In this document: in pieces, positions 1-64,000 of the stretch | How positions within the stretch are numbered: position 1 is the stretch's first letter | Layout of the letters: every line of letters starts with the position of its first letter | Assembly: GCF_008831285.2 (NCBI RefSeq) | Contig: NC_045142.1 | Coordinates: 4,471,501 to 4,535,500 of the forward strand | DNA from: Nymphaea colorata | Taxonomy: Eukaryota; Streptophyta; Magnoliopsida; Nymphaeales; Nymphaeaceae | DNA length: 64,000 bases | Reading direction: 5' to 3' | The notes under the pieces: model-generated | What the model saw: the letters and a program-made list of their open reading frames with translations, nothing else | Database searches by the model: none | Told to the model about the DNA's origin: nothing | Translations under genes and position numbers: made by a program

Positions 1-1
1 A

Positions 2-497
2 GACCACTGATCGAAGTTCAACAATTTTCAAATCATATATGACGTCTGATCGAAGTTTAAAATTTTTCAGATTAGATAAGACCACTGATCGAAGTTGAAC
101 AATTTTCAGATTAAATATGACCACTGATCGAAGTTTATTAGCTTTCGTATCAGAGAAGACCGTTAATCAAAGTTCAACAATTTTGAGATCAGATAAGACT
201 GCTCATCGAAGTTCAACATTTCATTAAATCATATATGACCAGTAATCGAAATTCAACAATTCTCGGATCAGATAAGACCACTGATCAAAGTTCAATAGTT
301 TTCATATCAGAGATGACCGTTAATCGAAGTTCAACAATTTTGAGATCAGATAAGACCGCTGATCGAAGTTCAACAATTTATTAAATCAGATATGACCAGT
401 TATCGAAGTTCAACAATTTTTAGATCAAAAAAGGCAACTGATCCAAGTTCAACAATTTTCATATCATATATGGCAACTAATCAAAGTTCAACCAATG
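2..497. repeat. 39-bp tandem repeat array with 157-bp higher-order period
   Basis: About 13 consecutive units of roughly 39 bp, each starting like GACCACTGATCGAAGTTCAA and ending in an AT-rich tail such as ATCAGATAA or ATCATATAT. Units begin at 2, 41, 80, 119, 158, 197, 237, 276, 315, 354, 394, 433 and 472. Units 119-275 (four units) match units 276-432 better than they match their immediate neighbours. The third member of both sets has 40 instead of 39 bases. This gives a higher-order period of 157 bp. The array probably continues left of the window. No coding potential was seen. Confidence 0.93.
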
Positions 498-3400
498 TCT
501 CGCATATATTTACTTGAGTATTTACATAGGCCTTATATTTGTCAGTTTACCAAACCATGTTTTGGCCTCAAACAACAAATGCACTGTGATGGAGTTAAGA
601 GAAATACTCAACTAATTTTTAGTTCAATTTACAAATAGATATGCACAGATGGATGTAGATCAGCTCATCAAGCTGGTTTAATTGTTATAAGTAGCTGCTT
701 GCTAATATAATCGATCAAATGAGCACTCACTTCAGAAGTGGTAGGTTCTATGTCATGATGAGCTAATGGAGCTAGAAAATAGAATGTTGAGAACCTAACT
801 ATTTCTCTTTTCGTAAGTAAATAGAATCTTCATAATCTACTTAGACAAACTTTACATGCTCTTCACATAATGACTATCAATTCTTTTCCTAACAATTTAT
901 GGTCAAATTTTTCTGTTGATTCCACCACATATTGGAGAAACTCGTTTTTGTCTATGTGGTTCATATTTTATTTACTGTCTGGATTGTTGTTGTTCCAAAA
1001 GTGTTTTATGGTTTTTGCTATGCATGGCTACATTGGGAAAGTTGCCCTACGCTACATTGACAGTTTGTTTTGGTACTTGTTCTTTCTATTGCTTACTGTA
1101 TCTTTTCGACTGGTGTATAACAGTATGTATATCTCGATTTTTTTTATTGTTGATTTGTATATTTTTCTTTCCTTCCTCAAAATTGATGCTTCCATTGTTC
1201 TTTTGGCAGTTAGATGCTGTTGCACCATTATTAACATGGTTGGAAAGACCAATTGCAGTTGCTTAACTAAATGCGGACACATGCAGGCTTCCTACTTCAA
1301 AATTTGATGGTGAGTATGGTGCTTCAAATCTATTGTTTCATTACCGTTCTCAGCTGTTTTTCATATTAAAATAGTTTCTTCTTCGTGTTCCGACCTTTTC
1401 CTGAATTTTGTGTCATCAATGAATTTTCCTGTTTTGGGGGACTGAGTATTTGCATTGTTTTAGTGATTAGATTGAGGACAGGAGTGACTGCATCTAAAAA
1501 GTTTTCTTGTAATGCAGTGGGTTTCCAACTCAAGTTTTTTATACATGGTGTGCCAGTGGATTATACTGGTCCACACTGGTCAGAGTTGCCTGTTGAGGGC
1601 TGCTAGTTGATCTCCTTAATCAGGTTAGAGGATTTATTTTCCTTTATTAGTACAATTATATAGTTACTGACAGTTTGCAGATCACCATAAAGTGGTATGG
1701 TAGTAGTTGCAACTTTCTTTTGTCTTTTAGATCAACGAAAAGACTATATGAAATAAAAGGTTCGTGACTAAAAAGGTTATGCTGCTAGCTCTCAATCCGA
1801 AAATGCTTTCAACTGCTTTTGTAGTACTGATTGTAGCTTAACTTTTTCATTTTTGCTGCTTGAGTATTTGTATGTTATTGTTGGCTGTTCTTGCATTTTA
1901 TGTTTCTGTTGTTTCATGAGCCGTTCATGGATAGTTTGTGACACAGCAGCTGGGTTATCATTGTTAATGCATGGGTAATTGTGGTAGTTAATAGCAATGA
2001 GTGCACCCTTAATTCCGTCTTTATTTTGGTGGTCCCATTCATGATGAAGAGTTAGCATCACTGATGACATTTACTGAAGCATGTTGTACATCACTAAATG
2101 TCATTTTCTTGTAGTGAAGTTTTTTAGATATTTGACAAGTGTATATAAATATTTAAAATTGTGTATTTTGATACGCTTTCTTGAACATAAGTAAACATTT
2201 TTCTAAAACTTTTTATAAAATTTTTGTAACTTCATTGATGCTTCATACAATTTTATAGACATTTTTAAAATTATTTTTTAACATTTATTAAAAAAGTTGA
2301 ATGTAACAAGTTTGTTATATAGATTTTAAGTTTTGTACACATTTGTATACTCATGAAAAGTTTATGTTCTTTTAGATTTTCATGATTTTTTTTAACCAAT
2401 GTTTGTGAGCTTTTTTTAATCTCTTAGATTTTTTTTTTGCGATTGATTATTAAAATCCTTATGCACCTTTCATGTCTTTGATAAAATATTGGAAAGTTAA
2501 TCTTGTCAATTTTTTTTTATTTGCATGGCTTGCAAAAGTTTTCTCATAAATTTTTTAAAGTTAGTCTTTTAAATATTTATTGTAAATGTTGAGAAAACTC
2601 TTGTGGACTCTTGTGCATATTTATGTGCCCATGAAATCAATTGGGAGCATGGATGAATCTGTAGGCATGAAATTGGGAATGGCTTGGGTAGGCTCTTGTG
2701 TTTCTCACATCTGTTGTCATATTGGATGCTTTGTGACCGTGTTATTTGCACAGTTGCCTCATTGGTTTCTTTCTCCCTTATGCTCAAATTTGTGCATGAG
2801 TGTTGGTTTTAGTTCAGTCCTATGGAACTTTCCTTCTGCTGTTGAGATTTATGAATACATGTATCTTCCCAAATTGTCTATGTTTTCTTGGGGATAACTT
2901 GGTAATTCCTAGTGCAAAAAAATGAAAATTGATTCTTGATAATGCATGAATCTGTATTGACAAAATGGAAATTCTGATAAATGTACGACCAAAGTGAAAA
3001 AAAGGTTAAAAACATAATAAAAACCATGACAACTTTTATGCTTGCATAATTGGTTGAAGAAATCAACCTTCACTTATATTTCATGTTCTTCCTTTTGACT
3101 TCTGTTGCAGTTTCAATATGTTCTTGATGTTTTCCATCATGATATTGCTTCTTATTTTATGTTCAACAATTTTCATCTTAATCCACATAAATTATCGTCT
3201 TTTCTTGTTGCTCTTCATTGTCCTACATTTTTCTTTCAAGCAATGGTAGTTGCCTAGATCAACAAGTTGTGAGGTAGATTCCTAAGCTAAAGCGTTCTTT
3301 TTGTTTTTCACTCTCAACTACTGCATTGTATTAGATATACCGTATGAACCAGTTACAGTAGAGAGCTATGTCTTGTGCGCCCAAGGACTTTTGATCTTTA

Positions 3401-5304
3401 TATCAGTCACAAAAAACGCATATAATGTGTTTTTTTGGTACTTTTTTATTTTTTTTATTATTTCAGGATTTATTATATTTTTTAAACATTTGTTGAGACT
3501 TTCTTGAGATATTCCCGAGATGTACAACTTTACCGTATTATACGCGAGAAATTCCTCGCCATGTAATACCCGTATCCGATATATGTGACAATGCTTTATA
3601 TCAATCTTCTACCGATCAAGTCACAAAATCTAGTTCCACAGCTATTATCCATTTTTTTCTTATGATTCTTTTAATAATGCATTCATCATTAGTCTTGCCA
3701 CTGGAAAGGTAAGCCATCAGATTAAGGATTTTTTTGTTTGGTAATTTTTTTTCCCTATTGAGGTATTCCTCTTATTCCTTTGTGGCAAACTCTATTCCTT
3801 ATCTTGTTTATAATCGACCGTTTAATAATGCTGGTACAGGAGCCACCTCACCAAGTGGTTGGGCCCTTCGAGCTGAAGGTGGTCAAACATGTTGTGTCTC
3901 AACTTAGTTGGTACCAAAACAAATAAAAATCAGGTTATCTATGGCTAAATTGTCATTCCCAGCTGCATTTTGGGACGTTTCCTTTATATTCAAAATCATG
4001 CATAAGATGAATAATATCCTATGTTTTCGGATGTCAACATATTCTTTTGATATCTTTTTTGCTGTTTTACTAGAGTGTCATGAGTTACTTATCTAGAAAT
4101 GGAATAAATATCTGATGTTCTATTATATTTCCTGTTAGAGCATGGGGAACACATTGGCATTTGACAGGTACAAATCCATGTTTTTCAAGACTGATGTTAC
4201 TTAAATCTCCTCTATAAACAGGAAGTTTTGGAACTCAAAAAATTTGCTTTTTACGAAGATTAGTTAATGGAAAGCTCAACAGGAGGCTCTATTTTCGAGG
4301 AATTTAGAATCCAGTAGTTGGTTTATATTTTGCTTCTTGCTGTGTAGTCTTAGCATATTTTGTTGCTTTGTCTTGACCATTTTTTGGGTCATACTATGCT
4401 CTTTACTTTTTATGAAGCTGTCCTCGGGTAAGTGCAGCTTCTTGTCATTTCATTTCCTTTGCTACTTATTATCATGTTTCACTTGTGTTTACGTTTCTTT
4501 ACAGTTTTTCTTTTTTAAGTAGCTGTTTTGTAATTATATCTTGTCTTTTTGTTTCCTGAGATTTGACTTGATACTTAACCTTGTTCTGCTGATCCAACAT
4601 GGTGTGCAATGTCCCTCCATATGTTGTGCGTGGTTCAACGAAAATATTTTTTGTGTGATTTTGGATTTACCAAATTTCTTGAATAAGAACTGCATATTAT
4701 AGTACTCCATTCTGATTTTGTCTTAATATTGCGGTCCTATCCTATGAATTAATCTGTATTTTCTTGATAATGTTTTGGTTCGTGTGACAAAGTACATAAA
4801 ACACTGACCTGACTTCTAGAGCTTCACTTGTGTGCAAGGGTATGTTTGATAACCAATCATCTTAAATTCACAAACTTTTAGGTGGCAAAAGATTGATGGT
4901 GGTTCATCAAGCTAAAGATCTTAGGTTAAACTTGATTATTTTATATTGGCAAACCTGACTATTAATATTGTGTTTGACGAAGTACCCGTGTGTTAATGAA
5001 CAAGTGAGTTGAGGAATGGGCTTGGCAATCGGTCAAGTTGATTGCTTTAAAGTGCGCATTGTTTCTAGTCTTTTCTTGACAACTGTTCATCGAAAAAAAA
5101 AAATCTTTTCTTTCCAACTGATCTTAGAAAACCCTATGATGCCCGTCTTTTTTATGCATGACCTAGCCGCATTTGTCAAATGCATCCATGCTTGGGGGAT
5201 GTAGAATTATGTTTGGAATGACTCAACCCATGATTCATCGGTAGATGATTGTTGTGGCTTTGGTATTTTGTGTATTTTAGCACAATGATGTTATGGTTCT
5301 ACTA
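498..5304. other. AT-rich intergenic sequence, no recognised gene
   Basis: Only short open frames occur (for example 870-1307, 1385-1606 and 2586-2897 on the plus strand), with no recognisable domain, codon pattern or family similarity. Two short stretches around 1285-1308 and 1519-1620 are flanked by splice-like AG and GT, but their translations match nothing I know. The T-rich composition resembles intron or decayed transposon sequence. Confidence 0.5.

Positions 5305-5345
<41 letters not shown>
5305..5345. repeat. Compound microsatellite (TA)n(CA)n
   Basis: An uninterrupted run of AT dinucleotides passes directly into AC dinucleotides, about 40 bp in total. Confidence 0.95.
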
Positions 5346-5346
<1 letters not shown>

Positions 5347-5553
5347 CATGTCATTAATATTGAACACTTTTGACATATCCCTCACTCGGTAGTTGGCAGC
5401 AACTTCAACGATGTTTGGAAGTAGCTTTTGTAAAGGTGAACAATAAATTGTCCTTATTTTCAAAAAAATAATGTGGATGCCTCGTAAATCAATTTATACA
5501 CTTTTTATATTTATTCAGCTTACATTTTTCAAATAAAGTTTAGCATTGGTGGG

Positions 5554-5818
5554 TAGGGCTGGGCACCGGCCAGGTACCCCATGAATACCTGGCCTGATCA
5601 GGCCTAAGTACTCGGTACTCAGGTTGACCCGATATGTTATTATTATTATTTTTATTTGAATAATAATGTATAATTTAATATATTAAAAAATATTTTATTT
5701 ATTTATTTTTATTTTAACCAGGCTGAGTCTGTCCTGAGTCTGTCCTATTTCCATTTCCAGTTGTTTGGTTAGACCCGGACTCGGGCTTTGGGCTGGTTCA
5801 GCCCAATGCTTAGGCTTA
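5554..5818. mobile_element. Decayed hAT-like MITE
   Basis: The left end reads TAGGGCTGGGCACC, a typical plant hAT terminus. The right end ends in CTTAGGCTTA, an imperfect inverse of it. The interior has the GGCCTGATCAGGCC-style GC-rich subterminal blocks and an AT-rich centre seen in this class. The flanking bases TGGTGGGT and TGGTGTGC match at six of eight positions and may be a degraded 8-bp target duplication. There is no transposase coding region. Confidence 0.4.
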
Positions 5819-5892
5819 TGGTGTGCATGCAGTCTGGTTCAGAATATGGAGGTTTGGGCCTCTCTCTCTGATATAATCTGATTTTAATTAAG

Positions 5893-6086
5893 AAGTATTT
5901 CAAATCTGATTTTTTTAAAAAAAGTATTTCAAATATATGAGTTTAATAAATAAACATAGTATTTCAAATATATGAGTTTAATAAATAAACATATGTTATC
6001 TGACCTAAAAAGTATTTCAAATCTGATTTTTAAAAAAAAGTATTTCAAATATATGAGTTTAATAAATAACATATGTTATCTGACCT
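5893..6086. repeat. Compound tandem repeat
   Basis: Sub-blocks built around AAGTATTTCAAAT and ATATGAGTTTAATAAATAA recur several times. A larger unit beginning AAGTATTTCAAATCTGATTT starts at about 5893 and again at about 6009, and both copies run into ATATGTTATCTGACCT. An extra inner duplication of the ATATGAGTTTAATAAATAAA block lies in the first half. Confidence 0.85.
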
Positions 6087-7590
6087 GAGGTCCTTGGTTA
6101 CCGCCGTCCAACCGAAGCCCACTCGTAGGCGACGTTTGATGGCTGTTCATCGAGTGTTTTTTTCCTTTTCAGTACGGTTTCAACCAGTTTATCAAACGCT
6201 GAAAAAATTCACTCGCTCAGAATGGATTTCCCTGGAAAAAAGTGGCCTTAATTTCAACGGTTATATTCCATATGGTGTGTGTGCAGGCGTAGGCTAGTGG
6301 AAATATGGAAGAATATTTACGAAAAACGTAAAACTGCTCGAGATAGGGATTGAAATCGTAAGATCATCTCCTTATCTTTGAAACCGTATCTGAGACAGTT
6401 CCGAGAAGCCCCCACACGCTTACGTAATTTCTATTAGTACAGAAGTCAGATTATATATGACATCCGGGGAACGGCATGCTTACCATTTAGGTTTCTTTTT
6501 TTTTTTTTCGTTTAACTAGTCCTGTTTTATTGATTACTTTTCAAGCGCACAAGTCATTTTCTAAAGCTTTCGAATTTAACCTCCAAGGTAAAATCCATCT
6601 GGAGGGTATTTTTCGTGCATAATGATATTAGAGTTTCCCAATTTTGTAGTCGGATTTTTCTGATGCATATAAAGCTTCATACCAAATTGGGGCTCGATAA
6701 ACTAAGGGTTCCAAGTCATATATATACACTTTTACATTCAAGTTAAACCCATGCATCTCAGAGTCTAAGATGCTTCTTGGCAATTAAGATTTTGAAACAT
6801 GTATTTGCATGGCATTACAAATCAACTGGGGTTGTGCCGCCAAGGCATCCGGGCAAGTCTTGAATCATGTTGCTAATATGGCTATCAAATAAGATTTAGC
6901 ACCTAGTCCCATATGTGAATTATGTGAATTAAGGTGGATGATTTGTTAACCTATCATCACGGTTAGTGGGCTTAATACTAGTTTTGTATATACGTGCCTT
7001 TATATATATTACTAATAATATAGAAACCTGTTGTTTTAATCATGCAAATTAATTACTTTAACCATGGATTGCAACCTTTAGAAAATGGGTATTTAATCGG
7101 GCAGCTTATGATCTTTTAAACGAAGCTCTTAGATCAGTTTTGGGGCGAAACGTAACTTCTAAACACAGATAAAACATAAATGTCTTGGACATAAATTAAG
7201 TTGAAATGGTAAATTGATTTTTGTATAAAGTGTGTGTGTGTGTATAGTTGTGAAATATGTAGGCTAGGTAAACATAAAACTGCTTCTAAGTTGTCCAAGC
7301 CTACCTCCCCTTCTTAGTTTACAAAATTGTTTTGGATTCACATGGGTCTGGTGAGAATAAACATTCATTGACCACGGCCTTTACCGTGGCCAATCGTCAC
7401 TTACGCCCCAACCAGACAAGTTGAGTAAGTTACGGAACCAGAAAAAATAAAATCAAACGATGACAATGTACAATTAACTCGTACACAATTTACACAATTT
7501 TTTGGTGAGCTTATTGAAAGGGCAGCTGGGCTTTTATGGCCTGTAGCTGTAGTCTAATGTCATCCTGTGGACCCTTTATTTTGCTTGTAC

Positions 7591-7715
7591 CTACCCATTT
7601 TTTGTAAATAAATGGAGGGAAGACTACTTCCAACAACTGCCTTAAGTTGCATCCTACCCATTTTTTGTAAATAAATGGAGGGAAGACTACTTCCAACAAC
7701 TGCCTTAAGTTGCAT
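7591..7715. repeat. Exact 63-bp tandem duplication
   Basis: The segment starting CTACCCATTTTTTGTAAATA at 7591 is repeated from 7654. The copies appear identical until the second ends at about 7715. The absence of visible divergence suggests a recent duplication. Confidence 0.95.
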
Positions 7716-8380
7716 AGTATAGCTGGTTGAACTGACTCGCCTATAAATGGTGAGTCATCAGTTTGATTCATGTGGGTGTTGCTTCCATGTACTACAAATG
7801 GTCCTGCCGCAACCACGGAAGCAGGCCTTGAACATCGGTGGTACGGGAGGAGGGAGACTTTGGCTTATCGGGTATCACCCCTTATCTCCCAACAGCATTT
7901 CATTGGCACATATACAATTTGATGTGCAAATATAAAAGAGAGATAGTGATACATAAGTTGGTTTTTTTTTTTATCCCTTAGTTAAAGGTTCTCTCCACTC
8001 TTCAATTTATCCCAGGAACGCCCATGTTGGCTACTTGGGTGCTTGCTCTCTATTTCTCATGTAGTGCAAGGCTTTCACTTGATTCGCCAACAATCGAAGC
8101 TATACTATGCTTGTTCCTGCATCAGCAATGTAGAGAAGACCCCAAAAAATGAGGGAAAATTCAGATCTCCATTAACTCAAATCAACCAAGCTAAAAAAAT
8201 CAAAACATGAATATAGATAATCATAAGCAGAACCTAATCTAATGTCGATCATTGGTTGAGATCAAGTCCCTAAAAAAATATTGGAATTTGAATATAAACT
8301 AACACAAGTTCAAATAGTCCATAACAAGAAATGGATCAGTCTCCCTCGGTTGGAGAAGATTCAAATCTGGCGCTAATAAT

Positions 8381-8798
8381 TGGGGGTGTTCTATATATTT
8401 CATTTGCATTAGATATCCTACTGAACCATTCGGAAAAAATTGGATATATAAAAAAATTAATATCCGATTAATAAATTGAATCAGCTCTAGATTTAAGATA
8501 GTTTCAGATTAGATATACATAAATATTTGATCGGATTCAGATTCAAATCAAATTTAGTTACAAATAGGTATCTTACATTCAACGTCCTTACATTTTGAAA
8601 ATTGGTCGGATTCAATTCAAAATTTGGATTCAAATTCAAATCAGATTTTGATTGTGAGTCAGATTCAGATTTAGATTTGGATATGGCTTTTCTTCATTTG
8701 TGTTTGCATTTGCATTGGAATCTGAATATGTGAATATTCGAAAAAGCAGATCTAATTAAAAGTACATCTGAATCGAATCTGATCCATTAATACCTCCG
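8381..8798. mobile_element. Degraded copy of the MITE found at 55,202-55,639
   Basis: The order of motifs matches the 55-kb element: a GGGGGTGT-like left end, ACTGAACCATT, TATCCGATTAA, GATTCAGATTCAAAT, CCTTACATTTTGAAAAT, several CAGATTCAGATT blocks, GAATATGTGAATAT and a right end resembling ATTAATACCTCC. This copy has lost clear terminal inverted repeats and a target duplication, so it is older. Confidence 0.7.
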
Positions 8799-9485
8799 GC
8801 CATCATCCTTGAAAAATCATGTAATCGAAAACCACTTCTTCTAACTCTTAAATTTTAATACTTAATTGACTGGTTTGTGTCAATTAGATTAATAGATAAG
8901 ATTGACATAATGGAGCTAAGCTGGTTACAATCTAGTAAAGACCAAGTTGAGTTAGGGCATGGATTTGGGTCAAATCGGCATTTGGTCATTGAGCACTAGG
9001 CTTTGATGATATTGTTTCATTCAACAGGTAGGTTTCGAGTCTGCCCTTTGTTGTATGGATCCATAAGTAAACTGTTTGGATTTGGTTTTCGGTGTGGATT
9101 TGGGTCCTGGAAAAGTTGACCTGGGTTTGGGATTGGGTTAGGATTGAATAAACATGAGATGGCTTGGGTCCGACAAGTCGAAATGGGTGGGGGATGTTGA
9201 CGGTTCGGGTTCTGACCGTAGATGCACCCGGTCCCTTCCAAAGGCCCGGTTTGCGTAGGTAGCACTGTTGAAAGCAGTTTGTTTTTCGTTGTCAGGCACA
9301 AAGTGTTGGAGTATACAAAAAGACTAAAGTGCCCTTCACTATTCTTCTACAAGGCACAAAAGAAAGTGGCAAAAAGTGGGAAACGTTCCTAACGCTCAAC
9401 ATTGTGTTGGTCTAACCACGTGAGGAATTCCATCATCTTGCTGAACCTTCATGCTAATACAAAGTAAGAGTCAAAACTTCAACGA

Positions 9486-9557
9486 GCGTTTGTAGTCCAA
9501 CGGTTAGGATAATTGCCTTCCAAGCAATAGACCCGGGTTCGACTCCCGGCAAACGCA
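9486..9557 (+). tRNA. tRNA-Gly (anticodon TCC)
   Basis: A 72-nt cloverleaf can be folded by eye. The acceptor stem is GCGTTTG with CAAACGC and discriminator A. The D-arm starts TAGTCC, the anticodon stem is ATTGC/GCAAT with loop CTTCCAA (anticodon TCC), and the T-arm is CCGGG-TTCGACT-CCCGG. The internal A box (TAGTCCAACGG) and B box (GGTTCGACTCC) fit RNA polymerase III promoters. A T-run follows at once (ACTTTTTTCC) as terminator, and an upstream CAA-containing stretch (TCAAAACTTCAACGAG) is typical of plant tRNA genes. There is no intron. It reads glycine GGA codons and appears intact. Confidence 0.96.
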
Positions 9558-9759
9558 ACTTTTTTCCTCACTGTGAATGAAAAAACCCCAACTAACTTAA
9601 GCTTTCATTTCTCTCTTTTCCTTGCTCCCCTTCTGCAGACGATTGTTCGTCCCTCAACTCCTGCCCGATTTTATTTTCTCACGCGTAATTTATACATTTA
9701 AATTGAAAAGCCCACCCCTCCTACTAATTTCTTTCTTTTTCCTATGTCGTAGTTTCATG

Positions 9760-10368
9760 TAACATCGGGCCTCGGGCTTCGGTTTATGCTCGAGGCCCGG
9801 CCCGGCCCGGCCCGATTATTAATGGGTCGGGTGGGTTGATCCGGGCTTTGAGGCAGGTTGCTACTTGCTAGCCTCTAGCTCACTCAAAAAATGAGTACGA
9901 ACGTAAATCATGTGCACTTAATAAAATAACAAAAACAAGAACAACAACCAGTAGAAAGTAGTCCTCTGAAGGAGCACTCGATGCAATCGACGATGAAGCA
10001 AGTAGAGCAGTTGTGCGATGGCGGCGACCGACGGGGGGACCGGAAGAAGCAGTCAAGGGGCGACGGCCAATGAGGAAGACTGGAGGAGGCAGTCTCGAGC
10101 TCGCGGCGATGAAATTTCTTAATGAAACGAAAAGAGAAAAAGAAAACCTAACCCATAACCCTAAGTTCTTAATTCTCTAAGTTCATTTTTTTTAAAGAAA
10201 AAAAAAAAACTCATGTCAGGCTTATCGGGTCGCCACCGATCATAGTGGCAGGCCCGGGCCGGGCCGAGCCCGATAAATTTGGCCCGAAAACTTTTTTGTC
10301 AAGGCCCGAGCTCGTGGCGAGCCGGGTACCGGATACCCGGCAGCGGCCCGGCCCGATGCCCAGGCTTA
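9760..10368. mobile_element. GC-rich MITE-like element, hAT type
   Basis: Two GC-rich ends with mirrored GGCCCGGCCCGG blocks flank an AT-richer centre: the left end has CGAGGCCCGGCCCGGCCC, the right end has GGCAGGCCCGGGCC and CGGCCCGGCCCGATGCC. The right terminus CCCAGGCTTA, inverted, is TAAGCCTGGG and resembles hAT ends. The left terminus is not clear. The open frame at 10245-10457 is a by-product of the GC-rich end. No transposase is visible. Confidence 0.45.
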
Positions 10369-11210
10369 GACAATATTTGCATTTTACTACTTTATCATTA
10401 TTCTGTGCTGTAGGGTGCGCCGCGCCTGGTGCACCTAGTCCTCCCTTTTTTGGGTAATTGTATTAAATTCCAATGGCCTAGATGGGATTGAAGCTTTCCA
10501 TTCTTATTCTTTTCAAAAAGTTAAGAGAGAGAGTGTGTGTTAATGAAAAATAAGTCGTTTTTTTCTTATATGGTCAATACAAAAACAAACCAATAATTAG
10601 ATTACCAAAAGAAGGAGTTTATTGGACATCTCGGAAGAGATAAAAAGAAAGAGGGAGTTTGTAGGTAGTACACAATAAACCATCGCCCTCCTAGAGTGTG
10701 TTCATATTTTTTTTTTTATAACATATGTTTTAGCATGAATAATGTGAAATAATATGAATTCATATGGTTGTTTGACAATCAAAACAGTAATAAATTGTTT
10801 CATGAATCTATCTAAAAAGTTAGTCTAATTTCATAAAACAATTATGATGGTACTCTATAAATCACTATAATAGTTGGAATAAATTCATAAAATAGTAACA
10901 AAATGTCACTTTTAAAAGCGTTTGATAATGTGAATATTGTGTCTTTAACATAGATTTATAAAAGTTCATGTTGCCAAATATTTAACATTTTAAAGGACAT
11001 CACCGTTCAAGAGGGGAGGGGAGAGAGAGAGAGAAACGACTTAATTATGTCAACATTACTTAGCTGTTTGAAAAATAATTATATAAAAGTTTCTTCTTTG
11101 TTAACGATGGAAAATTAATTTAAAAAAAACTTGACCGCATTGTTTTTAAAGGCCAAAATGATAGATTTTTACCGATTTCACAACTAATTTACCAAAAAAA
11201 AAAAAGATCT

Positions 11211-11218
11211 TATAAATA
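11211..11218 (+). promoter_or_regulatory. Candidate TATA box of the ankyrin-repeat gene
   Basis: TATAAATA lies about 590 bp upstream of the chosen ATG, followed by a CT-rich leader (11525-11640) typical of plant 5' untranslated regions. If transcription starts just downstream, the leader contains short upstream open frames, including one at 11641-11679. Position and consensus are the only support. Confidence 0.3.
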
Positions 11219-11799
11219 TCTTTCGTTACCCATAAAAACTTTGAAGCTCGGTTTTCACGAGAACAAGAAGTTAGATTCATGAAGCGTATTCCTTAAAATT
11301 TCCCCAAGAAAAGATAGCAGCTTCATTTCGCGCAGCGACGAACTGTGAGTCCCATTTCTGTATTATGGTCAAATATCTGGACTTTCGAGAAGGAGACAGC
11401 GTCTGCTTGCAGAGGGGAAGAAACCGCGAGACGAGGGAGGGCGAGTCTTGGTCGTCGTTCTCGCGTAGGACAAAAGTAGACGATCAAAGGACGCCTCTGC
11501 TCTGGGCCCCTCGTCGTCCATCCCATGGAGCAGAGAATTCTCTCCCGCTCTCTCTCCTCTTCCACTTTCTCGCTCTTTTCTTTCCCCACTCACTCCGCAA
11601 TAGAGGCTTCGACCTCTCTCTTTCTCTCTCTGACTGGCTTATGGCCGCCCTTCACAAAAGAAACGGGGACACATCCTAGGGCTTACTTCTCCTCGATGAA
11701 GCCCTAGAATCGCCCCCTCTCCTTGTATATCAGAAGTTTTCTCCTCGATCTTTTCATTTTTATTACATTTACCAGCGATCCGAGGTAGTGGATCGCGAG

Positions 11800-14700
11800 A
11801 TGGAGCTCGAGGTCGTCGTCAAGCGGGACATCGAGCACGGAGGGGAGAAATCGAGCCCCACGGGTCCTGCCCTCGTGCTCTCCAACTCCGGCAAGCGGAT
11901 GGACCAGGCCGGGACGCCGAAGAAGTACGTGAAGCAGGTCACCGGCAAGCACAACGACACCGAACTCCACCTGGCTGCCAAGACGGGGGACCTCGCTGCC
12001 GTGCACAGGGTTCTTCACGGGATAGACGAGCAGATGGTCTGTGCTGACGGCCTGGGTGCCGACGCGGAGAGGGCGGAGATTCGGGCGGCCGTGGTGAACG
12101 AGGTGAACGAGCTCGGGGAGACGGCGCTGTACATCGCGGCGGACAGAGGAAGCTTGGATATGGTGAAGGAGCTGCTGAGTCACTCGAGCAGGGAGAGCGT
12201 GGCGAGGAAGACGAACGCGGGATACACTGCGCTGCATATCGCTGCGAAGAAGGGATACCAAGGTGATGATCTGATTCTTACTGTGTTGTTTCTTGAGGGA
12301 TGCTGCTAGTTATGTTAGTTGGCGAAGTTATGATTCTTGCTTGTTAACAGACCAACCATGGTCCATCCAATTATGCTGAAATTAGCAACACGGTTTAGCA
12401 ATAAATTATTCTTATCCCAAAGTCATGTTTTTATAGAAGTTTTATTCTTCTGGGTGATTGGGTCATCGTATGGGCAGCTGTTTATATAAACTGTTTAAAC
12501 TAAGATTACAAAGATGGTATTTCTTTACGTGCTTTCATTATTTAGTTCATGTAAGTTTGTTGTTGAAAAAGATTACATAACTGTATCAATATCACCCCTA
12601 TGTTATAAACCTTGTAGCCATTTCTCGGTATTGATTTTTTATAACCTTTGGCCTGTGTTGGGTCTGATCTTCTTTTTTGCACCATCAATCTCAGGACTCC
12701 TCTTTCTTTCCTTTTCTTGAAACGTAGTTCTCTTGTAAAGGCTTTGAGAAGCAGGAGAATGCATAAATGAAAATGTTAAGATCTTTTATGAACAACGGCT
12801 TTCAATGATCACGACTTAACAAAAATGCACAACTTACAATGGTAACTTGGACTGCAGATGGAAATCTCTTGCTAGCTGGTAGGTGTGTAGTTTTGTTGCG
12901 CTCATGTTTTACAGTTTAAGTTTTAAATATTATAACGCAACGAAAAGAAAAAATCAAAAAATATATAGTTTCGACTTTTTTGGCTTTCTATAAACTATAA
13001 AATTTATTCGTTCTTTTTTCCACTTGAATGTGCTTTTATCATCACTAGTGGACCATGTACTCAGATTGAAAAATTGCCAATTGTCTAGCGCTATGCAATA
13101 TTTTGCAGTCATTTCCTGATTTTATTATTATTGCAGAATAATAAGTACTGGCCTGTTATCCTTTTGTTTATTTGCGTTGACTATGTAGTGAATTTGTATT
13201 GCTTGACTTTAGGCCTGTTATCCTTTTGTTTATTTTCATTGACTATGTAGTGAATTTGTATTGCTTGACTTTAGGTTTTTCAGTTTTTTCTGTATGGTAG
13301 TCAAATTTGCTAATTGCATCAAAATGGCACTTGCTTAGTACTACATGTTATAGACATTGTGCAGGTACTCTTAGACCAGGATCCTGAACTAAGCAAAACA
13401 GCTGACCCAAAACATGAGACGCCTCTAATAGCAGCTGCAACAATGGGGCACGTGGAGGTTGTCAATGTATTACTCTCAAAAAATTCTGCACTTCTAGAGA
13501 TCTCTAGAACAAATGGTAAAAATGCCTTGCATCTAGCAGCACGCCGAGGCCATAGAGAGGTTGTAAAAGCATTGCTGGAGAAAGATCCACAGCTAGCCAG
13601 AAGAACTGACAGAAAAGGACAAACAGCATTGCACATGGCTGTGAAAGGAACCGACTGTGAAGTAGTAAAGATGCTTCTTGATGCAGATGCAGCTATTGTA
13701 ATGTTACCTGATAGGAATGGCAATACTGCTTTGCATGTGGCAACACGGAAAAAGAGGGTAGAGGTACAGTTCAATTTCTACTTTATTTATTTCTCCCATT
13801 TTTTCATCAGAATATAACATGAATGGATAAAAGCTTAATATTATCTTGTTGCCGTGTTGCTTTGGTAGATATGGCCATGTCCAAAATGTGAGACTGGTCA
13901 TCCAACAGATGTTCTTATTCATATACTATTATGTGGACTGCATATCCGAGGGATGCTTTGTTTATGCAAATGAAAAACATTACAAAATGTTAAATATTGC
14001 CCATGAGAACATGATGCAATGAACAGGGGAAATTGGAAGAGGAAATAATCAGTGGGCTATTTCAGTATGTCGTGGGGATTCTTCATTTTGTTTCATACAA
14101 TGTTTATTTTGGAAACTTTGGTCATATGACCATTCCTTCGGCTGCTTTTTGTGGCATAGCCAGTTGCAGCACTAGAAAGTAAATTAGGATACTACTATCT
14201 ATTTCAGATAAAGGAAAGTCGAGTTTTTTCTTCCTGTCTGGTGGCTGAACTGCGTCTGAGCAAGGCACAAAATTTTTGTGGGACTGCCACCTTATACTCA
14301 TAGTTTTTCATTGGGGCCCATAAGTAGCTCCATCCTGGAGCATGACATACCAATTGATTACTCTTGGCAATTGTTTCAGCACTCAGAGCCTTTTTGGTCT
14401 TTCCCCTTTCTTCAGTAATCAAGACCATAAGGTTAGTGATATAATGTGATGCAAACTTTAGATAATGCTCTCTCTCTCCCTGGGTGTGTGTGTGTGTCTA
14501 TCTGTCTCCGTATAGATTATTAATCCAAAGTACATACCTTTCTGTGAGGAGAATAACATGGTTAGAATGGAATCATAAGCTTATGCCTTATCCTTAGTTT
14601 GCTTGGTTTTATTGTTGTGGATTAATTAATTTGAAGCAGGCAATAACATCTAATTTGGCTACCATAGTTTACCACATCCTTATAAAAGTTTCCTTATAAA

Positions 14701-17336
14701 AGTTTTCTAGTTTGGATATCTAGATTTCGCTTGGTCCAAGTAGCCAATCTCATGATCATTGATGTGGCCATGTGCAGAACTTGGCAGCTAGGTTGGACCT
14801 TTGACTTAATATAGTGTGTGTGGTGTGTATGTATTAGCTGGCTCTTTAATAGTTTACATGAACAAACATACTCTAGGTATTGAATTCTTCACCACCTCCA
14901 ACTTGAAGGTCTTAATTTTAACCCTAGCACAGTAGACTGACTAGTCATACTTGTTGGACAATGGTGAAACCAAGAGAAGATGATGTAGTCTTCCATTCCA
15001 TGTGAAGAACACCTCTAAAGAAACTTTCTCCTTTTAGGGTTGACCCTATAATTGGTCCTTTGACTATAACACTCCTAGGCAATTGGCTGAGATACAGCAT
15101 TAACAACTGTATGATACACGATGAAAAGATTTGATAAAATAAAAAATGAAAAAAATGGCACTACAATGCACAAGATATATTTTGCATTTCTCAAACTTGA
15201 GATGATGCAAGTGAAGTCATTCCAACTTTGGAAAGGAACAGCCAAAATCGAGGAATCATTGGGCTTTTGGTGAAGAATCCTATAATTTGCTGTTCAGATC
15301 CATGATGCTATAGGGACAACTTCATCCAGTTAGGCTTGGTTATTGAAGTGACAATCTACCTCAATGTGCTTTATGCACTTGTAAAGTTTTGGATTCATTG
15401 GTTATGTGTGTGTGGTGTGTGAGCATGTTTTGTTATTAATATATGATGTTATAATGTCATTTTCATCTTTGTGACACTAAGTTGCTAGACTGCTAGTAGA
15501 GCAAGTATAGCAAGCCTAGTTCTTCAGACATGAAATTCATTATGCTGAATGTTTGATTCTCTATATTAGGATATTTATAACGGGGTAACAGCTCTTAGGG
15601 CATTTACAAAAAGGTACTTATATTTTTTGGGGATTTGGTCTTTCAGGTGATTGATGTGAATGTTACATGAGCAAAGGATTGCCATGTACGATAAGTTACC
15701 CCACATGGATGCATGAAAAGAACATTGTTTCTGAAGGTTATGCCATGTACATTATTGTGGTCCTTAATTCACTTTGCCATTATAAGCTCTTCATCATTTC
15801 ATTTTCTTGATGGAGGGAGGCGTTCAAGACTTTTTTGACAAGTCTTGAACAATGTCATCAATAACTTAAACCCCAATAGACTCATGGTCAGTAAAAATGG
15901 ATGTAACTGCAATAAATTTGATTCGTCATGCACCTTTCCATCTTAAGTAGTAAAAAGTTTTATGCTTGTTAGAGAATTAAAATCTTCAAATAGGTTAGGT
16001 TTTCATGTGTTGTACTGGTTTAGCTACTCTCTTCAACCTTGACAGTAGGATAATGCTCTTGAACTTATTGCAATTTCGTTACTGTTACATAATTCAGCAA
16101 CGAGAACAGTTTGCGAACATGCTTATCCAATTTCAGCCCCAAAATATTATTTTAAGGCCCTTAGCATTCAGAGGCTCACTTCTGATTTCCTTATTTTCCG
16201 TAGAGAAATAAGCATTTTGTTTTGACACTTTTCTTTCCAGTTTCAATTTTCAATGACTGGAAAATCTGTATGATTGCAATGATGTTGGTTAGTCAATAAT
16301 GATGAAGACAGTACAAAGATAAAGGGAAGATGGTACAGCTGTATGTTCTTTTAAGAAATTTTTATATTGTGTTAGGCTCTCTCGTCCACGATTTAGATAT
16401 CATTCACTGTTCTGTTTTTGTGTCCTTGCAAGTTGGGGACTGTGTATGAGTTGTTGTTGCTTCATTACCTAATCATGTCTTTTCTTTTCCTGCTTCTAGA
16501 TAATGCATGAGCTGCTAGTTCTTCCGGACACCAATGTAAATGCTCTGAACAGAGCTCACAAGACAGCATTTGACATTGCAGAGGATCTGCCGTCTTCAGA
16601 AGAAGCCACTGAAATAAAGGAATGTTTGCAACGATTCAATGCACTTAGAGCTAATGAGCTCAATCAGCCAAGAGATGAGCTGCGCAAGACTGTTACTGAG
16701 ATAAAGAAAGATGTCCGTACCCAGCTAGAACAGACTAGGAAAACCAATAAAAATGTAGATCGTGTAGCCAAGGAATTGAAAAAGATGCACAGGGAAGGGA
16801 TAAATAATGCTACAAATTCTGTTACTGTGGTTGCTGTTCTTTTTGCCACAGTTGCATTTGCTGCCATTTTTACTGTTCCGGGTGGAAATCTCAATGATGG
16901 CCGAGCAACGGCGGGTGGTGCTGCTGCTTTCAAGATTTTTTTCATTTTCAATGCAGTTGCTCTTTTCACATCGCTGGCGGTGGTGGTGGTTCAAATTACC
17001 TTAGTGCGAGGGGAAACGAAATCAGAAAGGCGGGTGGTCGAAGTGATTAACAAGTTGATGTGGCTGGCTTCAGTCTGCACATCTGTAGCATTTATTGCCT
17101 CCTGTTACATTGTGGTAGGACGGCACTATGAGTTTACTGCCGTCATTGTAACTCTGATTGGAGGGCTGATAATGGGGGGTATCTTGTGCGGCATGACATG
17201 TTTTGTCTGTAAGTCCAAGCGGAGTCGATCACTTAGGAAGAGGGAGAGACTGTTGTCAAGGAGGAGCATCTCTCGCTCATGGCCGCGCCATTCCGACGTG
17301 TCTGCTTCAGATGTAGATGCAATTTATGCGATATGA
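11800..17336 (+). CDS. Ankyrin-repeat PGG-domain membrane protein (ITN1/ACD6-like)
   Basis: Three exons: 11800-12262, 13354-13763 and 16500-17336, giving 569 aa. Intron 1 uses CAAG|GTGATG and TTATAG|ACATTG, which restores the frame inside the third ankyrin repeat; intron 2 uses GAG|GTACAG and TTCTAG|ATAATG. The ATG at 11800 is the first in frame. About eight ankyrin repeats occupy aa 53-335, with core motifs such as TELHLAAKTG, TALHIAAKKG and NALHLAARRGH. A charged helical linker follows (about 350-395). The PGG motif lies at about 417-420, followed by four hydrophobic segments (about 399-418, 434-460, 473-498, 503-527) and a basic Ser/Arg-rich tail. In this plant family the ankyrin part faces the cytosol and members act in salt/ABA responses (ITN1) or defence signalling (ACD6). 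Family membership is clear; the specific role is not. All exons are open, so the gene looks functional. Confidence 0.93.
13150..13273. repeat. 62-bp tandem duplication in intron 1 of the ankyrin gene
   Basis: The unit GGCCTGTTATCCTTTTGTTT... begins at 13150 and again at 13212. The copies differ at a few bases (GCGTTGAC versus TCATTGAC). It lies within 100 bp of the exon 2 acceptor and so may affect the branch-point region. Confidence 0.93.
13764..16499 (+). other. Intron 2 of the ankyrin gene
   Basis: A 2.7-kb AT-rich intron with no recognisable gene or transposon. Contents are short GT-rich runs (around 14486-14500 and 14813-14830) and short chance ORFs. Confidence 0.7.
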
Positions 17337-18314
17337 CCAGGTATTAGCGGTTGTCGGGTGTCTTGATAAAATTATCAAGATGGTGTCCATGGCCAGTTGC
17401 TTTGTCTGGTAAATAATTTGTATTTGTATGGAGCATTGTTCAAGATGATTGGCATTTGGCACATGTAATCATCAACTATAGCATCTCCATTTAAAGAGCC
17501 CGAAATAACTGATATAATTCTATACAAGCAACTGTTTTCCAGGTCAATGAATATATTGAGATGCATAAAAATGACGCTTGAGAGCTATTTCAAAGTTAAA
17601 GCTATGATTTAGCTTCCCTCTTGCTGCAGCGAGCAGTGTATCCCTTCTGTTGGCTCCTTTGAATATCTGATTGAAAGAAATTCGATATGGTGGGGTTATT
17701 TGACAAGCTAGTCCGGACTAAAATTTTCATATCTGATGCATGTTTTAACGTGTTTGAGTCAGATGTTTTTTTTTTCTCTCCTTTTAAGTCATTTATGGTA
17801 ACCACAATTTATATTTCCTGGATTAAGATCGACTCTTATTTTTGGGTGAACGGCAAGCTAATACTACCGCTTAAAATAAAGGCTGAAGTCTCTCTCATTT
17901 CCCTTCATCCTTAGAGTTTAGAGCAGTTTTTGGTGCTTTAGGTGATTTTTGGTGCTTTAAGGTGATGTTCTTGTTATGTTTCAACATGCAGATTGACTTT
18001 TCTTTTCTTTTTACAGCTCTTTACATAAGTTTGAAATAGAAATTAGTCACCTATCAATCCTCATCCCTGTCTATTGAACCAAACTATTTGAATCCTCATC
18101 CTGTCCATTGCACCAACCCATTCGAAGCAAAAATTTTGTTGTCATTGAAGATTGGTTGTTCATGGAGCATTACTTTAAAAAGCTGAGGCAGAAAGATAGA
18201 TAGATATATTTTTGAACAGTCATGGACATGGGAAAATGTTGAGACTCTGAAATCTTCCAGTGTCGTACTTATCTTGTGACTCTCAACGGCATCGAAGGTT
18301 TCATATGGCCATTG

Positions 18315-18364
<50 letters not shown>

Positions 18365-20131
18365 CAGATTGCTGCCATGTGGATCCCAGATCGTAGGAGA
18401 AGTCCAACACCTATATTCTGACCTAAGATCCATGGAGATGAGCTCCCTGCTAGATCTTTGATCTACGGGATCTCAAGTCTGGTGTTTGTTATACCTGCAG
18501 ATTTACTTCAGATCTCTTGCAGGCCTAACATTGGATTTGGAATTGGAGGCGAACAAGTGCTGTCTATGGTTCAGTACAAGTCGTTTTTGCTCTTTGAGAG
18601 AAAAGCCCCTCAATGAGCCACAATTGATGTTGCCTTATGAAGGCAGCACCGCCGAAATAGTACCCACATAAATCAAACTGAAGATGAGTTCCAACTAGCA
18701 ATGCTACACCCCTACGAGCCGAAAGCAGCACCCTAAAAAAACTCATTTACAAGACTGGACTTGATTTAGAATTTTCAATTTAGTTACTAGCTACCTTCGG
18801 CGACTCCCTCTTGTCATCTGCTTACCATATGTGGAGAATAAGTCCACAATTTTTTTGGTATCTGAGTGTTATTAGAATCAGCCAATTTGAATTGAACAGG
18901 TGATAGGATTCGGTTAGACAGCAGATTCAACCAATTATTAAACATATTATATTTGTTTATTTTAAATTATTTTTATACAATCTTTTCATTTATTTTTTAA
19001 AAAATAGTTTTTATAAATTTTTAGCCAATTCACAACCATTTCGTCGAATCGACAGCTTCAGATTCGGTTCGACCGATTTTTATAACATTGGTGGAATCCA
19101 CAAATTGCCATTGTTCTATCTACAATAAAGCCGAGAAGTGACTTGATCCAAGCTTTGAGGCGCACCAAGTAGCAGAAATGTGGGGCAGACCAAAGATGAA
19201 GTGGAAGTTTGGTGATCAACGGCATTCTAGATGCATTTTATGATGTGTACCTGCCAACAACTGGGGAGCCACAAAAAAATCAGCTCGTGGGGCACTTGTT
19301 TAAAAGCATTTATATTTAGAGGGGCACCTATATGTATAAAAGTAAATATTAAATTTGTTAATGTAAAAATAAAAAAAAATTAAAAGAACTGGTGTGCCTG
19401 CTAACCTTTCGCAATAACCTTGCGTCCCTCAATAGTAGTTTGAATTATATCATCTTCTTTGTTGAGGTGCTATTATTTCCATGAAGGCGAAGAAAAAGCT
19501 GTGAAACCTAATTTAATTTAACTAAATTCATGCTTTAGAATATAAGCACTACCAATATTTTTTTTTTAAATTTGTGAGCACCAACTTCATAATATAGCTA
19601 GTATAGTCGGCCAGAGTGGCGTGTTGTCAATGCATTCTTAATTTGATTTTCATAGATGCAGAGTATACCATATGATTATCTACTTAACTGCTCTAAACCT
19701 TGAAGAGAGGAAGAAGGAAGGAGACTTCAACCTCCACTGGCCAAATAAGAACTCACAAAAAAAATATGTGTAAAAAAAAATATCAAAAATATAAAAAAAT
19801 TGCTTCTTTTGCACAACTTTTTTTTTGAATTAAGAGTCTCTATAATTATAGGATCTGGTATTATTAAAGAATTAAAATTAATATACACTAATACTTTTAT
19901 ATATCAGCATTCATATTAAAATCTGAAGGCATAAAGTGCCATTAAATACAAGTATACATCTGCGTCACGAGACCGGAGAAATGTTGCATATTTGCTGATC
20001 CACTTATACTGAAGTCTTGATAGAACGGCAAAAAACGGCGTGATGAGTTCTCTTTTTTTTCCCTTCCCCGTCTATTCGTGCAACGGGACGGAGTTTTTTA
20101 CTATGTTCTCTCGGAGAGAGATAGTGAGAGC
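17337..20131. other. Intergenic: 3' flank of ankyrin gene and 5' flank of Nudix gene
   Basis: No gene recognised. Contains a pure (CT)n run and, around 18880-19095, an AT-rich segment bordered by GGATTCGGTTAGAC and CAGATTCGGTTCGACC, possibly a decayed DNA transposon. The 5' flank of the Nudix gene has T-runs and an A/T-rich ATATAT at about 19900, but no convincing core promoter. Confidence 0.5.
18317..18362. repeat. (CT)23 microsatellite
   Basis: An uninterrupted CT dinucleotide run of 46 bp; likely polymorphic. Confidence 0.97.
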
Positions 20132-23100
20132 ATGGAGGAGGGCCCTGAGGAAATCGGCGTAGATCCTCATTCCTACAGATTGGTTCTCTCTTGCCCTACG
20201 GGGCTCTCCAGATCCCAGGTCTCTCCCTCCCTCCCTCTCTCTCTCTCTCTCTCCCCCTCTCGGTGAATCTTGCGGCTTGTGCATAGTTGGTCGGGCTTTT
20301 GTTTATGTTTAATTTTGATTCCTTAGAATGCCCTACGGGGCTTTCCCATTGGTTCTCTCTAGAAGAATTTTTTAAAATGGTTGTGGGGAATACGATGGAT
20401 ATTGAGTTTAATTTCGATGCATGGCTTGACATTTAAGAATCTTAGCTTGTTAAGGAATGGTTTCTTTAAATCATATTGTTCTTTTCTATAATAATAAATC
20501 CTGGAAACTAGGGGAAGGAACGCCGTGGCAAGAGTGGTGGTAAACTAATATGAAGAAAGTTATGAAATTCCTCAAGCTGAACATGTCTTGTTATTGGAAT
20601 TTGATGTAGTTGATTGGAGAGAATCAGAGGCTTTATTGATGTGATCTCGTTTCAAGTGGATGGAGAAGGACGAAGTAGTTAATGTTGGTAGTGTGCGTGC
20701 GTGCATATGTATGTAACATATTAGTTATGGTGCCTGAAGAAGCAGATCTTGTTTAGGTTAACTTGGATTAACATGAACTTGATCTGTTGGATTTGCAGTG
20801 AGAGAGAGGCCTAACCTTAGTGAAGTAAGAGAAAATGACAGCTTATATTACAAACATGGACGCTCCTTATCATCCAATATTGCTATCCATGCTTGTTCTT
20901 ACTTAGGCTTATGCCATTTCACCCAAACATGTGATATTGAAGCTTTTATAGGGACCAATGTGCATGTTGAAGGAGCAGAGTGCCGAAAGGTTTCTTGTTA
21001 TTCCTTAGTTCCTCAGTTATAGTCACCAACATTATTGTTTGTGCTTTCTTGGCAATGGTTTTTCTGAGGAGTTTCTATAATCTGATATTTGAAAAACTGT
21101 AAAGGGTAAAAACTAACAAAAGAGATTTTTTTTTTAGTATGGCTTCATGAATTTTGAAATTATAGATTCTTAAGTTTTTCCTATAGGACTGTAAAGGCAA
21201 AAGCAAAAAGTTCTCGAGATATAAAGGAAATATAAAAAGAAAGAAAACATATATAAAGGAAACATCAAAAGAAAAAACATAAGCACAAGTATAAAAAATC
21301 TTCTTTTGAAAGTCAGAAAGAACCGTAAGATAATATCATGTGTTTTGTTGTTTACCTTATGATCTTCTAATTTGATTGGTTAGCTTTGATGCTAAAATCT
21401 TTTTCTCAGATGATAAAGTCATATTAACAATTTCCCCCTCTCTCCCTGTTCTTGTGGAATGTAGGTCTTTGTGGATTTCAGTGCTGCTTATGATAGGGTG
21501 CCCAGTCCAAATTTGGAGTTGGAGGAATCTATATCTAAGGTTTATTTTGTGAATACCATGTTTTGTATTATATCTGCAAGTCCGGATGAATTATGTCTTA
21601 TTATTTGGAGAATTAAATGATCCTTTGGTTGTATTCAGTATTTAACCTTGGTGAGTTTGCTCACATATTTTCCAACATTTGATCTATTCTGTAAAGTCTT
21701 TTACTAAGCCAAGTACATTATGATTTATCAACATGCATGTGTAACTTCATGATTACATGAAGCCAATATTACGTGAGAATGCTAAACCTCATTTTTATCA
21801 TAAGCATCACTAATTTCTGCCAGAAGGGCTCTGCGCTAATAGTAGGAAAGACTTGTGATTGGCCTTAAAATGACCAGACATTGAGTTTGGAATCCTTGAA
21901 AGGCATCCCTTTGCTGCCAGGTCAAAGCTGCATCTGCTCCTTGTTTGGGAGGTTTTTCCTATAAGAATCCTGATTTTGCTGTCAATATATAGTTGGTGAG
22001 GTTTTTCCTTTGTCTATCCAAGAAAAGCATTGCCAGTTTCGTTTTATGAAATATGGTTGACAGTTGAAGGTCTCTTGGAGTATCCTTATGGCCATTTCAG
22101 GAACAGCTTCAGTTTCTGTTTAATAAATTTGGTTCATTATAAGTTCAGCCGATATTTGTCCATACAACTATGAGCGATACAGTTGTTTCCTGACTTGATT
22201 CATGGAAGGTTCTATCATTGGAACTTGGATGTTTAGTAACTTTTATGGATAATTATTTATCTTTATATAAAATGGCATGCTTTTTTTTACTATAAATATC
22301 AGGTGCACAACCACAGTATTCACATTTAAGTAAGTTTAAGAAAAGGTTGCCCAACTTTTAGTGACACAAAAAAGCATACTCAAGCTTTAACGGTTTCCAT
22401 TTATTCCCCTCCTTTTCTTTAATTTAAGCAGTTAAAGGTAAAATATTTGAACGTCAGCATGCTTTTATTTTTCATTCAGATCATATCCAACTGATTCTTA
22501 ACTCTAGCATTCTTTTTCACTCTGTTTACTAACTTTTTGTATATGTCATTGTCTTTTCCAGATATGGGATGAAAGAATTCAGAAGAATCCATTGTTATAT
22601 AATGGGAAGAAATTTAGGGTACAAAATTTGCCTTTCTCAATTAGGTTCCTGTTTCAAGTTCTTTTATCGTTGGCTGGCTGTACTATTTTGGTGCTACATA
22701 TTTTTACTGCTTAACTTTTGTATTTTTTATCAATGGTTTCTTTAGCCTAGAGATTCCATGCCTGAGGCTTCCTGTTGACAAAAATTAGAAATAATTCTAG
22801 AAGAAATTTTTTAATTGGTAAGCTGGGGATTAAACTTTGTTATAAGTTAGAGACTTAGAGCACTTCAATAGAGATGGGAATGGGATTAGATATTCTTAAT
22901 GTTTGATTTTTGAGGTTTCTTGTTGAAATTCATTAGAAATATTAAAGTTTCATTTTTGAAGCTGGGGATTTCTCTATGCTGTATATGGTTAAAATCATTT
23001 CAATCTCATGACTAAGAGATTCTTAGATGCTAGCAAGTTACAGTCATTTTTCTTTTCTTTAATTGGTGGCAACCAGCTAGCAATATTCTATGCATATATA

Positions 23101-26100
23101 TTTTCTTATCTCTCAAATGTATTTTTCTTTTCTTTTTTCTGAAAATTTGACATTGTTTTTGCTTATATAGTTTGGAATTTGGAGACAATTGCTTCTCTGA
23201 TGTAATTAGTTAGAACTTAGAAGATGTGATTGTTGTAGAGTGCTTTTGCATGCTTAAGTGGTTTTAGACTCAGATCCAACCGTCACAACTTCAGGTCAAA
23301 CTTGATGTCTGTGTGTTTACATAAAGATTTTTTGGCAACTGATGTAATCAAGCAGCCAGTTTCTAAATTTGCAGTATGCTGGTTATAAGTTTTGCCCTGC
23401 AGAAGATGGTGCAAATAAAGAGCCCAGTGTCTGTCTTCAGCTTGGTCTGACGGACTACAGGTCTATCTTACATATTCTGCGCTTTTTTGAATTTTAATTT
23501 GGAAACTTCTGTTGATGACGTTTCTTGGTTTGCAATATGTAAAGCCTATGTTTTTTCTTTCTGGAAATATAATTCCAGTTTGCAACTTGCTACACTAGAT
23601 TGAACTTCCTTACCATGTGCTTCAAAGTAGGTATCCAAAGTAACCAGCTGAGTAGATTGATAAAGATCAATTGCATGATTGCACCAGATTTGATGATCCT
23701 GCACCTTGTGCGTCATGCAAATGAACTAAGCTAGTAAAGTGAAATGAAAGACATCTCTATATGTGACTATTTGTGTATGACTATGCCAGAAGATATTAGA
23801 TATGTATATGCTTATTTAAAACTACATAATATACAGGACAAATGTATTGATGTTGAGCATCAGCTAGTAGATGCTTTATCTTCTTCCAGCTTTATCACAT
23901 AGGTACGTGTGATGTGGCCAAGTACCCATGTCGGTATGCAGGTACGGTGTTACAGGCACACGGGTATGGCTGTATTTTAAAACTTAAAAATTTATCCTTT
24001 CAAATTTGATTTTTGCTTTAATTTTGATTTTTCTCTTCTTTTTATTTCCCATCCGCATAGATTCTATGTTTTTGTCCCTCTTTTCTTTAATTTTGAGAAC
24101 TTTTGTGGATTATTATATATACAATGTATATATTTATATATGTGCAATGTCATGTCCCGTACCCAGAATTTTCAAAACTGGCTCATACCCACACCACCGT
24201 ACCTATACCACAGCAGTACCCACACCCATGTGACATTGCCTTCCAATCGACGAAAGAGGGTATCAACCGCAATAATAGTTGATATCATGTTGTCTTCTGA
24301 AATACTTTGTGCATAATTTTTATTTTTCTTTTATGTTGCACTTGCACACAATTATATATGCTATTAATGGTCTACGATGAGAGTTGAATATATTATTATA
24401 TTCTGAACTAATTATGACAACTCATTTTCAAAACTGACGCAAGCATCTGGTTGGGTAGATCTTGACCTGCTTCAGTGTCTACTTTGGTTCAACTTCTAAA
24501 AGAATTATTAACTAGGACACAAGTTAGGATGGGGTTTGTTAGAATATATTGTATTGGGAACCGGGTCCATATATAGACCCGGCCCTATGGGGCACGGATA
24601 CCGAGGCGGACTCGGTACCCTAGGCGGCACTCTTTCTCTCCCTCCTATATATTCTTCACTTACATGTAATTGTTGAGTTAAGTGAATATTATTTTTCTCT
24701 CTCCTAGGGTTGCGGTTTGCCCCTAGGTCAGAGCTTCCCCGTGGTTTTTCACCTCTTTTTGAGGTTTTCCACGTATATTGTGTGTTCTTTCTCTGCTCTC
24801 TCCTTGTGGTTCGTGTTTCTACATGGTATCAGAGCCACCGCGTGTGAGATCGTTGATGTGCAAGTAGTGTTTTTTCCGCCGTTCACGTGCCGCCTCCGTT
24901 GCCGTTTCCAGCACCGCCGCCGACACTGTTCCCAGCGCCGCTGCTGTTGCTGTTTGCAGTGCTGACGCCGTCTGACGCCGTCCAGGAACGCCGCCGCCGT
25001 CCATCGTTCCCAGCGCCGCCGTCGTTTTTCCGCCGACCAGGAACGCCGCCGCCGTGGTTCCCAGCGCTGCCCTGCCCGGCCGCCGTCGCTGCTCCCAGCA
25101 CCGCCGTCGCCTGGGTTATCGTCGCTGTTCCCAGTGCTGCCCTGCCGCCGTCGCCTGGGTTAGCTGCGCCGCCGCCGGGTGTCTTGTTTCCGCCGCCGTG
25201 GGTTGTGCCCTCTCTGCCGCCGGTTGTGACCTTTGGGGATTGCGATGGCTGATGCAGCGATGCCCAAGCTTGATGATGCCCTCGACACTTCTCACTAGTG
25301 CCCACCTTATCAACCGTATGTCTACTCGTGTGTTGGATGGTCATTCCCCTTATTCTGTGTTGTGGCCCACTCAGAATCCCTGGCCTCTAACCCCTCGAGT
25401 GTTTGGGTGTGTTTGTTTTGTCCATGATCATAGTCCCACTCTCAAGAAACTTGATCCTCGGTCCATCAAAGCAGTCTTCTTGGGATATTCCTCCACCCAG
25501 AAGGGATACAGGTGTGTTGACCCTAGCACTTCCAGAGTATATGTCTCCAGGGATATGACCTTTCATGAACATGAGGCATACTTTCCTGCGAATCCTCTTC
25601 AGGGGGAGTGTTTAGGTGACAGAAGGGAAGAGTATTCTTCGCATCAGTTGATTCAGTTCATGGATTTCTTGGATTATACGGTGAGTTCTCCAAGTGTGGA
25701 AAACGTTGTCAGTGAGGACAGAGACAGTCAGATGGAGGGGGGCCCTGTGGAAGAACAGTCTCGAGATCACCTATTTGGTCAGGTTTACAGCAGGAAGAAG
25801 AAGGATGTGATGGAAGATGTTGATGTTACCAATCCCAATCTTCCCAATCTTGTGACCTCCCCGGATGATCCAAGTCCAATGAATGAAGAACTTCCCATAG
25901 CTCTGCGCAAGGGCACCAGGTCATGTACTTCTCATCCTATTCAGAGATTTGTTTCATATGCAAAACTCAGTAAAGACTACAAGTGCTTTGTTACCTCTTT
26001 ATCTATGGCTGTTATTCCCAGGTCAGTGGAAGATGCAAGGAAGGATCGTAAATGGCTACAGGCCATGACAGAAGAGATGGACGCCCTGGAAAAGAACAAT

Positions 26101-29100
26101 ACGTGGGAGGTTGTTGATATCCCCAAGGGAACTCACTTAGTTGGCTCCAAGTGGGTGTTTAATGTGAAGTACAAACCTGATGGCACTGTAGAACGCTATA
26201 AAGCTCGTCTTGTTGCTAAAGGGTTTAGCCAGAAATATGGGATTGACTATCTTGAGACGTTTGCTCCCGTGGCGAAACTGAAGACCGTAAGGGTCATCTT
26301 AGCTCTTGCAGTGCAAAAGAAGTGGAGAATGGACCAACTTGATGTAAAGAACGCCTTCTTGAATGGTCACCTTGAGGAAGAAGTCTATATGAGCATGCCG
26401 CCTGGGTATGCTCGGAACGGGAAGTGTTGCTATCTCAAGAAAGCTTTGTATGGTCTCAAGCAATCCCCTAGAGCTTGGTTTGAAAGACTAAGGGTTGTAA
26501 TGAAGACTAATGGGTATAAACAGGGAAATGGTGATCACACCCTCTTCATCAAGCAGAGAAATGGTCTGGTGAGCCTTTTACTTGTATATGTTGATGATAT
26601 GATTGTCACAGGCGACGACGAGGGGGAGAAAAGGAAGATGAAAGAAACGTTAGCTGCAGAATTCGATCTCAAAGATCTGGGTAAACTAAGGTATTTCTTG
26701 GGGATTGAGATCGCGCGATCTGAGACTGGGCTTGTTATGAGCCAAAGAAAATACACGTTGGATCTTCTAAAAGAGACAGGTAAACTGGGATGCAGGCCCT
26801 TTCTTACCCCAATGGAGTCTGGCACAAGGATAAGTATCAAAACTGAGACTATCTTGGATGAGGAAGGAAAAGGGAGGTATCAGCGTCTGGTTGGTAAACT
26901 TATTTATCTCACTCTTACTCGCCCAGATATTACGTATGCTGTGGGTGTGTTAAGTCAGTTTATGCATGCTCCTACTGATTGTCATTGGAAAAGTGCTGAA
27001 AGAGTATTGGGATACTTAAAGAATGACCCAGGGAAATGACTACTCTACACTCGGCAAGATCAACTAAGCATTGAAGGATACTCTGACGCCGACTGGGCAG
27101 GATGCACAGATACTAGGAGGTCTACCACAGGATACTGCATATTTCTTGGAGGTAACCTTGTGGTATGGAGAAGTAAACGTCAAGAAGTTTGTTCCAGGTC
27201 CAGTGCTGAGGCTGAATACAGGGCGGTTGCTATGGGGGTTACAGAGATGTTATGGCTCAAAATTCTTTTAGCAGATATTGGGGTTAAAATGGAAGAGAAG
27301 ATGAGGATGTATTGTGACAACAAGTCTGCGATTAACTTGGCAAACAATCCGGTCATGCACGACAGGACCAAACATGTGGAGATCGATCGTCACTTCATAC
27401 GGGAACGCATAGATTCAAAGGAGTTGATTCTGCCCTATATGAAGTCTGAAGATCAAGTTGCAGATGTCTTAACTAAGTCTTTATGTACATCTCAATTTGA
27501 GAAAAATGTTAGCAAGCTTGGCATGTTTGACATGTATGCCAAGCTTGAGGGGGAGTGTTAGAATATATTGTATTGGGAACCGGGTCCATATATGGACCCG
27601 GCCCTATGGGGCACGGATACCGAGGCGGACTCGGTACCCTAGGCGGCACTCTTTCTCTCCCTCCTATATATTCTTCACTTACATGTAATTGTTGAGTTAA
27701 GTGAATATTATTTTTCTCTCTCCTAGGGTTGCGGTTTGCCCCTAGGTCAGAGCTTCCCCGTGGTTTTTCACCTCTTTCTGAGGTTTTCCACGTATATTGT
27801 GTGTTCTTTCTCTGCTCTCTCCTTGTGGTTCGTGTTTCTACATGGTATCAGAGCCACCGCGTGTGAGATCGTTGATGTGCAAGTAGTGTTTTTTCCGCCG
27901 TTCACGTGCCGCCTCCGTTGCCGTTTCCAGCACCGCCGCCGACACTGTTCCCAGCGCCGCTGCTGTTGCTGTTTGCAGTGCTGACGCCGTCTGACGCCGT
28001 CCAGGAACGCCGCCGCCGTCCATCGTTCCCAGCGCCGCCGTCGTTTTTCCGCCGACCAGGAACGCCGCCGCCGTGGTTCCCAGCGCTGCCCTGCCCGGCC
28101 GCCGTCGCTGCTCCCAGCACCGCCGTCGCCTGGGTTATCGTCGCTGTTCCCAGTGCTGCCCTGCCGCCGTCGCCTGGGTTAGCTGCGCCGCCGCCGGGTG
28201 TCTTGTTTCCGCCGCCGTGGGTTGTGCCCTCTCTGCCGCCGGTTGTGACCTTTGGGGATTGCGATGGCTGATGCAGCGATGCCCAAGCTTGATGATGCCC
28301 TCGACACTTCTCACTAGTGCCCACCTTATCAACCGTATGTCTACTCGTGTGTTGGATGGTCATTCCCCTTATTCTGTGTTGTGGCCCACTCAGAATCCCT
28401 GGCCTCTAACCCCTCGAGTGTTTGGGTGTGTTTGTTTTGTCCATGATCATAGTCCCACTCTCAAGAAACTTGATCCTCGGTCCATCAAAGCAGTCTTCTT
28501 GGGATATTCCTCCACCCAGAAGGGATACAGGTGTGTTGACCCTAGCACTTCCAGAGTATATGTCTCCAGGGATATGACCTTTCATGAACATGAGGCATAC
28601 TTTCCTGCGAATCCTCTTCAGGGGGAGTGTTTAGGTGACAGAAGGGAAGAGTATTCTTCGCATCAGTTGATTCAGTTCATGGATTTCTTGGATTATACGG
28701 TGAGTTCTCCAAGTGTGGAAAACGTTGTCAGTGAGGACAGAGACAGTCAGATGGAGGGGGGCCCTGTGGAAGAACAGTCTCGAGATCACCTATTTGGTCA
28801 GGTTTACAGCAGGAAGAAGAAGGATGTGATGGAAGATGTTGATGTTACCAATCCCAATCTTCCCAATCTTGTGACCTCCCCGGATGATCCAAGTCCAATG
28901 AATGAAGAACTTCCCATAGCTCTGCGCAAGGGCACCAGGTCATGTACTTCTCATCCTATTCAGAGATTTGTTTCATATGCAAAACTCAGTAAAGACTACA
29001 AGTGCTTTGTTACCTCTTTATCTATGGCTGTTATTCCCAGGTCAGTGGAAGATGCAAGGAAGGATCGTAAATGGCTACAGGCCATGACAGAAGAGATGGA

Positions 29101-32100
29101 CGCCCTGGAAAAGAACAATACGTGGGAGGTTGTTGATATCCCCAAGGGAACTCACTTAGTTGGCTCCAAGTGGGTGTTTAATGTGAAGTACAAACCTGAT
29201 GGCACTGTAGAACGCTATAAAGCTCGTCTTGTTGCTAAAGGGTTTAGCCAGAAATATGGGATTGACTATCTTGAGACGTTTGCTCCCGTGGCGAAACTGA
29301 AGACCGTAAGGGTCATCTTAGCTCTTGCAGTGCAAAAGAAGTGGAGAATGGACCAACTTGATGTAAAGAACGCCTTCTTGAATGGTCACCTTGAGGAAGA
29401 AGTCTATATGAGCATGCCGCCTGGGTATGCTCGGAACGGGAAGTGTTGCTATCTCAAGAAAGCTTTGTATGGTCTCAAGCAATCCCCTAGAGCTTGGTTT
29501 GAAAGACTAAGGGTTGTAATGAAGACTAATGGGTATAAACAGGGAAATGGTGATCACACCCTCTTCATCAAGCAGAGAAATGGTCTGGTGAGCCTTTTAC
29601 TTGTATATGTTGATGATATGATTGTCACAGGCGACGACGAGGGGGAGAAAAGGAAGATGAAAGAAACGTTAGCTGCAGAATTCGATCTCAAAGATCTGGG
29701 TAAACTAAGGTATTTCTTGGGGATTGAGATCGCGCGATCTGAGACTGGGCTTGTTATGAGCCAAAGAAAATACACGTTGGATCTTCTAAAAGAGACAGGT
29801 AAACTGGGATGCAGGCCCTTTCTTACCCCAATGGAGTCTGGCACAAGGATAAGTATCAAAACTGAGACTATCTTGGATGAGGAAGGAAAAGGGAGGTATC
29901 AGCGTCTGGTTGGTAAACTTATTTATCTCACTCTTACTCGCCCAGATATTACGTATGCTGTGGGTGTGTTAAGTCAGTTTATGCATGCTCCTACTGATTG
30001 TCATTGGAAAAGTGCTGAAAGAGTATTGGGATACTTAAAGAATGACCCAGGGAAATGACTACTCTACACTCGGCAAGATCAACTAAGCATTGAAGGATAC
30101 TCTGACGCCGACTGGGCAGGATGCACAGATACTAGGAGGTCTACCACAGGATACTGCATATTTCTTGGAGGTAACCTTGTGGTATGGAGAAGTAAACGTC
30201 AAGAAGTTTGTTCCAGGTCCAGTGCTGAGGCTGAATACAGGGCGGTTGCTATGGGGGTTACAGAGATGTTATGGCTCAAAATTCTTTTAGCAGATATTGG
30301 GGTTAAAATGGAAGAGAAGATGAGGATGTATTGTGACAACAAGTCTGCGATTAACTTGGCAAACAATCCGGTCATGCACGACAGGACCAAACATGTGGAG
30401 ATCGATCGTCACTTCATACGGGAACGCATAGATTCAAAGGAGTTGATTCTGCCCTATATGAAGTCTGAAGATCAAGTTGCAGATGTCTTAACTAAGTCTT
30501 TATGTACATCTCAATTTGAGAAAAATGTTAGCAAGCTTGGCATGTTTGACATGTATGCCAAGCTTGAGGGGGAGTGTTAGAATATATTGTATTGGGAACC
30601 GGGTCCATATATGGACCCGGCCCTATGGGGCACGGATACCGAGGCGGACTCGGTACCCTAGGCGGCACTCTTTCTCTCCCTCCTATATATTCTTCACTTA
30701 CATGTAATTGTTGAGTTAAGTGAATATTATTTTTCTCTCTCCTAGGGTTGCGGTTTGCCCCTAGGTCAGAGCTTCCCCGTGGTTTTTCACCTCTTTCTGA
30801 GGTTTTCCACGTATATTGTGTGTTCTTTCTCTGCTCTCTCCTTGTGGTTCGTGTTTCTACAGGGTTCATGTATATACAGAAAAGCTTTACTAAAAAATCT
30901 TAGATATGCCACTGCCCTACCACTTTCATATTTAAAACATTACACAATAGATACACGTGCGCCAAACACTAATAACCACACCAACACCTTAACTGTGTCA
31001 AACTCTACCTCTATATTTTGGCTCTCATCAGAAGGGGAGAGAGAAGAATCCACTTTATGAACAAAGACATGTGATAATAAAGGGCCCATGTGTGTATTGT
31101 CAACAAATTTACTTGGTTGATTATGAAACTATGCCCAAGCCACTTTCACACTTGAATCAGTGTTACTAACATGTGGATGAACATGCACCAAAATTTCATA
31201 ACGACTCGTGTCACTCACAAATTATCTCCATATTCTAACTTGTCTCAGAGTGAGGAAGTGGAAACAACACTTCATCTTGTTTCAAATCTTCTACAAGATG
31301 GGGGCCAATCTATAGCTACGAAGAGTGACAGTGATGTCTCATAGACCTAGTTCCAAAATTCTATCTATTTATTTACATCTAGAGGGTCAAGGTGTCAGCA
31401 TCTGAAACTTTTGTGCACTGATACCAATACCAAAAGTTCCTTGACATGTATACTTCATTTTTCTAAATTATAAGTACAGAAGCTCCAAAAAGGCTCTTGA
31501 AGCTAGGTGACTAACATTCTTGAATGTCTTTTATGCAAAATGTCAACCATCAAAAATTTCATATATAATTCTTAACCCTATTTTTGGCTAATATTCAGAA
31601 AATAACAAATTTGCGATTCTATTTAGATTCTTATGAACTCATTAATATTCCTGCTGGTTCATGTTATGAACTTATGATTAATTAATTTCTCTAGATTGAT
31701 AACTTATATTATTGAGAACATTTAGCTTCATGGTGGGCACATAATATTTATCCCATTTAATTAGGTTATTTTTTATAGCATATATGGATTGTTTTTGCAC
31801 AAAATCTGCATCTAACCTTTTTTTACTTGTTCAGGACATTTGCAGGCACAAATTTAAGCCCTTTTTGGATGAAATTTATTGTTCATTCTGAAGGTATATT
31901 CAAGATGGCGATTTTCAGTGACATGTACATGCTCGCACATGCACATACACACATAGTATGCACGCACACATGGAGAAACTCTTGTAGGCACATGTGTGTG
32001 GACCCTGGATGCATACAAATAAAAGGTTAGCAGACAAAACCCAAAGCACCAAACCAAAGATAAGCCTGAAGCTCATAATGTTTTCTTAATAAATAATAAA

Positions 32101-33991
32101 TTTTAGTTAGTAGCTTAAGTTTCCAACACTTAACTTTCATGAAAACTTCGCACAGGGTGGTCACTGTTGTAAACTAAGATGTCTTGAAGGAAATTGAAAT
32201 TCTTAATCCAAGGATTATGGTTCCTTGAATCTCGGGATATCAACTAAGATGAGTATTTTTGCTTCAGAAATGCAGTTTCCCGTCTTTCAAAAAACAAAAA
32301 TGTAGAAAACACATATCCCCACTATTGTTAGCACTTCTGGCAATCTGGTTTAGGCAGTTTAATATTATCCATGTAAATTTGCATAATTTTTGAAATTTAT
32401 AACATTGGCTATGTCAGATTCAATACCTTTGCATATGTTCCCTTTGTGAGTTAAAAGGTGTAATTCAGCACAAAAGATCATATAGTAAATATGGTTGTAC
32501 TTGGCTGATGATAATAAGATTCCAAAAGCCAACATTTTTAAGGAAGTACTGTAGGCACAGATGAAACTGATCTTTTGAAAGGATTCTGCATACCTGCTTT
32601 GTAAAGAGAAAGTCATGGACAAGAAAATAATGTGTTTTCTCTTAGGTTTATTAATTAGGTATTTGCATCACTTTTAATTGATCTATATTTATATCTTATA
32701 GTCTTTGATCTATTCCGATATCATCCTTAATTTCTGAAGTTGTATTGTCCTCTTGATGTGCTATCATGGACTTGAGCTCGGCTCGGATGAGATTTTGTCT
32801 GGAAAGCAAGCTCAGGTCTAAATGGATCATGTTCCCTTCTTATTGTCATCCTTGTGTTTAATTATCTAGTCGTCGGAGGACTGATACATTGTTTTTCAAG
32901 AATAAAAATATTTTAGATGTTGAAGTCTTTTAATCTATGCGATACACTGTATAAATATAATAGCTTGTAATGTAAGTCATATTATTTTTCCAGTAAATCT
33001 AGTTCTTTAACTTGCCGGAGTAATTTTTTCCAGATTAATCACTTTGTTAGATAAGTGACCGTTTATACCAAATAGGAGTTTCTGATGGTGGACCTGATGA
33101 TGCTTATGCTCTGAGTTCTTGGCATCTTGCCTTTCATCATGATTTCCAACAATTTTGGAAGATAAACTAGTATTTTAGCTTCTGCTTATATTTTTGTGGC
33201 CCTTTTACAGATGATTCAACACAATGCCAGCATACATCAAGTCCATTGGGAAATGGTGCAATTGTAGAGACATCTGATGGAAAGATTCTTGTGTTGCAAA
33301 GGAGCTGTAATGTAGGTGAATTCCCTGGATATTTTGTCTTCCCAGGTGGGCATCCAGAGGTATGGAGTGCGATGCCCAAATTAAATTACCATCAGAAGTT
33401 ATCCTATAATCTAGGAAGAGATACTTGTGGTGCATTAATTCTTAGTTGGTACTTACCATTGCAAATCCAAATGTTCCCTGGATTGCATGTCTAGCTAACA
33501 ACATGATAGTATTTTTCTGTGAACTTAAAAAGGTTGTATGAAAGACTCTTGAAATTTGACCATTTATTTTCTAATGCTTGAAAATGTGTGCTCGAATTAA
33601 TACACTTGTTTTGGTTACTTAAAGATACTAACTGATGTCAGTTGCAACATAAAAATGAAAATTAATCATTGTGTATTGTCTACTAAACGAAGTTTCAAAA
33701 CCATAAGCTTGGAGTTTTGATTCAATTTTAGGAAAGTCTGATTTGGTCCAATAAGCTAGAGTATGAAATATAAGAGGGGAACTTGTATGTGTTGTACATC
33801 TAATTCAGGCTGGACTTGAACTCAGTACTCCATGGTTCTTTTCTTTGTGTGTTTTTCCTGAGGGGGTGGGAGGAGGTTGTTAACCATCATCTCAAAACTT
33901 GTGGTAGTAGATACCTCATTTTAAACTATGTCACAAAGGTATGTGTATGGGTGTATGGACAATTTTCAAAAAACTTGGGTACAGGGGGGTG

Positions 33992-34043
<52 letters not shown>

Positions 34044-37000
34044 AAAGATAAGGTTTTAAACAAACAAAACAACACATTCATGATTCAAAATTTATCGTTC
34101 TAAAGAAGAAGCTAATGCACAAAGTATGAAAGTAACAAACATATTAAAAATAAAAAATATATTAGCTTTACAGCTTTACTGTTCCTTCTCAGTCTCATTA
34201 TCAAGATTAGAAGGAATGGTAGGTTCCTAAAGGTCCATATTAAAAGCATGCAAGTCATGTTCTCCTTCAAGATCCATGTCAATGTCCTCTAGATTGCCAT
34301 CCCAATACTTGGATGATCCCAAACTGCAAGTTGCAACACAAACACAATATAATTTAAGATTAACTTCAAACGACCAATGAACAGATTTATAATTTTGTAC
34401 ATATCGAAGATAAAAATAAGAAAACATTACCTATAATCATCCGAAGTGCGTTAAAAGTAAGCATAGGTTGGAGTGAACATAAACTAAATCTTTTGTTTGC
34501 TTACTAGTGAGTTTATTTCTATTGATCTTGTGAATTTGTGGGTAAGTGTTTTAGTTCCTTTCACAACATGATAAGGTTGCAGGTTGGGATAATTACTTGA
34601 ACGCAAACCATTGAAGGTTTGGTGTCCCTGCTCCAAAACATGACCACCAGTTAATAGAATCCTCTTCATCTCTTGCCATCGCAACTGCCAAGGGATCATT
34701 TTTTCCACCTGAGAAGCTCACAAATTCATTATTTATTATCTTCAGCATATGAGGATTGTTAAAGATACAAAAAAGGGGTTTTCTGAAATATTAGGAAGTT
34801 AGGGAAGGTCTCTTTAAATGTTTTGTTACTTTTAGTGGACTTCTCTTGTAATTTTCCCTAACCCTAATCTCTTAATAGAGATTAGGGTCACGTAATGCAA
34901 AATAACTTTTTGCTGCCTCTCTCTCTCTCTGGTAACATGGTATCAGAGCGGGTGTGGGCGTCGACGGCAGAGTGCACTTTCCGGTGACCTTCTCCGGCGA
35001 TCACCATCTTCTCCGGCGACAATCTTTCCGGCGAACAGCCAAGTGAGTTCGTTCCTTTTTTTTTTCTTTCGTTCTCTCCCTTGTCACCGCTACTCCTTAT
35101 TCCCTCTTATCACCCAATAAGGAGACAGTGAGGGAATAGGGGTTGGGCGTGCCGTGAGAAGGAGGACCTGATCACGCCTATGTGGAAGGCGTGATCAGAT
35201 CCTCATATTGGTCGTATGAAGAGACTATTGTGGATGCAGCGTGACGTGTGACGCTGTGGTTTGTGATGATCGTAAATACAGTTTCGGTAAAGTCAAGCTG
35301 CGTGAGGTGTTGTGGATGCTTTGTGGAGTCTATGTGCTGCTTATAAATTCAGGTTTTTTGAATATGATCAGATTTTTTTTCTATAGACCGTGGATACAAA
35401 TTCAGTAAAGAAAGGCTGCGTGAGGACTGTTGCTGATCCTTAGTACAAGTTTTTTGTTTGATTTCGTGGATTTCTTTGACACGTGGACAGGAAGTTTTAT
35501 GAGAACTAGCTGCTGTTATAAGTGGCAGCAGTCTTCAGTCGTTGGGAGCAACAGTCTTCAGTCGTTGGGAGTTCATTCTTGTTTTTTTGTCATCGGCTGA
35601 ACCAGATCTGAAGTGACAGTAATTTCCTAGCCCTCTTTCTTTAAACGTTTGCGTCAATCTGGTCTTCTTTATTTACTATGGCTGAAAACAGTAAATCTGA
35701 AGGGTCTACTGACTACAAGATGGCTGGGAATTCATTCTCTTATGGAACCACGATGAAACTTAATGGCTCAAATTATGAAATATGGTCTAGGGTATTCATA
35801 ATGTCGGTGGCTGGTCATAGGAAGAAATATATTCTTGAGGAGGATGAACCTATTGAGAAAAAAGGAATATATGCTGCGTGGGATGAAGATAATTATATTG
35901 TTATGTCTTGGATTATGAATAGTGTGGAGTCTCATATAGCTCCAACTATTGCATATTATACCAAGGCCAAGGATATGTGGTCTTTCTTGAGAAAGACATA
36001 CTCGCATGCCACTAATGTAATCAAGATCCTACAACTAGAAGAGAAGTTATGCAACATTCGACAAGGGGATCAGGACCTATCTCAATATTTTGCTACTTTG
36101 ACTGCTGCATATGAACGGTTAAAGGCTCTTCGCCCACCTTGCCAGCATTGTTATGCATCACACGTTGAGACTGGTATGGTGGCAAAGTTCTTATCTGGCC
36201 TATCTTCAGAATACTCTGTGGCAAAGTCTCAAATTCTAACAGGCAGTGAACTTCCAGATTTAGCAGACACGTATAATAGGCTGAGTCGCTTTGCAGCCAC
36301 TCTTTCTCAGACTACGCATGACATACCAGTCTCTGCACTTGTGATATCAGGAGGACGGGGCCCTAGTTCTTTTGGAGGCACTAAGGGGCGTGGTACAGGC
36401 CGTGGTGCTGGACGTGGCAGATTTCAGTGCTCTTATTGTGGCAAAATTGGTCATCTAGAGGACCGTTGTTGGGACAAACATCCTCACCTCAGGTCTAATG
36501 TTTCCTCTGGACGTGGTGGAGGTAGAATCACCACAAGCAGAGGTCCTTCTTCATCCCAGGCAACTCATTCAAAGGCAACAATATCTATGGTTGAGTCTTC
36601 TACTGATCCTTCTATATCTATGTCATATTCTCTTAACCTAAGTAAGGATGAATATGACCGTGTTCTTGCTCAGAGGTCTGGCTCTACATCTGCCTCTACA
36701 TCTACCAATGCTGCTGTTGTAGATTCAGCATTCTCTGTTAGTGCTCCTACTGCTGATCCATGTATGACATGGATGATAGACTCGGGCACTTCTAGACATT
36801 GTTGTAATCAACCACAAAGTTTTTCATCATTTGTCAGATTTTCTACACCACAGTATGTTAAGCTGGTTGATGGCAAGTTGTCCCCTGTTTTGGGTAGCGG
36901 TGATATTTATCTTCCACATTTAGGCACTATTACACATGTGTTATATGCACCTCAGTTTCCTGTTAATTTGATATCTGTGAAGCAGCTAGCTATCGACTTA

Positions 37001-40000
37001 CAATGCAAAGTCATTTTTGAATCTGACTCTTGTTCTTTTCAGGACTTACCAACTGGGAAGATGATTGGTGGCGGCCATGAGCGTGAGGGCCTTTATTTTT
37101 TGTCAATCCCAGTTGATGTTGCTGCATCTTCAGTCCCTTCCAAGCCTTCTCCCTTCCAATGGCATCTCAGATTGGGTCATCCTTCCGTACCAAAACTTCG
37201 TCGCATGTTTCCAGACATTCCTGCATCAGAGTCCTTCTTATGTGATGCCTGCCAGTTGGGCAAGCATACACGGAGCAGCTTTCCTTCGAGTCAGAGTCCA
37301 TCGAGTCAGAGTCCTTTTGATCTCATTCATGTGGATGTATGGGGTCCTAGTCGGGTTCCTTTTCGATCATGTTTTCGATATTATCTTGTTCTAGTTGATG
37401 ATTTTACTAGAGTCAGTTGGGTTTTCTTGTTAAGGGAAAGATCTGAAGTCATATGTATTCTTCAAAAATTTATCAAGGAAATAAAAACTCAGTTTGGATT
37501 CATTGTCAAAAATATTCGCACTGATAATGCTCTTGAATTCAAGTCTTCCATTCTACTTCAGTTTTATGCCGACCATGGAATTCGACCTCAATATACTTGT
37601 CCACATACGTCCCAACAGAATGGTGTAGCCGAACGCAAACATCGGCAACTCCTAAACGTAGCTCGTACCCTCATGTTACATTCTCACATGCCTGCCTATT
37701 TTTGGGGTGATGCTATCCTTACTACGTGTTACCTCATTAATAGATTACCCTCTTCCTCCATTCAAGACCGTATTCCAATTCAAATTCTATATCCAGGGCG
37801 TTCATTATTTCATTTACCTCCCAAAGTTTTTGGATGCACTTGCTTCGCACATATCCTAGGCCCAAACAAAAGCAAACTTGCTGCCCAAGCCATCAAATGT
37901 ATCTTTATTGGCTATTCAGCTAATCAAAAGGGATACAAATGCTTTGATCCCGTGACCAAGAAAGACATTATCAGTGCGGATGTTACCTTCTTTGAGTCTC
38001 GTCCTTATTTCCCTCCGTCAAGTCCCTCTTCATCTGAGATGCATGCACCTATACCTCTTCCTATTCCACCAGTGTCACTTGAGTCATTTCCATCATCTCA
38101 ACCTAGGTCACATGAACGTTTTCTTGAGCCTCCGTTGGTTTACACTCGTCGTCTAGGTCCCTCTCTCAACCGTCCACCAGCATCGTCTCAAGAGGTAAGC
38201 TCTACTGAGAAGATTGACTCAGGTTTAAGTGATGACTATTCTGCAGCAGATCTCCCTATTGCTATTCGCAAGGGCAAGCGACAGTGTACCTTACATCCTA
38301 TATCTAATTCTGTCTCTACTGCTCATCTGAGTACACACTTAGTACAGTTTGATCAAGCTTTATCTAGTCATGTTATCCCGTCCTCGCACCATCATGCCCT
38401 GTTAGATCCACGTTGGCGACAAGCTATGCAGGAGGAAATGGATGCTCTTCTTTCTCGGGAGACTTGGGATTTGGTAGACCCCCCAACACGCTGTGATGTG
38501 GTTGGCTCACGATGGGTATTCACCATCAAGTATCATTCTGATGGGTCAGTTGAAAGGTTCAAGGCCCGTCTTGTCGCAAAAGGTTATACTCAGACTTATG
38601 GTGTTGACTTCTTTGAGACCTTTTCGCCTGTGGCCCGGTTGGGCACTATTCGCTTGATTATCTCTCTTGCTGTGCAACGAGAGTGGCCTCTTTTTCAATT
38701 GGATGTCAAAAATGCCTTTCTGTATGGAGACCTTTCTGAAATTGTTTATATGCAGCAACCACCTGGTTTTGAGCGACAAGGGGAGTGTTCCAAGGTATGC
38801 AAGTTAAAGAAGGCTATTTATGGACTCAAACTGAGTCCCCGTGCATGGTTCCAAAAGCTTACTGAAGTGTTATCTAAGTGTGGATTTAGCCGATCCCAGC
38901 TTGATCACTCATTGTTTATCAAGCGAGGCTCAGCAGGACTTGTGATATTGATTGTCTACGTGGATGATATTGTTCTTACAGGGGAAAATGATCAAGAGAT
39001 AGCTCAAACAAAGGAGTTTTTACAGCAACACTTTGTTACGAAAGACCTTGGACAACTTCGTTATTTTCTTGGTATTGAGGTGGCTCGTAGTAATAAAGGA
39101 GTTGTAGTGTCTCAAAAGAAATATGCTCTTGATCTTCTACAGGAAACGGGACTATTGGGGGCTAAACCTGCCACACTTCCCATGAATCCTCGCATTCATA
39201 TACATGATGATGACTCAGAGCCGTTTGACTCTAGATCTTACAGATCTCTGATAGGGAAACTGTTGTATTTGACTGTCACTCGTCCCGACATTAGCTTTGC
39301 TGTGAATAAGTTGAGCCAATTCATGGAAAAACCCCGAAAAGTTCACTGGGATGCAGCTCTAATGATTGTAAGATACTTGAAATCAGCCCCGGGAAAGGGG
39401 CTATGGTTCAAGAAAGGAGAATGTGTTGACATCGAGGCGTATAGTGGTGCTGATTATGCTGGATCTGTAGATGATAGGAAGTCTACTACCGGGTTTTGTG
39501 TCTTTGTGGGCGGTAATCTTATTTCCTAGAGGAGCAAGAAGCAGAATGTTGTGGCTCGTTCTAGTGCTGAGTCGGAATATAGGGCTATGGCTCAAACTGT
39601 GGCTGAAATGTCGTGGGTTAGATCACTTCTTGTAGAGTTGGATGTCTCAATGAATCTCCCAATGAAGATGTATTGTGACAACAAGGCAGCTACATATATC
39701 GCTAACAATCCTGTCTTCCATGAGCGGACTAAACACATTGAAGTGGATTGCCACTATATTCGGGACTTAGTTCAAGGAGGAATTGTTAGCACTATTCATG
39801 TCTCCTCAGAAGATCAGGCAGCAGATATTCTCACTAAAGCTCTTCCCATAGGCGATTTCCTGAGATGTTGTAACAAGCTGAGCATGATTGACATATATGC
39901 TCCAGCTTGAGGGGGAGTGTTAAAGATACAAAAAAGGGGTTTTCTGAAATATTAGGAAGTTAGGGAAGGTCTCTTTAAATGTTTTGTTACTTTTAGTGGA

Positions 40001-42964
40001 CTTCTCTTGTAATTTTCCCTAACCCTAATCTCTTAATAGAGATTAGGGTCACGTAATGCAAAATAACTTTTTGCTGCCTCTCTCTCTCTCTGGTAACAAG
40101 GATCACTAAAAATCTTTCCAAACATATCAACCTGTTATTTGATATTTCTGGATCTTGATTAGGAGGAGCATGACTAGTACTTCACCAACCATGCTTATCT
40201 ATAATATTTGGGATTTATGGAGTGTGTCATATTCCATATTCTTATTAAAATTTTATGCACATGATAAAAAAACTCTGAATCATCAAGCGCAACATTCTTC
40301 TTCTCTCAATCATGTTATCCCACATATCATAAACTTTATGAGGCATGAGCCCTTCTTTATCAACTTCTTTCAGCATCTGCCATACAGGCTTTGTCAACTG
40401 AAGAAAATATATAACCTTATCCCATCATGCATTATCTAAAATGCAATTTTTAATTTCTTAGGCCTTCACATTGTCATGACTCCGATAAATTCCTAATAAT
40501 TGTCAGTCACCATCAGCAGTAATGCATATTTCACCTGCTTAATTCTTTTCATCATTATAATAAACGATGCGTAACGAGTCTCAACAACCTTTCACAATTT
40601 TGAATCAGAATGCTTATTGAATATAGCAAGAGCATTTTGATGATTTACAATGAAATTTCTGATGTTTTTGACATCATGCCAGCTAGAAATATTGCTGGAA
40701 GTCATTCACCGGAAGAAATATCGCCAAATCAGCCAACTTTTGCCGGAAGAAATATCACCAAATCAGCCAACTTTTGCCCAAATCGTGGAAGATGTTCACC
40801 AGAAACTATTGCCGAACGTCTGAATGTTTTTGCGGGAGGTTGCCAATCTCTTCCTCAACAAACATCGGTGGAGAAGAATGGAACAAAGCCCTCGTCGAAG
40901 GGCTATACAAAAAAAAAAAAAGAGCTATAATTTTTGGATGAACAAGGACTCGATCAATGTTGACCAAGTCTGTTTTTGGATGGACATAGACCCGGGTGCA
41001 TTGACCATGGCCGGTACGTTGACTCATACCTGGGCCTTGTCCGATGCCATACTGGTACCCGTACCAGTGTTGCACTCGACCGATATGGGTACTCCTAAAA
41101 TGAGTTTCCCATGTGATTATGATTTTAAAGGGGTAAAAATCAGAAGCGAAGAGGAGTTTAGAGAAGTCAACTATGGTCATTGACTTCAAATCCTGTGGTT
41201 TTAGATCCTTCGTTGGGTGGAAATGAAAGCACCGGTTCTATCCTTTGATCTGTGTGTTTGAAGACCTTTGAGGCAATCTTGAAACAATGTATTGACAAGA
41301 AAACATACCACCTTGAGCTTGCTTATTTAGGTATTACTCAATGTTGGTGTAGCTTGAGCTTGGCTCAGCTCATTGTAGAAATAAGCAGGTTTGGACGTGT
41401 TAACATCTGTTATAACAAGGGCTTTACTAGAAATATGGCAGTTATGTCTGAATTAACTTGGCTATTAGTAATATGTTATCTTACATATACTAAACAAGAA
41501 GTGCAACAAATACATAGCAAAAGTAGTATGATCATATAAAAACATAATTATGCTTCTTAACAAAATTAACCATAATTTTCAAAACTTCTTTCTACATTTT
41601 ATGGGCGTTGAATTTATTATTATCTGACTGTAATTTGCTATCGGTGAATGCCTAAAGCAGCAGGCTTCTGCTGATGGTTGTCCATGACCAAGGGCTTGAT
41701 ATAGCAGTGGTTGGTAGATACTAGGACTAATTGGAATTGGTAATTCCAGCCTGCTAGTCAGACTCTCAGAGGACTTTCAGACTAGTGACCCAGTAGTCTT
41801 GCAGATGGATTGGAGGAACCTCTCTTTCTGTCTCTCATGTATATCTTTGGGAAGTCCTATTTACTGTTTACTCTATGTCACAGGTTGATGTTTTCTTTTT
41901 TTTCTTTTTTTCCTGTTCATTTGAAAGTGCAGTTTTTTGTTTTGAGTGCTCAAAATGGTGGCTATATATGGAACTCTGCAAAAATAGTTTTTTGGGGCTA
42001 CTCATGGCATCTGCTTAGCAGAAAAGTCGAAAGCTCATCTGTTAAACCATGAGCATTTTTTTTAATACCACATTATATTGTTGACTTATTGCAGCCACAG
42101 GAAATTGGAATATCAGGCCATGAGGACAACAAAGCACCAACTGAAGTACGTGTCCTACAAGAAAGAATCTCTCAGGAGATGTTTGAGGGTATCATCCGGG
42201 AAGTAGTTGAAGAAATTGGAGTTCCAGCATCTGCTCTTGTATTATTTTCCAGGCCTGTTTAAACTTTTGCTGTTTGGGCTCTCATCTAGCTGTTTATTTT
42301 GTTATAATTCTTGTTCCTTTTCAGGTTCTTGCGACATTGAATTCCCAAAATTTCTGTACCCTTAGTTGCCTTGTTTTAGCTCAGATTTTTGTTTTATCAT
42401 GTCAATGTAGTTGATATTTTGAAGCAGTTGTTAAATTTGTGAGCATCACATGGACTTTCTTGCAATTGATTATTTTTTCTCTTGGCTCTATATTTTCAAT
42501 CTTATACTAAGACGACAAATTTTTTTTAAAGCAATAATGGTCTTTTCTCCTGTAGAACATTACACTTGTTTTTATTATAGTCTTGTCAAGCCTTGCTGGT
42601 CATGTTATTTATCCTTGCAGTCTGATCCTCTCTTCATTGGCATCTCTCGGAGAGAGTTGAACGTGCGCCCTACTGCTTTCTTCTATATCAAATGTAGCAT
42701 GGAGTCTGAGGAAGTAGATCGACTTTACCATACTGCCCAAGATGGCTATGAATCGACACAGTTATGCATAGCTTTGAAGGTGTTATCATCGGATCCTATC
42801 TTCTATTTCTTCAATATTTGGAGCATTCTGTTTTGATAAATTTATTTAATTCCTTGTTGCAGAATGATTTGGAGAAGCTAGCTTTGAGAATGCCAGGCTG
42901 CCATCATGGAGGATTCACATTGTACCAACTGATGATTGAAGCTCTAGAGACGTCATCATCATAA
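20132..42964 (+). CDS. NUDT9: Nudix hydrolase, plant NUDT9 / animal NUDT22 type
   Basis: Nine exons: 20132-20218, 21465-21539, 22562-22618, 23375-23460, 31835-31893, 33211-33359, 42095-42238, 42621-42779, 42863-42964. All junctions are GT-AG and phase-consistent; the total is 918 nt, 305 aa. The order of conserved blocks follows plant Nudix hydrolase 9: YRLVLSCPTGLSRSQ (exon 1), VDFSAAYDRVP (2), IWDERIQKNPLLYNGKKFR (3), LGLTDYRTFAGTNLS (4-5), SSPLGNGA and FPGGHPE (6), REVVEEIGV at aa 206-214 (7), PLFIGISRRELNVRP (8), RMPGCHHGGF (9). The Nudix box is split: its glycine part (GGHPE, aa 167-171) is separated by a long insert from the catalytic REVVEEIGV, as in NUDT22-like UDP-sugar pyrophosphatases. 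The substrate is inferred only from that kinship, and the name refers to the plant gene, not human ADP-ribose pyrophosphatase NUDT9. Introns 4 (8,374 nt) and 6 (8,735 nt) carry transposons. No frame breaks were seen. Confidence 0.93.
23461..24531 (+). other. Intron 4 of the Nudix gene, part before the copia array
   Basis: AT-rich intron sequence. At about 23903-24242, two segments rich in GGTACGG/CCGTACC and GGGTATG/CATACCC face each other in inverted orientation around an AT-rich core, suggesting a decayed foldback or MITE-like element. No clear ends or target duplication. Confidence 0.4.
24537..24823 (+). repeat. Copia LTR 1 (5')
   Basis: 287 bp, TG...CA ends, TATATAT promoter-like box at about 24646. 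It differs from LTR 2 and LTR 3 at two places: A at 24575 (G in the others) and T at 24759 (C in the others). Confidence 0.95.
25245..27561 (+). pseudogene. Copia polyprotein remnant, copy 1 (truncated integrase, RT, RNase H)
   Basis: After a GC-rich leader made of repeated GCCGCCG and GTTCCCAGC blocks, a gag-like start (MADAAMPKLDDA) at 25245 runs 17 codons to a stop at 25296. Sequence then jumps to the integrase C-terminal region (from about 25288, SAHLINRM, later VFGCVCF and KAVFLGYS), so gag, protease and the integrase catalytic core are deleted. Reverse transcriptase is open with all main blocks (WVFNVKYKPDG, ARLVAKGFSQ, QLDVKNAFL, YGLKQSPRAWF, YVDDM at 26587-26601). A TGA at 27037-27039 interrupts the connection to RNase H; the frame continues unchanged past it (DADWAG, RSSAEAEY, CDNKSA, RTKHVEID). 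The final stop lies inside LTR 2. Confidence 0.93.
27556..27842 (+). repeat. Copia LTR 2 (shared middle LTR)
   Basis: 287 bp. It acts as 3' LTR of the first unit and 5' LTR of the second. By eye it is identical to LTR 3 and carries the LTR 3 alleles at both sites that differ from LTR 1. It contains a perfect 22-bp palindrome centred on ATAT (half-site CCGGGTCCATA). Confidence 0.95.
28264..30580 (+). pseudogene. Copia polyprotein remnant, copy 2
   Basis: A copy of the 25245-27561 remnant shifted by exactly 3,019 bp. It has the same 17-codon gag stub (28264-28317), the same deletion junction, open reverse transcriptase with YVDDM at 29606-29620, the same TGA (30056-30058) before RNase H, and a final stop inside LTR 3. 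Every open frame in the two units translates identically, on both strands. Confidence 0.93.
30575..30861 (+). repeat. Copia LTR 3 (3')
   Basis: 287 bp, followed directly by the target duplication GGGTT (30862-30866) instead of the primer-binding site, which marks the true right end of the array. Confidence 0.95.
30867..31834 (+). other. Intron 4 of the Nudix gene, part after the copia array
   Basis: AT-rich, no recognised gene. The sequence up to about 31400 is less T-rich on the plus strand than the rest of the intron and could be an antisense fragment of another element, but I could not identify it. Confidence 0.4.
33993..34038. repeat. (TA)n microsatellite
   Basis: A 46-bp pure TA run in intron 6 of the Nudix gene. 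It follows directly after CAGGGGGGTGT, which could be the right terminus (seen inverted) of the hAT element whose transposase remnant begins at 34227. Confidence 0.95.
34227..34756 (-). pseudogene. hAT transposase relic, C-terminal (dimerisation) part
   Basis: Read on the minus strand, the sequence just left of the copia element encodes a degraded hAT C-terminal dimerisation domain: DPLAVAMARDEEDS, then an NWWSCFGAGTPNLQWFAFK-like block, LSQPAT, a region equivalent to the usual RNKL motif, and DLVYVHSNLCLL. It contains stop codons and small shifts. A later segment (SSKYWDG, EDIDMD, ending MDL and stop at about 34227) resembles the acidic tail and is separated by what looks like a small intron with acceptor TTGCAG. 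Its N-terminal continuation lies beyond the copia insertion at 40104-40680. It is not expected to make protein. Confidence 0.8.
34757..34937 (+). repeat. Copia 5' LTR (181 bp)
   Basis: Contains a perfect 12-bp inverted repeat (ACCCTAATCTCT, 34861-34872, with its complement at 34877-34888, loop TAAT) and a CT-run near the 3' end. Confidence 0.96.
35678..39910 (+). pseudogene. Copia gag-pol polyprotein with one internal stop
   Basis: A single frame of about 1,410 codons. Gag with zinc knuckle CX2CX4HX4C (aa 251-264, CSYCGKIGHLEDRC); protease with DSG at about aa 368; integrase HHCC zinc region (about 495-525) and D,D,E core (HVDVWG about 551, RTDNALEF about 614, NGVAERKH about 652); reverse transcriptase with YVDDI at about aa 1093; RNase H from about 1255. 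A TAG at 39527-39529 stands where copia proteins usually have Trp before RSKKQ. The frame then continues unchanged to a TGA at 39908-39910, just before the purine tract. The element might still make protein up to RNase H, but would lack most of RNase H unless the stop is read through. Confidence 0.94.
39918..40098 (+). repeat. Copia 3' LTR (181 bp)
   Basis: Reads identical to the 5' LTR, including the length of the CT-run and the inverted repeat (40022-40033 with 40038-40049). Confidence 0.96.
40104..40680 (-). pseudogene. hAT transposase relic, central part
   Basis: On the minus strand this reads as a decayed hAT transposase core: DVKNIRNFIVNHQNALA, then VVETRYASFIIMMKRIKQVK, IKNCILDNA and WDKVIYFLQLTKPVWQM, then KVYDMWDNMIE and, after frame breaks, NNRLICLERFL. 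Plant hAT transposases have the same order (ETRFAS..MLKR, WWD..DYIL..T.PI..ML, VYEMWDTMIE) before the C-terminal dimerisation domain, which is found at 34227-34756 on the other side of the copia element. Several stop codons and frameshifts; non-functional. Confidence 0.8.
40709..40776. repeat. 34-bp direct tandem repeat
   Basis: The unit CCGGAAGAAATATCGCCAAA... at 40709 is repeated at 40743 with one visible difference (G to A). Confidence 0.93.
40777..42094 (+). other. Remainder of intron 6 of the Nudix gene
   Basis: Contains a segment at about 40970-41100 rich in GGTACC/CCGTACC and CCATGGCC motifs that looks transposon-derived, then plain AT-rich intron with a normal CAG acceptor before exon 7. 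No additional gene. Confidence 0.45.
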
Positions 42965-44580
42965 AGGCAGTTATAGAACTGCATTTGATCATGATTCTCA
43001 TCTTCAATTTTTCAGCCTGCAAGTTAGGATGGACAGTAGTATACCAGATTATGTTTAGAGGCCTACTCAGGATTGAAGTCTTGATCTCCTTCAACATGAA
43101 GGTCTCATCTTATGCCAACACCTTAGCAAGAGGATGCCACTTCCGTTGGCCAGTTTCAAGTTTCATTCCATTAGGTCATGGTGTACAATTACCATGCTTA
43201 GTCAATGCATAATTTGTCCGTGAATTGTAAGCCTTTCAATCTGATGTGACACAATAATTTTGTATGTCATTTACCTATTTAAAGTTTGAGGATAGGTCGA
43301 GGGCGGTGCGCACCCGTGCCTCTAATCATTAATTATGTATGTAATCTAGCTAGCAATAATTTCCATTGCTTGCTTTCTATGCTTCTGGGGAATGAGAACT
43401 TCTGTCCACAGTTCTAGTGGCTAAACTGATTTATAGTTCCAAAATAAAATTCCAAACCAAACTGAACCCAGAGCAAACTAAAACTTGAGTACAAATAAAG
43501 ATAAAAGAAATGTGCTGAACCTGAATGGACCAGCATTCTGAAGTTGGTTCTAGCTTTTCTCGGAAAAAACCGACTCTCTGTGTGAATACGATTCCGGAAT
43601 TTTAGATAGGTCTGCCTAAGTTGGATAGATATATGATGCATGATCCGATCCACTTTGTCCCGTTTCATGTGCTGGAGGTACATTTTATCTCCTCCGCATA
43701 CATTTACTCCGATGTTCTTGAAATTAGCAATGTGACATCATTGCCCCACTCCTTTTTTAGTTGGTATATGATTAATACATCACCCGAACCTTATCTCTCT
43801 CTCAGCCTTTTTTTAATTAAGACTTCAGATTTTTTATTCCTAACAAAGAACTGCAATCTTAGGATATGAGGTGATATAAGATTTAGGATTTCTGACATTA
43901 GGACTTCATATAATTTTTTATTTCTAATAAAGCACTGAAATCTTAAGACATGAGATGATTTGAGATCTTAGGGTCTTTGATGCTGGGATTTTAGATTTTT
44001 TATTTCTAACAAAGAACTGAAACGTGATATTTGAAATATGCAATGATCACATTATAGAACCTCTTGAAATCCATAAATCCTAATACTCTCCTTCCCTCTA
44101 AATTGAAATTCATTAATTTAGGCATAATGGTAACCTTAAGTTCAAAGTCTTCTAAATTTTAAGTTTACTAGAACTATGGATTCAAGGTGGGCCATTTATT
44201 AAATGAGGCCCTCCAATCTCAAATCTTGGATAATATTTATAGCTTAAAGCATGTTTGTTTAGACTGAGCGGACTGAAAACATGTCCAAGAAGCCTTCCTT
44301 ATGCAAGGCGTCAACACGTCTCAAAATTTATGTTGCACTAACTAGAAGTGCAATCAGATAGATCAACATGCAACCCTTTCTTCTAAGACATTACACGTCC
44401 GACTGCAACGAACAAGCCTTTGGCTACGCTTCTTTGCTTTACACGTAGTCTGGCACGAGAAACACCTAGCGCCTGGAGCATCATTTCGGGAAGCGGCGGT
44501 GGTGGTTTTGATCCTTCCACAATCGCAGAGTTGTCCCAAAAGTTAACGGCGACGTCGGCGAGAAAGAAGCAGATTGATGC
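42965..44580. other. Intergenic between Nudix and IBA57-like genes
   Basis: 1.6 kb without a recognised gene. Contains the 3' flank of the Nudix gene, the threefold repeat at 43821-44040, and the presumed IBA57-like promoter. No clear TATA box seen. The plus-strand frame starting at 44420 overlaps the IBA57-like exon 1 in another phase and is a shadow. Confidence 0.5.
43821..44040. repeat. Three imperfect tandem copies of an ~83-bp unit
   Basis: The motif TTTTTTATTNCTAANAAAG followed by ACTGNAATCTTA..GA.ATGAG occurs at about 43830, 43914 and 43996, giving periods of about 84 and 82 bp. The copies are diverged. Confidence 0.8.
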
Positions 44581-47500
44581 ATGGCTTCTTCTTGCCTCAG
44601 AAAGGTTATTTCATGCCATATTTGCCGGAGGTGTAGCCTCATCCCTCGGAGAAGCCTCTCTTCTGCGCCAACGTCCCCGGGAAATCACCAATCAGAGGAA
44701 GGTGGGGAGAGGGGCAGCCGGGGGCCCTTCGCCTCCCTCCTCAGGAGCCGCTCAGTCGTCCGATTCCGAGGCCCTGACACCATCAAGTTCTTACACGGCC
44801 TTCTCACCAACGATGTCCGCCCGTTCGCAGAGCCCCCAAAGGAGGAGCTTGCCTCCATCCCCACCCCCAACCAGCCCCTCCATTCCACCTCGCCCATCTA
44901 CTCCGCAATGCTCACAGCCCGCGGCCGCTTCCTTTACGACTTTTTCTTTTATCGCCCAGCCTCGCCCGAACAGAAGCTGGACCCTTCTGGCGCCGGTCCT
45001 GGCTCTGGCGCTTCTGAGATGAGCCTCTACGCGGATGTTGATTCTCAGTGCGTGGATGAGATCCTGGAGTTCATGAAGAGGTATCGCAGAAAATTGGTAC
45101 TTTCCCATTCTAAGAATCTGAACAAGCTATCACTATTTTAAAAGTGAGGTGCAAGGTTTAAGTCATTACTTTAAGGTTAGCTAATTTTTGTGTAGATTTT
45201 CTAGCTGCTACTGCACAAAGGTTTGAGTTGGTGTTTCTATGAGCCAGATGGATTAAAGGCACACAATATATTTCATGTTTCATCCCACTTTTGGATGGTG
45301 GAGTCTCTGGTAGTTGTATACTGAGAAATGCATTACTGGTACTTCATAGGTTCATTATTCGTTTATGGTGTTCGGCATGAAGTGTTGGATGCATACATTT
45401 GACTACTTAGAAGAGAACGGATGTCCTTTAACTTAACTTGAGATATTACAGTACAGAGCACGCTGTCATATCTCAACTTTCTCCTTCTTTGCTGGAGAAG
45501 TATTCCCTGATTCATTACTTTAAAATGGTTGATTCTCATGTAGATTTTCATGCTACTACTGCACAAAGGTTTGGAATTGTACATTGTGAAATGCATTAGT
45601 TGTAGTTCATAGTTAGGTTCATTATTCATTGATTGGGTTCAGCATGAAGTGTTGGATGCATAAATTAGCGAACCATGACCATTTAAAACAGATTATTGTT
45701 TTGTCTACGTGAAAGGTACCGCCTGAGAGCTAAGGTGGAGATCGAGAACGTGGCCGAGGAATTCTCTTGCTGGCAACGTTTTGGCACTTTTGATGAGCCC
45801 TCAACGGCTGGTGAACCGGAGGCTGCAGCAGTCGGATGGGGTAGTGCAGTTGATGATACGGGTAGCTCGGCTGCACAAGGAAATAGTCATGGTTGGCGAT
45901 GGTTCAGGGATCCTCGGTTAGCTGCCCTTGGTTTTCGGGGAATCTTCCCATCTGACCAAACTCGTAAGAGTTAAACTTTAAAGTGGCATTAGGCGTGTCT
46001 AACTGTACTGTGGTCATTCACGTGTATTGCATTTGTTAGTTCTGTTACTTGTGTTTTTCTTCGTTAATTTTGTCCTTGTCATATATGTAGCTTGACATCT
46101 TAATAGTGATTCTTCTGGCTCTTGTAGCTCCACTGGTTGAAGCCGACAAGGAAGTTGATGAGCAACATTATATTCTATGGAGAATAGAAAAAGGTGTTGC
46201 AGAGGGTTCAACTGAAATTCCCAAAGGTGCAGTTATTCACATTGTTCATTTTCTTGATTGTGCTCAAGCGTCTTGTTTGTGAGAAATTTCTTTCCTGCTG
46301 TAAGATCAAAGATGTCTTGTTAGCTGTTCTCATTTTCTTGATGGATTCTCTTGGTTTGTGGTCTATATATAATGCCTATTTTGTTAGTTTGGTGGATTAG
46401 AGTATGTATAAGTGGACATTGTCGGGAAAGGCTGTTAGGATTTTTCCCCTCAGTTTGTGAATTGGAAGTTTTATTTTGTGAAAAATAGATGAAGAAATTC
46501 AAGTGAATCATGCATTTGGTTTTTGCCTAAGATGATTTGTGCACTGATATTTGTTTCGTTGCTTTTGTTTATTTATTAGTACCGCTTAAAGTGATTTACA
46601 AGATGTTGTATTGTTTTTTAAATGGCTGCATACATACTTTTTCCTGTTGCTGTTTAACTTATGATACTTTTCCTGTTAATCCTAACTATGATTTTTGTTC
46701 TCATATCTACCTCAAACCAGCTTTTCAGACTTCAGTCTTCACAAGATCGTCCTTGATGAAAATATTCATTGGACGCCTAATTGTTCTCATTACTAAGTTG
46801 TTGTCCATAGCTGAGTATTGAATAAGTTCCTTATAGTCAATTTCAGCTTCATTTTGGGTTTGGCAAGACTAATGTTTTTTTTTTAAAAAAAAAAACTTTC
46901 AATGGTTGTCCATCCCTCTCATCAACTTGAGTTGTAGCTATGTTGTCAAATGCTATTTGGGGCTTGTGCCTAGGCTCACCTAGGCTGTCAGGCTTGGCTA
47001 ATTGCTTAAGCTAGTTAGCTTTAGGTGACCTGCCATTTGCAAATGCCTAGAACCTCGCATAGGCACTGAATGGCCTAGATTTTTTTTCATTGACAAACTA
47101 AACTCTTTTTCCCTTTTTTCTTTGGTGCAACTTTTCCATTTTTTGTTGTTGCAGTATTGTGATTTTGTGTTAAAAGTATATGTGCATATGCAATCATAGT
47201 TATAGTAGCAATTACAACTGGTATAACATTATACTTTAAATAATCTATGCTTTTATGTATTTGTGTGTGTGTGTCTGATACGTGCCAGCCTAGGAGCCCT
47301 CCGAGAGACGAGGCTTGTGTGTGAGTGTGAATTATATTAGAATTTTTTGTTTATTAGAACTATAATATAAGACAATTTTAGCATTTTACAATAAGCAATG
47401 ATAATATGAACTATAGCTTTGGAAATTGTAATTATAGATTTAGCAGTTAGCATTTAGGCAATGATAAGGTTTTGCGTGCTCTATAACATTGAAGAACATT

Positions 47501-49270
47501 GATATCTTATGGTTCCTACCACCGCCGGTTCCATTCTTTTCTTTGCTGATGGTTCTTTGGCATGCGGAGAATCAGTCTAATGCCTTTGTGCTTTTTGATT
47601 TGATAAAGCAATCAGTGATCTACTAAGTATTTTTCTGAGTGAAAAAAAAGTAGGAGTTTCAACTAAAATGTCAATCTGAAGGCTACCGATATCTTACTGC
47701 ATGTTTTTCTGAGTAAATAGAAGAGGTTGAGGGATGGTAAAAATATGCAGCAAAAGCAGAGCTACGCCAAACTTTGTGGCTTAAAAAATATTATGCCCTA
47801 GAACAAGGATTATAAGTGTGATTCTTGTTTTCTCTAGGGTTCTCCTTCTTTATGTCAGATAGAGAATGCTGGTGTTGTATGTCTAACATATCCTTCGTGG
47901 GCTCCCCTGCAGTAGTTAACGAACAAATGTCACTATTAACTGGGTGGATATCCATGGGCAGAAGGGGCACAACATGTCTGTAATACTAGTTGAGCATAAT
48001 GTGCTAAAGTTGCTGCATTAACCGTCAGTATTTCTTTTTGTTTTCTTGCTTTAGGAACCACTAGTCTCTGTTCTTTTATGTGTTTCCTTTGCTATTCTGG
48101 CAGCTTCTTGGGAATTTCTAAGTTCCTATATCTTTCTCATGGCACAGTTTTATCAGTAAAGTTTTCCAATCTCAATTATTGCTTGTGGATGTTTTCTCAT
48201 GTTCATGTGAAGAAATGTAGAGAACTACTGCTGCACTAGTTGTTCTGCCAGGGATGTATTAACTATTAACTGCCTTCTTTGTCTTGGAGGTGTACACTCT
48301 GGGGAAAAAAGATGGATTTTGATGACATGGCATTAGTAAGCTTTTAATAGGTTATTCAAAGCCTTTAGTGGGAGGGAGAAAAAAAAAACTCACTTTAATT
48401 TCTAACATGGTTTTGCACTAATGCTCTAGCTGTAGTTTTTTCTACTGTTACATGCAATCATGCCTGGAGAAATGAATGTTCCCCGTCTGTTTGCTAACAT
48501 GGTTTTGCACTTCTCCACAAGTTACAAGGTTTTAAATTTTTATGTGCAATCTATGCGTTGAAGTTTTTCCTATTTGGCTTTTTAACATTTCAATCTGTTG
48601 ATAGCCTACAGTAGAAGTTCTTCCTATTGATTGCTTTTTAACATGGTGCGACTCTATGCGTAGGACCATAGCTTATATTGATCTGTTAGCCGATTCTTTA
48701 CAAAACAGTCTTGCAGATTGGAACGTTTTATATGGTTACTTTTGCTTAATACACTCTAGTGTTATACTTGACCAGGTAAAGCAATCCCTCTGGAGTTCAA
48801 TTTTGTTGGCTTGAATGCAATCAGCTTCGAGAAGGGATGCTATGTTGGTCAAGAGTTAATTGCTCGTACGCATCATCGTGGCATCATCCGCCAGCGTCTG
48901 CTCCCTATGATCTTTGTCGATGGACAGGGCAAAGGTAACTTGTTGCATGGGTGATTTAAGAGTGAAAACTTCGTACATTAACAGCTGCCTACTGTGGAAA
49001 ATTCTGTTTTCATTTTCTGCAACAGAGATGGAAGCTAAGGTCGGTCCAGGAGCAGAAGTTGTGAATGTTTCGTCAGGTAACAATGCAGGTTCAGTGACGA
49101 AGGCAGTTGGCTGTCGAGGCATAGGTGTTTTGAGACTGGAAGAAGCCCTTAAAAGCTCTAGTTCCTTGAGAATTAGGGAGCATGAGAATGTCCATGTGAA
49201 AGCTATTCGTCCAGAGTGGTGGCCGGCAGAGTGGGGTCATGAGCAGGAAGAAGACTCGGACGTTGTTTAG
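44581..49270 (+). CDS. IBA57: IBA57/YgfZ-family iron-sulfur cluster assembly protein, mitochondrial
   Basis: Five exons: 44581-45080, 45716-45963, 46128-46226, 48776-48934, 49026-49270; GT-AG junctions, phases fit, 1,251 nt, 416 aa. The N-terminus (first ~36 aa) is rich in Arg and Ser with no acidic residues, as in a mitochondrial presequence. Exon 1 has the folate-binding YgfZ/GcvT-like fold start ([34 protein letters not shown]); exon 2 [10 protein letters not shown] and GIFPSDQT; exon 4 [17 protein letters not shown], with the family signature KGCYVGQE at aa 302-309, and the ARTHHRG block; exon 5 ends with EWWPAEW. Known family role: with ISCA proteins, assembly of 4Fe-4S clusters in mitochondria. 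Intron 3 (2,549 nt) is large and holds only AT-rich and repeat-like sequence. The gene appears intact. Confidence 0.94.
46227..48775 (+). other. Intron 3 of the IBA57-like gene
   Basis: A 2.5-kb intron with no gene. Around 46930-47110 there are repeated GCCTAGGC-type palindromic motifs, and around 47280 CGTGCCAGCCTAGG, suggesting a decayed DNA transposon without clear ends. Confidence 0.45.
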
Positions 49271-50585
49271 AGCTGTCCCTAGTTCTCATCCTTTTTATTC
49301 AACACCCTTGCCTTGTAGACTGATGTTGTGAATTGTGGAAGTTGGCAACCTGCCCAGCTAGTTCATTGATGGGCATCACAGGTGGGAGAGATGAAAGTTG
49401 AGATATCAATTTTGTACCGTGATCAGTAGTAAATGTACTGAAATTGAGTTGCTGGCAAAGTGATGGAAAAGAAAAATAATAGTTAGGTTTCTTGGCTAAA
49501 AATGAGTGCACGTATGCGGGGCGAGATGGTATTTTGAACATATTGTTATCTTGATTGCCAATGAGGTGAAATACTTTTCCTACCAAATTTTGGTCTGCTG
49601 TCTGGGCTTGTCAAATGGGTAGCATATATGCATTACCTACCATTTCCACTTTTTAATTCGTAGGGCCCTTTTTTTCTGTTTTTTCATGACCCAGTTTCTC
49701 TCTCTATCCTGTGACTTGCTTTATTTATGCAAATATTTTTCTGGTGATTGTTGGTCACGTTCTTGGAATTTTGGCCATCCATGTACTCTAGTTGATGCAG
49801 ATTATTACTTAAATCCGTCGGACTGGATTCTACCGTTGAAGGTCTCCTTTGCCGAGGACTCGAGGTACACGGCCGAGAAAGTCCAGTCCGCTTTCACCAT
49901 CTATTAAGCGTGAACAGTACGGGACGTTGGATTTGTCTGTTCTGTTCGCTATTATCCGCTGGGCAAATGTTATTCGGTGAGGGGCGGCTGTTTGATTGCT
50001 GTCCGTTGGGACAGTACGGACTGTCCTGTACCACTAGACAGAGGGTTCTCCTCCGTCTGTTAGAGGCCATCTAGATTTAGTTGCTGTCTGTGGAACAGGA
50101 TGGGCAGGACAGGACAGTCCTGTCCTAGTAGGCAGAGGCTTTCTTGATGAATGTAGGAACATAATTTTGTCTTTTCTGTCTGGTCTTTGCTTGGCACCGT
50201 ACATGTCCTGTGACTCTACATTTATCTGTTATATCTGTTGTTTGTTTTGTGTTCTGTTTGTTCTGTTTATTCCCTTCAACATTTGTGTTTTTCCAGATCT
50301 ATTTTGTCTGTTTGTCCATCGTTTGTGAATGAGAATACGCTGTTTGTCAATGTTGTCTGTTCAATCTATTGTTTGCTGTTGATATCATATAAAATCACAA
50401 TTATTCGTAACACATATCATACAATAACAGGGCATGATTACTACAAGACCTGTTATTTCATGCAAATATTAACAATATGATCTCCCAATGTTAAAAGTTA
50501 TTGGTAATTCACATTGATTTCTTAATGCATACTGGCATTGGGAATTTACGTTCGTGAATATATGTATATGTAAGAAAAATAGTGT

Positions 50586-51312
50586 TGTATGATACGTATG
50601 ATACGGGGTCGTATCGTATGATACGTATTGTATCTTTTACAAAATACGATACGATACATTTTATGTATTATAAATAAGGGTCTATCGTGTTTGTATCTTA
50701 CGATACGTACGATACTGTGTGATATGTCTCGTATCGTATGATATGAGCTGATTTCAAAAAAGGGAGGTTGGAATCCCTTTTTTCGTGTTTTTTTTTTATA
50801 AAAACCTGACTCTTCTTCATTTTTAACTTAGAGATTGTGTTGCTTTTGAGGGAAATCATCGATTTTCATTGTTATATCATCGATTTTCAAAATAAAGTCA
50901 TCAATTAAACCATGGATTTGTGTGTGGGTGGTTGATTTTCATTGGAAGGAAAGAGATTTTTTTTTAAATCGTGAAGATGAAAATGAAGAAGAAGATGAAG
51001 ATGAGGATGAGAATGAATATGATGAAGATTATGAATGAGAGTCGAGAGTGCTTTCTTTTTATATGTATTGACATTGAATATTTTTACAATTTCATTATCA
51101 TCTTGTAGCGTAATACAAATATCTAAAACTTGTTTTTTGATGTGGACTTTATGATTTATGAATCTATGTGTTTTTTATGAAGAACATATTATTCTTGATT
51201 TTTACTTATTTTTTATGAATTTATCGATTTTTTTTCTATTTTTTTCTGATTTATTAAATGAAAAACGATATGATTACGATACGTTACGATATTTTACGAT
51301 ACGGTGTATCTT
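50586..51312 (+). mobile_element. Deleted DNA transposon with GATACG-rich ends
   Basis: Dense repeats of GTATCGTATGATACG at 50586-50745 and of ACGATACG/ACGATATT at 51266-51312 face each other across about 500 bp. Between them, at about 50970-51038, a plus-strand frame encodes a highly acidic Glu/Asp/Asn run with a final DEDYE and stop, like the acidic C-terminal tail of plant hAT transposases. Just before it are repeated ATCGATTTTCA motifs. It is probably an internally deleted element that kept the end of a transposase gene; the superfamily is uncertain. Confidence 0.45.
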
Positions 51313-53441
51313 AAAGTCAGACCGATACTTACAATATGCTTTTTACAACATTGAAGAAAAATGATAGTTCTCTTATGTGCAAAATTTTAATTGATAAAAT
51401 ATTGTAATTTAGGTGACTAAGAATGCAAAATATTTGAATGCAAGACAACTAAAGTTCCTCTTCTGTAAAGCGATGCTATCTGAATGCAAGCCACACCATC
51501 ATGCAGGGCAGGCATCTGCTTGCGACCAGTCCTGTTTTCAACCACAGATTGCATCCTTCCAGGTCCTGGAGCTGTTACGCAGAATAGAATAAAGGAAATC
51601 CACACTGTTAGCCCAGATTTTGCGAACCTCGCCAGGAACATTTCTGACCTCACCCTCCAGCATAGCCTTGTTCCCCAGTGTACAGAGTTTCCAAACTACC
51701 ACGCGAAAGCAGGCCCTCCAGCATTTAGCCATCCATCCCCGCTTGAACCCAAGCTTTCATCTCGTTCAAGGATCCAGCTTCACCAAGTCTTTTCCTCCAG
51801 AACTTTCTGAGAATCTGAAGCATGGTAATGGTTTCATGAGCTGATAAATGGGGGGACTTGTTCCTGATCACGTCGTCTACAATAGCCTGGTTGACGATCA
51901 AGTTAAGCAAATGACTTTAAAAATGCATTTGAGTTGCATCTTAGAACGACAAAAGATGGAATTCAAACTTAAATGGAGTGACACATACGAGTTCTGCAGG
52001 TTGTGGTGGACAGTTCCTTACTTTGTTGTAAAAGTACTTGCATAGAGCTTTCACACAACTTGTTTGTATTAATAGCTAACAGTTCATACAAAGCATGCAT
52101 GTATTTTGTTTTTTATCGCTTTTTGTTAAATGTAAAGAAAAGCTGCTGGAAGTGTTGAAGACACACAAACAAATCTAAACCGTGCCATTTTGTACCCAAA
52201 GTTTGTCCATGGCCGTAACTCTCACAAGGCATCCCATCCTTAACATGCATGCCAAGAAACACGTGCACGCCTCAATGGTATAGCGTAGCTGGTTGGGTTA
52301 GGGGTCTGTCAAAAAGGTAAATTTTGTTGACATAAGCCTTGGCCGCCACTTAGATTTTAAAACTTCAAAAATTTATATGCAAATTTCAAAAATTTAGTTT
52401 AACATATATAAAAAATTTGAAAATTTTTATTTTGGCCCTTGTTAAAATTTTGAAACTATAGTTCAGCCTCTTGGACTAAAAGTTACTGGCTCTACCTATA
52501 ATGCCATTTACCTTTCATTTTTCCAACCTTACCTTCGCGAGTGCCTGTCTTAGTGCTGTAAATGAACAAACAAGATATCAACAGTCCTTTAGTTTTCAGT
52601 TTTCATGTCAACCTATGAACTATTTCCTTCATCTTCATTCTTTTGCCGGCAAATATATAATGCATGAACTGTCAATGGTATGGTCAAGTTGCTTCTTGTC
52701 TTCCTGTGATTCTGGTTGTCTATAAATCTAATGCACTTAACAAGCGGTTGTCCAACCGGTCGTTTTGCTAATAAAAGGTTGTGAAAAGGATGTTATACAT
52801 CATTTAGCTACACAGTCTATAGATCCCTTTTCAGGAATAACCTCAAGAATATCTTCTGTAGTGCACAAACTACGAGTACCAATGGAAGCTCTGTCTACCA
52901 TCCGGAGGAAAAACTGAAAAAGGTCAGAGATCGGCCCTCCGGGCACATCCTTTGGTCTAACTGAGTGATTTCCTAGCCTTCAGACGGCATGCTAATCACA
53001 GGCATAATTAGTTATTTTCCCCTTAATTTGTTTTTATTAAGAGATGCTAATCTCAACTGGTAGACATAATTCTTGCAACTTAACTGGCCATTTGGAGGAC
53101 ATCCTCATTAGTTTCCTAAATTCTAGCTTTATGAAACCAGGTTTCTTTAATGAATTTCAAAAACTTGGTTTGTTTATTTGGGCAACATACCAAAATCCTG
53201 GTTTTTGAGAATAAGTTGAGGGCGGTCCCATTTTTCACTTGCTTTTAGGTTTTGACAAAACTGTATTTTCCTTGAACTCAGTTTTGTTTTGATGACACTT
53301 AAACATCATAAAAACCTGCTTTTGGGGTGTCATCCAAACACTCCCCAAATGTATCAATACTTTGTTAAATTCAATTTCAAACTGTCTCATGGGTGTTGGC
53401 ATGAGTGCTAATTGCGGATACTGTTACTATTCATTTTCAAA

Positions 53442-53446
<5 letters not shown>

Positions 53447-53480
<34 letters not shown>
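53447..53480. repeat. (TA)17 microsatellite
   Basis: A pure TA run of 34 bp. Confidence 0.96.
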
Positions 53481-53485
<5 letters not shown>

Positions 53486-55201
53486 AGACTGCTGTGTCCC
53501 AGACATGTCCTCTAGGTGCACCACCTCCGGTCTTCAACCTTTTAGAAGTGTCCATATTACATATTTGTCAAGGTTACGATGTGGCGGCCATCACTCTTGC
53601 TGGAAGCTAAGAAGCATGAGCAAACTCAGTCGCTGCTACCTGAAGCAAATTGTCTCCTCAGCCCCTTCCTGCCATTAGGTGAATCGCTGGAAGGCAGCTC
53701 CTGGAAAGGAGGACTCATTCTGTGAGCGAGTAATCAGTTCTGTATTTTTGTGGTGTCTTCTTTTCTGATCTATTCTCGTCGCACAGATTTCTAATCTTAT
53801 TGAGACAAAATAGAATCCGTTAGGTGTTAGATCTGAGAGCTGAGATCTGAAGCTGCATTGAAAGGCTGGATTAGATCACTGTGGGTCTTAGATCCAAGGT
53901 AAAGCAAACACACCCTTATAGATTTGGATTTTGAGTCTTTTGATATGCTTAGGATCCATATGGCAAACATATAACAGTATGTAATTATTCAATGAATATA
54001 ACCCAAAAATTAGAGCTGATTCATGGAACACTTTAAAAAGTATTTATGAATCGGTGCTAATTTTTTTGAAGTAGATTCATGGGACAGTTACAACTACAAA
54101 TTGTTCCGTTTGCTAAACAGGCCCTTAGAGTTCATTGCTAGGACCACATTTGATGGGGAGATAAACACATTTGACATGTGACACGACAGATCATATTATT
54201 TTCATCAAGTCTTCCTAAAGTTATTATGTCAGAATAACAACTTGTGGGGATTAGCCATTCTTATTATTGGATGTTCTGAAGAGGGGAAAAAGTAGTTGCT
54301 TTTTGAAGTCTATGCACCCATTATAAATCTTATTCGATCAAACAAGAGAAATCGTTCTAATATGCAAGGATCTGGTCACAAGAAAATGCAAGAACTATCA
54401 TACAGTGGCGGTGCAAATGTGTCCAAATATTGCATTGTCTTGATCAAGGATCCTGGGCACAACTGTTGTGGATTCCTCTTCTCTTGGCAAGTTAGATGTA
54501 ATCCTCCGTGATCCAGTGGTGGGGACAAAAAATTTTCCGAGTTCAGTTGTGAGTTCTAAGCTGTGGGAAAAGAGCTAATGAGTGAGTCCAATCTCTGAAA
54601 AAGTCCTGGAATTGTTGAAGCTTCTGAAGGTCAGATAAGTCTACAGGATTTGCGAGGCCATGTAGCGTGACCATGCAATTCTCATTAGTCCTGACCTTCT
54701 CCAGGTCGTACGCCTGAAACAACGTGGAAATGCTTTGAGATAGATATGTTTATGGCTTTCTCTTCCTCGGACTTCTTGGCAAGTTCGGAAGCTTTGGTGA
54801 GAGAAGTCAAACTGTCTTCATAAAAAAAAAAAAAAAATCGGTCATTAGTCCTGAGTCCTCTTAAAAGATTTAGCCTGTATGAATCGTTATTGGCTTCTAA
54901 AAGCATACTAAAATTTTTGACAACGCTAGTGCCTCAATCCTATTCAAGGGGTGCCCTCTCTCTTGAGAAAAGGTGGATTAAGTAGTTAGTCGTATAATTA
55001 AAATCCACTTGTGATGAACAACTTTAGTTTCACGTTAACTCCAAATCACGTTAGTTACAACTGAGAAGAAGATAACTTCTCCCACGTAGGGTTTTATGGT
55101 CGTTTAGCAGGTGTAACGAAATTTGTGCAACACGTATAATGTTGCCTTCAACCACACAAAAGACTTTCAGGTCAAGCATCTCCTTATAAAGCATTTGTAT
55201 A

Positions 55202-55639
55202 TAGGGGTGACAATATGTCTGATTTGGATCAGATATATGACTGAACCATTACTAAAATATCGAACATGAAAATAAATCAGTATTCGATTAAGAAATCAGG
55301 TTTAATAAATGACATCCAATTGGACTCAGATTCAAATATATATAAATGTCCAATTGGATTCAGATCAAATTTAGTATTAAACAAATGTAGATCCTACAGC
55401 CAATGCCCTTACATTTTGAAAATAAGTTAAATTCAGTTCAAAATTCAGATTTAGAATCAGTTGTAAATGTAGAAATAGGGTTCAGATTGGATTCAGATTA
55501 TAAAATCAGATTTCGAATAATATAACTTCTTTTCAATTTGTATTTGAATTTGAATTCCAATCAGAATATGTGAATATCCAAGAAAAGTAGGTATGGTTAA
55601 GAGTATATCAAATTCAAATCTAATTAATTGACATCCTTA
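55202..55639. mobile_element. hAT-type MITE with perfect 8-bp target duplication
   Basis: 438 bp with terminal inverted repeats TAGGGGTGACAAT and ATTGACATCCTTA (imperfect, 10 of 13). It is flanked by identical 8-bp TTTGTATA at 55194-55201 and 55640-55647. An 8-bp duplication and TAGGGGTG ends are typical of hAT elements. The interior is AT-rich, full of GATTCAGATT repeats, and has no coding capacity. A degraded relative lies at 8381-8798. Confidence 0.9.
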
Positions 55640-57208
55640 TTTGTATATCATAAGAATTCCTCCAACTATTGGCGCCAAAGAAATGTTGGTAAAGCTGTGT
55701 GAAATGTTAGCAAAAGCTTTCTGCGGCGACTTTTTGGTGCGGTGAAAAATGCCACTGAAGTGTCGTACCATTAATACTTTACTAACAAAATGTGCATGTG
55801 CCAGTGAAAATTTGCCATTAGTGGCATAAAAAAGCATAAGAAGGCCGGCCGACCATCAATAATGCTACGGAAATAGTGCCACTGGTGACCTAATAAGCCG
55901 AGCAATTAGTTGCACGACAGCAGAACCGCAGCAATTGCCTGAGTCAGAGTGAACACAAGTGATGTGTTGGTGCATGCACCACTGCCTCATCACTGACTAG
56001 TGGCAAAAATCCTTTTTACTTTTTTTTTTCTTTTTTTTTTTCTGGTTTTTGGTGCGAATGAATAGTGCAGTTTTTGTCGCAGCCCTGCATTCACCGTTTA
56101 CAGTTTAGAAAAACAGTACCCATGTGAACAACCGAACTTTCACTAGCCCACTAGTTTAGCCGCTACATTGTGCCTCTCAGACGGTTCAAAATAAGGGCGC
56201 CTTATGAAGAACAAAGAAAATTATGAAATCCCAAGTGGCCGTTTTTCCTCCTTAAGTGCTAAGCATTCATAATTAGTGGAATCCATTTATCTCTCTTATC
56301 TTTAATCTTGTCAGACCTTTCAAGTAACAAGCTTACTTTGCATAATGTTTGTTTTTACCCAGCAGCCTAAGTGGAAGCTTTTCCAAGGAATAAAAGCTGC
56401 TTTCCCTATGAAATCCTCATGTTGTTACTTCATCGGATGAACCACACCTCTCAAAAGGTACAATACCATATAAATAATTTGCCAAAAACATCTTCAAGAA
56501 TCGCAGACAGCATGATTATTTTCCTTTGAACAGGAAATCTGAAATGGTGAAAGTTGGGCCATCCTAGAAGAATTGGAACCTCATTCTTGGCTTTTCAGCT
56601 TTAGCTATGGCATCTTGCCAACTTTTATTTTTGTTATTAATATTTCTGTGTCCCGATCAGTTTTGCTGGTAGATTGCTTGATGAGGTATAATAAATTTGA
56701 AGTGGGGGATGGTGAGGTTTTCTTTTCTCCTTTTTTTTTTTTTTTTTTTTGATGCCCTTTGATGAAGCACTTAAGTGGCATTACTTTATATGAACAATTT
56801 GCCCTAGGCAAGTTAAAGTACCACTCTACTAGGGAAGCTTCTGTCATATCTGTTCTCTTGGCTAACTTGGTCTTTGCAAGTAGTTAGAAGACCCTTCCAT
56901 TTGGCGTATTCAAAACAACGTGCTTCACTTGTTTTGGAAGTTACCATTTTCCCAGTAAAAAAATTTCTGCCTAACTTTTTAATGCTTTTCTAATGTAAGG
57001 TTTTGGCAGGGGTACGGGTTTTATAACATTGTTTATAGTGTGAGGGCACATACGTAAGAGAGAGAAAGAGAGAGCATAATAAACTACATGTACGATATGA
57101 CTATTATTCTTTTTTAATTGAAAGCGAAGAAAAGCCAGACCTGCCGGCACTGGTTTGACCCATTGTACGCAAACTTGTTACATTTTTCAAATATGTTCAT
57201 TTGATAAC

Positions 57209-57209
<1 letters not shown>

Positions 57210-57285
<76 letters not shown>

Positions 57286-57370
57286 CCCTGACATAACCCC
57301 CGGAGCTCCCCTTAAGCGAAAAAAATGGACAACATAAGTATCTCATCTGCTTTTAGCTGGACGGTTCTTG

Positions 57371-57423
<53 letters not shown>

Positions 57424-57516
57424 GAGAGTGCCCTGACATAAACCCCGGAGCTCCCCGTCAGCGAAAAAAATGAAAAACATAAGTATCTCATCTGTTTTTA
57501 GCTGGACTGTTCTTGT

Positions 57517-57564
<48 letters not shown>
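57210..57564. repeat. Nested microsatellites around a ~90-bp direct duplication
   Basis: (TA)n at 57210-57246, (GA)n to 57278, then a block beginning GAGTGCCCTGACATAA at 57281; (TA)n at 57373-57419, then the same block at 57426 with a few changes; then (CT)n at 57517-57539 and (TA)n to 57564. The block spacing is 145 bp. Confidence 0.92.
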
Positions 57565-57572
<8 letters not shown>

Positions 57573-58063
57573 AGAGTTGTGTATTTTCCCGTCCTTTGGT
57601 TTGAATAAAATTATCCAGCCTCTTGAAGCATACAGCTTGATGCATTAAGTACATATTAAATAACAATATATGAAAGGGTCGTGATTGAATGAAGTTGAAG
57701 ATGGCAAAGAATTTCAACTCTTCTATTATGGCTACTTACTCTCTCAAAATTAAACCGGTCGTAACGAGAAGTTTGTGCGATGAAATTTAGTAAAAATTAG
57801 TTGCTTTATTAAGCTAACTACAAGAGCCTAAAGTGTATGAAATGGAGATCAGCTGCCTCTCTATCTTACGAAGTCATCCAGCTGATGGGAGCTCCCGTTG
57901 TTTTCGGGTGCAACTTTGATATAACCGTTTATGGTGGGAAACTTAGACATAACCAAAAACTTGATAAAACTTGTCGAGAAACTGAATATTCGTGACATGA
58001 TTTGATTTTATTTTCATGAAAAATTATTAAAACTACTAGGGTAGGCTTAAGATGGGACTGACG

Positions 58064-58170
<107 letters not shown>

Positions 58171-58360
58171 CGAAAGCAGCAGGTGCATCTCTGCAGGTTT
58201 TTTTTAAATAATCCATATGTATTTTTATGAGAAAACAAGCCATCTCTCTCTCTCTCTGTGGACAAGGCTGAAAGATGAAAGGAACTAAGGAAGGAAAGTA
58301 AAATTCGTGAAAGAGTAAGGATATATATATGTACTTGGATGTTTCAGATTCTACAAGAGA

Positions 58361-59434
58361 TCATCCTCTGCACAACCCAGGCCTTTCCTTGGTTTCGCTG
58401 GCCGCCACTCTTGAAGCAGCAGTCAAACTAAAGAATCCAACCTCACTGGCGCTCCGCCTTGGACACAACAACTGCGTTTGTTTACAGTAAGCTATGGCTC
58501 CTTGTATCGAACGCTCAACATCAGAATTAACGCTGCTGCTCCTCTTCAGTAAATGCAAGCCATTATACCCGTCTGTCTCCCCAGTTAAGGACAATAAAGA
58601 AGGAGACGACAATGAATTAACTCCAGAGAATGACAACGCCTTAATGGCACCTGAGAAAGACTTCCTGTGGCCTGCATCTTCCTTTATTGGTGCTTTTCTG
58701 CTCTCTCTCTGCATCTCCTCAAATGGGTTTCTTTTAGTCACTTTGGTGCACTTGTTCTTCAAGCAATCCTTCATCGCCTTTTCTGCAGAAGTATCGACCC
58801 GAAACAGACTTTCTTTCCTGCACTTTGAGTTATTTTTAACTGCTGCGGTACATTGGCCTTCAGAACACCCGGACTTACCAAAAAGAGATCTAAGATACGC
58901 CTTCGAAGCCTTCAGCTTGCCGCCAAAAGCCAACTGCTTGATCAGCTTCAGTTTCTTGCACCATGCTTTCTTGGCACAAGAGGAGGAAGAAGTCACATCA
59001 GCACCATCGGCGGTGCTACCAAGGTTCATGGTGCAGTCGTGGAAATACTCATCTGAGTTCAGTTCTCCACTGACTTGGCAAAACTGAAATGGGGTCACAC
59101 TGCATGACTCATATGGAGTGGCACCCTGAGAGGAAAGTGGGGATGTCTTCTCCTGATCACAGGAATGCAGGAGCTTCCTCACCATCTGAATCCTCGGTGG
59201 GAGATGGAGAGGAAGCAGCTTGCCCTTATAGAAGAGCTCATCAGCAGGTGAAGTGAGTGAATCCTTCTCTTGGACAGACATGTTGAATTCAAAATCCGGA
59301 GAGGAGTTGATGGAGTAACAGAGGAAGGTGGTGGAGTGGACTTCCATGTCTATGTAATCCTCATCAATGAAGGAAGTGTTGAGGTCATCACATGGCTCTA
59401 GATTTGAATGTGATCCCCTGCTTGAGGGATGCAT
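58361..59434 (-). CDS. Membrane-associated kinase regulator (MAKR family)
   Basis: A single-exon frame of 357 aa. Near the N-terminus is EDYIDMEV (aa 24-32) and the acidic DFEFNMS. The MAKR hallmark DELFYKGKLLPLHLPPRIQM lies at aa 65-84. A basic cluster (aa 155-189, KKAWCKKLKLIKQL...KASKAYLRSLFGKS) would bind acidic membrane lipids. A Ser-rich stretch (aa 259-282) precedes the C-terminal RSSSVNSDVERSIQGAIAYCKQTQ region (aa 298-321), which matches the kinase-interacting motif area of MAKR and BKI1 proteins. Known family role: plasma-membrane proteins that regulate receptor-like kinases in brassinosteroid, peptide and auxin signalling. Which MAKR is not clear. The ATG at 59434 was chosen as the first in frame before the conserved block; the leader upstream is CT-rich. 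No introns or breaks. Confidence 0.9.
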   Translation of the reverse strand: MHPSSRGSHSNLEPCDDLNTSFIDEDYIDMEVHSTTFLCYSINSSPDFEFNMSVQEKDSLTSPADELFYKGKLLPLHLPPRIQMVRKLLHSCDQEKTSPLSSQGATPYESCSVTPFQFCQVSGELNSDEYFHDCTMNLGSTADGADVTSSSSCAKKAWCKKLKLIKQLAFGGKLKASKAYLRSLFGKSGCSEGQCTAAVKNNSKCRKESLFRVDTSAEKAMKDCLKNKCTKVTKRNPFEEMQRESRKAPIKEDAGHRKSFSGAIKALSFSGVNSLSSPSLLSLTGETDGYNGLHLLKRSSSVNSDVERSIQGAIAYCKQTQLLCPRRSASEVGFFSLTAASRVAASETKERPGLCRG

Positions 59435-59965
59435 TCTGGTGCAGGTTGAACACTCTGGTGCTTGTGGTTATTTCTGGTAGGTATGAAAGGGAGGAGATGA
59501 GAGAGGCAGCTCTTTAAAGAAGAGAGAAGATGCCAAGAAGCCAAGAAATGTGAGAGTTCCCAATAGTGAAAAGATACGGAAAGAATAAAAAATTTTGTAG
59601 TGATGAACTGATAGCCCACCCCATTCATGTGTCCCATATCCTTCACAAATGCAAGTGGGTAGCATCGGTAACTCATGATTTCCAGGAAAACAAGAAATTC
59701 TGAGGGATTGCTCCAGATACCTGCCCGAAAAGTTAAGGGAGGAAAAGGAATTGCAATTTATGGCCTTTTCAGTTCATGTGTCGCATATGCTTCATCTATT
59801 TCTTTATGTAAATGCGAGTGGGTAGCATTGGTAACTCATGATTTCTGATTATATGAATGGAAATGTGTGCCGTTGATAACTCATACTTTCTTGTTCAGAG
59901 AGAGAGTGATGATTTCTGATTATATGAATAGAAGTGGGTGCCATTGCTAACTCACTTTTTTATTT

Positions 59966-60045
59966 AGAGAGAGAGTGTGTGAGAGAGAGAGAGAGAGAGC
60001 CGAAAGATTTTTTTTGAGCAGAAAGATGAGAGAGAGAGCAGAAAG
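59966..60045. repeat. Interrupted (GA)n microsatellite
   Basis: GA-runs at 59966-60000 and 60027-60038, separated by mixed sequence. Confidence 0.9.
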
Positions 60046-61745
60046 ACAGGTGGTGGAGGAAATTCTGGTTATGTTTATTGCTGAAGTGGGTGGAGTAGTT
60101 GTTTATGAGATAAAAGCAGAGCAGAATGAAGGAATGCTTACATCATATCTCTGGAGGTTGTGCCCTGCATTCACCTGCACGTGACCCCACAGAGCTTTAC
60201 AGTCTATAACCCATACCCTGAACGACAGACAGTAAGCCACTGTGAGAATTTTACCATCTTTGACAAGAAAAAGCAAAACTTATATTTAAGCGAACCCATT
60301 GTTTATTAGATCAAGCTGCAAAGTAAACCACGCGTCTAAGAGTGGCACTTCCAGGGAATGACAAAAAGAAATCATATTTAATCTGCCTAAGAGAAAGAAA
60401 ATACTACGAGTATGTGGATGACATGATTATAAATATCATGAGATTTTAACTTGTTGGCGCTTTTTACAGGTTCCGATGCAGGAGTTTCGAGAATTAAGAC
60501 CTGACAAAGTTCTTTTAGCCGAAACACACTTCTTCGTCTTGGCAAAAGGTATGGACTTAAGACCTTGAACAACTATCTGGACCAAGGCTGAGGATGATCT
60601 TTAGACCTTCAAAGTGCTCTATGCACATGCACAGGAAGTTGAATACGAAGCTGTTAATTTTGAAATAAGAGTAAGGAAAAGAATGAGTTTGTCTTAAAAT
60701 CGTAAATGGTAGGGAAAATCAGTGAATCAATCTATTAAAATCACAACTAAGAAATGATCGATGTGCCAACTGCGTACAAGTAGGAATGAATTTGAAAATA
60801 ACCCAAAAAAAGCCACTTGTTTCTTGTCCATGTCCAACAATAATAATAAAAGCTCTGAACACAAGGCCTCCGGTGATTTCATCACCTTCTTTTGGAATAT
60901 CTTGGGAAAAAAAATGAGAAAGAAAAATTGTTGCTCACATCTCATGTATGGCAGGGCTTTATTTTTCGTATTAAAGACTTTGAAAATCAATAAGCTCCTC
61001 CATATGACACCGTTAAAAGTTCCACTTACCTTGGAACTATGTTCGTCTATAATGTGATACTGACATGTATTTTCTAGGTATTTTTTAAAGTTAGTTTATA
61101 TTTTATATTATTTTATATATTTATTGACCTACACATGCTTTTTCGAGATTTTCCTAACAGAACTAGACTTTTTCAACGTATGGTAAACTCTTCCATTCAA
61201 AAAAAGGATTTCTGTGATGAAATCTCCTCTTTGATTGCATATATGAAGCTGCACCAGATTAGGCCAAAGAGACAGGCCCTGTGCCTTAAATTGTTAGCAT
61301 TCTTCAACTTGAAGGTCCTAACGCAACTTGTCTGAGAAGGTGTTTGTAGACTTTGTTGGTAATGAACCATCACTTTCAATCTGTATCAGAGGGATTGCAA
61401 TTCTTTGTAAATATCTGATTCCGCAATCTTCCAATAACTAAGAAGTTATTTCTCAACCCAATTTTAGGCTAAATTGGAAAGCATCAAAATGGCCTGTTCG
61501 TATAGGCTTAAACTCATATTGGAGACCTGACTTTATCATCACGTTTCATTACAAAACACTTAGTTTTATTATGATAACCAGGACTTTAACTGACCTCATT
61601 ACCACATTTGAAATGTTACTGTTCTGCAGACCCTAGAGCAAACTCTGGACTGAAGCAAGACTTGAAACAGGACAAGAATTTAGTTACACCAGGGGGCAAT
61701 GGACTACTATAGGTCCAGCAACCCTGATCTATTTTTAGCTGCACC

Positions 61746-62119
61746 TAGGGCTGTACACAAGCCCAGTCGAGCTCGAGCATGTTAAGCTTGACCTGACTTG
61801 ACACATATATCGCTCAGTTTGAGCTCGAGTCGTGTTGTACAAGCTCACCTCAAGCTCGACTCATTTAAGCTCATTTACCAACTCCCCATTTGGCTTGATA
61901 TATTTTCTTCGTTTTAAGTTTGAAAATTGGAAAAAAATACGTGTATTAAAGGTGCTTACTCGAGTTAAATCGAATTGAGTTCTTGTAACTCAAATCGCCT
62001 CGTTTATCGGCTCGAGTTTTCAGTTAAGCTCAAGTTCAACTCTTTTACAAACAAGCAAAGTTTAACCGAGTGAATTCGAGTCGAGCTTGAGTTAGCTCGA
62101 CTTATTGTACCTAGCCCTA
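61746..62119. mobile_element. hAT-type MITE with perfect 8-bp target duplication
   Basis: 374 bp, ends TAGGGCTGTACA and TGTACCTAGCCCTA, which are inverted repeats apart from a 2-bp insertion. It is flanked by identical 8-bp GCTGCACC at 61738-61745 and 62120-62127. The interior carries many GAGCTCGAG and GCTCGAGT motifs in both orientations, which could form a hairpin. There is no coding capacity. The 8-bp duplication and TAGGG ends assign it to the hAT superfamily. Confidence 0.93.
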
Positions 62120-62554
62120 GCTGCACCGTCACCAAGTTGATAGCCATGCGAGCCCAGCCCACTGGTTTGACACGAGGAACTTTTACCGTAACTTAGCAAG
62201 CCTCACAAGGGCCAACTCCTTTGGGCCTTCAGAAAGGCAATGAATACTTTTGACATCCACTAATCCTGGCTTTTCTTTTTACCGTTAGACTGAGAGTTGC
62301 AATGCCTATTCACTAAAGCATGATCCTGATCTTACGTAAACAGAAAAAGGAATCCGACATATCCTTGTGGTTACAAAGCAGGAATCCATGCAGAGCGCAA
62401 AAAGTAACTCTCAGAAAAAAAAGTAAACAGCAGAACCCAGAATAACAGGATCTCTGCTTTCACGTTTTACTTTTGCATTTTCTACTGGTTTCAACTGCAC
62501 CATCAAAGGCCTATTGCAGGACAACTCAAAGCTACCATCATTTCTATACTCTGC

Positions 62555-62667
62555 AGTCAGAAACCCAATATTGTCTCTACTTGGGGCCATTTCAGCAAAA
62601 TCTGAGTTTGCTTTCGCTTTGGGAAGTCAGAAACCCAATATTGTCTCTACTTGGGATCATTTCAGCA
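62555..62667. repeat. Direct repeat, 70-bp period
   Basis: AGTCAGAAACCCAATATTGT... at 62555 recurs at 62625 and matches for about 43 bp, with two differences (GGCC versus GATC region). Confidence 0.92.
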
Positions 62668-64000
62668 CTGTATTACAGGTAATGCAGCGATCGTAGATAA
62701 GCTAAATAAATGAGTTGATGGGTTTCGCATCTTGAAGGGCCTAGGAGAGCAAGACCTAGAAACTAAGCCCCATTGTATTCCTTTGCAAGGACTAGTTAAA
62801 AGCAATGAGAAGACAAGTCAAAATGGCTTCTTTTGTCTCCTTGGACAATTGACAGTACAAGAAAAGGAAGACCCCAGTGGAGATTGAATTTCCATCGCAA
62901 TTTGGGGTTCACATCTTCATCCTCCTTGCTTTAAATATACATGGAAAGCGAGGAATGTGAAGTTAACACATCTCACTCACTCCTAGTTCATGTTTACATG
63001 GAAACAGAACAGTAATACAGAAGAAAAGGTGCTTCTTTAAATGGGGAAACCATGACGCAGCTTTATAATGACCGACCTTATTTTATTATCAAGGCATATA
63101 GGGAGCAAGCACTGGCTCCTAAAATGCTCTCATTTCTTCACTTCTCAAGTTAATCAAGCATGGGCTTTCCAGCTACCGAGTGGTCACACCAGTCTCACTG
63201 AGAAGGAAGAAAATATCGTGAGATATAAAAAGAAAGTTCAAATTTCAATTTAATGCAATGACGTCTTGTCATTATGTTATTCCGATTTTTTTCAACTAAT
63301 CTCTTAGGTAGTGTTCGATCCGAGGCTACATTAAAAAGGTTGCATTGTAAGTTCCTCATTTGTTTAAATTGATGATCTTAGTAGTGTGGATTTTAAACCT
63401 ATGTTTCATATATAAAACGATGGATCCACGTAGATCACGTGAGATCTACGGTGAAACAAACACACCCTACTGGAAATGCTATGATTAAATGGACAGTATG
63501 TAATAGCATTAGGGACTGAAGTGTTTGGTTATCATTCGAAACTGTCATTGTCTTGATACTAAACTTGGGCCAACTACAAGGCTTGACATAATTTTAGATT
63601 CAAATATGACCAATCCAATCTGTTACCAGATCAAAGGAAACAGCCAAAAGTACAGATTTCGATGAAAAACACGTGAAAGAAGTTAGATTAGCCCCAATTA
63701 TGAACTTAATATTTTATCTGATTCGAACCTGGATCGGCTTATGAAATTATTGCTTCCAATACGGCCATTCACTAAAATTAAAAAAAATACTATTATATCG
63801 ACCATGCCTACCCCGAATACCGCCATATATCTATGACCCACTCATCCCCTTCGCCATTACTCGTGCATTTCGCGTGCATAACTTGAAGGCCGAGACAAAC
63901 AAGACAGTACAAGTGGTACGTTTTATAAACGTGTACCTTGTTGAACAATAATTGTATCGTCGTATCTAACCTAATTATCCGTTGTCATTAATATATACAA

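Follow-up and report, generated by a model that had tools for sequence, protein, structure and literature searches.

The question raised by this locus is how a copia-type retrotransposon of Nymphaea colorata came to stand as three LTRs alternating with two internal regions. In the window, which is the whole 64,000-nucleotide stretch of DNA analyzed, a repeat search finds three copies with spacings of 3,019 and 3,019 bp. Comparing the window with itself at lag 3,019 shows almost complete identity between about 24.53 and 27.85 kb, and at lag 6,038 the match is limited to the LTR. The LTR–internal–LTR–internal–LTR array occupies 24537–30861, with LTRs of 287 bp, internal regions of 2,732 bp, and a period of 3,019 bp twice. 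Its features, in window coordinates, are these:

24532..24536, no strand: left copy of the outer target duplication (TSD), GGGTT, from sequence comparison of the flanks
24537..24823, + strand: LTR1, 287 bp, TG...CA, differing from LTR2 and LTR3 at LTR positions 39 and 223
24824..24835, + strand: primer-binding site (PBS), TGGTATCAGAGC, from sequence
24824..27555, + strand: internal region 1, 2,732 bp, bearing the reverse transcriptase, from sequence
25246..25299, + strand: putative remnant of the gag start, then a putative deletion junction into integrase, from three-frame reading; no gag, protease or rve match
26095..26817, + strand: reverse transcriptase domain RVT_2 (PF07727) in copy 1, residues 348-588 of the 661-aa ORF, E = 2.1e-71
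27037..27039 in copy 1 and 30056-30058 in copy 2, + strand: in-frame stop before the RNase H region, from three-frame reading of the sequence
27547..27555 before LTR2 and 30566-30574 before LTR3, + strand: polypurine tract (PPT), GAGGGGGAG, from sequence
27556..27842, + strand: LTR2, the shared middle LTR, the same as LTR3 and with no adjoining TSD, from alignment
27843..30574, + strand: internal region 2, identical to internal region 1, from alignment
30575..30861, + strand: LTR3, from alignment
30862..30866, no strand: right copy of the outer TSD, GGGTT, from sequence comparison of the flanks

The PBS is a sequence that we take to be the complement of the 3' end of initiator tRNA-Met. The original prediction had given an extent of 24532..30866 for three LTRs and two internal regions, which alignment finds correct to the base, and its period of 3,019 bp twice is exact. 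It had also placed GGGTT at the outer ends only, and that holds: the middle LTR has GGGAG, the end of the PPT, on its left and TGGTA, the start of the PBS, on its right, and the bases adjoining it on both sides contain no TSD. Because GGGTT is so infrequent, with 50 occurrences on the + strand per 64,000 bases or about 0.0008 per position, it is improbable that the same 5-mer would by chance directly flank both TG...CA ends. The alternation of LTR and internal region, with an LTR first and last and the TSD outside only, is what identifies a tandem LTR-retrotransposon. A nested insertion of a second element is ruled out by the lack of any TSD inside the array, and recombination between two independent neighboring insertions is disfavored by the matching outer TSDs and the identical units.

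Internal region 1 reads in order as a G+C-rich leader, a short putative gag start, the putative deletion junction, the integrase C-terminal SH3-like domain, the reverse transcriptase, the RNase H region, and the PPT. The longest ORF per unit has 661 aa, starting at 25054 in copy 1, and the Pfam scan finds 2 domains in it, RVT_2 and the SH3-like domain (SH3_retrovirus, PF25597), the latter at residues 114-176 with E = 1.1e-27. Neither gag, protease, nor the integrase core (rve) has a Pfam match in the 4 array ORFs scanned, 3 of which have no Pfam match of any kind. Three-frame reading near 25.25 kb suggests roughly the first dozen gag codons and then a jump into integrase, which would place the junction there. 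The leader is 67.5% GC up to 25245, and captured host sequence was considered for it, with no Pfam match in 2 of 2 leader ORFs scanned.

An integrase part upstream of an RVT_2-type reverse transcriptase, together with TG...CA LTRs, a 5-bp TSD, and a PBS and PPT at the internal ends, assigns the element to Ty1-copia (Pseudoviridae). An autonomous copia element has gag, protease, and integrase core open, and the array unit does not. Given the missing gag, protease, and integrase core and the stop on the RNase H side, the unit is, as judged from its reading frames, a non-autonomous deletion derivative that retains integrase only in its C-terminal part. The deletion and the in-frame stop are common to both units. 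Identity as a TRIM is ruled out by the presence of a reverse transcriptase and by the 3.0-kb unit. The RNase H region is provisionally so named, by tblastx with a neighboring copia element (51.6% over 221 codons) and by motifs that we take to be characteristic; its 133-aa ORF has 0 Pfam matches, and a PDB search gives no credible match (3 weak ones to Rab-9A, E = 0.41-0.68).

The neighboring copia element, at 34.75-40.10 kb, serves as a comparison. One 1,283-aa ORF in it has Pfam matches to gag, Pol_BBD, gag-pre-integrase, rve, SH3-like, and RVT_2, and its internal region, measured from the LTR ends, is 4,980 bp (34938-39917) versus 2,732 bp in the array. In tblastx, homology begins at internal position 426 of the array against 37676, about 2.7 kb into the neighbor. 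Searching the window outside the array by blastn with the internal region gives 7 matches, 6 of them in this diverged element at 67-75% and the seventh a 40-bp match at 20113-20152 (80%, E = 0.003), while the LTR gives 2 weak matches (E = 0.05 and 0.62). There is no near-identical relic of the array unit elsewhere in the 64,000-base window. A viral contig scan with a 569-aa stretch of the array gave 2 pattern matches, of which 0 were confirmed. The window also contains pieces of ankyrin-PGG genes, which together with the copia elements point to plant DNA.

Base-by-base alignment of the internal regions and LTRs, which the original prediction had proposed as a check, finds the 2 internal regions the same at 2,732 of 2,732 bases and LTR2 the same as LTR3 at 287 of 287. 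LTR1 departs from the other two LTRs at 2 of its 287 positions, having A rather than G at position 39 and T rather than C at position 223, and the claim that the middle LTR carries the 3'-LTR allele at both of these sites is thereby upheld. At lag 3,019 the array's longest stretch without a mismatch measures 3,083 bp (24760-27842), far beyond chance. The contrast between 0 differences in the 3,019 bp of internal region plus LTR and 2 in 287 between LTR1 and LTR3 has a Fisher p of 0.0075, and at the LTR1-LTR3 rate the chance of 0 differences in 3,019 is 7e-10. A duplication at or near the time of insertion would give equal divergence of internal regions and LTRs, whereas the observed pattern is unequal, which suggests that the duplication is probably much younger than the insertion. 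At rates of 1.3e-8 and 6.5e-9 per site per year, which are values we assume, the insertion would date to 0.27-0.54 My and the duplication to under 0.04-0.08 My, loose dates that come from 2 differences only.

The history we prefer, and consider likely while leaving real room for doubt, is a single copia insertion followed by unequal LTR–LTR recombination after LTR divergence, with the exchange to the right of LTR position 223. In this history a copia-type element, with its deletion acquired either beforehand or afterwards, would have inserted at GGGTT; that there was a single insertion is indicated by the one outer TSD pair and the TG...CA ends. Its 2 LTRs would then have diverged at the 2 positions in 287 noted above. 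Later, non-allelic homologous recombination of the 3' LTR of one chromatid or homologue with the 5' LTR of the other would have added one 3,019-bp unit, whether by crossover or by repair of a break in which synthesis started from the wrong LTR. If the exchange lay within the final 64 bp of the LTR, beyond position 223, the middle LTR would keep both 3'-LTR alleles. A crossover would leave a solo LTR as its reciprocal product. The array would be expected to gain or lose further units by the same route, and a function of its own is not expected. One insertion with unequal LTR–LTR recombination was also the original prediction, and it stands as the best reading; the deletion-derivative state had been missed, and readings by dimer, by circle or cDNA, and by assembly keep some probability.

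The order of events was examined in a simple simulation with 3 chosen total divergences (0.001, 0.0035, and 0.007) and 400,000 trials each. If all mutations came before the duplication, the likelihood of the observed pattern is 0.031, 0.091, and 0.048 respectively; if all came after, it is 0.00007, 0, and 0. With the crossover placed uniformly, the middle LTR seen here is expected at a probability of 0.23. The outcome expected most often, at 0.64, is a middle LTR that pairs the 3' allele at 39 with the 5' allele at 223, which the array does not show. The outer-only TSD, the PPT and PBS abutting the middle LTR, and the in-frame stop common to both copies also count for recombination after insertion. 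The argument that recombination came after LTR divergence depends entirely on the 2 LTR differences. Relative to LTR2 and LTR3, the LTR1 states at 39 and 223 are both of the C-to-T or G-to-A type, in contexts CHG and CHH, so both may have arisen in LTR1 alone once the unit had been duplicated. The predicted placement of the crossover to the right of position 223 is therefore sound if both differences predate the duplication, as the simple model favors; otherwise the crossover is no longer located at all.

Exact unit identity over 3,019 bp, with LTR2 equal to LTR3, is also what would be left by an assembler that had met one ordinary element in the genome and repeated its internal region and 3' LTR once. 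We regard such an assembly duplication as unlikely. Assemblers collapse identical tandems more often than they expand them, and with no N in the window an unmerged scaffold gap is not visible. In the 2025 rice study, one comparable array was confirmed by 4 spanning reads (PMC11899658), which shows that such arrays exist elsewhere, not that this one does. The same anatomy would likewise be reached if a one-LTR circle or linear cDNA of the same element had entered one LTR homologously. For integrase-independent entry into pre-existing elements there is yeast work cited in the rice paper (PMC11899658), and the references of a yeast review (PMC7175516) include a title on Tf2 mobilizing mainly via homologous cDNA recombination. 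Against this, the donor would need 0 differences over 3,019 bp, deletion and in-frame stop included, and so must descend from the copy seen here or from a sister identical to it, and an element lacking recognizable gag, protease, and integrase core would need helpers to make cDNA. Homologous entry from outside the chromosome thus seems to us quite improbable.

The single outer TSD pair would also follow from a ready-made dimer, formed as a concatenated transcript, by template switching, or as recombined cDNA, and integrated in one step by integrase. Template switching has been proposed for Cassandra (PMC7215508), tandem transcripts of one-LTR circles have been proposed for the rice tandems (PMC11899658), and Ty1 multimers are reported to transpose in yeast strains without SGS1 (PMC4378997); a 3-kb unit should, moreover, be easier to package as a dimer than a full-length element. 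However, in a dimer all LTRs and internal regions start alike, so that both differences in 6,325 bp must fall in LTR1, for which the probability is 0.002 under uniform mutation and 1/9 if mutations are confined to LTRs, reverse-transcription copying errors being outside this model. We give the dimer very little credence, and slighter still is the chance of its particular form in which a gag-less copia derivative, mobilized by helpers, was joined outside the chromosome into a concatemer of two units sharing an LTR and then integrated in one step. As improbable as the dimer in general is that the array is the remnant of a longer one that expanded and contracted by units, or an older tandem homogenized by gene conversion. 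The homology between units now forms an exact run of 3,083 bp, and rice tandem loci have up to 7 haplotypes (PMC11899658), but more events are required than for a single duplication, and outside the array the window offers at best the 67-75% pieces in the neighboring copia element and the 40 bp at 80% in place of a near-identical relic.

Whether by the preferred recombination after LTR divergence or otherwise, tandem LTR anatomy is already documented in several plant genomes, and the present array is a clean further example, not a new kind of system. The rice study (Morales-Diaz et al. 2025, PMC11899658) lists 266 candidates in a 76-accession pangenome, 88% of them gypsy, with 130 tandem structures in cotton and 11 in each of Arabidopsis and almond. 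Its tandems resemble the array in having 2 internal regions and 3 LTRs with a shared middle one, a short outer-only TSD, high unit identity, and a single-insertion reading, and single, tandem, and solo-LTR alleles are found at one locus with the same anatomy. The present array differs in being copia, a deletion derivative, and made of 100% identical units, whereas the 2 rice tandems described in detail have 94% and 99% internal identity.

The LTR-IN-LTR-IN-LTR elements of LTRtype (2017, PMC5379124) also have this anatomy. By the counts excerpted from that paper, Arabidopsis has 10 three-LTR elements versus 474 intact and 883 solo, and maize chromosome 10 has 142 complex versus 12,233 solo, in agreement with the earlier statement that arrays are rarer than solo LTRs. 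The same excerpts give counts and schemes, in contrast to the LTR-by-LTR analysis of recombination made here. As cited in PMC7215508, barley carries at least 4,600 such BARE1 structures, which implies that three-LTR arrays can be numerous and are not very rare in absolute terms; through that citing paper, our source for the BARE1 arrays, BARE1 is described as autonomous, whereas the present unit is non-autonomous. The TRIMs Cassandra (PMC7215508) and Wukong (PMC4528315) are, like the present unit, short non-autonomous elements with LTR-sharing arrays, which those reports explain by LTR recombination or template switching, and 3 LTRs are given for 8 of 89 intact Wukong elements (PMC4528315). 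TRIMs have no coding regions, whereas the 3.0-kb unit retains its reverse transcriptase.

The rice study was undecided between recombination and complex insertion as the origin of its tandems, leaving open whether tandem LTR elements arise by post-insertion recombination or by insertion of a tandem molecule (PMC11899658). For that question the array is one clean data point, in which 2 diagnostic LTR differences and otherwise identical units favor recombination after LTR divergence. The shared middle LTR would keep the locus prone to unit loss, unit gain, and solo-LTR formation. Should this dimer also occur at other sites with different TSDs, tandem units themselves would be able to transpose in plants.

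Besides the tandem copia array, a second copia element is found at 34752-40103, flanked on the left and right by AGGAT. Its gag-pol is encoded as a single ORF of 1,283 aa that terminates at an in-frame stop, with the remaining RNase H region lying beyond that stop. Because its two LTRs have zero differences, this copy is probably recent. The LTR coordinates are listed here with those of two ORFs and a tRNA.

34757-34937 and 39918-40098, LTR pair of the second copia element, 181 bp each, identical
44581-45141, ORF of 186 aa, resembles a plant gene exon
58361-59434, ORF of 357 aa, resembles a plant gene exon
9486-9557, tRNA-Gly, anticodon TCC

A Pfam search with an E cut-off of 0.001 gave no matches for either the 186-aa or the 357-aa ORF. 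A fragmented ankyrin-repeat gene at 11788-17336 has a PGG domain at its end (PF13962, E = 1.1 × 10−28), as would fit a membrane protein of the ankyrin-PGG family of plants. Within its span there is a 62-bp tandem duplication at 13150-13275.

In the array, the leader of the internal region (24824-25245) is G+C-rich at 67.5%; within it, at 24890-24954, a 24-bp unit is repeated 2.7 times in degenerate form. Elsewhere, a 63-bp unit is duplicated head-to-tail at 7590-7715 with 100% identity between copies, and a minisatellite at 1-492, truncated by the window start, has a 39-bp unit and a higher-order period of 157 bp. TA, AG, and CT microsatellites cluster at 57211-58168, an interval that also has long inverted repeats and a tandem pair of 145 bp.
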